This document shows positions 1 through 64,000 of a stretch of DNA of 64,000 nt, piece by piece (the first letter of the stretch is position 1; every line of letters begins with the position of its first letter). A model generated the notes under the pieces. That model did no database searches. It saw nothing but the letters and a program-made list of their open reading frames with translations, and had not been told where the DNA came from. The position numbers were made by a program, and so were the translations under genes. The DNA is from Xiphias gladius (lineage: Eukaryota > Chordata > Actinopteri > Istiophoriformes > Xiphiidae), in NCBI RefSeq assembly GCF_016859285.1, contig NC_053400.1, positions 14,998,546-15,062,545 of the forward strand, written 5' to 3'.

Positions 1-225
1 AGCCTCTCTATGTAAATATACTTTTTTTTAAACTTTGGGTAAAGGATAATGTGTCATGTCTCTGCCGTTCCCTCTAAGCTTTCCTTTCTTTCCGTCCCAC
101 TATCATTTCTCACTACTGTTCTCTCACCTCCAAACCCCTCAAGGCTACAGTCTAGGGGAGTCGTGAGGAATAAACTCCACCGAGCTCTGCAGGAGAACAC
201 AGTAAGCTCTAGTCACTGCGAAATC

Positions 226-2158
<1,933 letters not shown>

Positions 2159-2990
2159 CACAAAATCAGTCAGGCAAGTTGTCAGAAGGACATGAAGATG
2201 GCAGGCAGATGGATAAAAGGTAAATAAGTCGGTAAACAAGTGAAATAAAATGAAAAAAAAAAAACACTGGATGAAATGAACATAAACCCTCGGTTTGGGA
2301 GCACTCTCTGCACTGCACCAAAGAGACTCTTACAGATCAAACAATTACTGACAGCACTGCCTGGAGCAGTCCCCTCTGCTGTGTAAACAACAAGGAAAAC
2401 ATATGAATTCTGATGGCTCAAACCTCGAATACAGGATGACACTGAAGTGTTTGGAAGAATGTCCTTGTTCCCCGAAAATCCAACAAGTAAAGACACAACG
2501 GGACCTGCAGAGCGTGGATTTGCAGGACTGCAGTCATCATTTGTTCAGATATTATATAAAGAATGAAAAGAAGAGGACTGAAACTCTAGCCTGAGACTTA
2601 AAAAAAATCCCGAGATGTGTAACTGCTGCCATGAAGTTACTGTAGGTGAAAACTGTACAAGGGATTCAATAACTTTTCACATTTTTAAACAGATGCTTTT
2701 CAGAAACATGGAGCTACTGTGGTACAGAGGAGGAACAAGAGGCCTCATGGAGGCTGCAGCTCTGCTGCTTTTGACGAGTGTATGGATCTAAAATATTGAC
2801 ACTGTGTTGTTGCACTTTTCTCAGCTCATCCTTTATTTGTTTTTAAAAACGCTACGATCGTGAGCTGAGTACTGGAACCTCTTCGTAAGATTAGATTAGG
2901 AGGCAAGAGAAACACCAGCTCCATGTCAGGGTGGAGACACACATACTGGTGCTCTTACGGCCGCAAGTTTTCATCCCTAAATAAACTGAT
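2159..2990 (+). terminator. eva1a: eva1a 3' UTR with candidate poly(A) signal at 2980-2985
   Basis: AATAAA at 2980-2985 is the best-placed canonical signal after the eva1a stop codon, implying a 3' UTR of roughly 0.85 kb. A second AATAAA-like string near 3026 is an alternative. Confidence 0.55.
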
Positions 2991-3049
2991 GAATGTGCAG
3001 TAACGGGCATGGTTGTGGAGGTTGAAAATAAAATGGAGGCATGCCATCA

Positions 3050-5050
3050 AGGATAACTTGCCTACAACCTGTTAGTAAGTTGTATCTGTAGGCTTGGGAG
3101 CCTATCAGCCGTAGGTGCTGTCACACATCTGGACAGCAGGTCATCATGTTTGAGACGATCATACTGCCTTTCTTTATTTGGCTCCTGTGAAAATGAGCTG
3201 AAAGAAAAAAAATTAATAAACTGTTATTCCAGGATTTTATGAACGCTGTTTTCTGTGCGTATTTTTGAGTCAAGTCACTTATTAAAAACACATAGTGGCT
3301 CATGTTTCTTCAACGCTTTTGGAGTACCTTAGGGTGTGTTGTAGGTGTAGATTATGGGCTGTGGTAAGAACCCAAAACAGACCGTATGTCCGGAGACCGA
3401 TGTTGCTGGTGGATACAATCAACAATGAATTTTGAATTTAACTAAATAGAACCTGGAAATAAGAAGGTATCTGTGATCGAGGTGTTTCAGAGGTGGAGGC
3501 ATAAATCTACCCTTAAGCCAAGGACAGGAAGGTGGTGGCAATGAGAACCAGCGCTGGGTGTCGAGTGCGCAGTATAGTTTTTCTACTCAGACTTGCCCTC
3601 ATTTGCAGCATGCTGTCCATATCATAATATATAGCCATATGCAAGCAACAACCCTCCCGTCTGAGCCACAGCGAGCCTGCGGGAACCACTAAACCTCCCT
3701 TGGGAATACAATGCGGAGTCCGAGCAACAGCAGTCACACTAGTGACCAACAGTAGGTAACACTTGCCAATAATGGAAAGTATTAGCAAAGGTATAAACAT
3801 ACAGAATGTTTTACAGCCCTGCTCATCGTATGGCTGGATGTTGGGCTTGTGTGTTCAGTCGCTATATCGATTGATATATGATTTATAGGGATACTGCATT
3901 TATCAAGCATCTCACAATTACTTTAAGGAATTGTGCCAAAAGTTTTGCCCCAAATGTCACCAATCTGCAGACGCTGCGGTGACTGTTAAACCTATCCCCA
4001 CACACGAAGACGACCATTTGTATTTGTCTGAACAAAGCAGGCCGGATCTCTGCGGCGGTGGACAAAAACCGGTCCCAGCTGTGCACTCTTAACATTGATA
4101 TTCTGTAAGAAATGTCAGCAGCTTTTAGGGTCAGCATGCCCCTGGTGTCCATAAAGTGCCTCTGCTCCCCAGGCCAACCCTCTTCTTAGACCACACTTCA
4201 TTATTTTACATACAGCATGAAAAGCCAAATGAAAATGAGCCAAGGCAAAAGGAAGGGAGGGAAATAAATTTAAAAAAACAACAACAACGACAACTTTCAA
4301 TCAGATGGAAAAGTGTAGTAGCCAAAATAAGAGCAATCTTGTACTCAAGGTAACAATTGTGGAGACTCAGTATATACAGTAGTGTTATATAGAATAAAAA
4401 CATGGCTCCTCCGACTGACTCATTGACTGAAGTTCCAAATGAATGATTAGATGCATATCAATGCTGTGATGTCAGTAAGTTTATAATCAAAAGAATGAGT
4501 TAAAGCTCACTGCTGTTGTTTCCATTTGGTGCCCTGTGAACTCCCAGGTCTCCCCTAAACATAAGTTTGCTCACTTCGGGGTTTTACTCAACTCAATCAC
4601 ACTGTTCTGCGGGGAAAAAAAGTTCCCTCTGCCCTCCAGTTGTTCATCTACAAGCTGGCATCCATTCCAGGCAAAGAAGTTGTCATCGGAACAAGTGGGA
4701 ATGCAATGAATGTTGGGGCTGGGGACGAGTTTAGTTGGATGAGTTCAAATTTGAGGCAATGATTGTTTTAATGCACCATTTCAAACATGGAGTTTTCTTC
4801 TTTCCTTTCCCAATTGCGAGCATCTTTGTGACAAATGAAGGGTAATTTCTTTTACTTTAATGAAGTGAGTAAACTCATATTCTGGCCTATTCTCTCTTGA
4901 TTAAAAATTCTGGCTAAAACCACGTTACCGTTCCTGAATATTATTGATGTGTAAGACACAAACCAGAGGAGAAGAGAAGGAAAAGGAGAACATGTCATCT
5001 AAACCAAACTCTGCAAGACCAGGACGTTGCGGTCTGAGTCCTAAGCGTGG
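3050..5050. other. Intergenic, no supportable gene
   Basis: Between eva1a and xkr5 I see no exon with a family match. Short open frames occur (for example on the minus strand at 3513-3800) but without splice context or recognisable motifs. Slightly higher GC at 3480-3760 and 3960-4150 may be old transposon material that I cannot assign. Confidence 0.5.
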
Positions 5051-5099
5051 CCCCTAAATGCTGACAATGCCCGATCAGAACTTGGTACTAAACAAATCC

Positions 5100-5308
5100 G
5101 GTCAACTGATTTGTCCTCCCGTCCGGCGTCTCACCTACTTCGCCGGTGCTATCGCTTTAACTGGACGGGCGGTGACGCTGGGACGGGAACACGGAGCTGA
5201 GAGAGCGGGCTGCCGCAGCTGGACCGGGACCAGAACGACGACCAGCCTCCAGTCCTGTAGCCCACACGGTTATCTCTGCGAATCTGGTTCCCATTTTAAA
5301 AAGCCGCC
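5100..5308 (+). promoter_or_regulatory. xkr5: CpG-rich 5' region of xkr5
   Basis: Many CpGs (5118-5250) directly precede the start codon at 5309, which has a strong Kozak context (GCCGCCATGA). The transcription start is probably in this stretch; no TATA box is evident. Confidence 0.55.
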
Positions 5309-8300
5309 ATGAGAGACTACTCGGCGACTCCGAGCAACGGAGGCTCCTGCATGCCCTGCTGCCAAGTTTGCGTCTTCGTCTTTACCGCATTTCTCATCGT
5401 TGCAGAGAGGACGGCGCGTGAGTCCTACCTGGGACATCCACCCACTCACCCACCCACACACACACACACACACACAGACGCATTAAACCCGAGTGTTTTG
5501 TCACCAGCGGTGTGTTGGTTGACTGGCCGGGGTGATGGTATGTGCCCCTGCGCATCCCTGCTGTGTGTTATTTGACTTTATTGGCTTGTGCCTTTTTGGC
5601 CACAGTGTATAGATGCACAGTGTGTGAGGTCTACGGCAGCTGGGAGAGAGATGCTCCCATATTCTAGATGGGATCAGGGGGTTTCTGGGTGTCGTATCGG
5701 TCTGTTTTAAAATCTGCAATAATCCCACATTCAAAATGGGACATTTGTTTTTCGCTTCACAGGCTGTCTCCTGTTGTGTTATGAATAATAGAGTCAGACC
5801 AGAGTCTGCAGTCAGCACTAGTGCGCCTCTTCCCATTTTTATACCCCGCATGTTATGAAATCCTGCCTGCCGCAAAACTGCAGACTCATGCCAGAGGTTT
5901 ACATCTTTTAAACAGTTGCCATCCTTTCAGCCTCTGTGCGATCTTTCCCGAACAGAAACGAAGCGGGGCCATGTTGTCATATTCCAGCGCCCTTTTTTTT
6001 TCTTTCTTTCTTTTTTTTTTTTTTTTTTTGGAGGTGCACGAATGGACGAGGGGATGGGCGTACACCGGGATGGGGCCTAGTCTGCCGGGACAGCCCGCCT
6101 GTTTCGCAGCTAAAAGGGGGTTCAGGTTACATGTGTGGAGGGAGGGATGCAGAGCCTCGGGGAGTGTGGCGAGGAGAGTGAGTGAGGAGAAGAGGCATCG
6201 GTGGCCTTGTTGTCAGTAAACCTTAGATGTGATGGTCATCTGAAGAAGTGGAAACTCACAAAATACACAATCACTAATGCTCCTCTGATCAAATGCTTTA
6301 GTTTGCATCTGATGTAAACAAGTACTAAAATATAAACAGTACCACGGAAAATACTGCCAGTCTGTCATTTAGATCTGAAGTTGAAGTACACTGGGCTGGA
6401 GGAAGAATCTGTGCCCATCATTGAGGTAAAAGTAAAGATATCAGGATTTGAAAATATTCCATTACAAGTAAGGCTTGTATTCAAAATCTCACTTAATGAA
6501 AAGTATGTAACTCTTATCAGTCACAGGTACAGTACTATCAAAAGTAAAATTACTCATTAAGCAGCAGAACAGCTCCCATCAGTGTTATATTACCAGATGT
6601 TGCATTGTTTCATTATTATTACTGGTGTTTTAACATGTAAAGAGCATTTTAATGTCATCACTTGACAAATTGGAGCTTATTTTATCTATTTTCTACAGTA
6701 TACTGTTGTTTAGTTTAACCTGTATATGCATATTTTATAAAGTAATGATACAAATTTGTGTGTAAAATCCTAATCAGCAAAGTAACTAGTAACTAAAGTT
6801 GTCCAGTGGGTAGGAGTGGGTAGGAGAAGTAAAAAGTGCATTATAACTAAAGTTGTCCAGTGGGTAGGAGTGGGTAGGAGAGGTAAAAAGTGCATTATAT
6901 AGTATATTTCCCTCTGAAATGTGGTGGAGTAAAAGTATAAAGTAGCATCAAATGGAAATACTCAAGTGAAATACAACTATCTCAAAACTGTTCATAATTC
7001 ATTTCTTGATTAAATGTATTTAATTACATTTCAACATTGGATTAACCTCTCCATGTCGGTTTTTATGAGTTAGGTTTTATTACAATTTTTCAGTAGCATC
7101 ACAAGCAGGGTCAGACATCAAGAGCCAACGTTACAGCCCAATCAAAAATTGCATAAATGATTTATGATTGGCCTCATCGTGAATGTGCTTTGTACATGTG
7201 TGTGTGTTGCTGTCTTTCCCCAGTGATCTACTGCTTTGTATACTATCTGTGGGTGGGTCACAACTACTGCTATGCACATCTTGCCGGCTTCACTGCCCTC
7301 TTCCTGCTGCCAGGTGAGATCACATCAGTAACAACAACCCGATAGATCATTAGAAAGCTACAGCAGATAGATTGTTAGACAGGTTGATGTTCATTTTTAT
7401 CATTCGCTGTTTCCCAGGTTGGGGTCCTCAGTGGCTAAGTTACTTGTGGTACCTGTCAGATGGACGCATCCGCAGGAAGTCTCTCACCTGGACACACATA
7501 CTGCACCTGGGTATCTTCAAAAGGTGGGCCGAATTTATATATGTGTATGACGGAAATCTGTCAAGACAGTCATAAGGACCAGAAAAGCTATAATTGGTCA
7601 ATGATCAGTAATTCTCAAATCATGAGTAATGGTAATACTGGACTACCGGTTGAGTCTTAGAAACTATGAATTTGTTAATGTTTGGTGATGTATGATGATC
7701 TTGATTACGGCAACAAAATGTCCTCCCTTTCCTCTGTCCTCCTCCCGCCTCCCCTTCATCCATCTCCGGGCTTCACAGGCTGTGGGAGTGTATGCGTCTG
7801 CCAGATATGGATGTGTATGGTGAGATCATGCAGCAGGCAGACGTATCTGCCTTACGTCTGCTTGAGGCCTTGGTGGTCACCCTCCCTGAGACGGTGCTGC
7901 AGACCTATGTGCTCATCTGTACTGATATAGGGCTCAAATCTCCAGGTAAAGGGATAGACTGAATAGAGAATGTACAAAGTATCTGTACAATCATGATAAG
8001 GTCTGAAAGAGCACTTGTAAATTTGTGTGTGTGGTAGAGAAGAAGTTACCAAACATTTTAATGTAAACCACTCAAACAAATCTACAGTTAACTATGGCCC
8101 GATAGACGATGGCTGAGACCTGCATAACACAATGATAACAAAAATAGAGCAGCTACAATCTATATTTTTATTTATAAAATGATAATGAAATGAAACCTAC
8201 AGAGACTTGTCACCTGAATCTGCAGCTCCCATGGCTTTATGGCACTTTAGAGTGAGTTTCGGCTCATTGTTTAGCTGTCCGTCCGCAACTTTACTGTTTT

Positions 8301-9273
8301 GGTTCAGTCTCATCGCTCTTGTAAGTGTTATTTCCAGATTCATCGGGGCTCTTTCATTGGCAAAACTGTTCTGATAAACCCACTACACGGTAACTGCCCA
8401 GCACCAGACTGCATGTGTAACATGTTCACCATAACAACTTTATAAGGTCATAAATATGTCAGATGTTTTGTTTTCAGCTTGTTCTGCTGGCCCCAAAGTG
8501 GCCAAAAAATCAATTAGTGCAGCTTTAATTCTAACCGGTTTCTCTGCCATCTATTTCCAGTATACATCTGCAGCAGCCTTGTATCTAATGGACAGTATGT
8601 ATATAGCATTACAATGTACAAAGTATTCACCCTTCTTTTCCTCTCTGCCTTCTACCTCTTTTCTCTCCATCTCTCCCCTCCAGCCTCGGTGTGTTTTGTG
8701 GTGTGTTTGTTATCTCTCGCCTGGGCCTTGGTCCTCTACGCCAGAGCCTGTTCACTTATCAGACCAGGACACTTACAAATGACCCCCGCTGCCATTCTCT
8801 GTCGACTGCTGTGGAGGGTGGGCACATTTAAACTTCACACAATGAATATGTACCAAATGCACCCTCAATATACCAGTACCAGTATAATGAACAGCATATT
8901 TATAGGCCTGCTTTTGATTTGTGAGTGGGTTTTTTGGCTTGGTGTGTATGACAAGTAATGTATGTTTTTCTTTATCTGCAGGTCAGTATGCTGGGATCTC
9001 GATTTGCTGTTCTCATGCTCTTCACACGCATCTTCAAACAGTGGATCCTGGGAGTAATTGGCAAGTTGTATTTGCTGAATCTGGCAAACATTGGCAGGGT
9101 ATTGGCATGAGTGGTTTTGTTTGTCAACTGAACATATTATACTCTTGTTGGGCAAGTCTTGGTAAGGACACTCATAGTCCACCTCCTCTACGGTCAAGTT
9201 TACAGTAAACATCTGAATTAGTGTGTTTATGTATGCGTTAGAGGATGAATATTTATTAGGATGTGTGTGTGTG

Positions 9274-9366
<93 letters not shown>

Positions 9367-10792
9367 GTGCCAGGCGTGCACTGGCTGGGTGCAACTTTCT
9401 GGATGGTATCTCAGCAGACTGACATCATACGATCAACTAGTCGATGGAGACTGTTCAACCTCGTTCTGGGAGCCATTCACATCTTTCTCTTCCTCAACGT
9501 GAAGTACGGCCAATCCAGATACCGCATGGCTGGGTTCTACCTGGTATGTTTGGGTTTTTGATCAAGTCGAGCTTGTGTGAATTTGTCAATACATTCACAT
9601 CAAGCAATGGTACGGTTTCTTGTATTACTTATTTCTTCCGTCATAAAACAGAGACATATACAATAACAAATAACAAAAGAAAAATGATAGCTTCTGCTTA
9701 TGTTAGTGTCACTGATGTGGGCAAATCGCAGTAGAAATGAACCCTAAATATTTGGTTAATAATGGTTTTATTTGCAGGGGGATCTGACAAGAACAGAAAC
9801 ACTGCAACACACAGCTTTAAAATACAAACATGAAAATAAATTTGATGAAACAACTTATTCCCATTTATTATGGAGTAAAAAAAAATACATAGACTAATTG
9901 CTGAACTTCTTCAGAGACCAGCCCCTTCTGCAAATGAATCTGAGTGCAGCTCACCAACAGAGTCACCATTACAATTCTGATATTTGTACTGAAGAAACAG
10001 GTACCTACTTAATATGAGTAAGAATAATTGAATTTGGGGAAAATGTGAGTCTCATTAAAGGCATGTGCTAAGTATAAACCATCAGAAACACTGAAAATAC
10101 ATGTTTGCGATACTATAGTGAGCTTTGGATAAAGGTGTCCATCAGTTTTATCAGTGTAATCTCTAAGAAAATATTATAATATAACAATCAGTTATGAGCT
10201 GAATAAAAACTACATGACTTGAGTTGAGCGGACATATATAACAGCCAAATGTGAGACAAGAATGGGTTTCAGGTTTTGGAAGTGGTAACCATTTTCCTCT
10301 GTTTCTGCTTCTTCTTCAGGTCATGTTCGTAGAGAACGTCTTTCTTCTTCTGGCCTCCTCCTGGTTGTTTACCATGGTGTCCTGGGATACTGTTGGCATC
10401 CCAGCTGCAGTGTTCTGCAGCTTCCTCATTGGTTAGACACAGCCACAGCTACTGTATAAAAACTATATCCAAATGCATTCTCTGTCTAATCTTCCACACC
10501 TGTATTTTCATGTGGCGGCAGTGACATTTCCTTCTTTACTTTTGAGACTCACACACCTCCATCCCAAATTCTCCTCATTTCTGTCTCCTATTTACCTTTT
10601 CTTCTCTCTCCAGGAGTGATAGCGTTGGTGCTGTACTATCGTTTCCTCCACCCTAAATCCTTTGAGATTTTCCAGAGTATTCGCCACAGAGGGATAAGTG
10701 GAGCCTGCATGGAGCGTGGATCTACACTCACATTGGAGGAGAAAGTCACACCCACTTTCCATCGCCACGCAACTCTGTCTGGTCTGTTAAAA

Positions 10793-10877
<85 letters not shown>

Positions 10878-12796
10878 CCTATTTATCTATCTAATTTAAT
10901 TATGAATGTGGTTATTAATCTAATCAGGAGGTGGGACTCTCATGGACCTTCCAATCCAGTGGGAGGGCTGGAAACATCACCACTGGCTGCTGATTCGCTT
11001 GGCCCTGAAGACGGGGGATGTAGCGAAGATCTGGTCGGCGTATGGCGAGGGGGGACTGGCAGGACTGATGGGTCTGTCTGAAGAAGTTCACTCCCCAGAT
11101 GAACCTTATGTCCCTCGGGTATGTTTTGTTCCTGTTGTTGAAAATGTCCTGTGAATTTCATTACTATTAGTTTGAGCATGGAGATTGAATGTCTGCTTCT
11201 TAAACCAGTCCTCCCTATCACGCAGCCTAATTGTTATGTCTTTTAAGATTACGTAAAGGGGTTACTCATTCTTATTTGCGCTGTGATTTGTCAGGTTCCA
11301 CTTGTTCAACCACAGGTTCCTCAAATCTCATATCCAGCTCCTCAACCGGCTCAACCACAGGTGACCCAGGCTCCACAGGTAAGATCTTTGTTTATTGCTC
11401 ACTGAACCAATAATTTAAACTCAAAATACAGTGAATCAATGCTTAAAAGCCACTATGTGTAGGATTTGAAAATGGAGAGGAATGAACTGAAAGCAGCATA
11501 TAGACTACACAAAGTTTCAATGAGTTTGGCACATTTTTCTTTAAACAAAAACTAATGCCATAAGACTAGTTATAAAGAAAATGCTATTGTAACCACTTAA
11601 AAAATCAACAGAGTAGCGTTAAGATTCTTCTTCATGTGTAAAATGGATGTGAGAATGTGTTGCAGCCCAGTGAGGTCATGAGAAAAAAATAACAGCGGTC
11701 TCAGCCACAAGATTTGCTACTAAAAAGTCGTATATGTGCAGAATACGTAGGTTTTGTCTGTCTGCAGGCTGAGACTCAGCTGTATATCCTGTCCCCAGGT
11801 GAGAGAGGTGGTCCAGCCACCAAAGCCACCTCCCACCAGTATAGTGGCCCGACCAGTGAGAAAAGCTCCTCCCACAACAATCCATGATATGAGAAGGTTT
11901 CCAGAGGTTCTCCCGGTCCAGGAGGTCATTCCTGAGGAGAGTGCCGAGGAAGAGTCCAGTGCTCCACCATCAGAGGAAAAAGGTTGGACGCCTGATAAAC
12001 ACTGCACACTACTAACAGCAGTGCACACACTCAAGAGCGTACACTCAGTGACCACAGAAATAGTTCCCCAGTGGCTTCCTCTGTAGGAAACGTATGTATC
12101 GTTTTAAACACACTTTACCTTTAAATTCAATGTCATTTCATTTACAAAGGTGATGAGGAGTTTCAGAGTGCAGCTTACGGCTCACCCACACTTTCATCTC
12201 CACGGCAACCAGACAGCCTCCGCCACATTGACAGCAACGCTCCAACCCTGACCGAGGCCTCGTCCTCCGCAGGCTCCCTGGACATCAAGACTCCCGGCTG
12301 GTCGCCTGAGCGACGTTCCCCTCTCCTGATTGGTTCACCAGAGAGAAAAGCAGGGATTCCTGGAGAGTCCAGCACTACACTGTATTTCAGCGCAGATGCA
12401 CAGTCTCCCTCCAGTGGGAGCTATCTCGGCTGGGGCTCCGAGCTGTCTCCCATCTCCAGCTACCGAAGTCCCTACAGGATCAGGGAGGCTCGTTTTGTCA
12501 CATCCACCCCGCGACTGGAGCCTCGAGCTGGGGCTGAAAGTCCAGGCCCAGCCCCGGTTGTTGTGATCCCTGCCACTCCAGGTGAAACACCAGGCACCAC
12601 CCCTGACGGGACCCCTGTTGCTTCCACCACTGCTGTTTCTACGCCTGCTGCTTCAACACCTGCTGCTTCAAGCCCCGGCGCATCGACTGCTGGTGCTACT
12701 ACTCCGGGTTCTCCTGTCATTCCACTCACTCCAGTCGTCTCCCATGCTCGTAAACAGATCGTCCAGTTTGTGGACAGTAGAGAGAGGGCAGTGTAA
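5309..12796 (+). CDS. xkr5: XK-related protein 5, 13 coding exons
   Basis: Exons 5309-5417, 7224-7313, 7418-7523, 7779-7945, 8684-8817, 8982-9060, 9374-9543, 10320-10431, 10614-10781, 10928-11118, 11295-11378, 11799-11982 and 12150-12796 total 2241 nt, encoding 746 aa (human XKR5 is 686). Matches to XKR5 include ALRLLEAL..LPETVLQTYV (exon 4), HWLGATFWMVSQQTDIIRST and RWRLFNLVLGAI (exon 7), IALVLYYRFLHPKS (exon 9), HHHWLLIRLALKTGDVAKI (exon 10) and STTLYFSA in the tail. Exons 1-9 carry the hydrophobic XK-family core of 8-10 helices. Residues from about 440 are a cytosolic-type tail: a Pro/Gln segment (exon 11), a Pro/Glu-rich segment (exon 12) and a Ser/Thr/Pro/Ala repeat near 660-710. XK relatives such as XKR8 are lipid scramblases; activity of XKR5 is not established. 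Intron 6 starts with GC rather than GT, and exon 12 has an alternative. Confidence 0.93.
5455..5477 (+). repeat. (CA)n at the donor end of xkr5 intron 1
   Basis: A CCCA-rich then CA-repeat tract lies within 60 nt of the intron 1 donor (GTGAGT at 5418). The acceptor end of the same intron has a short GT run at about 7196-7208, the complementary sequence. Confidence 0.9.
6390..6990. mobile_element. Degenerate hAT-like non-autonomous element in xkr5 intron 1
   Basis: Phrases such as GAGGTAAAAGTA near the start and TGGAAATACTCAAGTGAAATAC near the end resemble the better-preserved element at 28718-29275 and a repeat I recall from percomorph genomes. No clear target-site duplication remains, so the ends are approximate. 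Confidence 0.45.
6791..6898. repeat. Tandem duplication, 2 x 54 bp
   Basis: Units 6791-6844 and 6845-6898 differ at one base (AGAAGT versus AGAGGT). Each unit holds an internal doubled GGGTAGGAGT motif. It lies inside the degenerate hAT-like element. Confidence 0.93.
9262..9369 (+). repeat. (GT)n microsatellite replacing the polypyrimidine tract of xkr5 intron 6
   Basis: GT repeats, interrupted once by TTTTT near 9274-9278, run to 9360 and continue as GCGTGTGTG up to CCAG, after which exon 7 starts at 9374. There is no pyrimidine run between the repeat and the acceptor AG. Confidence 0.95.
10794..10892 (+). repeat. (ATCT)n tetranucleotide repeat filling xkr5 intron 9
   Basis: About 24 ATCT units occupy roughly two thirds of a 146-nt intron (10782-10927). 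The remainder is the donor end and an AT-rich branch-point/acceptor region ending TTAATCTAATCAG. Confidence 0.95.
11768..11798 (+). other. xkr5: Candidate alternative 31-nt exon of xkr5
   Basis: A pyrimidine-rich acceptor (TTTTGTCTGTCTGCAG) opens a 31-nt segment encoding AETQLYILSP plus one base, closed by the strong donor CAG|GTGAGA. The segment enters in phase 0 after exon 11 and leaves in phase 1, exactly what exon 13 needs. The donor coincides with the acceptor of the 184-nt exon 12 (11799-11982), which has the same phases. Retaining both exons (215 nt) shifts the frame and reaches a TGA within exon 12. The segment is seen in sequence; its use is inference. Confidence 0.5.
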
Positions 12797-13018
12797 GGAG
12801 GGTGGGGGTGAAGAGGATGGAAAATCCTGGGTGGGGATGGTATCTTTTTCGGTTTAGTGTTTGAAGATATATCTGACTTCATGCTTTAATTAACCTGGGG
12901 AAGGCTTGGTGGGTAGTTATGGGCCTTTACAGTTCATTTGAATCAGTCATGGAAGAATATACACTACACATTTTTTTTTTTTTCCCCTGATGTTCAGATA
13001 CAGAGGTAAAAATTGCGG

Positions 13019-13445
13019 CATATTGGGATGCATGGGTGGCACACTGGCAAACCATTTGCAAACCTCTGTAGGAACTTCGATTCAGTTCTTACTAGAGGTA
13101 CCTCTGACTTCGCAGATCGTTCTAGCTCACATCTTTACCGGTGTGTGTGTGTGGGTGGTCAGCTGGTGAGAAATCATGTTGCTGCACTACCGGCTCCTGG
13201 TTGGTAGGAGCGGCTGCACGGAGAAGGGCTGTAGTATGTACCTCCTCACATGTGATGTCCCTTTGCAGGCAGGTGAAAAAAAAAGCATCTGGCAGACTCA
13301 TGTGTATCAGGGGGACACGTTGCTGTCTGCTTCCTATGCAGGCCATCAGAGCAGTTAACGGCATCAGACGCTGGTTTACAAGGGAATTGTCCATTCAAAA
13401 TTAGGGGAAAAAAGTGGGAGAAATTAGTTTTTCAGTTTAGTATAA
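13019..13445 (+). mobile_element. tRNA-derived SINE downstream of xkr5
   Basis: An A-box-like TGGCACACTGG (13037-13047) and a B-box-like ACTTCGATTC (13075-13084) are spaced as in a tRNA head. They are followed by a body I recognise from dispersed fish repeats (CACTACCGGCTCCTGGTTGG; GGCATCAGACGCTGG). No long open frame has a plausible product. It may lie inside the xkr5 3' UTR. Confidence 0.6.
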
Positions 13446-14549
13446 GCAGTCGCTGAAAAAAATTGACCGTGCGCTACAGATTAGTCATCACAGAAGATGA
13501 AATCTGGCTTAGCCCTCAAAAGAAAACACTCACAGGTGCTAATAAGTGGAGCATCGCTTTCATTCGTTTAGATAAACCCATATACTTAATTTTTAATCAC
13601 TAGAAACTAAACACAGAAAACCCAATGCAGCGAAGTCTCTGGCTTGTTCAGGAGGTACAGTCAGCCCAGGTTACCTCTGGTAAAATTCAAAAGCAAACAA
13701 ATTATTAAAATGATGGGGGGGCGTATTAGAATGACAAATTTTCTAAATGATCCAGGAAATTAAACCAGTTTACAATAAACAAACATGCTACCTACCAGGC
13801 TACTGTTCAGATTCTCTTGTAACGCCACTCGCCAAAACAAGTCTCTTTTTTAATTGGTGAGACTAGTCTGATACAATGAAGCCAATGATTTGTTATGACA
13901 TATAGAATCAATGTATACTTAATGAAAACTCAAGTATATATCTGAAAGTGGCTGAACATGCTGATCATTATTTTTTAGAAAAACCTTCAAATGATGTTGA
14001 GCATCTTGTCCAGTTTTCAGGCAGCCACTCGTTCATCCAGTCAGTCAGCTACTCACTGTATGTACAGTACACCACATGGTTGGTTATAACAGACATTACT
14101 GTCAGACACAAAGAGAAAGAGGTCCTAATTTACTTTCTGAAAAGTAGTAAGTTCTGTTCATGAATGTGTCTGTCATTGTTTTAATGAAACTATCAGATTA
14201 ACAAATGACAAAACGCAACGGTTTGAAGGAAAAACAGTTTATAAATTATGTGCGATGTTTTCCTTTGCTAAATAATCTGCAATCATGTCAGTCATTCAGC
14301 ACTTTACAGCAGAAAAAGTACAGCTCAAGTTTATTGTTAGCCACCAGACTGGCGTTAGCAGGATACACTACGATGATTAAATTCTGGTAGTTTATCAAAG
14401 GGAAATTAAGAAATATAGAATATGAAAGGACTATCGTCTGATGTTTCTATTATTATATGCATTTCATTTTCTTTTTCTAATGTTTTTTTAATTTGTTGAT
14501 TTGTTTTTGTCTTAATGTTCAGATATTTGTTTATTCATTTATAATATAT

Positions 14550-14550
14550 A

Positions 14551-14609
<59 letters not shown>
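14550..14609. repeat. Compound (TG)n(TA)n microsatellite
   Basis: TG units at about 14550-14568 run directly into TA units up to 14609. Confidence 0.95.
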
Positions 14610-14612
<3 letters not shown>

Positions 14613-17524
14613 ATACACAGTCATGCTTTCGCGACATGTGTAGCCCAAAAAATTACAAACAGGGGACAAAATGAAACTGGACATTTTTGAGGAAAAGAAA
14701 AGATACGGCACAATGAAAAGACCATTTCTGCAGGACATATTTAACTAATGAGTGTGTGTTCTTGTCTCTAACAGAGAGGATGTAGCTTTTATGACCAACT
14801 CTGACAATCACATTTTCTTTCTCTTTTTAATTGATGAAAGAAGGGAAGTATATGAATGATGATAAGATATAATGTGTGATACATGATAACGAAGTGCAGT
14901 AGCAGCAGTTGTCAGTGCTGCGTACTGATGATGTGAATTATAATGGCAACAGACCTGTATGTGCTGGGACAGAAGTTAAACTACCTTTGGTGTATTTCTG
15001 ACTAATCTATTTTCCCAAATTCTTGTGGTCCCAGAGTGCTTAAAACCTTTTTTTTTTTTTTTCAGTTTGCCACTCTACTTCACCACCCACTTATTGATTG
15101 GTAAAAGCTTTTACTATGTGTCTGCTCCCCTGGTTGTTAGCATTTAGCATTGTTTTGGCTAGTTGATATCCATTTACTCAAGTTGGTTTTACTGAAGAGC
15201 ACACAGCAAGCAAGCTGTTAGTGAAGCTTTAAGGCAAGAAACTATGTATTTGCCTTGTGAAGGACGTTAAAGATGTACTTGGGAAATACAGCGTCATCAA
15301 AAGTGACTATGTGCAAAAGTTACAACTGAAACCGGCTGCAATTTTAAATTAATAATGTCCATGCCTATTGATAGAGGAAAATGTAAGTATTCAGTTTTGT
15401 GTTAAACGAGACACCACTTTCACACATGTAGACAGTCCATCCACAGTAAACATTAAGCGCAAGACTGGTTTTTTCAACTTGTATTTGTTGTTCAGTTGTG
15501 CCCCTGCAGAGTGCTCTCATATTGCTCATGTAACAGTACACTCATGGATTACCTGGAAATGTCATTAACATTATTTCAAAAAGGACATACAGTAAACACT
15601 AAAATTAGTTTGCAAGCTAATGACCATTTATTGAAGGACCTGGGGAAATCTAAATCTAAATTTGATATAGTGTAGAAGGAATCGCTGTAGCTCTAAATGA
15701 CTTTGGTTTTCTCCTGTAAAGCCAACTATTCATAAATATTTGTCGTCCTTCAGTCTGTCCATCAGTTGAACCTCCTACCTCAGTGAAACTGAATGTCCAT
15801 TAGACAAAATCACTTTTTTATCACTGTTTTTTTTTTTTTTTGCCACAGTGAGAAAATATAATTGCTCGCTGTATGGCTGAACACGCTCTGAGCCTTTGTT
15901 TGACAGTATAAAACATTTTTTGATGATGTAGCTACCAGACGGAGGGAATCTGGGTAAGGGGCAGAGGTTTCAGAATAGAAATGCTGCATAAAGGTTATGT
16001 GCTGCTACAGGTTTCCAGTTTGGTCAGTACCAGTATTATGTCATGTTATAATTATTATCATTATTTATTTAAATATGTAAATTGTCATTTTAATCAGAGA
16101 ATATGGTGTTAACCAATATAAGTCTTCCCCTGTATATTTGTCTTGTTTTTCTTCAACTATGCTATTTTATTTTTCTTTATTTCTTTCTTTCTAAACAAAA
16201 TAATAACTATAAAGTAAGGTCTATATCTGTAAAAAAAGTGCAGAGGAAAACATGTTTTTGGCAGAACCGCTTTATCAAATTGTGTCAAACTGTTATCCAT
16301 GTACCGTGGCCTGCTGGTAGATAAAGGAGTCACTGCATGTTACTCATTCATACAGGCAGCAGAGTTGTGTGTATTCTCACGGAGAAAGAAAGCACTTACT
16401 GTAACTGCACACACAAGCACACATTACAGTAGTTAACATACATGCTAGGATGCATGTGTACGCTAAAGCAATAAGCCAGCTAATGAAATGTGTATTAGCG
16501 CACTGATGAAAAAATATCTACGCCCATGCTTTAGACTGCAGAGATGCCTTGGCTTGATCACTGTGAATCAGCGCTTTGCCTTGTAGAAAGACAGCTTGTC
16601 ACTTGTGTGTGTGTTGCTTTATATTAGTACGGTATACTTTGCTTTGTGTAGCTGGTGGGTATAATAATATTTGTTTGTGTTTCTAATTTGACTCATTTTA
16701 TATGTTATAATGTGTTTTTCTTCTTTCGTATTTGGTCACATTTACTGTTATGAGATGAGCCACGGTGCAGTATTTCAAGGTTTTGTGCTGAAGTTTCACA
16801 TGTGAAATTGTTTAGAGACAGGATAGTTTTCATTGACAGACTGGAGTTAGTTTGCGGACTGAGTGTACCATCACCTCATCCCTGGATGGCCTCCACTTGA
16901 CCAACGTGCATCACCTCATCTCTACGAGGATTTCCACAGAGCAACTGTGGCTGTTCGTAGTGAGTCATTAACTGTGCTATTGATGTGACAAAATAAAGTC
17001 ATTAATCGTGATCAAAGCCCAGAGTGGTGTGTTGGTCAGCCATCATTCATTTACCATCAGTGATGTTTCAATACCATTATGAGCTTTAGACACTGGTAGC
17101 ACTGTGAAGCTTAGTCCAAACCTTGTTAACGTTGTAATGTTTGTAAATAGAGAAAATAATCACAATGTAAATGATACAGTAATTAGCACATTGTAATTTG
17201 AGTATAAGCACAGCACAGTGGCCGCTCTAGTACACTGCTGCAGTGAAAATGCTGTGTTGTTTACATTATCACAGGGGCAGATTAACCTGCCAGGGGGGCC
17301 CAGGGCATTAACCACCATTCCTCCAACTCTTCTCTACATTGTCTACAGTAATTCTACACTGCCATACTATATGGCTTCGAGTTTGCTGTGCAGTTATGTT
17401 ATTAAGCACAAATTATTATAGGATTTGGAAACATTGGTGCAACATTAGCGGAAATAATAAAGTTCTTGAACTTTTATTTTGACACAGGGCGCATCTTCAA
17501 GAGAGGGCCTCAAGCTCTGGTAAT

Positions 17525-17575
17525 AAAGCACATATCTTCTTATGGCCCCAATCATGTAAGAAGATATTGTGCTTT
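17525..17575. other. Inverted repeat forming a short near-perfect hairpin
   Basis: The left arm 17525-17542 (18 nt) pairs with the right arm 17557-17575 (19 nt) with one single-base bulge. The loop is 14 nt (17543-17556). The flanks do not extend the stem much, so the foldback is shorter than most pre-miRNAs. It could be a small RNA precursor or the core of a foldback element. Confidence 0.7.
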
Positions 17576-19465
17576 AATTAACTCAATTCAAGCTTGTTTT
17601 TAATCCCTGCAAGAGCACCTGTATATGCAGTAGGTCAATAAACACACCCACAATAAATAGGAGAATAGAGAAAAACACTGTTATAACCATTACAACCATT
17701 TGTAGAATTAGTAATAAATACATTAATGAATAACTATACATATGCAAAGATATAAACAAAGTAGTGAGAAGTAGTGAGAACTGAGAAGATGTAGTAGTGC
17801 AGCAGAGTCGTGTGGTGTTTAATTTCAGTTTTTCAGAGCAAAGTTGTAATTAAAGACATTCCTACAAACCATTTGCCACCCAGTGAACCTGGGGTTTTTG
17901 GGGCCCTGGGGCAGGTTCAGGTCAACCATTCAGTACACTCTAACTCAGCCCCAGACTGTTGTTTACTGTTGTTGTTTGCTCTCAAAGATCATTAAATCTG
18001 TTGAGAAAAGCATGTGATCTTGGTCACTCTGTCAGGTTAAATAAGAAAAGTGGTTTTGGTCCTTCACACTCTACTTTAGAATGAGGATCTGCTCTTACGC
18101 AACTTACTTGTTGAAATAAGGATTAAAGTTGCTGCACTTACAGTATTTTTTTTCATTGTATCATTCTGAAAGTCAGATGACAGTCTCATAAAAAGAGGAG
18201 ATTCAGCATGTCCTGTGGTCAGTGATCCATAGCATGATACAGCCAAAAACACTTGTCACCATCCGTCCACAATCACAGGATACTTCTCAAAGGAATAAAA
18301 TGAGAAATGAAAGTCACAGATCAACTAAAATTCGTCAAATATCATCATACAACACGCACTGCGGTGCATGCGTTACTTAAAAAAAGTCGTCAGTATTCTG
18401 CTAAAGTCACTGAGAGCATTTATTTTATAGCTTAAAAGATAGTGTTTTTTAGCCCGTTAATGTAAAACAAGAAAACATTGGTTTCTTTGAAAGGATCCTT
18501 TTATTAGAATAACTAAATAAACGTCTATTTAGATACACCAGACTATCAAGGTATAGTGTACGTTTTCCTGCTCGAGGGTTCTATCTGGTCTGTTCAACTT
18601 TATGTCAAAAGACCTGCAATTTATTTTCTTGATTTTTAATGAGTAAAAAAAATTTAATTAGAATGGCCTTTTTTGGAAGTCTCTTAATCAGATACATAAC
18701 AAGTGCCCTTTGGGTTAGAGGTGTGTCAAGCTGTTTGAGAGACATAGCCAAGAACAAATATAAAGGACTTTGGACTGACAATAGCACATCATTCACGACT
18801 ACAATGTAATGATATGTTCTATCTTACTTAAAGGAAATCAGTGATCTTTGTTAAAACAGCAGTGAGCAACAGATGTGCAGATTTTGGGATTTGGGGCCAC
18901 TGCTGTCATGGATGGATGAGAGAATGAGCCCACCAGGAACCTCCGTCTGAAGTGTCTGTCATAATCATTCCTCATGGGCGAGTGAAAAGTGGAGATGTCT
19001 TCATCATGGTTTTTTGCTACAAATGCATATCCTTGAATGTTATATAGGGACATCACATCACATCAGAGGTCTAGTCCACCAATAACGAAAAAAACAGGTT
19101 AAGAAAGATGACAGTAATGAGAATAAAAAATAAAAAATGCATAAATGAGTAACACAAAATACAATGGGGGGGGATTTACGAACAAAACTAAAGATCAGAG
19201 TAACGATTATATTTCAGGGTGAAGTGGTGACATTAACCAGGGAGGGTGAGCCTCAGCACCAGCTAGCGGTCAGATTTGAGGCAGTGCCGATCCACCGCGT
19301 CCCGCTGCACAAAAACTGCCTCGTCGTGAAGTGCGTTTCTTCTCGGTTTCGTCCAGATGCCGATCCCTGTTCTCTTAGGAACAGGAGGACAGCCCCAGGC
19401 CGGAATAAGAAACTGATGGCATGTGGTGGTGGTGGTGGTGGTGGTGGTGAGGGGTTTCGCTGCGC

Positions 19466-19503
19466 GTCACGTGGGCTGCATTCATGTGACTGTCTCACGT
19501 GGT
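19466..19503 (+). promoter_or_regulatory. ctsb: MiT/TFE (CLEAR/M-box) site cluster in the ctsb promoter
   Basis: Three sites fall within 38 bp: GTCACGTG at 19466-19473, TCATGTGA at 19482-19489 and TCACGTG at 19495-19501. These fit the binding sequence of TFEB/TFE3/MITF, which switch on lysosomal genes; mammalian CTSB is a known member of that network. They lie just upstream of the presumed first exon of ctsb, in a GC-rich stretch. Confidence 0.65.
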
Positions 19504-19529
19504 TTCTGGGATAAATGATGCACACACCT

Positions 19530-19612
19530 TGTTTTCCAGTGACCGGCAGTTAGTTAAAAAGAGGAGTGGGTTAAACCAAGTTCACACCAACAGCCGACAA
19601 CAAAGGTTCCAA
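19530..19612 (+). other. ctsb: Probable non-coding first exon of ctsb
   Basis: The ctsb start codon at 23458 follows an acceptor (TCTTTCAG at 23445-23452), so an upstream 5' UTR exon must exist. The best candidate ends at 19612 before GTAAGTAT, downstream of the GC-rich, CACGTG-bearing promoter. The exact transcription start is not determinable from sequence. Confidence 0.5.
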
Positions 19613-22600
19613 GTAAGTATTTGATTTTATTTATTTATTTTTTATTTCGAAGTTGTTGTTGTTGTTGGTGGTGGTGTTTGGTTTCTCGACGTTAAAGCGG
19701 TCTCAGTTTGTTTAGGCCCCAGTTATCAGACGTTGGTTACAGATTTTTTTTTTTTTTTTTTTTTTTTTTAAGACGGTGAATTAGCACTTATCTACATCTG
19801 CCACACTTTGCATAAACCCGCAGAGACAACACGTTTAACGTCGTGTGCGGTTAGTATTTGAGGGCTTGCAGTCTACGTCTTCATCTTAACCCTTAACTGT
19901 TTTCATAAGTCAAACGGGGGTTGTTTTGTGACTGCCTGACGCATTTTAGCCTCATGGGTCAGAGGTGGGACAGTGTATCTCATTCATTAACAATTAGGAC
20001 TCACCCAAAATGATCAATGAAAGCTGATTCGAACTAAATACCTACAGTGAAAATGGATATGAAACATAATACGGAACAGTTTTAGCGCATAAAAACGGGG
20101 AAATGGAAAGTGAAAGTTGATTTTTATGAAACATTGAAGGCAGCCATTCTGCCCTCTGGTTTAACCAGACAAAAGAGAGGGGCTGAGACTTGTTATACCG
20201 ACTTATAAACCTGTCTGGAGGAGAGGGGAAGAAAACCTGAAGAAACTGACCTCGGTTAGTGTTTAAATGACAAGACCATGTACCCAACTACACCACAGTT
20301 GGCAGTCCAGAACTGCTCCCATCAGTGCAAAACAAAGGAGGGAAAAAAAACAAAACAAAAGAGTTTTCAGATTTGCAAGTACTCGGAAAACAGGCCTTTT
20401 TTTGATGGTTGTGTAAATGTGGCTGTGCCCCCCCCCCCGCTCACAGCACTGCGACAAGGAAAGAGGAAATAAGTCTTATCTATAAGTAGAGAGAACGAAC
20501 CCGACAGATTTGTGGTGTACAATTACAGACTTATCAGTTGTCGCCTTGTTGATTTTTGTGCAGGCGACATGAAAGATATTTGTGTGTCACTTTTCATATG
20601 TGAGCATATACAGATGGGAGATTCAGACCTGTAAAGTGTCTTTGCACTCTTTCCAGGTGTTTGTACTGGAGGCACAAAGAGGAACTGTAGAGCATGAGGA
20701 CTATATGCCTTATCCCACCTGTAGTATAGTATTTCTTTTTATATTTTAATTTTTTTTTTTTAAACATGATTCCTGTAGTTTGGACATCAAAACTTGACTT
20801 TAAAGCCTCTTCAGACAAACCTATCAACACTGATCATATGTTGTGTCATGTTTATAGCAGATGTTTAACAAAAAAAAACAAAAAAAATTATATATATATA
20901 CATACATACATACACACACACAGACGATAAAATAGCTGAGCAAAGTGTTTGAAGAAACAAGGTTTCCGCCAGCTGAAGTCAGCTCTTTGGGAGCTGACAT
21001 GTGAAGACATTAGTTCTACTTAGAAAGGAGTTGTCCAGGGACTTGAAGGTCTTCTCTCTGTGGCTTTGGCGCTGACTCACCTGTTTCTGACTTGATCTGA
21101 AACCTCCCAAACTGAGAAAATTCCACGACCCCTTGGATCTTTGAAGCTCTTTAAAAATCTGCTGGTTAAAATCATAAATAAATCATCATCAATCTAATAG
21201 CGGGGCTGATATTTCTTATCGGAAAACGTGACATTTTGGAGACGTAAAGGCACTGCCGGAGGAGGGCCTCACAGCCCTCCACTATGACTCAGCAAGTTAA
21301 CATAGCCTGTGTGAGTCTTTGTATGACAGCTGTGTTGAAAGTAATTGACATGAGACCGATGTCTTGAGGACAGACAGCAGTGCTGAACAGCAGGTGGATG
21401 GTTAAATTCCTCAAATCATGTCCTCATCATTGTTTCAGCCTACAAGGTGGATTTTTTTGGTTGAACCACTTCTCCAAAAACTGAACAAAGAAAACCATGG
21501 TGTCTTTCATACTTGTCCTTCTTGTGACCCTAATGTAATTTGTTAGTCAGGGTTTGTCCACTGTATTTTTTTTTTTTTGAGATTGCACACAGTTAATAGC
21601 TTGTACAGTTTATAGACAATTTATAGCCACAGAAGTCATATATACTGCATAAACAGCACATACACTCGAATAAAAAATGACCCCTTCACTCCAACAGCTG
21701 GAGAACTCGCTGAAGCCTGTCTCCAGCCAACTTGTAACCATAACCTAGTTGTTATAAATAAACTTCCAATGCCCAGCCAAAAAAGTCACAGCTGACCATT
21801 TTTATTAGATTACACAGAATATGATATATTATGGATTGTCTGTGGTATTAAAGACGGTTGAGCACTTACAAGAGCCTGCTTGAGATTTTGGAGATGTCAT
21901 GGTGGGTGATTGCAGTATGGCAAGTGGTACTTCAGTGGGATTTTAGAGATCAGATGTTTTTCTGTAAAGTGGAATTTTATGTTCTCACTTCCCTCTGTAT
22001 ACTTTTTTCCTCATGATATTCAATGGCCTCAGTCATGTGATATCGAACCGATGGAACTGGAGTTTTTATTTTCTCAGACAGAACTTCTTCTTCTCCTCTG
22101 CTTTGTTTCGGAATAGGAGCATGCCCAAACAGGTGTGCTGATTTTACAGGTGCCTAACAAGACTGGCTCTTGTTCTTAAGAAAATCCATATGATAGAGTG
22201 CAGATTGGCCAACATCATCATCCGTGGTCCCTCTATCAGGGTTGTCGGGGTTTGAAGTTGCGTGTTAGTTCTTCCCAGTGTGTTTATACAGAAGCATGGT
22301 GTCTGCACTGGTGTTGATTTTTTTTTTTTTTTTTTTTTTGCTGGACCTGGAGCACCCTGCTTATCTTGAGCACCCTCCATCCTTCAGAGTAACAGGCTGG
22401 AGTATGATGTCTAATGGAACTGATCTCAACTCTCACTGGTGCATCTCACCTCTGATAATGTGGTCTTTACTATGTATTGAATTGTGGGTGACATTTTTCT
22501 GCTATATGAGGAGCTAGTTTTCCTTGTGCTTTTTAAAACGGAGCTGAAACCCAGCCTTATTACAGTTAAGTGAACAAAACTGATCAAAAAGGTCTGATCA

Positions 22601-23444
22601 AAAGGAAATACACTACAAATTGTAATCCAGAAGTCTGTTTCTTGTGCTGGCGTGTAGATTTAAATCTAGTGAATTAGTTGAGCTCAGTGAACTGCTCATT
22701 GTACGTGTGCTGACGCAGTCTGTTCAACCACCTGAAGGGACTCTGACTAGCATGACTGAGGATAAGAGGGTTTTTTTCCTGCTCTGTGTTTTTTAAACTG
22801 TGTAGGCATGTTCCACTTGTATCTGTAACTGTGGTGACAATCTCTACTCAGCTGTGAACTTTATTGGTCTAGTTTCAGGAGTGTATATAAGAGGGGAAGA
22901 ACATGTGCTCAAGCATAACATTACATTTTCTCACGCTTGTATTGGCTAGAAATGTGAGTTTTTCTTTACAGTTGAGTTTAAGTCTGAATTTTCATAAAAT
23001 TCCCCACTTACTTACTTTGCTTACTTATAGAGATAGATTTATAGATAGATTTATAGATAGATAGATAGATAGATATAGTTATTTTTTTTTTTAAAGTATT
23101 TTCAGTACGCTTTCCACCCTAGAGTGTTGTATTTACAGTCTTTTGGGGTTAAGTACTGCACATTTTGTCTTGTAGCTTTCTTTTTGAGACATTGTAATCC
23201 CTTCAGCCTTCCAGCCTGAAAGCTGATGAAAATACTCATCTCGCCTGGAATTTTTAGTGGAGTCTGTGTTTGTTAGAAGTAGGGTTTGGTCATTCGTGAC
23301 CAGGTTTTGTGATTTTTATTTTTTTATTTTTATTTTTTTAATTAATTAAAAAAAAAAAAAAATCAGAATTAATGAAATTAAGTCACTATAGCTCATAGCT
23401 GGTGTAATGTGAATAACCGATTTTACTCATGTCTTCATTTTGGG
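19613..23444 (+). other. Putative first intron of ctsb, no other gene seen
   Basis: AT-rich sequence with a T29-type run near 19742-19769, a TA/CA tract at about 20887-20922, a T21 run at 22319-22339 and a TAGA microsatellite at about 23029-23075. Open frames here are short and have no family match. Confidence 0.45.
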
Positions 23445-23457
23445 TCTTTCAGGCAAA

Positions 23458-26400
23458 ATGTGGCACATAGCCCTCATGCTATTGGCTGCCAGCTCGTCGC
23501 TGAGCCTGGCCAGACCTCATCTCCAACCACTGTCCAATGAGATGGTCAACTACATCAATAAGATCAACACTACATGGAAGGTGAGTTTGTTTGTTTTTAT
23601 GCCTCCGCGCTGGCGACAAGTGGCCGGAGCATTATGTTTCCGAGTTGTCCTTATAATCCGTACATCCGAATGTCCCATTCTCATGAACACGATATCTCTG
23701 GGACACCGGGAGGGAAATTCTTCAAATTTGGCAGAAACATTCACTTGGACTCAAGGATGAACTAATTAGATTTTGGTGGTCAAAGTTCAAAGGTCACTGT
23801 GACCTCACAAAACACATTTTTGGCCATAACTCAAGAATTCATATGCTAAATATAATAAAATACACTTAGTATCTTTTTATTAAATTTTCGCTACATGTGT
23901 TATACCGTTCTGGACAGACATGGATGTAGAGTGCAACTTGACTGGTTGGCGAGGCGTATAACAGCAAGGTGGTAATTCTAATAATTCTTTTCTTTTTACC
24001 TCTGACTCCTCTCGTGGGTATAAGCAGTTCTATTTGACTAAATCTCCCTTCTCTCCTCCAGGCTGGTCACAACTTCCATAATGTTGACTACAGTTATGTC
24101 CAGAAACTCTGTGGTACGATGCTGAAGGGACCTAAACTGCCAATCATGTGAGTCTCATATATAAACAGTCTGTTGCTGAATGTGAAATACATAAGATCGA
24201 CTTAGGTTTCGTATTCCTTTCCACTCACATATCAGTGAGAGTTAGTATTTGCTGTGTTGTACACAGTGGTTGCAGTGTCACTGAGAAAGACATTGTAGTT
24301 GTATGTTTTACAGTAGTAGCACACAGTAATACTTAACTCTACAACGTTGTTTTCCTTTACACAGGGTTCAGTATGCCGGAGACCTGAAGCTGCCGAAAGA
24401 ATTTGACTCCAGAGAGCAGTGGCCCAACTGTCCCACTCTGAAGGAGATCAGAGACCAGGGCTCCTGTGGATCCTGTTGGGTGAGCAGAAAAAAAACAACG
24501 CATATGTACTTTAATTTTCATCCTACTGTTGAGTGTAAACTCACTTTATTGTCATTTATTCACATCTAGACTGCTTCCCTGTTAAGGGGTTATATTTCGT
24601 TTTGTGACATGTCTTGGTTCTTCTGCCCACAGGCGTTTGGTGCTGCAGAGGCTATCTCCGACCGTGTGTGTATCCACAGCAATAGCATGGTCAGTGTGGA
24701 GATATCCGCCGAGGATCTGCTGACCTGTTGTGACACCTGTGGCATGGGGTAAGGCACAGGGATCCGTGAACAGTTTCACTACTTTGTTGTGTTAAACTCT
24801 GACCTACTGTAGGAGGACCATAATCCAGATCTCAAAAGCAAAGTATACTGTTTGAAATGTGAATTATCTGTTTTTTGATGTGTAGAAAGAATGAACTTGC
24901 TCAATACAGGTTCACCAGTGAATCATCTGATATGTAGATGGAAGTCTTGACATTGTATAGGAATGGACCAATCCCATAAACAGGATTAGTATCTGTGTTA
25001 AAACTGATCTTATTAAGCAGCCTGTGTATCAGCCATGACATAACTAATCCATCTGAAATACAGTTTCTTTATCAATGTAATTTATAAAATTCAGTTTTAG
25101 TCATTAATTCACAAGGGGTCGTTGACACAATTTTTAGGGCAAGCGCAATCTCTAGGCTCAGTGTAACGTTAAATAAAAAGTGAGTTCCCCACAGAGGTAT
25201 AAAGATTTTACATTCGGGAAAAGAGAACACTATTAATGAATAGTAATATTATCATTGTGATGTTGTCATGCAGTAATGAGACTTACTGGGAGAGGAAAAC
25301 GTTGAATTGGTGCAGCCCTAATATTGTACAGTGTCCACATTTGGAAGTGGAAGCAGAGAGTGCTTATTGGTTGTCAGTTAAGGTGGAAAAAGTTGGAATT
25401 CATGGTTTTGTTTTTTATGTTCCACTCATTTTAGATGTAATGGTGGGTACCCCTCGTCTGCCTGGGACTTCTGGACCAAAGAGGGACTGGTCTCTGGAGG
25501 TCTCTTTGACTCCCACATCGGTGAGTTTTGTATCTTTGAGGCTCTTACAGTGGGAGACATGTATGTGTGGTGTCTACAACTCTGACTCCATCATTATGTC
25601 AACAGGTTGCCGGCCCTACACCATCCCCCCCTGTGAGCACCATGTGAATGGTACCAGACCTCCCTGCACTGGAGAGGGTGGAGACACACCGAAGTGCATC
25701 CTCAAGTGTGATCCTGGATACACGCCAAGCTACAAAGAGGACAAGCATTATGGTAAGAGAAGAAGAAGGAAAACATTTTGATCACCATAAATATGGGAGG
25801 CATGAGAGATTTTTAGGTTTAAGCATGCTAACATTAACCGTGTGCCTTTGCATACTCACCAGTATATACTCGATTAAAAGTAGAAATGAAATGTAACATT
25901 TAAACTGTATTTAGTTCCTGCCCTATGTTTTTGTTTTTTATTATATTATATTGTCGGTTGGTTGGTTGGTTGGTTGGACTGCTGGGATGTGATTCACTGT
26001 TGCTCTGAATCTGTTTATAAATGCAGTATGGGAAACAAAATGGTAAGTATTTGAATAGTAAACAGACTCAAAAGTATGATTTATTATCTTGAAATATGTA
26101 TGCATACATTCTTAAATGTTTTTGTAAAGTTCATTAGAAATTCAGGTTACTCATTGTATTAAGTTGTTATTACTAATAGTTGTTGTTGTTGTTGTTATAA
26201 TTAATTGTTGTTATTAATGATGATATGGTATTAGCAGTTACAGCATCATTAATCTATCACTAACTGGCATACATTTACACTGACTTGTCTCGCACATATA
26301 TAGTATTTATAAGATATTTGATAAAGAGAAACTGTTGTATTTCCTAACATGAGCCTAACCCTAATGATGGTGAACACACGCGCACACACACACACACACA

Positions 26401-27291
26401 CACACACATCACGGGATTGTAATTTTAAGTGTGTTGCAGGTAAAACGTCTTACAGCGTGGAGGCAAATGAGGAGCAGATTCAGTATGAGATTTATAAGAA
26501 TGGCCCAGTAGAGGGAGCCTTCATCGTCTATGAAGACTTTTTTTTTTACAACGTCAAGAGAGCATGCATGCTTGTCCTTCAGACAAAGTATAAATAAATA
26601 ACTAAATAAATATACTACTAAATACTGTAGAATCACAGCCTGTAAAGTGTAGGGTAAACGCTGATTGCAGATTTTGCTCAGTGAATCTGTAAAATGCTGT
26701 TTCTGACATTCTCTCAAACTTGAACTCAAACTCTTTCTGACCCCCTTGTTTTTTTGTTTTCTTGTTTTTTTTTTTTTTTTTTTTTTTCTTCATGTCTCCA
26801 GGTGTGTATAAGCATGTGTCTGGGTCTGCTTTGGGTGGCCACGCATCATCAGGCTGGGGGGCTGGGGGAGGGGGTGCCCTACTACTGGCTCTGTGCCAAC
26901 TCCTGGAACACTGACTGGGGTGATAATGGTGAGCAGAGACATGAAAACTTTTCTGCAACAGGTTAAATACCAGTGAATCAGCAATTCTATCAGTCTTTGC
27001 TATGTAAGACTTGTTGTACTGTGTATATACCTAGCAGCTGTTCTTAATATGAGACACAAATGAACATACCATTCTTCTCTCACACATGAAGATATTTTGT
27101 ACTTACAAACACACAGTTGTTGGTGTTGGGCCAAAGCTATTCAGTGTTTCAAAGGTAAAACTGAAATAATTTATGTGTAAACAGTCCTATTGTCTGTTTC
27201 TTGTCTCTGGTCTACAGGATTCTTTAAAATCCTGCGTGGATCGGATCACTGTGGTATTGAGTCTGAGATTGTGGCCGGCATTCCCAAATAA
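23458..27291 (+). CDS. ctsb: Cathepsin B, lysosomal cysteine protease; frame disturbed in 3' exons
   Basis: Coding exons 23458-23580, 24062-24147, 24365-24479, 24633-24748, 25435-25520, 25606-25752, 26440-26552 (donor uncertain), 26802-26928 and 27218-27291. A signal peptide (residues 1-18) precedes the propeptide ([14 protein letters not shown]). The mature enzyme shows [13 protein letters not shown] with catalytic Cys107, CNGGYP, the occluding-loop segment [28 protein letters not shown] with the catalytic His, [11 protein letters not shown] with the catalytic Asn, and [15 protein letters not shown] at the end. Exons 1-6 are perfectly in phase. Exon 7 leaves in phase 0 through a poor donor (AAC|GTCAAG after a T10 run), whereas exon 8 needs phase 1. 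Exon 8 is 127 nt where the human exon has 129, so its start and end are in different frames. This is either an assembly error or a decaying copy. Confidence 0.88.
23594..23985. repeat. Dispersed repeat copy A in ctsb coding intron 1, carrying a perfect ERE
   Basis: Shares long stretches with 32325-32590, including CCTCACAAAACACATTTTTG, GGCCATAACTCAAGAATTCA and GATAAACTxATTAGA-like text. The 15-bp palindrome AGGTCACTGTGACCT lies at 23791-23805. It looks like a percomorph interspersed repeat; its class (MITE or SINE) is not clear from two copies. Confidence 0.8.
26375..26408 (+). repeat. (AC)n just upstream of the ctsb exon 7 acceptor
   Basis: An ACACGCGCACAC... tract ends about 30 nt before the acceptor GTGTTGCAG at 26431-26439. 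Confidence 0.92.
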
Positions 27292-28273
27292 AACCTAAGG
27301 TAAGGCAACAAAACAAGAAATGGCAATATAAAGTATAGCCTCAAACAAACCTTTTGTTTACTGTGTGCCTATAAAGTGCAATCTCCCTAATGTAATCTCA
27401 TAAACCAGACATTAATGCATGGATTTGTATTTGTGCACAAGCCTCACTGGTCTAAATTGACTGCTGACCCTTTTCCACTCCAGTAACTCCTATTTGAAGT
27501 CTGGGAGCCTGTTGGATGTTCTTTGTGAAATCCTCAGCAAACATTTAGCATTATGAATGTAGCCTGAAGTCCATGCCTCACTGACTCTGTTTTTGTCTTG
27601 CAGGTTTTAAACTGCAGAGGCCATTCCTTCATCACTAGAGGGCGACACACTCCTGCTTTTAGTAGTTACGTTCAAAGCCCACATATGACCTTTCACACAT
27701 GGCATGTGGTTTTCTTTCTACAGCAGACTCAAGAGCAACCTTCATTTCATGTAGGCTGATTAGCAGATGGGGTATGACAGCAACTATGTGCCTCAGCACA
27801 AATCACCATTGTTGAATTTAAGGTGTTTTTTGTGAATGAGCTGTTGTAAGGTCTTGTTCCTTTTTATCTCTTACCTCTTAAATCAAGATCAATCAAAAAG
27901 TCACACGAGAAGAAAATGTATTTTTAAGAAATGCCTGTGTTTTTAATTTCATCTCGGGTGATTTGAAGCAGACTGTCACTGTTGTAGAAATGACTGAATG
28001 TGTCTCCCTCACCTTTTTTTTTTTTTTTTTTTTCTTTTTTTTTTTTTTCTGCACTGGTAAAAAAAAATATTGGCCTTTTTAGCACAATACAGAGAGAGGT
28101 AGGTTTGTTTGAACGTGTCTAATTTTAAATAATCACGGCTTTCGTTTTGAAGGCCTTTTTTTAAATTTTAATTATTTTAATCTCATTGCAAATGCTACTA
28201 TATGTCTGATTGTCCTCCTTGTAATGGGTGCCTGGTAATGTTTTTAAACTTTATTGTCAAATGAAGAATTCAA

Positions 28274-28305
<32 letters not shown>

Positions 28306-28400
28306 ATGGTTGGAAATGAGATGGGGCTGTCTCTATTGACTGCCTGTATTAATCAAATATGTTGGCAAGTTAGTTATGTTTTTAATTAAATAAACCTTCT
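27292..28400 (+). terminator. ctsb: ctsb 3' UTR with a UTR intron and poly(A) signal at 28389-28394
   Basis: Eight bases after the stop, AAG|GTAAGG (donor at 27300) and TCTTGCAG|GTTTT (acceptor end 27603) define a likely intron in the 3' UTR. It is too close to the stop to trigger decay under the usual 50-nt rule. AATAAA at 28389-28394 is a good transcript end. Two long T runs lie at about 28014-28047 and 28274-28301. Confidence 0.65.
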
Positions 28401-28717
28401 TTGGTTCCTAATATTGGGTTATTACTCTCAAATGTGCATGCCGGCATCAGTTATGTAGCATTTTATCTGGCAGATGTGAAGCCTCTCACAACTGATGGGA
28501 TTGCCTCAGCAAGAAAACGTGGGTCAAGATGTGATAAATGAGTAGATGTGAGTCAAAACTATTCTGATGGTAGTTGATAAACTTTGTTGGTTTCTGTTGT
28601 ATTTAAATTTTTCATCCAAACTGGGCAACAAACCGAGACTTTGACTCACAGTACATGGATGGTATTTTGTGACAAACATTCATCATAGAGCAAAGTTAGC
28701 AAATTGTTTGCTATATG

Positions 28718-29275
28718 CAGTGGTTGAAGGAGTACTCACCTCTTTTTTGCTGAGGTAAAAGTAGCAATACAAGTGTATAGCAATGCTCTGTTACAAGTAA
28801 AAGCCATACAAAATTTTAAAGGAAAAGTACAAAAGTATGGGCATCAATATGCTTTGCTCCGAAAAAGGCAATTACTTAATGTATATTGTATAACTGGATT
28901 ATAATTATTGATGCATCAATGTGTACATCACTTTAATGTGGAAGCTGCTAAATAGGGGCTAATATTAATTACATTATCTACTGCCAGGTAGCTTGTGAAT
29001 TTTCCCTGATGATCAAAGTCTTATTTTAATTAATAATACATCATAATTAATGTGTCAGTTATATTTTGTATTATTAAACTGAATCTGAAAAGTAACTTGT
29101 AAATAAAGTTATCAAATCCAGTGTAGGAGGAAAAAGTATATATTTGCCCATGAACTTTAGTGGAGTAGAAGTATACAGTGGCAGGTAATGGAAAAACTCA
29201 AGTAAAGCACAAGTACCTCAAATTATACTTAAGTACATTAATCGAGTTAATGTACTTTGTAACTTTTCACCACTG
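28718..29275. mobile_element. hAT-type non-autonomous DNA transposon (558 bp)
   Basis: The termini are CAGTGGTTGAAGGA and, inverted, CAGTGGTGAAAAGT. They are flanked by 8-bp direct repeats GCTATATG (28710-28717) and GCTGTATG (29276-29283), one mismatch apart. Eight-bp duplications and CAGTGG ends are typical of the hAT superfamily. The internal AAGTACTTAAGTACAT-like text has no transposase frame. The near-identical duplications suggest a moderately recent insertion. Confidence 0.8.
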
Positions 29276-29439
29276 GCTGTATGTGAGCAAGACAAGCTAG
29301 AAACATTGCTTCTACTTTCTGGATAAACGATACTGATGATGGGAAACAAAGCTAAGATTCAAAAACACTTCTAGAGGTTAAAATGTTGGAAAGGATCAGA
29401 ATAAGTGCTCTAAGCGTTGCCACTTCCGCCTTGTTGTCA

Positions 29440-29781
29440 GCAAAAACAAACACTCCCCCTTCGTATTAGAATAAAGAAAGTTGCTCGTTTCGGACCCCGG
29501 CGTCCGCCCGTTATACAACCCAGACAACAGCGCTTCAATTACCAAAAAAAGAGAGGTGAGAGAAGCCTCATCTGCGAAAATATATAGACGTTAGTTGTTT
29601 ACGAGACACAGTGGTGGTGTTTCTACATCAATAGCTGAAATCCAGGATTCTGCTCAGTATCCGTCCAGTTACGGGACAACCGGGACAATCCCCTTCCCAA
29701 AACAAACAGACACCCCAATGCTCGGCTCTTTAGAAAGTGTTTGTACGGAGTGAGCCACCGTAGCCAGCCTGCGAGCGAGCG
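29440..29781 (+). promoter_or_regulatory. CpG-containing promoter region of the ADPGK gene
   Basis: CpG frequency rises over about 29420-29781, directly upstream of the start codon. No specific factor site stands out. Confidence 0.45.
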
Positions 29782-31434
29782 ATGGAGGGGGGAGGCAGGG
29801 TTTCGTGGATGAAATATGGGCCCGTCGTGTCCTTGATTGTTGTTCTTTTGGCCGTCTGGTTCCGGTCACCCCAAAATGAAGTGCTGGACGACCGGTTGGA
29901 CACGGTCTTGTCCTCTCTGCTCAGGGCTGAACGGAAAGTCGGGATGAATAACGTCGCCAGACCGAGAGTTGCTGTCGGTAAGTGATGGGAGCTAGCTAAC
30001 CTAAGCTAGCCTAAGCCGATTCCAGGGGCTCGTAGAGAGTCTGGTTTGATTATCGATTAGTCTCGAAATGAAAAGCATTCACAATAGCTGATGTAGAAGC
30101 AGGAAATTAAAAGTTGATTCTCAACCCTGCACATTTTAACTTGAAATTAACGTAACGTTATGTTGTAACGGTAACCTAAAAATTAGGTGGGCTGTTGAAA
30201 GTTATATAGAGTGCAGGGAAAGCTTTATTTAATGTGAACTGCCAGTAACTTGGCTAAATTAGCTACATGATTCGTATAATTAGTGCGCAAATTATCTGGA
30301 GCACGTTTGGCGGCAAATGACTGACCAATAATGAGCAAGGAGATATAAACTAAGGTAAATATTTTCGTGCCAGACCCCATACGGTGGAGAGTAGTTTGAT
30401 GAAGGAGAAGACGAGGTGTGACCACGAGAGATCTGCACAGTCACCAGATCTCAGCCCAGATCAGCATTTTGTCCTGAGAGGACATCCTCAACCAAATGGA
30501 CTCATCATTTTTGAACTGATGAGGGACGAGAAAAGTGCTTGGAAGTGTGGGCGAGGTGGTGCCAATGTTTGAGGTTTCAGCAAACATGGTCATTAGTGCG
30601 ACCAACCTGTGTTTTGTATGTCATGATCCTATTCTAAAATCTTGTCCTTTGAACCTTGATACAAACACACAACAGAAGTGGTCACCATATCTGTCCAACC
30701 TTTACCCGTTTCAACAACAGGCTCAGCCACGCAGGCAGACCTGTTACACTGTAGTTACTCAGATATAATAACATGATATATGAGCCTGGTCACATAATAT
30801 AACAGATATTTTCATCTAATCCTTTTATATTGCTATTAGGTGTGTCAGGTGGTGCAATGGAGTTAAGCACTACAACACAATGCCAAGCACAATAAAATGC
30901 AACACTGGTGCTGACCACATGAGAACAAATATACACAGGTAATTTTAGCTTTTAATTATAGAAAACTGTAAGACGAAAACTCTTAGGTGGCTGGCTAAGA
31001 GCAAAGAAAGCAATTAAACAGCTTGAAGTTAGACTACAGTCAGACTTAGTCAAATATTCAAAACTAATTCCAGTATGAGATCTACTCCAACCTTTTGCAT
31101 TATGGCTTCTCTAGCAGGTTGCCTGTGTGATTCGTAATCTTCTCCCTGTCCCTTTTTCCCTTCAGGCCATCTGTTTATCTTCCCCCTCATGTGGGCCCAA
31201 GATGTTTAGTTGTATACCTACTGGTTTTAATGCACGTTTCTCTCTCTGCCCCTCTCTTTCATCTACAGGTTTTGGAGGTTGCGTTGACCTCATAGTGGAC
31301 GGGGTATCATTGCTGAATAAGATCGGCCTCCATCCCACAGACCAGCCACTGCATCACGACTACATAGAAAACGCTGAACAGTTGGCTCAGAGCTTTGCCT
31401 ACTTCTTTGCACCGGGTGCTGCTGCAGAGTAAGT

Positions 31435-31470
<36 letters not shown>

Positions 31471-34400
31471 TGTGAATAAGAGCTGTCCATTAAATTTTTG
31501 TAGAGTAGTTCAGGTAACTAATCCTAAACTCACAGTAAGATAAATACAGTACATGTGCTTAGGGACATGTGCTTTCTCAAATATTTGAATACTTTAGTCT
31601 TCTCTCTGCTAGTACTGGTTAGCTGAGTTTTCCTGTTTATAGGCAAGGTTTTGCAAAGTGTGTGTGTATGATTTAATAAGAAAAAGGGGGAGTGTGAAGT
31701 AGATTTACTGCTCCTCTCTCTCTCTCTCATGCTCTTTCACAAACACACTCACATTCCACCATGAAGGTGTAGGGGTTTTTGTAAGGTGCATACATACGAA
31801 TAAATATAATCTTCTTTCATTTGTCCATCTATTTTTCACACAAAATAGACTGGCCAAGTAAAAGTTATGAGTCTTAAATTGCTCGCTTTTGTCAGTTTTT
31901 TGTGTGTTTTTCTCTCTTTGTTGCTTTGTTGATGGTTGTCAGTGAATTGCAGTTATTCTTAGTAGTAGGTATTCATGCATTTGAACTCATCTCCCCTCTC
32001 TTTTCTGTTACTCGTGACTGCTCCTTATCTGGCGCCTGTGAGTCCTTGTTCATTGTCTGGAACTAACACCTAAAGGCAACAAGCTTACAAAATCATCATG
32101 GTCAGAAAGGGCTAGGGCATGTGTGAGACAGTGAATAAGAATGAGTAATTTTGTTGAAAAACCTCTATTAGCCATAGAAACCAGATCTTTTTCAGCATTT
32201 ACAGTTATTTCTCTTGCCTCTTTCTTGCTTGGTTTCTTATGGAATTTGGGATTATAAATACTTGATGTCCGTTAAAGGAGTCCACAATTTTGAAGCACTT
32301 AAGACAAAGTCAGTTTTATTTTCATAGCAAGGTGTTTTCGGGTTGCCTCTCTGGTCGTCTGTCCCATTCTTGTGAACACAATATCTCAGGAACACTTTGA
32401 GGACACAAGACGTTCGCTTTGACTCGAGGATAAATTGATTAGAATGTAGTTGTCAAAGGTCAAGGTCACTGTGACCTCACAAAACACATTTTTGGCCATA
32501 ACTCAAGAATTCATAATTATGAATTCATATTATTCATCTAATTATGATAAAATACACATTATACCTTTTTATTTTACCTTTTTTTAAATTCCTTCAGATA
32601 CAGTTAGGTACATAAGTATTTGGACAGTGACAGGTTTTGTAATTTGGCCTCTTTACACCACCAAAATGGATTTTAAACGAAGCCATCAAGATGTGATTGA
32701 AGCATAGACTTTCAGCTTTAATTCATGGGGTTTATCAAAACTATCTCATTAAATGTTTAGGAATTACAGCCATTTTTATAAATACTCCCTCATTTTCTGA
32801 GGTTCATAAGTAATTGGACAATTGATCAGTTTCTTGGCCAGGTGTGGCCTGTTCCCTCATTATTTCATGACAAATGAAGCAGATAAAAGGTCTGGATTTG
32901 ATTCCAAGTGTTGAATTTGCAATTGGAAGCTGTTCATGGGAACTCTCAATATGTGGTCCAAAGAGGTGTCAATGCAAATGAAGGAGGTCATTATTAGGCT
33001 GAAACAGCAAAACAAACCTATCAGACAGATGGCAGAAACTTTAGGAGGGGCCAAATCAACAATTTGGTTCATTCCCTAAAAGAAGGAATGGTGAGCTCAA
33101 CGACACCAAAAGGCCTGGAAGACCACGGAGGACAACTAAAGTGGATGATTACAGAATTCTTTCCTTGGTGAAGGAAACCCCTTCACAACATCTGGCCAGG
33201 TCAAGAACACATTGGAGGAGGTAGGTGTATCATTGTCAAAGCCTATAATCAAGAGAAGCATTTATGAATGTAAATACAGAGGGTTTACCACAAGGTGCAA
33301 ACCACTGGTAATGCTCAAGAACAGAAAGGACAGATTAGACCTTGCTAGAAAACATCTAAAGAAGCCTGCCCAGCTCTGGAACAAGGTTCTTTGGACAGAA
33401 ACCAAGAATAACTTATACCAGAATGATGTGAAGAGAAGAGTATGGAGAAGGAAAGGAACGGTTCATGATCCAAAGTGTCCCACATCATCTGTCAGAACGG
33501 TGGAGGCAGTGTTAAGGCATGGGCATTAATGGCTGTCAATGGAACCGGGTCACTGGTGTTTATTGATGATTTGACTGCTGATAGAAGTAGCAGGATGAAT
33601 TCTGAAGTGTACAGGGCTAAACTATCTGCTCAGTTTGAGCCAAATGGAGCAAAACTGATTGGATGGTTCTTCACATTACAGATGGATAACGACCCAAAAC
33701 TTACTGCGAAAGCAACCCAAGAGCTTGTAAAAGCCAAAAAAAAATCAATATTCTTCAAAGTCAGTCACCTGACCTCAACCCAACTGAGTATGCTTTTCAC
33801 TGAACCTGAAGACAAAACTGAGGGCAGAAAGACCCACGAACAAGCAGCAACTGAAGGCAGCTGCAGTAAAAGCCTGGCCAAGTATCTCAAGGGAGGAAAC
33901 TCAGCATTTGTGAGGTCCATGGCCTTCAGACTTCTGGCAGGCATTGACTGCAAAGGATTTTCATCCAAATATTAAAAATAATCCTTATATTTATAATTAT
34001 GTTGGTTTGTCCAATTACTTTTGGGCTTTGGAAATGAGGGACTGTGTATAAAAATGGCTGTAATTCCTAAACATTCTTAAACCCCTGGAATTAAAGCTGA
34101 AACGCTACACTACAATCACATCTTGATGGTTTTGTTTCAAATCTATTTTTGTTCTTGCCTCCTTTTTCTTTTCTCTGAAACTTTGTTATTCTTGATATAC
34201 TTGACATGTGTATTTTGCCATTAACCTTAGACATGTCAGTATCTTTAGCTTTCAGTGGAGTTTCATGGCATAAAACAAGTCTGTCTTGTTACTGTAAGAA
34301 AAACTGTTTCAGTAGTACAGCACTTAATTGTTGTGTTTTCCAATAAGCCAAAAAAATCAGAATCAGAAATACTCTAATGATCCCTAAAGGAAAATTGCTT

Positions 34401-37094
34401 TGTTACAATTGCACAACACACAGTTAGGAAAGAGGAAATAATAAGTTAAAAAAAGAATGTTGCTGCTTTCTGGTTCTGGTCTTTCAATTTTAACATTGTT
34501 TCACCATTTTTTAACTTCTTTGCGTTGCAGGCGTTTTATGCTAAATGACACCCTCTTTAGTGAGCTAGTCGAGGCGTCCCGTGACCTACCTGGGAACAGA
34601 TGGTCAGTAGGCGGCAATGCTCCGGTAATGGCTGGTCGCATGGCAACTGAGGGATGTGATGTGTTGCTTGGGGGAAGCTTCAGCCCTGACTTTACTGATG
34701 TCTTGTCCCAGCACATCACAGGTACACACACAAATTAACACTGGGAGACCCTTATTACATTTCACTCTCCTTATATTTACCTCCCACAATCATTTTCCTG
34801 CATCCCTGAATTCCTCTCGCCATTCCTTTTGCACTGCCTCCTATTCTTCTTCTTAATTTTTCTACTTCCTCTGCCCTCTCTATTTTCTGTTTCTCACTCC
34901 TGTCATCTCCACTTCCATTACCTCTACCATACCTACCCCTTTCTTTTCAGTGGCAGGTAACATTGTAGAAGAGCCAGACATTCATCTGATCCTAGAGTAT
35001 CCATCTGGAGCTTGCTGGGGGCACTATACCTCACGTAGAGCTAACAGGTATGTTGAGCATTTGGTGGCTGTTTGGGGGATCTTGAGGGATCGTAGAAGGT
35101 AAACTTTGTTCATATTTGACATTTTTCACCATGATGGTGAATAAGTTGGATTCAGTGAAGTAAAAGGCTAAGTGATGCATGTGTGTACGTACATACTGTT
35201 TGTATAAATTTAAGGCTCTAAGGTATTTGAAGCTGACTGTGCTTGGCGTTGCTTGTGTTTGTGCTCTGTAGATATATCATCCACAGTGATGATCATAACC
35301 CTTACCTGGACTCCATGGAGGAGTTTGCTGAGAAACTCGAAGACTTCAAACCAGATCTGCTGGTGGTGGGCGGACTGCAAATGATGGATAACTTCCCCTT
35401 CCACTCAGGTAAGAGGAAACTGGTGACAGCCTTTTATTTGTTGCTGATGTGGAAAATGTAATATTAGAGTCTGCTGTTTTGTGTCGCACGGTTGATATGG
35501 GATACTAATAAGCACTCAGAGATTCTCAATTAACCTTGCATCACTTTGCTGAGAAGATCTGTGGATGTGCGTTGATGTAATCTAACCTTTGGTGCAATTA
35601 TGAGTGATAACTTTACCTTAAAGGGACTCATCTGTTCTGAGTTACACTTAAAGGTCTTGTTATTTGTAAATTGTTAATTTTATGCAGAGAGGAAAAAGAG
35701 TTTGACGGAGATTAGCACCATTCCCTCTAGAATCCTCTGCAGAGTAGGCCTTTGCTGATAGTGATATTTATTACTCCACTTTGTCCTCTTTGTTTCCTTT
35801 ACTCCTTTTTTGTCTTAATTTCTTCTCTAATCTTCTGTCTATTCCTTTCATCATTCAAGGTGAGCGGGATGCCCTTCTCACCCGCCTGGCCAAACTGCTG
35901 TCCTCCTCCTCTCCTCAGATTGGCATCCATTTTGAGATGGCCAGTTTTGTAGAAGAAAGTATAATGGAAGACCTGCTTCACTATGTCATTCCACATGTAT
36001 GTATGACTGAACAATTAAACTAATCATCACATTAATCCACACACATCACTCAGAATGCAAAGAGACTAGAGGGGTTATGAGAAAATAAATGGCAGTCAGT
36101 ACTGGGAAGTTTGAGACTAGATTTGCTTAGTTAAATTTGCTGAATACATTATTATATAAAATAGTTGTGACTCAACAGAAACTATATTTGCCTTCTTGGG
36201 GTCTGAATACTTTTTGAATGCACTGTATTACCTAGTGTGCGTGCGTGCGTGCGTGCATGCGTGTGTGTGTAGAGGTTAGTTGTTTCTCATATGTCTTGAG
36301 TGACACAAGCCCTAAAAGCCATGCTACTAGGCTAGTGTTTTATGTTAGCTAAAATATCTGTTGTGTGTGTGTGTCATTTATTCTGATACAGGATAAAGAC
36401 ATGCTGCACTTTCCTAGGTGTGCGTGTGTGTGTTTTTTTTTTTTGGTTTTTTTTCAACCTCCCAAGATCCACAGTAAAGTGAAGTTTAGGTCCTTAGTTT
36501 AATCACTAATCCTGTTGCTGCTTACAGGCGGACTCTTTGGGGATGAATGAACAGGAGCTTCCCAACCTGCTCAGCCTGCTGAAAGGCTCCAACATCACAG
36601 TGTTGTCAGACCCAAACCCTCGTGTAGCTACTGTCCTCGACCAGATGAGGGAGGTCTATCGCATTCTGAACCAGCGCTACAAGGATACCAATGACGCCAG
36701 TGCAGAAAGAGACACAAACATTGCTATGGGTAAGCCGCTGACCCGGCTCCATGTACACACGTTGGCCTTTCAGGCCATGATCGTGACCCATGGTTCTCAG
36801 TGGAAGAACACCATGTCAGCCACAGCCAAAGCCTCTCTCACAGCTAACCGCCATGTCTGTGGCTCTAATGACATTGACCCCAGCAAGGCGAGGCTCATCA
36901 TGGATGACTCATTCTCTGTTAGCCGACGAGAGGGAAGCCAGCGTATCCCTCTGCAGGAGAGCAAGCCGGTCAGCTGCTGGGATGAGGAGGATTATGAGAT
37001 CTGTGTGGCACCTGTGCTGGTGTGCACTGAGGTTTACCAAACTGCAGGTGGAGGGGACAACATCTCAGCTGCTGGCCTTGTGCTGCAGATCTAG
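29782..37094 (+). CDS. adpgk2: ADP-dependent glucokinase (ADPGK family), probably the adpgk2 paralog
   Basis: Seven exons, 29782-29977, 31269-31428, 34531-34721, 34951-35047, 35272-35408, 35860-35996 and 36528-37094, join to 494 aa (human ADPGK 497). The enzyme phosphorylates glucose using ADP, giving glucose-6-phosphate and AMP; vertebrate ADPGK sits in the ER. A hydrophobic N-terminal anchor (about residues 12-27) fits that. Family motifs are VAVGFGGCVDLIVDGV, GAAAERF, VGGNAPVMAGRMA, DIHLILEYPSG, DLLVVGGLQMMD, LGMNEQELPNL, LTRLHVHTLAFQ, and near the end APVLVCTEVYQTAGGGDNIS, whose GGGD supplies the catalytic Asp. Human ADPGK has GLGDAIS there and differs widely elsewhere, so this looks like the teleost second paralog; the paralog call is less certain than the family. 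Intron 2 is 3.1 kb and hosts two mobile elements. Confidence 0.9.
31436..31467 (+). repeat. (GT)n immediately after the donor of adpgk2 intron 2
   Basis: GTAAGTG is followed within 7 nt by about 15 GT units. Confidence 0.95.
32325..32590. repeat. Dispersed repeat copy B in adpgk2 intron 2, carrying a perfect ERE
   Basis: Second copy of the family at 23594-23985, in the same orientation. AGGTCACTGTGACCT is conserved at 32463-32477. Just after it, GAATTCATAATTATGAATTC (32507-32526) is a perfect 20-bp palindrome that copy A lacks. The Tc1 element begins about 10 bp beyond its end. Confidence 0.8.
32601..34148 (+). mobile_element. Tc1/mariner-family DNA transposon, inactivated, in adpgk2 intron 2
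   Basis: A TA precedes the left end CAGTTAGGTACATAAGTATT at 32601. The left inverted repeat runs over 200 bp. Its inner part recurs inverted at 33987-34148 (GGAATTACAGCCATTTTTAT; CCATCAAGATGTGATTG), but the outermost 55 bp or so are missing on the right. Between them lies a transposase in pieces: an N-terminal helix-turn-helix region near 32970-33180 (IRQMAETLGGAKSTIW; RPGRPRRTTK), a middle region in one frame (33212-33529, NRKDRLDLARKHL, LWNKVLWTET) and the rest in another (33475-33975, LQMDNDPKLTAKATQE). The frameshift near 33500 and in-frame stops show it cannot make a transposase. Confidence 0.9.
36194..36229. mobile_element. Solo terminal piece of a Tc1-like element
   Basis: TTGGGGTCTGAATACTTTTT followed by GAATGCACTGTA matches the terminal repeat of a Tc1-like family common in fishes, as I recall it. 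No partner end is visible nearby. It lies in intron 6 of the ADPGK gene. Confidence 0.6.
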
Positions 37095-37410
37095 ACATGG
37101 ACACTAAATGGTCTATCTGTGTGTAGTGCTAAGTAGATGTTGGCGACTACGTGACTCTGGGAACTTGATTAATATGTGACGCAAAATAGCCGTTGTGGCA
37201 AACCAAAGCACTGATTTTGAACGGTGTTAGGCTAATGCTATCTCATTTGCAGCTCATGGCCCAGTTGGACCAAAAGGAAAACTGATTGTCATCACTCATA
37301 GGAGTCAGATGATTGGGTACAGTGGTTATTATTCATCTAATCCACCATATTTTATTGTATGGGCTAAGTATTGATTTTTGAAGGGGATGAAGAAAAAAAA
37401 TAAACTCAGT
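37095..37410 (+). terminator. adpgk2 3' UTR and poly(A) signal at 37399-37404
   Basis: AATAAA at 37399-37404, about 305 nt after the stop codon, is the first canonical signal. Confidence 0.6.
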
Positions 37411-40009
37411 AAAAGTTTTGTAAACTGAGTAAAGTCTATATTAACCAGACTTCCTTCAGTTAACACTCAGTTAAGGGCCCACTTCAGTTGGTGTGTTTAT
37501 ATGTGTATGTACATTGGGCTGTGACTTATACATATATTAATAGGTATATGTAATGACTTTGCCTGAGTGCAAAACCCACAGGTATCCAGTTCATTTGATT
37601 ATTAAGAACCAGAACTTGGAGCATACACTACCCTGTATTGTCACATACCCAATGTCTTTGTCAAGTCATTGTAGCCCATCATCTGACTCTAGTGATGTAA
37701 ATAACCTGCCCTCCTCTACTTCTCCAAGGCCTTACAAGACTTGGACTTCAGTCAGGATGAGATAAAGGGGGATGAGGTTTGGATAAAGTCACACAGACAC
37801 CGGGTTGTTTTTATACAGCCACACTGGGTAGCTTGTGGCATTGTGTTTTTGAATTGCGTATCAAGACTTTGAATGCATCATCTGCTATGTTCACTGGGCA
37901 GAAGAGTGCAGGACTGCACAACTTCTGCTCTAAGATAAACTCTCTTTGTGTAATTTAAACCTGTGGCTCTACTATGCAGCAGACTCATCCAGAGTTGTGT
38001 AATTCCTGGAATAGCTTTATCTTTGGTTTCCTGTTTATTAGGTGTTTTCACCTACTTAAAATCTACAAGTCCAACCACTAAACAAGCCTTTGACCTCACC
38101 TGACTTGCAGTGTCAGAAAAGCTAGTCTAAGGCTGAAAACTTAACAACCTGACAGTTTTTAATTTGTCTCATCTGAAGCATTTCAATGAGGAGGCTGTTT
38201 CCTGCCTCTTCCCTCTCGTGTCTCATTCTCAAAGGCAAAAAAAGATTAAAAGTAGAAAGCTGGTGAGGTGATCACCTCATGTTCTTCCCAATATATGTGA
38301 AAAATGTGCATACTTGTTTGGGTGAATTTGATTTGTTTTAGGATTGTCATTCCTCTCTGTGTCAGCTTCAGTGCAATAATGCAAAAACTATGTTAAGAGA
38401 CCCTTGTTGGTAGTTGGATATGATGTCAAAAATTTCTTCTCTACCTCCATGCCTTTTCTGTGTCACCCTCCCTTTTGCCCTCTTATTGTTGTCTCCCATG
38501 TTTTCTTTTTCTTTTTTCTGTTATTTGTCATATTTCTTCCTTGTTTCTTCTTGTTTGTGGCTCTTTAAGGACCAAATAACCAATGTGTACTGCCCCGGAC
38601 AACATTGCTGTAAGGGGGAAGTCATTGGCAGCCAGTTTTCACATTCTCACAAAATATGGCTGTATACAGTGGATCACAATCTTTTACTCTAGTTTTATCT
38701 TTTTCTAAGAAAGAGGGGGTTAGCAACATGACTTTGTAAGCTTGACTTGAAGCCATGGTGCTACTGACCATGAATCCCCTTAATCTGTGGAGAAGTTGTC
38801 TCGACTGAAATTATACTTTCCATATTTAGTCTTCATCTCACTTGTGATAGGATTAGCACCAGATATATCTCCCCTCAATGTCCAGCTGGAAAAAAGATCC
38901 AACATGATGTGTTGGTGGTCTACTGGTGGACAGACCCACTGCCCCTGTCACTACACACATGCACTCTTGTGTCAAAGCCACTACTTTCTTATTTTGTTTT
39001 TCTTAAAATGATTGTTGTTGAGATAATCTGTAAATTAACGTTAGGCCATGTCTCTAAATCACCATCATCATCATCATCATTATACTCCCATTTCACTCTT
39101 CAGGATCTGAATCACTTTTTCATTTGAAACTGTATTTACAGAAGCAGCTGGACTTAAATGGGAATGATGCCAACTCTGTTATTTTTCTCACTTTATACAA
39201 ATCAAACATTCCATCACAGGCCCAGCTTCACTAATTTTCTCCATTCCGATTGAAGTATGTCTCACAACTATGACTTAACATGCAAGTGGAGTGTTTTTTT
39301 TCTTTCTTACACAATTTAATTTCTCTATTTGTTTCTTACAACTTTCAGTTTTCAGTTAGGTGGAAATTTATTCATGTTACAATGCAACATGTATGAGATC
39401 AAGAGAAAATGAGAATCTAAAGGTAAAGGAATCCCTTTAAATCTTTTCTCTGTGTATCAAGACTGTACTGATGTGATGCAGTTGTTTGATTTATGCTGAA
39501 GGTAAATGAGCCTTATTGTGTCTTGACTTTTAGAATTTAGTGAAAAGGGAATGTTTAATACAGACTTTTTCTATTACTGTAGGGTTATGTTTTATTTTCT
39601 GATGTCTTCATCTCACATGGTGATTGGAAGCAGGGAGTAATGGGTCATGTTTTTACTGTGAAATGAAACATTCGCATGCATTCATGCTCATATAGAGAAC
39701 TGCTTGTGTTTGCCACCATATCATATTCATAGCTTTAAATGAAGTCATGTCACCCATGTTCCAAAGCTGTGTTTAACTGTTTCATGCATGTTAACTATTC
39801 AGTGCAGAAGCACCTGAGATAAAATGCTATGCTGATAAAGCAATCATTGCTTTGTTTATTTTTTATACTTGGGGTCATTCATTGATCAGGTTCACACCCA
39901 TCGTAGCTACAGACTTCATTTTTTAAGCCGATATCTGGGAGTTTTTCTTGATTTAGTTAGCTGTAAGATCTTCAGCATCTTGTCCCAGTGACTGAAAGAC
40001 TTTCTGCTA
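37411..40009. other. Intergenic, no supportable gene
   Basis: AT-rich sequence with an ATC trinucleotide run near 39061-39081. I find no exon with recognisable content. Confidence 0.5.
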
Positions 40010-42110
40010 AAAAACAAATACATCGAAACCTCAGTGCAGAGACCTGAGACTCCAGGGATGCCGGGCTGCCTTGAACATACTGGGGTAGTCACCCAGATAA
40101 TCAGAGAGACACTTGAGGGGAAAGGAGATCTGGTTGTGTTGAGGTTAGACCTAGCTAATGCTTACGGGTCAATACCACACAAGTTGATAGAAACTGTGAG
40201 TTCCCAGTAAAATCAAGGACCTCATCCTAGATTACTATCACTTCTGGGCTACTAACATCAAGTTGGCACCGACTGGAAAAGGGCATCATCATAGGGTGCA
40301 CAATATCAGTCACCCTCTTCGCCCTTGCCATGAACATGGTATTAAAAGATGCAGAAGTGGAGTGCAGAGGCCCTTTAACCAAGTCTGGCATATGACAGCC
40401 CCACATCAGAGCCTACATGGATGACCTCACAGTGAGCACATCCTCTTTACCAGGCAGTAGATGGATCCTCTGTGGACTGGAGAGGCTTATTAAGTGGGCA
40501 AGGATGAGCTTTAAGCCTGCCAAGTCCAGGTCACTTGTTCCAAGGAAAGGCAGAGTCTCTGACAAGTTCCACTTTTCCCTGAATGGCACCAAGATTCCAT
40601 CTATCATTGAGAAGCCAGTAAAGAGTTTGGGAAAACTCTTTGACCACAACCTCAGAGAATCGGCAGCCACCCAGTCATCCATCAAGGAGCTAGACCATTG
40701 GCTTAGCAGAATAGACAATTCAGGACTGCCTAGAAGCTTCAAGTCCTGGATATACCAGCATGGCATCCTGCCTCGAATTCTCTGGCCATTACTTGTTTAC
40801 AATGTAGCCATCACATCAGTAGAGACAATGGAAAGGAGAATCAGCGGATACTTTCCCAGGTGGCTCGGTTTACCATGCAGCCTAAGTAGCCCAGCTCTGT
40901 ACGGAAAGAATAACATCTTGTAGCTTCCTTTTAACAGCGTCATGGAGGAGTTAAAGGTCTCCTGGACCAGAGCGCTGTTGCAGTACAGAGACTCCAAGGA
41001 TCCCAAAGTCTCTGCAGCTGGCATTGAAACCAGCACTGACAGGGGATGGAGTGCCGCCCGCGAGCTTGAGACTGCAGAAGCAAGGCTGAGGCACAAGGCA
41101 GTGGTGGGGGCAGTAGCAATGGGAAGGGCAGGCCTGGGCAGTTCTCCAACACACTGATACAATAAGGTCTAGGACAAGGTGAGGCGACTGCTTGACCAGG
41201 AAGAAGCGAAGGCTGCAATGGATGAAATAAGAGCAACTAAAATTGCAGGCATGGGGGCTTGGATGAGATGGGAGAGTGCAAAGGAACGAAGGCTCACTTG
41301 AACTGACATCTGGCGAGCAGAGCCCCAGGGCATAAAATTTTTGATACAAGCCTTTTACGACATCTTACCCAGCCCAGCAAACCTCCAGCTTTGGGGCAAG
41401 AACAATACACCTTCCTGCCCTTTCATCTCTGGGAGAGGGACACTCAAGCACATCCTGAGCACAGCAGAGGATTGGCAACTAATGGTTGATCTAGGCAAGC
41501 AACTCAATTTTCCAGCACGGATCGCTGTAACATCTTTGCAACCAGGTATAGTAATTTTGTCAGAGGCCTCAAAACAGTTTGCCCTGATAGAATTGACCGT
41601 GCCCTGTCAAGACCACATAAAGGAGGCATTTAAAAGAAAGCATGCCATGTATCAGGCACTCTTGGGGGAATGCTGGAGACAGGGTTGGCAAGCACACTGC
41701 TACCCAGTTGAAGTAGGCTGCAGAGGCTTTGTTGGCCACTCTCTCTACAGAGTCTACACCTTGCTGGGCATGAGTGGGCCCTTAAAGAGAACAGCCATCA
41801 GGGCAGCAACGGTGTCAACAGAGAGAGCCTCCAGGCGGCTGTGGATAAAGAGGGGTGATCCGTGGTCCATTGCTGCTGGGACGCAAGTCGGGGACTGATC
41901 AACCCCAGCTGGGTTGCCTGGGCAAGGGTGTATGATGTTTTGAGACCCGATACACCCAGGAAACATCACTGAATATGTGTCCAAGCGCATCCATGGGATG
42001 TATCTTTCACCCAGCGGCAGGTTGCTTGACTCAAGAATTCTTCTAGATTCTTTTGACGAATACTACGGGGCTGTCACATCATGGCTTCTTTATCACATCA
42101 TAATTCACCA
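40010..42110 (+). mobile_element. 5'-truncated, broken RLE-type LINE (R2/NeSL-like reverse transcriptase)
   Basis: Reverse-transcriptase motifs run in order: RLDLANAYGSIPHKL (near 40147-40190), GIIIGCTISVTLFALAMNM (near 40283) and the catalytic AYMDD at about 40412-40426. A thumb-like region follows (KSLGKLFDHNLRES; WIYQHGILPRILWPLLVY). The C-terminal part (41341-41898) has a degraded zinc-knuckle/restriction-like endonuclease region (GRGTLKHILS; LIELTVPC; YPVEVGCRGF). Between LKHILS and the following EDWQL, a stretch of several dozen residues expected in relatives seems deleted. At least three frame changes or stops separate the pieces and the 5' end is missing, as in typical dead LINE copies. 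Family naming within the RLE group is from memory. Confidence 0.8.
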
Positions 42111-42510
42111 TGATTGAGGTTGTTTCCTTTCTTCTTGCTCTCAGCATTTAATACTTTTGATTTCATTTTTAATTTGTCACTTCATGTAGGTATTGTTCCT
42201 GGTTCTTCATCTTCTACTGCTACTGGGCCCAGATATAACCAGTGAACAAGGAATATTTTCTATAGAGTTATTACAGAGAATTTATATTATCATCTGCATC
42301 TGTCAGACATCAGATTCCTTTCAACTTTGAGATTTTATACCAATACTTTTAAATCACATAAAGATATTATTTTATTACTGCTGCATGTATTCTGTATAGT
42401 ATTTGCAGGAGTACAGAGTATCGTAATCCCTGACAATGAAAAAGTATTTGATCTGAATTGGAAGACAAGTCAGAAAACACAAAGCAAGGCTATGTGTTGA
42501 GCTATGTACT

Positions 42511-42516
42511 TTTATT
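42511..42516 (-). terminator. efcab2: efcab2 poly(A) signal
   Basis: TTTATT on the plus strand reads AATAAA on the gene strand, 131 nt beyond the stop codon. Confidence 0.65.
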
Positions 42517-42646
42517 AATTATACCATAACATAAGTGATAGACCACCTTAAAAACATGCAGGCATGAACACACACACCAAAAAGACAAAAACTTGTGTCT
42601 GTATTATTTTTCAACAGTTACACTGACACACACACTGTGACACTGT

Positions 42647-43227
42647 CTACATGTCAGGGTCAGTGGTCAGCTGGCTAATTAAGTCTTTGTAATAGATATG
42701 GTTCTTCTCAGGGTCAGCGAGTGCTGTCAGCATCTCATCCATCTCCTCCTGAGTGAAGGGCTCACCTGGTTTAAAGACAACCATCAACAAACACAGCACA
42801 GCCATGACTAAAACAACAGTTCACACATTATAGGTTGTTTTGTGGAAGTAAGGGGAATGATAGACACACCGAAGCATATCTATGAGATAATCTGCTGCTT
42901 TTCACCACACAAGCTAATCTTAGTAAAAACAGAAAGCTTCTGCTTTACCTTCCTGTGTCATGTACTTTGTCAGCTCCTCAGGCTCCAGGTATCCTTTCTT
43001 TTCTTTGTCCAGAATCTGGAAACACAGTGTGAGTGTTGCTTTAAAAAATATCAGTAACTAACACTGTTGTGTTAGATACAATCTGACAGTGTGATGTTCT
43101 CCGATCTTATAACTCCTACTCCTAATTTATAACTCCTGAACTACAACAACACTGGAGAATACACAAAGAACAGCTGGTCTCACCTCAAAGGCCTGAAGCA
43201 GAAGGTCCTCAGGAATGGGAGGAAACC

Positions 43228-43282
<55 letters not shown>

Positions 43283-45341
43283 AATACAAATGAGCAACCT
43301 TAAGCACAGGAAAGCACAAGTTTAAAAGAAAGTGGCTTAAATTATTTAAAGAAGTCTGACATGGTATTTTGTTGGCTTTGAAAAGACACAACGGTAGCAA
43401 ATATAGACCTTTGCACCACATATCTATTCTGTGGAGTACTACAGCGACTACCTTGTTATATTTAACAAATAAAAAAACAGTCTCAACACTTGTACTAAAT
43501 TTGCTCCCTCAATAACAACTACTAATAAAACACAAACCGTATAATAGGTCACTTTAACGCCAGCACCTGCTTGCAAAATGACATTGCCTTCTCACCCTCA
43601 AAATTCAGCATTTTTATTAATTAGCCACATATACAAAACTACACAACTGGCATCAGTGAAGAGCATGCACTGGAGATAACCGAGCTGTCTTACTTGTGCT
43701 CCAACAGCACTTTGGTCATGGCTGGGAGGAACCTGTTCAAATGGATATATCCTGTGTGGTCGTCCTCCACCTGGTTGAACAGGACGAGGCTTCTGGATTT
43801 TGGGTCTTGAACAAGGATGGATAGTGTTCCCCTAACTTTATCTGTATGTTACATCAATCAGCCATACATCCGCTGATCATAATTCTTAATTTGCGCTGGA
43901 ACAAATTAACAATAACTGCAGTATTTTAAAAGATGAGATGGTATCTTAACGTGACAGCAACAGTACAATATCGGGAAGCTCATTATTAAATATATTTCAC
44001 TATCCAGTGTAGTAGAAACTGTAACGTGACCAAAATATGAAAGGTTGGAACCTGGGGAGAGATTGAGATGATTTATTTGACTTGTTGTTTTCATCCAAAA
44101 TATGACCAAACCATAAGTGATGACTGCTCTGACCTCAGTTACAAAGTCATGTAGTTCCTTCTGAGAGGGGAAGCAACCCAGTGAATAGATGATGGTGCCG
44201 ATCTCCCTAAAAACAAACACATGGCAGGAGATGAACAGGATAGCCTCAGCTAAAATCACAACATGTTAGCCCACATTATTTAAATACATGTAAAGACTGT
44301 TCATGACAAATTTGACAGCACTGATCTCGCTTTTTGTCTTATAAAGATACTGTAGAACATATTCATTAACCAGCTATATTTATTTGACAGGATCTGCTTT
44401 AAATACAGACATTAATTCACTTTGTTCTGGATGTCCTAATTAAGGTAACAGCTGCATAGACAGCTGGACGGAACATTTATAATAAAAATATTTATAATAA
44501 AAATATAATCTAGAATAATGATGGGCATTTTTCACTATTTTTCTGACATTTTACACTGAGCTATCCATCAATTATTGAAGAAAATGACTGTCAGCTGTAC
44601 CGATGATGAAATTAATTGTTGGTTGCAGCCTTAATGGAATAATATGACCTTGCCCGAGGTTTTCTGTGTGTTAATGACTTGACACACGGGAAAAAAATGG
44701 AAGCAATTCAATAAAACGCAACTTCACAACACATAAGCTCAGTATAACCTAAAACAGTGAGCTCCGGCCACAAGACGGAGGATGGAGGAGTTGGTACTGA
44801 ACTTCAAGTGGTGCAAATTTTTAACAAATGTGCGATCAATCAATTTAAGTAGTCCCAAATGCTATGGCGTAACACTGGGGCTTTTAAGGAGCCCCTGTGG
44901 GTCTGGAGCCAGCAGGGCAGTTGCCTGCTTTGCCCAGGCTCGTGATGCAGCCTTGCTTCTTCCCTCACTGGGGGAGAGGGATGGGAACAGCCGCAGGAGC
45001 TCACCGGACGTCCGCTGTGTTGTTAGACTCGTAGTCGAACGCTTCAAAAGCCGCTCGGATCTTCCTGTGGACATCCGACGCCGTGGCCTCTGACCGACGA
45101 GAGAGAGAGGAAACACGAACAGAGCCCGGAGTTATGAACGCAGCAGATCCACCGTCCAAACTTTCAAGCAAATAACTTCCAACCACTACTATTCATCATT
45201 TTTAATAACATTGTTAAGGACTTAGCTTAAACTGAAACTGCCCCTTTTATTGTTGTCTGAAGGTGAGAATTCAAACAAACTAGAAGATAGACGGTATTTA
45301 ACTAACGCCAACTAACCTGCACTCTGCTTGCTCTCCGCCAT
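42647..45341 (-). CDS. efcab2: EF-hand protein Efcab2 / dynein regulatory complex subunit 8
   Basis: Minus-strand exons 45317-45341, 45005-45089, 44134-44206, 43694-43770, 43184-43226, 42949-43015 and 42647-42765 give 162 aa with all phases matching. It matches human EFCAB2/DRC8 throughout: AAFEAFDYESNNTADVREIG, TIIYSLGCFPSQKELHDFV, DHTGYIHLNRFLPAMTKVLL, FPPIPEDLLLQAFEILD, KGYLEPEELTKYMT and GEPFTQEEMDEML. DRC8 is a calmodulin-like subunit of the nexin-dynein regulatory complex of motile cilia. The first EF loop (DYESNNTADVRE) keeps most calcium ligands; the later ones are degenerate. The start codon lies 18 bp from an RFX X-box. A CA/TG microsatellite abuts the acceptor of exon 5. Confidence 0.95.
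43229..43280 (-). repeat. (TG)n on the gene strand, abutting the efcab2 exon 5 acceptor
   Basis: About 25 CA units on the plus strand read as UG in the efcab2 transcript and run straight into TTAG, after which exon 5 begins at 43226. No pyrimidine tract intervenes. Confidence 0.95.
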
Positions 45342-45358
45342 GTTTTCCCAGTTCTCAT

Positions 45359-45371
45359 GTTGCCTAGCAAC
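45359..45371 (-). promoter_or_regulatory. efcab2: RFX X-box in the efcab2 promoter
   Basis: The gene strand reads GTTGCTAGGCAAC, an RFX-type X-box with both half-sites intact, 18 bp upstream of the start codon. RFX factors drive cilium genes in vertebrates, which fits DRC8. Confidence 0.8.
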
Positions 45372-45732
45372 CGACTGGCCGCCGTTAGTTGGTGACAAGG
45401 AGAGAGATAGACTCCACCGATACCCAAGATATGTCTTATAAAGCCACGTACTTTTTAAAACTCTTCATCCTATAACATTGCCAATCATTTTACTTTAAAC
45501 TATACAGTATATCTCATCTTCTTTTCCGCTACATAATGAATCTGGGACCATCAGACTCCTCCCTTATATTATTGCGTGATGGAGTAAAAACTAAACATCT
45601 AAAGTGCCAAAAACCTTTGCACAGTATAATAGTGTACAGTGTTTGTATGTATTGTGCTTCTGCGTTTTAAACTTCAACAAATTTTAGAAACAGGAGACAG
45701 AATGAAAGAGAGAGGGACAAAGCGGTGTTTGC

Positions 45733-45738
45733 TTTATT
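45733..45738 (-). terminator. cgref1: Candidate poly(A) signal of cgref1
   Basis: TTTATT on the plus strand (AATAAA on the gene strand) lies 1.18 kb beyond the cgref1 stop and about 0.4 kb upstream of the efcab2 start. The two genes are therefore tail-to-head neighbours on the minus strand. 45739-46917 would be 3' UTR. Confidence 0.5.
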
Positions 45739-46917
45739 TTCTCCAGCTGTATAAATGCATAAATGATTAAAAAGGTAAACAAACAAACAAAAAAGTACGT
45801 TAAACAGTAAACCCTTTCATACATTAAACACATTTCAAGTTTGCAGAGAAAGACTGAATTTAATATGACACCACATTTAATGCTATTTCAACAGGGCCTT
45901 CCTGTCCGTAATTGTAAAGATGAAAATGTATGAGCCTGGAGTCTAAAGACTGGTGGTAGAAGGCAGTAACTCATTACTGTAACTACTCATTAGGAGTACA
46001 GTACTGTTTTGTAATTTTGTAATTCCCAGCTCATTCAGGCATACTGAAATCCTCATCAAAATGTAATACTTTCTGGACTGTACACATGTGCATCCAAAGA
46101 AATGAAGACTTGGCCAATACTGCAGAATAAGATGTGTTTTTTTTCTCCGAATAACCTAATTTTAAAGGAAATTATCTAGGAAGACCAAATTTAATTTCAT
46201 GGCAAAACTGAGCTGCCTGTTAATGAGACCAGGTTGAATAAATTACCATCCAGATTCACTTCTAGTGCATAACTACGACATGCAAATCCTAAACCTAGAG
46301 TGGGTCAGACATAATAAGGCCGATCAGTGTGACCATGAAACAACAATGTTTACAAAGAATAAAACTAATACATTAAAAATATGCAAAGCTTTTCAGGTTT
46401 AACAGGAAGGGTTAAATAAATACAATTAAAGTAACAAAAAAAAAATATTCCAAATTAAGCAAATTTTATAATTGTCAAATCTTTTAAAATAAAATGATCA
46501 CCTGTTTCACTTGCTGGAAGAAGAAAACGTATACAAAAGTACTAATCCCTATCAAAGATGGCTTCCATTTTACTAATATGGATAATATTGCATTTTAAAT
46601 TCAGGACTTTTGTCCCTTTTACAAATGTGGATACCTTTGTATTATATTAATACCATAAGGTACTGGCTGTAAAGAGAGTATTCCAATACAGTGATAGGAA
46701 TATTTTTAACAGATACATCTTTTCATCAACTGTCTTACATGTTTGACAGTCCAATGAAATGGATTGTAAAATCTCAGAATTCAGATCCATTTGTGGGGAT
46801 GAAAATTAAAACCTTCTCTCAGGTGATGGCGGTACTTTTCCGTCGGTAAGCAGTCTTCCACAGGCTGGAACCAGGAGGCCAGAGCGACCTCTAGTGGGTG
46901 TATGTGTGTTTGTGCAT

Positions 46918-49900
46918 TCACATGTCTGGTTGCCCCTGATGTACGGGGGCTGCCTGGTAATCCCTCAGATCTGCTGCTGGGGCTTCTGGGAGATGCTGAA
47001 CATTCTGTTCATTTACTTGTTTTACACGTTCCTCTTCCTCTGTCTTTACTTCATGTTGAAGTATCTCTTCCTCTTGAGGCTTAATCTCTTCATGAGCCTC
47101 CTCCCTTTGTTCCAGTGCTCCTGCATTCCCCTCTTTAGCACTGGGGTTTGACAGCTTCTCCTCCACCGCCACCTCCTGCTCCCGGCGAGGTGCGCCGCTG
47201 TTGCTGGAGACCTTTAAGGTAGAAAGTGTGATGTAATGTTACTGCAGTGAAGCTGTGAATAAAACTACCTAGATACAGCTCAGTAAACCAAAATAAAATG
47301 CACACTAAAATGTAACATTACTTCTGTCTAAATGTTAATTGGTGATTAAAAAAAAAAAAGCTTCCTTCAATCAAAATGTCAAATGGAAGCAAATTTTTCA
47401 AATTGACAGCTGATTTTTGCTATTATAACATACTTGTATTTAATGACAAAAACAAAATACAGAATTTGACAAAACAATCCCAAACTCAAGGTCCAATTTT
47501 TTTATTTTACATCATATATTTGACTAACTACATTTATATTTTTATAATTTTTATGAATTTGAAAAACCTTGAGTAGTGATTACTTTGTCAATTACTATTG
47601 GCATGTGATGAATAAACTCTCATGTTTAAAATACATAATGTTTATTTTGTCAAATTTAAATATCAAAATCTCATAAGTTTTATCTCCAGGTAACATTGAA
47701 TTTTTTGGTGGTTATGACATGTTGCACCAGTAGATATACAAAAAATTCACAGCAGTTCAACTCATCACAGATTTTTCCTCACTATACAATCATGCTGCCT
47801 GAACAGGCCACCATATAATTTAGCCCACTGTATTTTGTCTGTTCTGGCTTAAAGACAACCATTACACTACATAGGAAAGAGCTATGAATACATTTGTATG
47901 AATGGATATGATTGTGTTCATGCACACAGTACCTCTGTGTGAGGTAATGAAGGAGAGAGCAGCTCTGATGGCGCCAACAGGCCATCCTGGTTTAGATCCT
48001 GAGTCTGGAGTAAAAAATCTACCGTGGGCACCACCTGAACTCAGGAAACACACACACAGACACACACACAGGTAAGACAAACAGGCCATTCTAATACAGG
48101 TAGATATGTATAACGAGGCACAAATACAATGGCAGTTCAAACACACAGCACACACAGCACACACACCTACAGCCACTCCTCCTCACCAACTCATTGGCTT
48201 GCACTCCCGGTGTATGATGGGAGTTATAGTCTGAAAGTAACTTCATCATCTCTAAGCCATCCAACAACCCACTGCGATCGTAGTCATACAGACGAAACAG
48301 GAAGAATACCTCTGACACAAAACAGGAGAAGAGCGACATGTTTGAAAGCAAACACTTTGATATGCTGCGGAGGAGGATGTACAGTAGGAAAATGCCCAAC
48401 TCTTTACACACAAACACAACTTCAGTGATGTTAATAATTGATAGTATGGGACACAAACGTTCTACCAGAATCACAGACAAAAAACTTGGAAAACCTCTGG
48501 TCATCGGCATAAAAAGATTCAAAAAGCCAAAGTCATAGAAGATGACTTTATTAGAACCTGAGACCTTTTTACAAATTTCAGTTAGCAACTGTCTGTAAAA
48601 ATGAGAGTTTCTGTATTTGGTAACAATGATCAAAGGGAAAATCCTGTGTCACACCAGTAGGTGGAGATATGTACCTTGCTCCCAGGTGTTGATTTCTGGT
48701 CCTCCTTGGCCATCCTTCAGACTGGATTGAATGTAACTCTGCAGCAACCTGTGGTCCACACAACACACAGGGCATTTCAATCCATCAGTAAAACAGTACA
48801 AGCCAAGAATTAACACTCAGGAGTCAGAATTGGGAAAGAGGACAGAGTCATATTGTAGATACTATTACACTGGCTGCTAAAGCAGTGAGAGGCAAAGGAG
48901 AAAGACAAATTTAGGGTTAAAATATCTTGGGTGGATTGTTTAAAATCGCCCTCTGCTATTTTTGTATGTAGACTCTTGACCCTTCCTAAGCAGGCTGAGT
49001 GGTACTTTAAGTACAGCAGTGATCCTGTATCACATATGACCACAGGAGGGCAGACTTTTTGGCTACTTCTTTTATTTTAGGCTAAGTCTTAACACATGAC
49101 TCAATGTACCAGGAGGAGGTGCCACCTCATCAAAAAATACTCATTCATTCATTCATTGATTTTAAATCTATCACACCTTACATAAGGCAGATCACAAGAG
49201 GACACCCTTGAGGCAACAGCGGTACTCACCGAGCCTTTGAGCTGCTCTGCTATTCTCTGTTTATGATGTATGGGTGGCAGTGCTGTTTCAGGTCATGCTA
49301 CTTAGGAGGAAACACGTTTTGCTTAAAGATTAAACCAGGTGTTTTCAGTGTCTAGACAAGGCAAGTTTATCTGTATAGCACCTTTCAAAAACAAAGCATT
49401 TCTACATAAGACATGAAACGTCATCATAGATATGATATATCTAAGACAAGATATAGGGGAAACACCTGAGATGGCTCTTGTGGTATCATTCGCCTAAAAT
49501 ATTACAATAGTTCAATCCCATGCACAGGCCATAGCTGAAGCAATGGTCACAACAATAGCAGCATCGTGAAAATACTTCAACACTCCTATTACAATTGAAA
49601 AAGTTTACATCTGCACCCAAAAATGCGCCTTCTGTCCATTCAGACTGCACACAGGCCTCCTGTGAATGCATTTGTATTGTTTGCTGAGGGAGGTGCAGAT
49701 CCCATCAGCTGCAATTCTACACAGCTGACAAACATTTTTCTCCACTCAACGGACTCGATCTAACAATATGCCAAAGTAGTGTAAACATCCATTAATCTTA
49801 TCAGCCAGCGGGAATTTGTGGCCACATTGTCGCTGACACACTATGACACCGAGTCCACAAAGTGGTTACTTTTCTCATTTTGTTCCTTGAATAAATTAGA

Positions 49901-50654
49901 CCTGTGGTCCATTACGGGTCAGTACATTGTATTGTACAGTAACAGAGATGTGAAGAGACAACATGAAGCAGTGTTATTGCACATGTAATCTTATCAGTTT
50001 ATGGTTCAGGCCACATCATTAGCACAACACAGCAGCCAAAGTCCACAGAGTGAACAGACAGTAGCTGCTTAGTCCACTAAAACCAGCTCACCTGCGGTCC
50101 TCCTCTCCAGAGCCAAAGGGATTAGGTAGTGCTACGGAAGAAGGATGGGCACCTACTGATTCCTCTCTGTGGGATGAAGTAATGAAAACTGGAATAAAAA
50201 ATATGTCCAAAGGCCTCTTTTCTTTTACTTTCATTTCATTTTTTTAAACTTTATTTTACAAGGCAACTACAACAGAGTTTGTTCTTTTTGCAGGAAATGC
50301 TAGCAACAGATATGTACCCTGCTTAAGAAAATGTCTGCTTGAAATATCCAGTGTTACAAATCTTGGCCATTCTGATATTGCAGCCCTTGATGACATGTTT
50401 ACTGAGGACATTCACTTCTTATTACGATAAAAATGCATCTATTATGCCAAAAAAATCTTTATGCATATTTACTTGAAAGATTAAAAACGTTTATTTCTTG
50501 GTTTTGTGTGAAAAAATAGAGAAAAAAGAAAGACTGAAGTAGGGAGATGGGTTTACCTTTGTGTCCCTGGTAGACCTGGTGCAGCCGGGCACAGGTGTAT
50601 GAGCAGGACCAGGCATAGGACACATGGGACCAACTTGCCCAGGGGAGACTCCAT
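46918..50654 (-). CDS. cgref1: Cell growth regulator with EF-hand domain 1 (secreted)
   Basis: Minus-strand coding exons 50557-50654, 50092-50166, 48675-48748, 48187-48311, 47933-48034 and 46918-47211 sum to 768 nt, 255 aa, with consistent phases (human 301 aa). A cleavable signal peptide covers about residues 1-24 (LVPCVLCLVLLIHLCPAAPG). Then come LPNPFGSGEE and LLQSYIQSSL, as in human LPNPF and LLQSYLKGL. Two canonical EF loops follow: DYDRSGLLDGLE and DLNQDGLLAPSE, with acidic or Asn/Ser ligands at positions 1, 3, 5 and Glu at 12. The C-terminal 97 residues are Glu/Gln/Ala-rich without the long tandem repeats of the human tail. MCFD2 was considered, but exon order and the LPNPF and TQDLN motifs favour CGREF1. 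The start codon is preceded by an acceptor at 50663-50664, so a 5' UTR exon lies upstream. Confidence 0.9.
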
Positions 50655-51169
50655 GAACGCACCTACAGGCACAACACAGCCATGTTATCCACCTCTTATC
50701 ACATCTGTACAGGCCACTGTCATGAATCTACCCGCAAACAGTCAACACTTTTACAACAATATTGAGAACATTGAGTATCACAAAATTCAACTAAATAAGC
50801 ATAAGTGGCCTTTTGCAGAACGCAGAACTGGTATCTCAAGATATTTCGTGGTTGGCATAAAATGATAATGAAATTTCCAATGAATTAATGTTAGGGACAT
50901 GGGGGGGGGGGGTTTGAGGGGTGATGGTTGCATGATGTTTAAGTGGAAAGTGGAATTTCCACATGGCTCATGCTTCTATGTAGCTATCTGCCAAAATACA
51001 TCCACATACTCATAACCTAGTAGTCATTCGTACTGTTGGCTGTGTCAGATAGTTAATGTCCATCTCACCCCTACTGCCTACAAATAAAACCCGATTATTG
51101 AATACATATAGCAGCCCTGCAGCCTTAAGGTAAAACCAATTAAAACCTCTGCCTCTACTTATAGCTCAG

Positions 51170-52130
51170 CGTAGCGCATCCACACTGTCCCCACTGGCCA
51201 GTGAGTATGTCCGTGCGTCTCCAAGCCACTTAGACAAGCAGATGTTTTATTCGTGGATCAAAGTTGTTTGCCTCGGACTGAACCGGAAGGGGCAAGGCGC
51301 GCCGCTTTATCCCCCCTGAAATGCCCGGACTAATGAACCAGCTCCATCGCCTCTGCGGGGGCAGCAGCGGCGGTGCTAACGCCGACGCTCACGCTTCCCC
51401 ACCTGAGCCGCAGCCGACGCCGACAGCAGCGCTGTAAACACCGGTCCGGCTCTGAACTACAGCCCCCGCACTGAAGCAAAAAAAGAAAAACCGACGACAC
51501 GACGACCCGCCGGAGCGAGAGAGAGGTCAGCCCCGTTTAGCCCGGCGAACGCGCGTTTATCAAGCTGCATCTAGGTGACACCGGAGCCACATGCACACGC
51601 CCCAGTAAGGCTCAGCGGCATCCGATAAAACCCGGGCTGCGGTGCCCCACGTCTGTATTCAGATTGATGGCGAGCCTACCTGTCTGCATGGTGGATGCGT
51701 GGACAGTAAAGAGCTTTAACTCAGGCAGGGCTCGGGGTTTACAGGCTCATATCGGGAGAGCACCTCTGTCCCGCACCGCCCTGCTCGCGCCTCCTGGTCT
51801 GCACTGCGCAACGGCGGCTGGCCCCCCCCTCACCCCACCCATCCCCAACCTCAACCGGGCTGCCACGGAGACCGGAGCGTGTTTTGGTCAATGACGGGGT
51901 CCACGTGGAAGACGGGAGCCGCCGTCGTGTCAGTGCGTTTGCGCAGGAGGCGTCTCCTCGTGCTCCTCTCTCCGGGTTTTCCGCCGCGCCACGTCCACAC
52001 CGAGAGTCAGACTCCGCTAGAGCTCAGTCTGAGTCTAAGATCCTCGATAATTCGTAGCAGCTGTACCGCGGGCATGCGGGTGGGAGAGACGGGGGCCGCC
52101 GCCGCAGTATTTCTAACGGTATCTCCGTAG
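51170..52130 (-). promoter_or_regulatory. cgref1: CpG island, probable cgref1 promoter and 5' UTR exon
   Basis: Dense CpG and GC over about 51.2-52.1 kb. On the minus strand, CAGACAG|GTAGGC gives a donor with its exon ending at 51680, the likely partner of the acceptor before the coding exon at 50662. A perfect TCCACGTGGA palindrome lies at 51900-51909. Plus-strand open frames here are by-products of GC content. Divergent transcription to the right is possible but no coding exon supports it. Confidence 0.6.
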
Positions 52131-53307
52131 AGTGTTGTACCTCTTGGTGGTGATTTCAGCCAACACGAGGAGCCTCCTCTCCCAGACCGCCAGGCAGCTG
52201 AACCCCACAACCACCCAGGCTGCCTCAGCCCAGGTCTTTTGAGAAACGGCTTCCATCCAGCTGTCTTTTTATTAGCTGGAATGACAAATACGCTTGAGCT
52301 GCACTTGAATTTAAACGCGAGGGGGCACAGAAAGTGTGCATGTAGCCGTCCTCTACAGTATGTTTCCATTCGGGTTATTTTAAAAAGACAACATTTCCAG
52401 CAGTGATAGCGATTTAAAGAGCAACACATACAGCATGTGAAAATCCACACAGTAATCTGTATTTATAACATGGCAGTGCTCACACCAGAATTTATACTTG
52501 AATCTAATTTATGTATTCGTTGGAAGTGAACAAAATATTCTTAGGACTCACAACCAGTAAAACTAATATTGCTGCTATGAACTACGTGTGATAAATTTAC
52601 CAAAATAGCATTAAGAGGGCCATGGGTCACATCAAGTGAGATATCAGATACAGTTCTGCAGATAATTGTGCTAAATTGGAAAACTTGTGTTGCAAAATAA
52701 AGTTTTTACATCCTCCTTTTACAGATTGCCTTAAGTGTGTTTACCACAGTAAATACACACACAGATACACACAAAGCCAAGAGGGAGTAAAAGTCACAAG
52801 TATGCACTGTAGTGCAGGTATTTGACCACAAGATGTCCCAGTACCTCTTTATTTGAATTGCTCCTCATAAGGCGTCATAGTCGCATCTGCAGAACAGTAT
52901 GAATAAGAAGATTAGGCTAATAATGGTATAATTATACCGTATCTGCAGAAATGTCGTTATAAGTGTCATATCAGTATGGGGTTTGGCAAGACTCAAATTG
53001 CAGTTCAGAGGCTTTTATTTAGTTTCTTCTTACTGTTCCAGCATGCATTTGTAGCCTTTTATTATCCGACTATATAATTCAAAGCAAAGTCAAGATCAAA
53101 TAATTATAAATGTCTCCGACTATTATTCAAAGTGCGGTCAGGTACATTAATGTGACAAGTGACACATTATAATGTATCTACTTTCAGTATAACTTTCAAT
53201 ATGATTCTTGCATGATGATGCATTTGTGAAACATTTTGGATCAGATAAAATAAATGTCAGTAAATGTTTAAAAGTGATATCGTGTTGACCACTGAGATTC
53301 AAACATC

Positions 53308-53338
53308 AGACACACATGCACACACACACACACACACT

Positions 53339-53382
<44 letters not shown>

Positions 53383-53420
53383 CACACACGCACACACACA
53401 CACGCGCACACACACACACC
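53308..53420. repeat. (CA)n microsatellite, interrupted
   Basis: CA units with CTCT and CG interruptions over about 110 bp. Confidence 0.95.
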
Positions 53421-54642
53421 AGGTAAAGGTAAGTTAAGATGTCATAGCTGTGCAAATGAATTATTATGCTGATTTTCTAGTGGCTCTCACGGTGTGTGAT
53501 CTGTTTTCGATGAATGTTCATTTGACATGACACATTGGTCCCAAAGGGAAAATGTTTCTTGGACACACCCTTACCGCTGGCCTCCAAACATCAGAACAGC
53601 AGACAGTGTGGGTTCTTATCAAAAACCACGAGGAGGGAATGATCCACATTTCTGACCACTTTTTATCTGAGCGATGGCTTTTGTCAGAAACATGTTCGTG
53701 TTCTGTACTCAACTTTTTCGAACCGCACTGCATGTTACAGTAAATATGCAGATTTGTATCTCATGAAAATATTATCACGGAGTTTCATCTGGCGATTTTA
53801 ATCAGAAAAATGCCCGCATTATATTTTGCCTCGGGCTTTCTCAGCCTAAGACTGACACAGCTTCACACACGAGAGGCATCAGAGTTCAGTGTGTCATCCA
53901 CAGACATTGCCCCACCTCTAAACAGCCACTAGGAGCTGGATTGACTAACCACCAGTAAACAAATATCTTAGTTACTGAGCCAGTTATTGAATCCATGAGG
54001 TTTTTAGCATTTTGAAGGCATCTTGGATGGAACATTCTTTGTACCAAATACCATACGTAAGCATGGTATGTTGGATGATTGGATGTATTATTAAATATCT
54101 TTGTGGTCACATGTTCTGGGTCAGAGCTGCATACAATTCAAAGTAAAACCTCAAATAAACACTCACATACTCTCAGTGCTTTGCATCATCAATGAAGCCA
54201 CTGCAAAGACGGTCTCTTCTACGCAGATTACAGTCTTGGTTCTCTGGACTCCGTCTTAAGGGAAAACTGAGGAACTTTTCTATCCAAGTGTATAGTAGCT
54301 TTATACATAGTCGAATTACATACAGTAAGTTATTTATAAAAATAATAGTGGAACCTTGTGCTATTTAAGGAATGGTATAAAGTATAAAATCGATGGAAAT
54401 AGTAATAGAACTACTCTATGACCTACAGTCTCAGCTTTTAAGATGCAATTCATTTCAGTGGGCTAGGAGTCTTTGTTCGGAGGCAGTGTTAGTTCCCACA
54501 TCACCTCACTCCCCTCAGTTGTCTCTTTTTATGTGTTTCCCATCTGCCTTCCTCCCTCGTGTCCCGATCTCCCTCATCCTCTGAAGTAATGCCAGACCTT
54601 ACAATCAAATTTCTAAAAATAGAAAAACTCCATTGTGGTGCC

Positions 54643-54709
54643 AACACACACACGCACACACATACACACACACACACGCACACATACACACATACACACA
54701 CACACACAG
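54643..54709. repeat. (CA)n microsatellite, interrupted
   Basis: CA units with occasional CG and TA steps. Confidence 0.95.
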
Positions 54710-54922
54710 ACTACCAAAGCAGGACTAAAGTTGGCAGCCTCAATGCAGTACATGGGTGAAAAGTATTGAGAGGGAATGAAGTGAAACTTCATGAGGTAAA
54801 AAAAGAAGAAAAAGAACGAGGGAGGTGCACCGGGAAAAAGATGAAAGGTGAATTTCAGATTGAGGCAGAATAGAGGAAGGAATAGTTTAAATAGGAATGG
54901 ACTTATTCACAGTACAATGCAA

Positions 54923-54925
<3 letters not shown>

Positions 54926-54991
<66 letters not shown>
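54926..54991. repeat. (GT)n microsatellite
   Basis: About 33 GT units, the only tract of this strand sense among the large ones after 52 kb. It lies 0.2 kb from the CA tract at 54643-54709, so the pair forms an inverted dinucleotide repeat. Confidence 0.95.
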
Positions 54992-54994
<3 letters not shown>

Positions 54995-56884
54995 TATTCA
55001 TGTATTTGAATTGTAGATTTACTCAACCAGATGATTGGACTACCATTTTTGCCACATAGCTTCACACCCACAAACAAACATTCTTTTTCAACTCCACACT
55101 GGTCAGTCTAGATGAGTCTAAGCATGACAGGGGGTCAGTTCAAAAAGCATGCCGGTGTCACTGAGTCCTTTCCTGATCTCATCATCTTGGGATAGTCATT
55201 GATCCCAAAGGAGAAATCCATCTTTTTGAGGCTTGAACTGTGTGGTTGAAGGACAGTACCAACCTGCTCTCATGTTACCTCACGTTAGCGTAAAAGTGGG
55301 AAAGTGTAAGACCATAATGCTCCAATAAACAACCTTGGTGGTCAACCTGTGACTCCTCAGCAGTAATGACTCCGATCAGTTTTTACGAGCACACCTCAGT
55401 CAACCTGATAACAGTGTTCTGGTAAGTTTGTCATTTGAATTGCTTTATTTAGTTACTTTGGTTTTATTTGACCATTTCTTTGAATACTGAATCTACAGCG
55501 TCTGTTTTAAGGCGGCACAAAATGCTAAAAAATACTCTCCAAGTTGCAACCACAAGAGTTTCCCATGATACTGTATTTTCCAAGTCAGACTTTCTGATAC
55601 ACTATTTCTTGATAGATATATGAATAATGCTGTTAAAAGTTACTTCCCATGATTGTAAAACTGACAAACTCACACCTGCATGGAAATGAAACATTAATCC
55701 GCTGAAGCGTGTTCGTATGCATTTTAGACACATAAGAAACTAATAAAGTCTTTCAGGATGAGTGGAGCTGCAGCTGCTGAAGATGGAAAGAAACAATAAA
55801 GACACAAACAAAAAACACACTCAACCACATGCACCTGCACACACACATTTATTAAGGTCAAGAAGAGAGGTTCTTGACTTTCCACTGGAAATTCTGAAGC
55901 TCAGGCCTATGAGTGGAAGAGACCAGTCACACCTTTATAACCCCACAAAAATTGGTCAGGGGCCTAAGCGCACAAATATACTCAAACATCCCAATGCGTT
56001 ACTCACTGAGTGGCTTAGCACTATAGTTTCTTATTATTTCACAGACAGTTGTTGCATAAGCATCGTACAGATACTCGCTTACAGGAAGGGAGATTAGTCT
56101 GTAATTGTTAACATGAGTTTCTGCCTAGTATGTGCGTTCATTAAGAAAACACTTCTCAGTCTCACACACAGCTGGCAAACAGATAAAGGGATGGAGATGG
56201 AGGCAGCGATGTTGTTCTTACAGATCACCCCACACAGAATGTGCTGTTAGGGTAAAACAAGTCTCCTGCTGCTCTGACTAAGTGTGTGTGTGTTCTTTGG
56301 TTGAACAGAGACACCAGAGTAAATACTGTAGCGTAAATAGGATGAGAGTGTTGTGGGAGGATGCGGCCTCCAGTCACAGAGGCTGGTTTGCTGTCAAAGG
56401 CAAGGGTCTGCACTTTTATCTGGCCATATCCATGTCAGTATCTGACACACGAGAATTTCTCAACTGGCTTATTTTCTTTGCAATTTCAGTCAGTTAATGC
56501 GAGCAGGGGACACTTATTGCACACTTTGTGAGGGGCACAGGGCCACTGCATCACTGCAGAATCCTGACAAGGACTTACTCTAACTCCACAGAGATGCCTG
56601 GTCCCCCTTGGGTGCAATTTACTGTGGAGCCTGGTGAGACACGTTGAAGTGTAGCAGAGCTTCAACAGACATCATTTCAGAGCTCACTGAAACCCCAGCA
56701 TGTATCTCATTGACAGTAAATGCGCAGCATTTTTTGTACAGGTCACAGAACATTATACAATGTTAACTGCTTAGTTGTATCATACAGTAAACTTTTATGG
56801 GAGCACCTGCCTTCATTGTGTTTCTCTAGCCCTTTACATTTACTATTTCCTTTAAAGACCCCTGCTCAGGTTACAGTTGGCTGG

Positions 56885-57320
56885 ACCCAGATTGACTTCA
56901 GAAAGTATTCACTCCCAGAACTATTGAGGCCACTGTGCTCCTGGGAACACTCACAGCTCTAGAAATGGTTTTATACCCTTGCCCTGATCAATGCGTCACC
57001 ACAATTTCATTCTGGAGGTCTGTAGAGAATTCCTCTGACTTCATGGCTTGGTTTTTGTCCTGACATGCAGTGTGAATTGTGGAACTTTTATACACAGGTG
57101 TGTCACTCTCTAAACTATGTCCAGTCAATTCAGTTTTCCACAGGTGCCCCACAGCGAAGGGAGATTTCAGTTTTTGATGTCTGATAAATAAAAACATTTT
57201 TTAAAACATGTTCTCACTTTGTCATTATGAGTTATTGAGTGCAGACTGAAGGCAAAAAATTCTTATTTTACCCATTTACAAATAACACAAAATCTACAAC
57301 ACAATAGTGTGCAATATTGA
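56885..57320. mobile_element. Tc1-like relic or derived non-autonomous element
   Basis: GGCTTGGTTTTTGTCCTGAC and GACATGCAGTGTGAATTGTG, GTGTGTCACTCTC, and TTCTCACTTTGTCATTATGA with GTTATTGAGTGCAGA match parts of a Tc1-like family widespread in fishes, as I recall it. Only terminal and 5' regions remain; the transposase core is absent. Confidence 0.6.
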
Positions 57321-58977
57321 AGGATATTCTGATTATATTAATATAGCTGTTATAGCTGCTTTAGTTCCAGCATCCTGGCGTTGTTCATGTTGACTCACTG
57401 TCACACTGTCATGGCTGAACAAATGTCGAGTGACACAATGTCAAGCACAGTCTGTGCAATGAGCACAGATGTAATCAGGCAAAATAAGCGAACCTGTGTG
57501 GGTGAACCACAAGTGTGTTACACATAGATACTGTGCTTCCTCCTGTTCTCTCTCTCCTCCTAATGAACCTGCATTTGTATCTGACCTCCTCTGTTGTTCA
57601 AAACGCATGAAGGTGAATATTTTGGCTTCTACTTAACCACACTGTTCTTATTTTTAACACATTTTTTTTCAGTGGTGGCGTCTTCTTTGATCATTGTACC
57701 TGTCAGGGACGTCTCTCTCTTCCCCTCTCCCATACTCCTGTTCTCATATTCCCTCACTCACCTCTCTTCCCTGCTGACATCTCCTTCTCCCGACCCCTCT
57801 TCTTTTTTACTATAACACGTAGCTGCCCTCCTTTGTATTCATCTCTCTCAACACTTGCTTCATGTTAATTTAAATCTATTTGCTTAGATTACGCTTTTTC
57901 CATTTCTCAGTGACGCATGTTTTATTATGTACAAAAGTACTAATTAAAAACTCATCTGGAGGAAGACTGTGAGAAAGAAAAAAGAGGAGGTGATGACAGA
58001 GAGAGGAGAGAACAGAATATCAAAAGAGAGGTGGGGAGGGAAGACTGTGGACCAAAGGGACAGTTGTGACCAGGGAGTGGGAGTTGATGAAGAGAGACTG
58101 AGATAAGTTAGAAAGAAAAAATGAAGAGAAGTGTTTTATAAATTATTGGCCAGAAGGTAAAAGTATATACTGGAAGGCATGTTAATAGTTTTGGTCAGCA
58201 ATGTCACAGGTACAGTACCGTCCTGTGACAATAAAATTTCAGATTCCATCCCAAAAGCAACTTCCAGTGTCCTGTGGAAGTGCAGGTGAGCAAGACACTG
58301 AACTATGTTGCATTTGTGCTTTTCAAAGTTTTGACCCTCAGTTACTGTGCAGCTCTCCCATCCGATCAGTCTGCACTGGTAAACGTCAGAGCAAACAAAG
58401 ACCCAAAATGTTTCGAACCTCCAACCTCTGAAAAAAATAAAAGCCAAGCACTCTTCCAAGATGCAACATCTCTCCAAGTTGTGTCATATTTGCGTCTCCG
58501 AACTAACATTCGTGGCCTTTTGATCTTAGAAATTCAAAAGTGCGATCACGTGTTCCTTCTATATGTGACAGATCAGTTACTACAAAGATGCCCGATCACT
58601 TTTGATTTCCTCAGTCAGGCTGGTGATGTCTCAGATCTTGTTTAAAAATCTAAATTTGACAGACACAAATGTTGGAAGCTCACCTCCTAATCCAGCTGCC
58701 TCACACATGTTCTCTAACATGATGGACAGTTATTTGATTTGGAGATACTGCATGTTACAGATATTTTATTTACCCGCATACTACTACTAGTTTTTTTCCC
58801 CTCTTAAAACATGACTAAATTCCCTGATGTTTACTACAAAGGGTATTTTCTGTCCGCTGTTCCCATTCCCAGCACCATGTCACGCAATTTCATGGCTCTG
58901 TTTGTCTTTAGCATAGCCCAAGTGCATTCGCATGCATACTCACACAAGCACGTACACTGGCGGACACATACACATGT

Positions 58978-58986
58978 ACACACACA

Positions 58987-59022
<36 letters not shown>
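58978..59022. repeat. (CA)n microsatellite
   Basis: About 22 CA units with one AA interruption. Confidence 0.95.
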
Positions 59023-59025
<3 letters not shown>

Positions 59026-59888
59026 CCCATACAGAAGCCCTTTCTCCATTCAGTTATGTAACAAGGATTAGGTTTCATTATTTCATGGCCCCAACAGTCA
59101 AAACTACGTGAGCTATTTTTAAACCCATACCCCAATATAATATCAACAGACGCTTACAGTGATTAACGGTCATTGCTGCTCACGCTGACATGTCCTCCTA
59201 ACGCTGATATTCACTCCCACAACAACGCCAACAGGCACTGTTACTTCATGGACACATCTGAGGCCACAACAAAAGTTTTGTTAAACCAGTCTGGAACTAT
59301 TTTAGGCCTGTAAGTGAGTTTGTTTTCAATTCTTGGAGCTGTAGCCTGTTGCTAGCCCATGTTAATCAATCAGTACTAACCTACTTAACATTAGAAAGCG
59401 TTGTGAAGTATTGGAGCACTGCTAACTTTAGTGCCGCAGACACTTTCTGCCTTAATGGAATTGGTGAGGTTGCATTCTCAACATGGTAACGCTGCGGTCA
59501 TGTCATGGCTGCTGTTCGAGGGAGAACACTGTTGCTAGTTGCTTGAAAACAAACATGGATGTTGGATGGATGTAGAAAAAAAGTCTCATTACCGCTCCAA
59601 ACTTCAAAAAAAAAATCTCAACTTGTGAACTCTGAGCTATTAGAAAATGTATGCTACAAAGTCATACCACATCAGTCATCAGTTAGCGTGGTAAACACAA
59701 CTTCACTGGAGGGCACTATCTGCTCCTTGCCAGGTCATTTCGAACAGCAATAGCTTATAACTGTTGCTAGGAACCTGTGTGACAATTAGAAAGCATTTAA
59801 TACAGAAAACAGTTTAGATACTGTGGAGTCAGATTGGGATTATAGAGATGGATGAAGTGTATGGGTCCCATGAGTTGCACCTGCAACG

Positions 59889-59890
<2 letters not shown>

Positions 59891-59940
<50 letters not shown>
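59891..59940. repeat. (CA)n microsatellite
   Basis: About 24 CA units. Confidence 0.95.
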
Positions 59941-59942
<2 letters not shown>

Positions 59943-60080
59943 CGAACACACACAGTTCCATACTAAGAGTTTGTTTGAAGTAGTTGCTGTCACATTCCAC
60001 AAGCTAATTCCTCTGGGATTCGGGTCATTACATCTGGAAAACCAGAGGAGGCACTAATTGTGTTACAGTGGCTTCACAAA

Positions 60081-60178
60081 CACACACACACCCGGGGGGG
60101 GGGGGGGGGTTCGCTTGAACACTGACAACACATACTGTATATGTAAATACACGCACACACACGCACACACACGCACAC

Positions 60179-60241
<63 letters not shown>
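60081..60241. repeat. (CA)5, G16 run and long (CA)n
   Basis: A short CA run, CCC, then 16 consecutive G (60094-60109), followed 40 bp later by an ACGCACAC-patterned and then pure CA tract to 60241. Confidence 0.93.
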
Positions 60242-60243
<2 letters not shown>

Positions 60244-60474
60244 GGGCAGTTCCACTTCATGGGCGTCTAATTGCAGGCTTGTGTCCAGCCAGGACATGAT
60301 GTCCTGAGCACCCAGGGTCGTTTCTCCACAGGCATCTGAGGGGGCACCACACTGTCAGGACCAATTACCTGAGAGAGCAACTGTGCTGCTTAAATACACC
60401 TACACATACACGTGTATATACAGTACACAAACTATATACACGTACTGTATAGGGCTTGCACACATTTTCATGCA

Positions 60475-60486
60475 AATACACACACA

Positions 60487-60574
<88 letters not shown>
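60475..60574. repeat. (CA)n microsatellite
   Basis: Nearly pure CA for about 95 bp. Confidence 0.95.
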
Positions 60575-60579
<5 letters not shown>

Positions 60580-62792
60580 TAATGTAATCACCCTGACATA
60601 AAAACACACTTACATACAAAGTCACGTACAGATGCACTAACAGGGGATTTAGTAATAGTGGAAAAATCTACACCAGAACCGACTGTGGTAATTAAAACGG
60701 TCTGGTTGTCATGGTAATGCCTGAAAAGTTCAGGAGGGATCACACTTGTTTTCCACATAAGAGTGAAGTTAAGGTTGTCCTCTTTGCTTCCTGTATTTAT
60801 ATCTTCTCAAGGCAGGCCTCTGTAGAGCTTTCCTTTTTCTTTTTGCTTAAAAATTTGACTTTGCTCTTTCCTCTGCATCTCTCCAGTTTCCCTCATCAGT
60901 GTGTTATGAGCGCAAAAAAGGAGCTCCTTGACAAAGCTCTCTCCGAACTTAAACTGCTGAAAAAAATAGCTTCGCAGTCTGTTAAAAATATTATGAACTA
61001 CAAATCAGATTCCATTTCATGACTGGAAGGTATAAGTCACCTTTTCCGATAAGAGTGTTTTATTTTAGACTGGGTAAAGATAGATACTGTGTGTTTCAGA
61101 GACAACAGTAGTTGATAAATGAAATAAATACAGCTGCACGCTATTAAAAAGTCACCACTGTTCTTATCATAATTACAGGTCTCCACGATACCCCAGGTTT
61201 CATGATCCCCAGAATTGTAAAACTAACAACATTTAATAAAATAATGCTGTTTCAACGGCTTCTTGTTTTCAAATCAGCGGAGTACAGATTGTTAGATGAG
61301 TTTTTAGGGAGACAAGATTTCATTCCATGGCAGGAGAATATTTGCATTTGAATTATTTTTACCCTTCAGACAGACTGCATAACAGTCATAACAAATGATG
61401 GGAAAATAAACTGAAATGAGACTACTATATTTGGTCACTGCCGTGTAAATTGACTGTTACTAAGTATCAGCATCATTGATTATCACACACCAGACTGACT
61501 GCTATTATTAAGCAATCAATTTCTAAATTAGCTGCCGCTGCACAAACCACAACTCAAAGATATACAGACAAACAGGCACGTAAACCACAAATGAAATAAA
61601 ATTTCTATCCAGTGTAAATCATCTGTATTTTTTTTTCGCAACCAGGACCACCCTTGGAGGTCCTGGAGTAGACTCATAAATTAACTGACAACTAGAAAAT
61701 ATAAAAATACGTTCATACTGGATTAATTTGAATTGGCAAAAACTGATGAACTATTTTCAACTGAACAATTTGAAGACTAGAAGTGTAGGACAATGTGCTG
61801 GTTCAGACAAAGAGTTTACATGAGAGATTAGTGTTTCAGGACATGTGATCTAAAGTTACAAGAAAACAACCACTGGCAATGCATTTAACAGTAATTTGAC
61901 ATGTACCCTTTATTTACCCTTAATAGGTGGTTATACTGTTAATTTAATAAATAAAGTCCCGGAACATTATGTGCGTTTGTTTACACTTGACATAACTTGA
62001 TTTACTGTAATGCATTGCGCATAGGAGATACTAAAGAGTACAGTGCGATGTGGGTAAGATGTGCTCCTTGAGTGGGCATCCGTGCACGTTCACCCCCTGT
62101 CTACTGTCTGAACTTGAGGTCCGCTTACATAATGTTCATTGTGAGGGATTACACTGTAAAACATGCATTCAACAATGGTCAGCAGGAATGTTAAGTATAG
62201 ATTTCTGTTGTCTTTTGTGTAGCTAACGAGCTCAAAACTGTAGCAAGATGGGCTCAGCTGCACAAGACATATTAATAATTTTAGGCCGCAAAAACACTTC
62301 AAATGCACTTGTGTATATATGTAGGCAAGTGAACGCATCACAGTTTAAATGTAGTTCGGTATTAAACTATCCTATACAAGAAGTGTACATAAGGTTAATA
62401 GCTCAGCAGCCTATTATTTATGACAGAGTTATCAGATTTTTGATCGTTCCTGTGGCTTTCGCGGTCTTGTAATATGCTTTTAAGAAGGAATTAACTGAGA
62501 TGACTGCAGGGCTCTCAGTCACCAGTGAGGAGCTCCACCTCCACTGATTCAGTCAGTGATAATTTCGATTCAGTATAGTCAGTTCGACTTTGAGGACTTG
62601 GTAACATGTACCGAACACCTTTGCAGCATAGTCAGGACAGTGACTGACAGGTGCTGGTAAGTGTCATACAGTACAGAAAAGTTACAGGATCTTAGAACTG
62701 ATGTGCTCATTAGAGTAGAAAACCTAGTTTTATATGATACCTACTAAAATATATCTTCAAATGTTCAGGCATTATTCAGTTTAGACTACACT

Positions 62793-62832
<40 letters not shown>
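62793..62832. repeat. (CA)n microsatellite
   Basis: About 20 CA units. Confidence 0.95.
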
Positions 62833-62834
<2 letters not shown>

Positions 62835-64000
62835 TTAAATATGCCTGTTAGTAAGCATGCAACATACGAAGACACACATATACACATCACCCACACGCTC
62901 AGTCAGACACAGGGCGCAACACACAGTATCTATCTTTAGCTGTACAAACAGGCGTGTAATTAATGTTCAGATGTTGGATGCATGAGGTGGAAACACGAAC
63001 ATTTAAGCTAGTATTACTTTCTCATCAGGGGCCAAAAGACAGAAAGAGGGAGGAGGGAGAGAAATGGAGAGTGGGAGGGAAGGAAAAGCAATGGAGCATG
63101 AGAGATGGATGATACTACAGCCTGTTCATTATTATTTGTCAGCTCAAAAAACACCATTTTCTTTTTCAGTACATATGGTAATTTGAAAGGTGACCCCGCG
63201 AGAGCAGCTGAAAACGATGTACATAAAAAACAAATTATATAGTATACTGGTAGTCAAGGGGGTTAAGTTGCAAGTTACAATGTAAGTATATTTGTTACAA
63301 GTCATCAGCCCGTCTCTCCCAGTGTTTCATGTCTCTCTACACTGTCACACTCTCAAATAAAGGTAAAGATGCTATATAAATTCTTTATTTCTTATTCAAT
63401 AAAATCTTTAAGCAGGCAGTTATACTGTACATAAAAAAAGCTTTAAATTGCGAGCCAGAACACAGGTTACGCTTTACAATAAGGCTAAGACAACACAGAA
63501 AAACCCACAAAACTACTTACCAAGGAACAAGTAAATGTTACAAGCCAATGTAAGTATTTACCAAAACACTTCCTTCTTTGATGAACACTCAGCCATGTAT
63601 ACCCCAATTTCAATTCTGCCTCTATCTATACCTCCAGGGCCTTAATTAGTCTGTGAAAAGCAAACTGTGATTCGTTTGGTTGATTTTTTTTCAGCCACAA
63701 CACACAGCACTCCACAATCTTTACCTCGAGAAGTTGCCAACTTGAGTTTCAATCAGAGGGTACAGCCCAAACTGGAGACTGTTTCCCAGCAGATTATCAA
63801 AAATCCGTTGGTGTTGAAACTTACTGTGGGGCAGGAAGCTTCTATTTATATTCTCCATTTAAGTTTCTGTAAAAGGAATAGCCCATTTCTGTATATTTGA
63901 TCACCCCAGTGGGCTCAGACACCTGTCATTCAACCTGCTTCATTGACCTCTCACCTTCCTGCTCATCTCCTCTGTGGGTGTTTTTGTTCAGTAGAAACAA

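What the first reader, a model, noticed from the sequence alone, without database searches (positions are those of the whole stretch)
11768..11982. xkr5: overlapping donor/acceptor makes a 31-nt exon and a 184-nt exon mutually exclusive
The sequence CCCCAG|GTGAGA at 11798/11799 is a good acceptor for exon 12 and a good donor for a 31-nt exon whose own acceptor ends at 11767. Both exons enter in phase 0 and leave in phase 1. Either one alone keeps the exon 13 frame (tail with AETQLYILSPG or with the 61-residue Pro/Glu segment); both together shift the frame to a nearby stop. Dual-specificity splice sites are known but rare. Here frame arithmetic would enforce the choice, and the retained form would give a truncated tail.
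Basis: partly seen in the sequence, partly recalled or inferred. Interest (0 to 1): 0.8.

Follow-up and report, generated by a model that had tools for sequence, protein, structure and literature searches.

The report
Two-way splice site in fish xkr5
In a fish gene for a membrane protein of the XKR5 type, one short stretch looks able to act either as the end of a tiny exon or as the start of a bigger one; the sequence allows such a switch, but it may simply be a by-product of how the intron sits there, and only RNA data can tell.

Summary
The 31-nt and 184-nt segments each keep the exon 13 frame; the undivided 215-nt exon stops at 11885-11887. Correction: that stop lies 95 nt before the last junction, so mRNA decay, not a truncated tail, is expected. 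No transcript or other fish genome was available, so use of the site is untested. For a 31-nt exon: its acceptor is rare in shuffled introns (0.9%), though less so in natural sequence, and its codons look coding, with a likelihood ratio of only about 3. Against: no well-placed branch point for its acceptor, while the 31 nt could be the branch/pyrimidine region of the 184-nt exon. New: a second xkr5 copy in the genome lacks introns 2, 5 and 9-12, so the site sits at a copy-specific intron. Best reading: the 184-nt exon is the main form and its start a latent, reconstituted 5' splice site; donor use is minor. Both are known kinds.

The parts
5309..12796 (+). xkr5 coding gene, 13 exons: 5309-5417, 7224-7313, 7418-7523, 7779-7945, 8684-8817, 8982-9060, 9374-9543, 10320-10431, 10614-10781, 10928-11118, 11295-11378, 11799-11982, 12150-12796 (746 aa)
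   Evidence: spliced frame open throughout; Pfam XK-related PF09815 E 2.8e-69 for exons 2-13; solved XKR4, XKR8, XK-related and XK chains E 3.6e-27 to 3.9e-7 for exons 2-10. Exon 1 assigned by phase, donor and start context, not by homology search
11295..11378 (+). exon 11, 84 nt, phase 0 to 0, Pro/Gln/Val-rich, ends CCACAG|GTAAGA
11379..11798 (+). intron 11, 420 nt, absent from the second xkr5 copy; carries an old dispersed repeat
11768..11798 (+). 31-nt segment: candidate exon (AETQLYILSP + G) or branch point/polypyrimidine region of intron 11
   Evidence: acceptor 9.7, donor 11.4; open and codon-like in phase 0; CTCAG and CTGAG branch-like motifs inside it 19 and 25 nt from the 11798 AG
11797..11804 (+). 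AG|GTGAGA dual-capable splice site (cut at 11798/11799)
   Evidence: acceptor 10.8, donor 11.4
11799..11982 (+). exon 12, 184 nt, phase 0 to 1, 61 residues rich in Pro/Glu; weak donor AAG|GTTGGA
   Evidence: coding score 29.1 bits in frame; reached by 0 of 12123 183-mers from the xkr5 introns and 13200-22500
11885..11887 (+). stop codon read only if 11768-11982 is one 215-nt exon
12150..12796 (+). exon 13, last coding exon; GDEEFQS start and SSTTLYFSADAQSPSS motif similar in the second copy

Best explanation
Exon 12 (11799-11982) is the main coding exon, joined from the 11798 acceptor. The 31 nt before it mainly serve as branch point and polypyrimidine tract of intron 11. Exon 12 begins GTGAGA, so the site is physically dual-capable, and after exon 11 is joined to exon 12 it leaves a strong reconstituted 5' splice site (CAG|GTGAGA), as in exons called RS-exons. 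Exon 12's own donor and the next acceptor are weak, so this start would compete unless it is silenced, most likely by the exon junction complex laid down on exon 11. Donor use before splicing would give the 31-nt isoform at a low or conditional level; donor use after splicing would skip exon 12. A possible reason why AG|GT is there: intron 11 is one of six introns present in this xkr5 copy and absent from the other, and in this copy these six tend to lie at G|GT junctions, as expected if introns were gained at AG|GT sites. Shown: sequence, frames, site scores, absence of the introns in the second copy. Inferred: isoform levels, silencing, origin and direction of the intron change.
For: Exon 12 is strongly coding in the required frame (29.1, -11.2, 6.0 bits for the three frames; reached by 0 of 12123 183-mers from the xkr5 introns and 13200-22500). 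The 11798 acceptor scores higher than 11767 (10.8 v 9.7) and has branch-like motifs at 19 nt (no AG between) and 25 nt (one AG between), whereas the only one found for 11767 is 43 nt away with 3 AGs between. The mRNA junction 11/12 has the highest 5' splice-site score of the 12 junctions of this gene (11.4; next 7.0), well above exon 12's own donor (4.2). The exon junction complex is reported to repress such junctions in hundreds of annotated mammalian exons (PMC6224609, abstract start and passages). Second copy: 51% identity over 412 alignment columns, introns 2, 5, 9-12 absent. In the window copy the downstream exon begins GT in 5 of 6 copy-specific introns v 1 of 6 shared ones (Fisher 0.08; junction scores p = 0.065). 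Donor and acceptor flanks of intron 11 resemble each other (TCCNCAG|GTNAGA) as well as only 3 of 272 mismatched donor-acceptor pairs do. Intron gains in ray-finned fish genes are documented (PMC12357937, abstract start, passages and Discussion).
Against: No RNA evidence. The 31-nt segment looks better than a mere polypyrimidine tract: its acceptor is rare in shuffles (0.9%) and its phase-0 codons rank in the top 2.1% (table trained on the second copy) or top 0.06% (trained on this gene) of 1695 GC-matched open 30-mers that follow an AG. The AG-free stretch before 11798 is the shortest of 17 introns examined (17 nt), both its branch-like motifs lack the final pyrimidine, and the branch test is weak: 3 of the 16 other introns show no such motif scoring 3 or more. 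The tail of the second copy does not favour exon 12 over the 31-nt form (45.4 v 43.9 bits). The G|GT enrichment is not significant at 0.05, and in the second copy itself 3 of its 5 introns, all shared, are also followed by GT, though with low junction scores. The other five copy-specific introns show no special flank similarity (41 to 184 of 272 pairs as good). The direction of intron change rests on recall that human XKR5 has 7 exons.
Confidence: 0.5

Rival explanations
1. A true dual-specificity switch: U1 on 11798 defines a 31-nt exon (isoform tail ...QAETQLYILSPGDEEF...), U2AF on the same AG defines exon 12, and both isoforms are made at useful levels.
For: Three strong sites in the right order, matching phases, codon-like 31 nt; a phase-compatible open arrangement this strong within 300 nt arises in 0.2% of shuffled introns and at 17 of 612 putative acceptors of the window (7 of 612 within 60 nt). 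In human, AGGT sites act both ways 3.1-fold more often than expected (PMC10809524, section 6).
Against: The 31-nt exon's acceptor has no well-placed branch point; very short exons are poorly recognised (general knowledge), and the exon junction complex is reported to repress 5' splice sites just downstream of junctions, microexons included (PMC6224609). Sites seen used both ways are underrepresented among annotated sites and tend to have weaker, not stronger, scores (PMC10809524). The second copy has no such segment.
Confidence: 0.25
2. Alternative 3' splice site: acceptor 11767 is used with donor 11982 to make a 215-nt exon with an early stop, so the pair of acceptors tunes expression through nonsense-mediated decay.
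For: Acceptor 11767 is strong; the stop at 11885-11887 lies 95 nt before the junction.
Against: The branch point for 11767 is poor; it leaves the strong donor at 11798 unused inside the exon.
Confidence: 0.12
3. Recursive skipping: exon 11 is first joined to exon 12, then the rebuilt CAG|GTGAGA is spliced to 12150, so exon 12 is skipped without using acceptor 11767; the tail is frameshifted and ends at 12249-12251.
For: Junction score 11.4 v 4.2 for exon 12's own donor; this is the geometry of RS-exons (PMC6224609); recursive splicing also occurs in short and medium introns (PMC10156609, abstract and passages).
Against: Skipping breaks the frame; the exon junction complex normally blocks this.
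Confidence: 0.08
4. The 31-nt exon is the constitutive form and the 184-nt segment is not normally an exon.
For: Stronger donor at 11798 than at 11982; gapless LS..EFQS match of isoform A to the second copy.
Against: Exon 12 is strongly coding in frame and the second copy's similarity extends into it, although by only 1.5 bits.
Confidence: 0.05

Closest known systems
Dual-specificity (dual-specific) splice sites (Zhang et al. 2007, seen only as a citation; Duan et al. 2024, PMC10809524, abstract and sections 3 and 6)
   Same: AG|GT core scoring as acceptor and donor; the two uses exclude each other
   Different: there, use both ways is shown by reads; here only predicted. Their sites tend to be weaker than single-use ones; this one is strong on both sides
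Annotated RS-exons (Blazquez et al. 2018, PMC6224609, passages)
   Same: exon start rebuilds a strong 5' splice site at the exon-exon junction, competing with a weaker exon donor
   Different: here an upstream acceptor also lets the same site end a separate 31-nt exon
Zero-length / pseudo-exon of rat alpha-tropomyosin (Grellscheid and Smith 2006; seen only as a mention and citation in PMC5126111)
   Same: one AG|GT used as acceptor and then as donor
   Different: there an apparent pseudo-exon leading to decay; here the acceptor starts a coding exon
Intron gain at AGGT (tandem duplication model; passages of PMC4974935) and intron gain in ray-finned fish slc26a1/a2 (PMC12357937)
   Same: introns present in one gene copy only, three of the six here at AG|GT junctions (introns 2, 11, 12)
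   Different: direction of change not established here; no duplicated segment beyond TCCNCAG|GTNAGA

Membership tests
dual-specificity splice site | sequence fits both donor and acceptor | tested here: met
   acceptor 10.8, donor 11.4
dual-specificity splice site | reads show use as both 5' and 3' splice site | not testable with these tools
   no RNA data
RS-exon (putative, sequence definition) | last 3 nt of the preceding exon + first 6 nt of the exon form a 5' splice site above the level of most real donors | tested here: met
   CAG|GTGAGA 11.4, equal to this gene's strongest real donor; matrix score, not the MaxEntScan threshold of the paper
RS-exon | skipping rises when the exon junction complex is depleted | not testable with these tools
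   none
mutually exclusive exon pair | each alone keeps the frame, both together break it | tested here: met
mutually exclusive exon pair | both isoforms exist | not testable with these tools
   none
XKR5 (XK-related family) | XK-related domain | tested here: met
   PF09815 E 2.8e-69, 234 bits against a cut-off of 24.8
XKR5 (XK-related family) | orthology to XKR5 rather than another XKR | not tested
   no tree built; best solved-structure match is XKR4, but no XKR5 chain is among the four matches; the XKR5 name rests on the recalled human sequence
intron gained by AGGT tandem duplication | donor and acceptor flanks are copies of one segment | tested here: inconclusive
   intron 11 flank similarity reached by 3 of 272 mismatched pairs, but confined to about 13 nt and not shared by the other five copy-specific introns; no support for the 31 nt as a copy of exon 11 (111 of 1000 shuffles as good)

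The most novel reading that the evidence does not exclude
In one fish xkr5 copy, introns gained at AG|GT sites left a strong two-way splice site that is now used as a switch between a 10-residue and a 61-residue tail segment, with the frame destroying any molecule that fails to choose: a direct link from intron gain to a mutually exclusive exon pair with no intron between its members.
Probability: 0.1. Interest if true: 0.65.

Novelty: new member of a known kind. Interest (0 to 1): 0.33.

Why it matters
If both junctions are used, it would be a clean natural case in which one AG|GT is shared by two coding exons and the reading frame enforces the choice. If, as seems likelier, only exon 12 is used, the site is still a good test of how strong reconstituted 5' splice sites are kept silent. 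The pair of xkr5 copies, one with six extra introns, is a useful comparison for intron gain or loss in fish.

Tried and rejected
Repeat-derived acceptor: intron 11 contains a dispersed repeat (a 25-mer at 11451-11475 has 28 hits, its own place included, with up to 3 mismatches in the own genome v 0 for the reversed pattern), but its conserved core covers about 11445-11475, with weaker similarity (67-69%) reaching at most 11634 in 4 of the 20 copies fetched; the 11767 acceptor and the 31 nt lie outside it. A full-length search of intron 11 found only itself, but that search skips common words.

31 nt as a decayed copy of exon 11 or another exon: not supported. Ten comparisons; the best, to exon 13, is reached by 31 of 1000 shuffles (31-nt query) and 25 of 1000 (60-nt query), not notable among ten.

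The undivided 215-nt exon in the exon 12 frame: the frame is open upstream, but no donor of exon 10 or 11 that I saw gives the phase needed (by inspection).

The coding signal of the 31 nt first looked overwhelming (0 of 28087 open letter permutations); against natural sequence and with cross-training it fell to the top 2% with a likelihood ratio of about 3. The softer figure is used.

Second-copy tail as proof of exon 12: rejected, because isoform A scores almost the same.

Genome-wide counts of dual motifs could not be obtained: the machine was busy (one pattern; another). No tRNA or Rfam family was found in the window.

They weaken the rarity and intron-gain arguments, so the probability of the novel case was lowered from 0.12 to 0.10; other odds stand.

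Full report
The gene. The + strand of 5309-12796 encodes an XK-related protein in 13 exons (746 aa, frame open throughout). Exons 2-13 match Pfam XK-related (E 2.8e-69), and exons 2-10 match solved XKR4, XKR8, XK-related and XK chains (4 chains). The name xkr5 fits the recalled human sequence but was not tested with a tree.

The observation. Every coordinate, length and phase in the finding is right. 11768-11798 (31 nt) or 11799-11982 (184 nt) alone keeps exon 13 in frame; the two as one 215-nt exon stop at 11885-11887; neither gives a frameshift that stops at 12249-12251 in the last exon. The stop of the 215-nt form is 95 nt before the exon 12/13 junction, so decay of that mRNA is expected rather than a stable short protein.

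Strength of the sites. With recalled weight matrices, acceptor 11767 scores 9.7, acceptor 11798 scores 10.8 and donor 11798 scores 11.4, all in the top 1.1% of their kind in the window. Exon 12's own donor (AAG|GTTGGA, 4.2) and the exon 13 acceptor (4.2) are weak. Of 495 AGGT in the window, both strands, 2 reach both scores of the site: 11798 itself and 7313, the donor of exon 2.

Chance. In shuffled versions of intron 11 with its ends kept (3000 per threshold), 0.9% hold an acceptor of at least 9.6 within 300 nt upstream and 0.2% a phase-compatible open one; with a threshold of 8.0 these rise to 6.3% and 1.5%, with 6.0 to 33% and 9.6%. Natural sequence gives more: of 612 putative acceptors of the window (score at least 6; + strand outside 5300-12800, and the - strand), 106 have an acceptor of at least 9.69 within 300 nt upstream and 17 a phase-compatible open one; within 60 nt 23 and 7. 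Among the 16 other introns of the two xkr5 copies, none has an upstream acceptor of at least 9.7 within 300 nt of the real one (11767 itself, 9.692, just misses that cut), and 3 have one of at least 8.0. So the arrangement is uncommon, roughly 0.2 to 3% given the intron, and a vertebrate genome has very many introns.

Is the 31-nt segment coding? In phase 0 its ten codons score 5.3 bits with a codon table trained on the second xkr5 copy; 2.1% of 1695 GC-matched open 30-mers that follow an AG do as well, and 5.6% of 737 real ten-codon windows do. With a table trained on this gene it scores 8.5 bits, reached by 0.06% of the same 1695 and by 0 of 592 real windows of the second copy. This favours coding by a factor of about three, not more. 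Exon 12 is clearly coding in its frame (29.1 bits, reached by 0 of 12123 183-mers from the xkr5 introns and 13200-22500).

Branch points. For acceptor 11798 there are branch-like motifs CTCAG (19 nt, no AG between) and CTGAG (25 nt, one AG between), both inside the 31-nt segment; for 11767 the only TNA motif found from 15 to 49 nt is at 43 nt with 3 AGs in between. The AG-free stretch is 17 nt for 11798 and 15 nt for 11767, against 21 to 180 nt in the other 16 introns examined. This favours the 31 nt as the 3' end of intron 11 and disfavours it as an exon, but neither acceptor is textbook, and 3 of the 16 other introns show no motif scoring 3 or more, so the test is weak.

A second copy. The same genome holds another xkr5 copy at G000:C4:10032004-10035743, 51% identical over 412 alignment columns. 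Six of its exons were found; its first exon was not looked for. It lacks introns 2, 5, 9, 10, 11 and 12 of the window gene; its whole tail is one exon. The dual site therefore sits at an intron found in this copy only. In the window copy the next exon starts with GT after five of these six introns, against one of six shared introns (Fisher 0.08; junction scores p = 0.065); but in the second copy 3 of its 5 introns, all shared, are also followed by GT, with low junction scores. The donor and acceptor flanks of intron 11 match each other as well as only 3 of 272 mismatched donor-acceptor pairs do; the other five copy-specific introns are unremarkable (41 to 184 of 272). Human XKR5 has 7 exons as I recall, which would make these gains; five introns gained in slc26a1 of Eurypterygii are a precedent (PMC12357937, Discussion). 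Gain at, or by duplication of, an AG|GT site (model described in passages of PMC4974935) would explain an acceptor followed by GTGAGA. It is suggestive only.

What the second copy does not settle. Its tail aligns to isoform B with 45.4 bits and to isoform A with 43.9 bits, so it does not choose between them. It has no counterpart of the 31 nt, because it has no intron 11.

How it most likely works. Exon 12 is spliced from 11798 in most transcripts. That joint rebuilds CAG|GTGAGA, a 5' splice site stronger than exon 12's own donor. Such joints are reported to be held silent by the exon junction complex in mammals, and 1.7-4.9% of human exons qualify by sequence (PMC6224609, passages). Use of 11798 as a donor, before or after that joint, is possible but probably minor. 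In human, 0.713% of annotated 3' splice sites are seen used both ways (PMC10809524, section 6). I put 0.5 on this reading, 0.25 on a real switch, 0.12 on a decay-coupled alternative acceptor, 0.08 on recursive skipping and 0.05 on the 31-nt exon as the main form.

Limits. No RNA data, no other fish genome, no MaxEntScan or SpliceAI; two collection scans for relatives returned none. A search of the paper library for 'xkr5' found 40 papers and listed 30; no title or abstract start in that list concerned its splicing, and the one XKR5 paper opened had no passage on XKR5 isoforms under the terms isoform and splice (PMC6004359, passages).

Noticed in passing
window introns 2, 5, 9, 10, 11, 12 v L024 3005-6744: The second xkr5 copy on C4 lacks six of the twelve introns of the window copy; intron gains here or losses there.
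   Followed up: partly
window 9061-9066: Intron 6 has a GC donor (TTG|GCAAGT), phase-consistent; the second copy has an ordinary GT there.
   Followed up: no
window 11445-11634: Old dispersed repeat in intron 11; its 25-mer core has 28 hits in the genome (own place included) against 0 for the control.
   Followed up: yes
window 7313-7314: Donor of exon 2 also scores as a strong acceptor, the only other AGGT in the window as strong both ways as 11798.
   Followed up: no
window 11297-11317 and 11342-11362: Exon 11 holds two similar 21-nt units 45 nt apart, each with CCACAG|GT, the same string that ends the exon; repeated Pro-Gln-Val codons create AG|GT sites.
   Followed up: partly
window 12614-12671: 15-nt tandem repeat (3.9 copies) in the coding part of exon 13, Ser/Thr/Pro/Ala-rich.
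   Followed up: no
window 31115-37091: ADP-dependent glucokinase-type gene (Pfam ADP_PFK_GK at 31115-31429 and 36510-37091), with a Tc-type transposase fragment at 33149-33526 between them.
   Followed up: no
window 23413-25778: Probable cathepsin B-like gene (C1 propeptide match below the curated cut-off; name from inspection).
   Followed up: no
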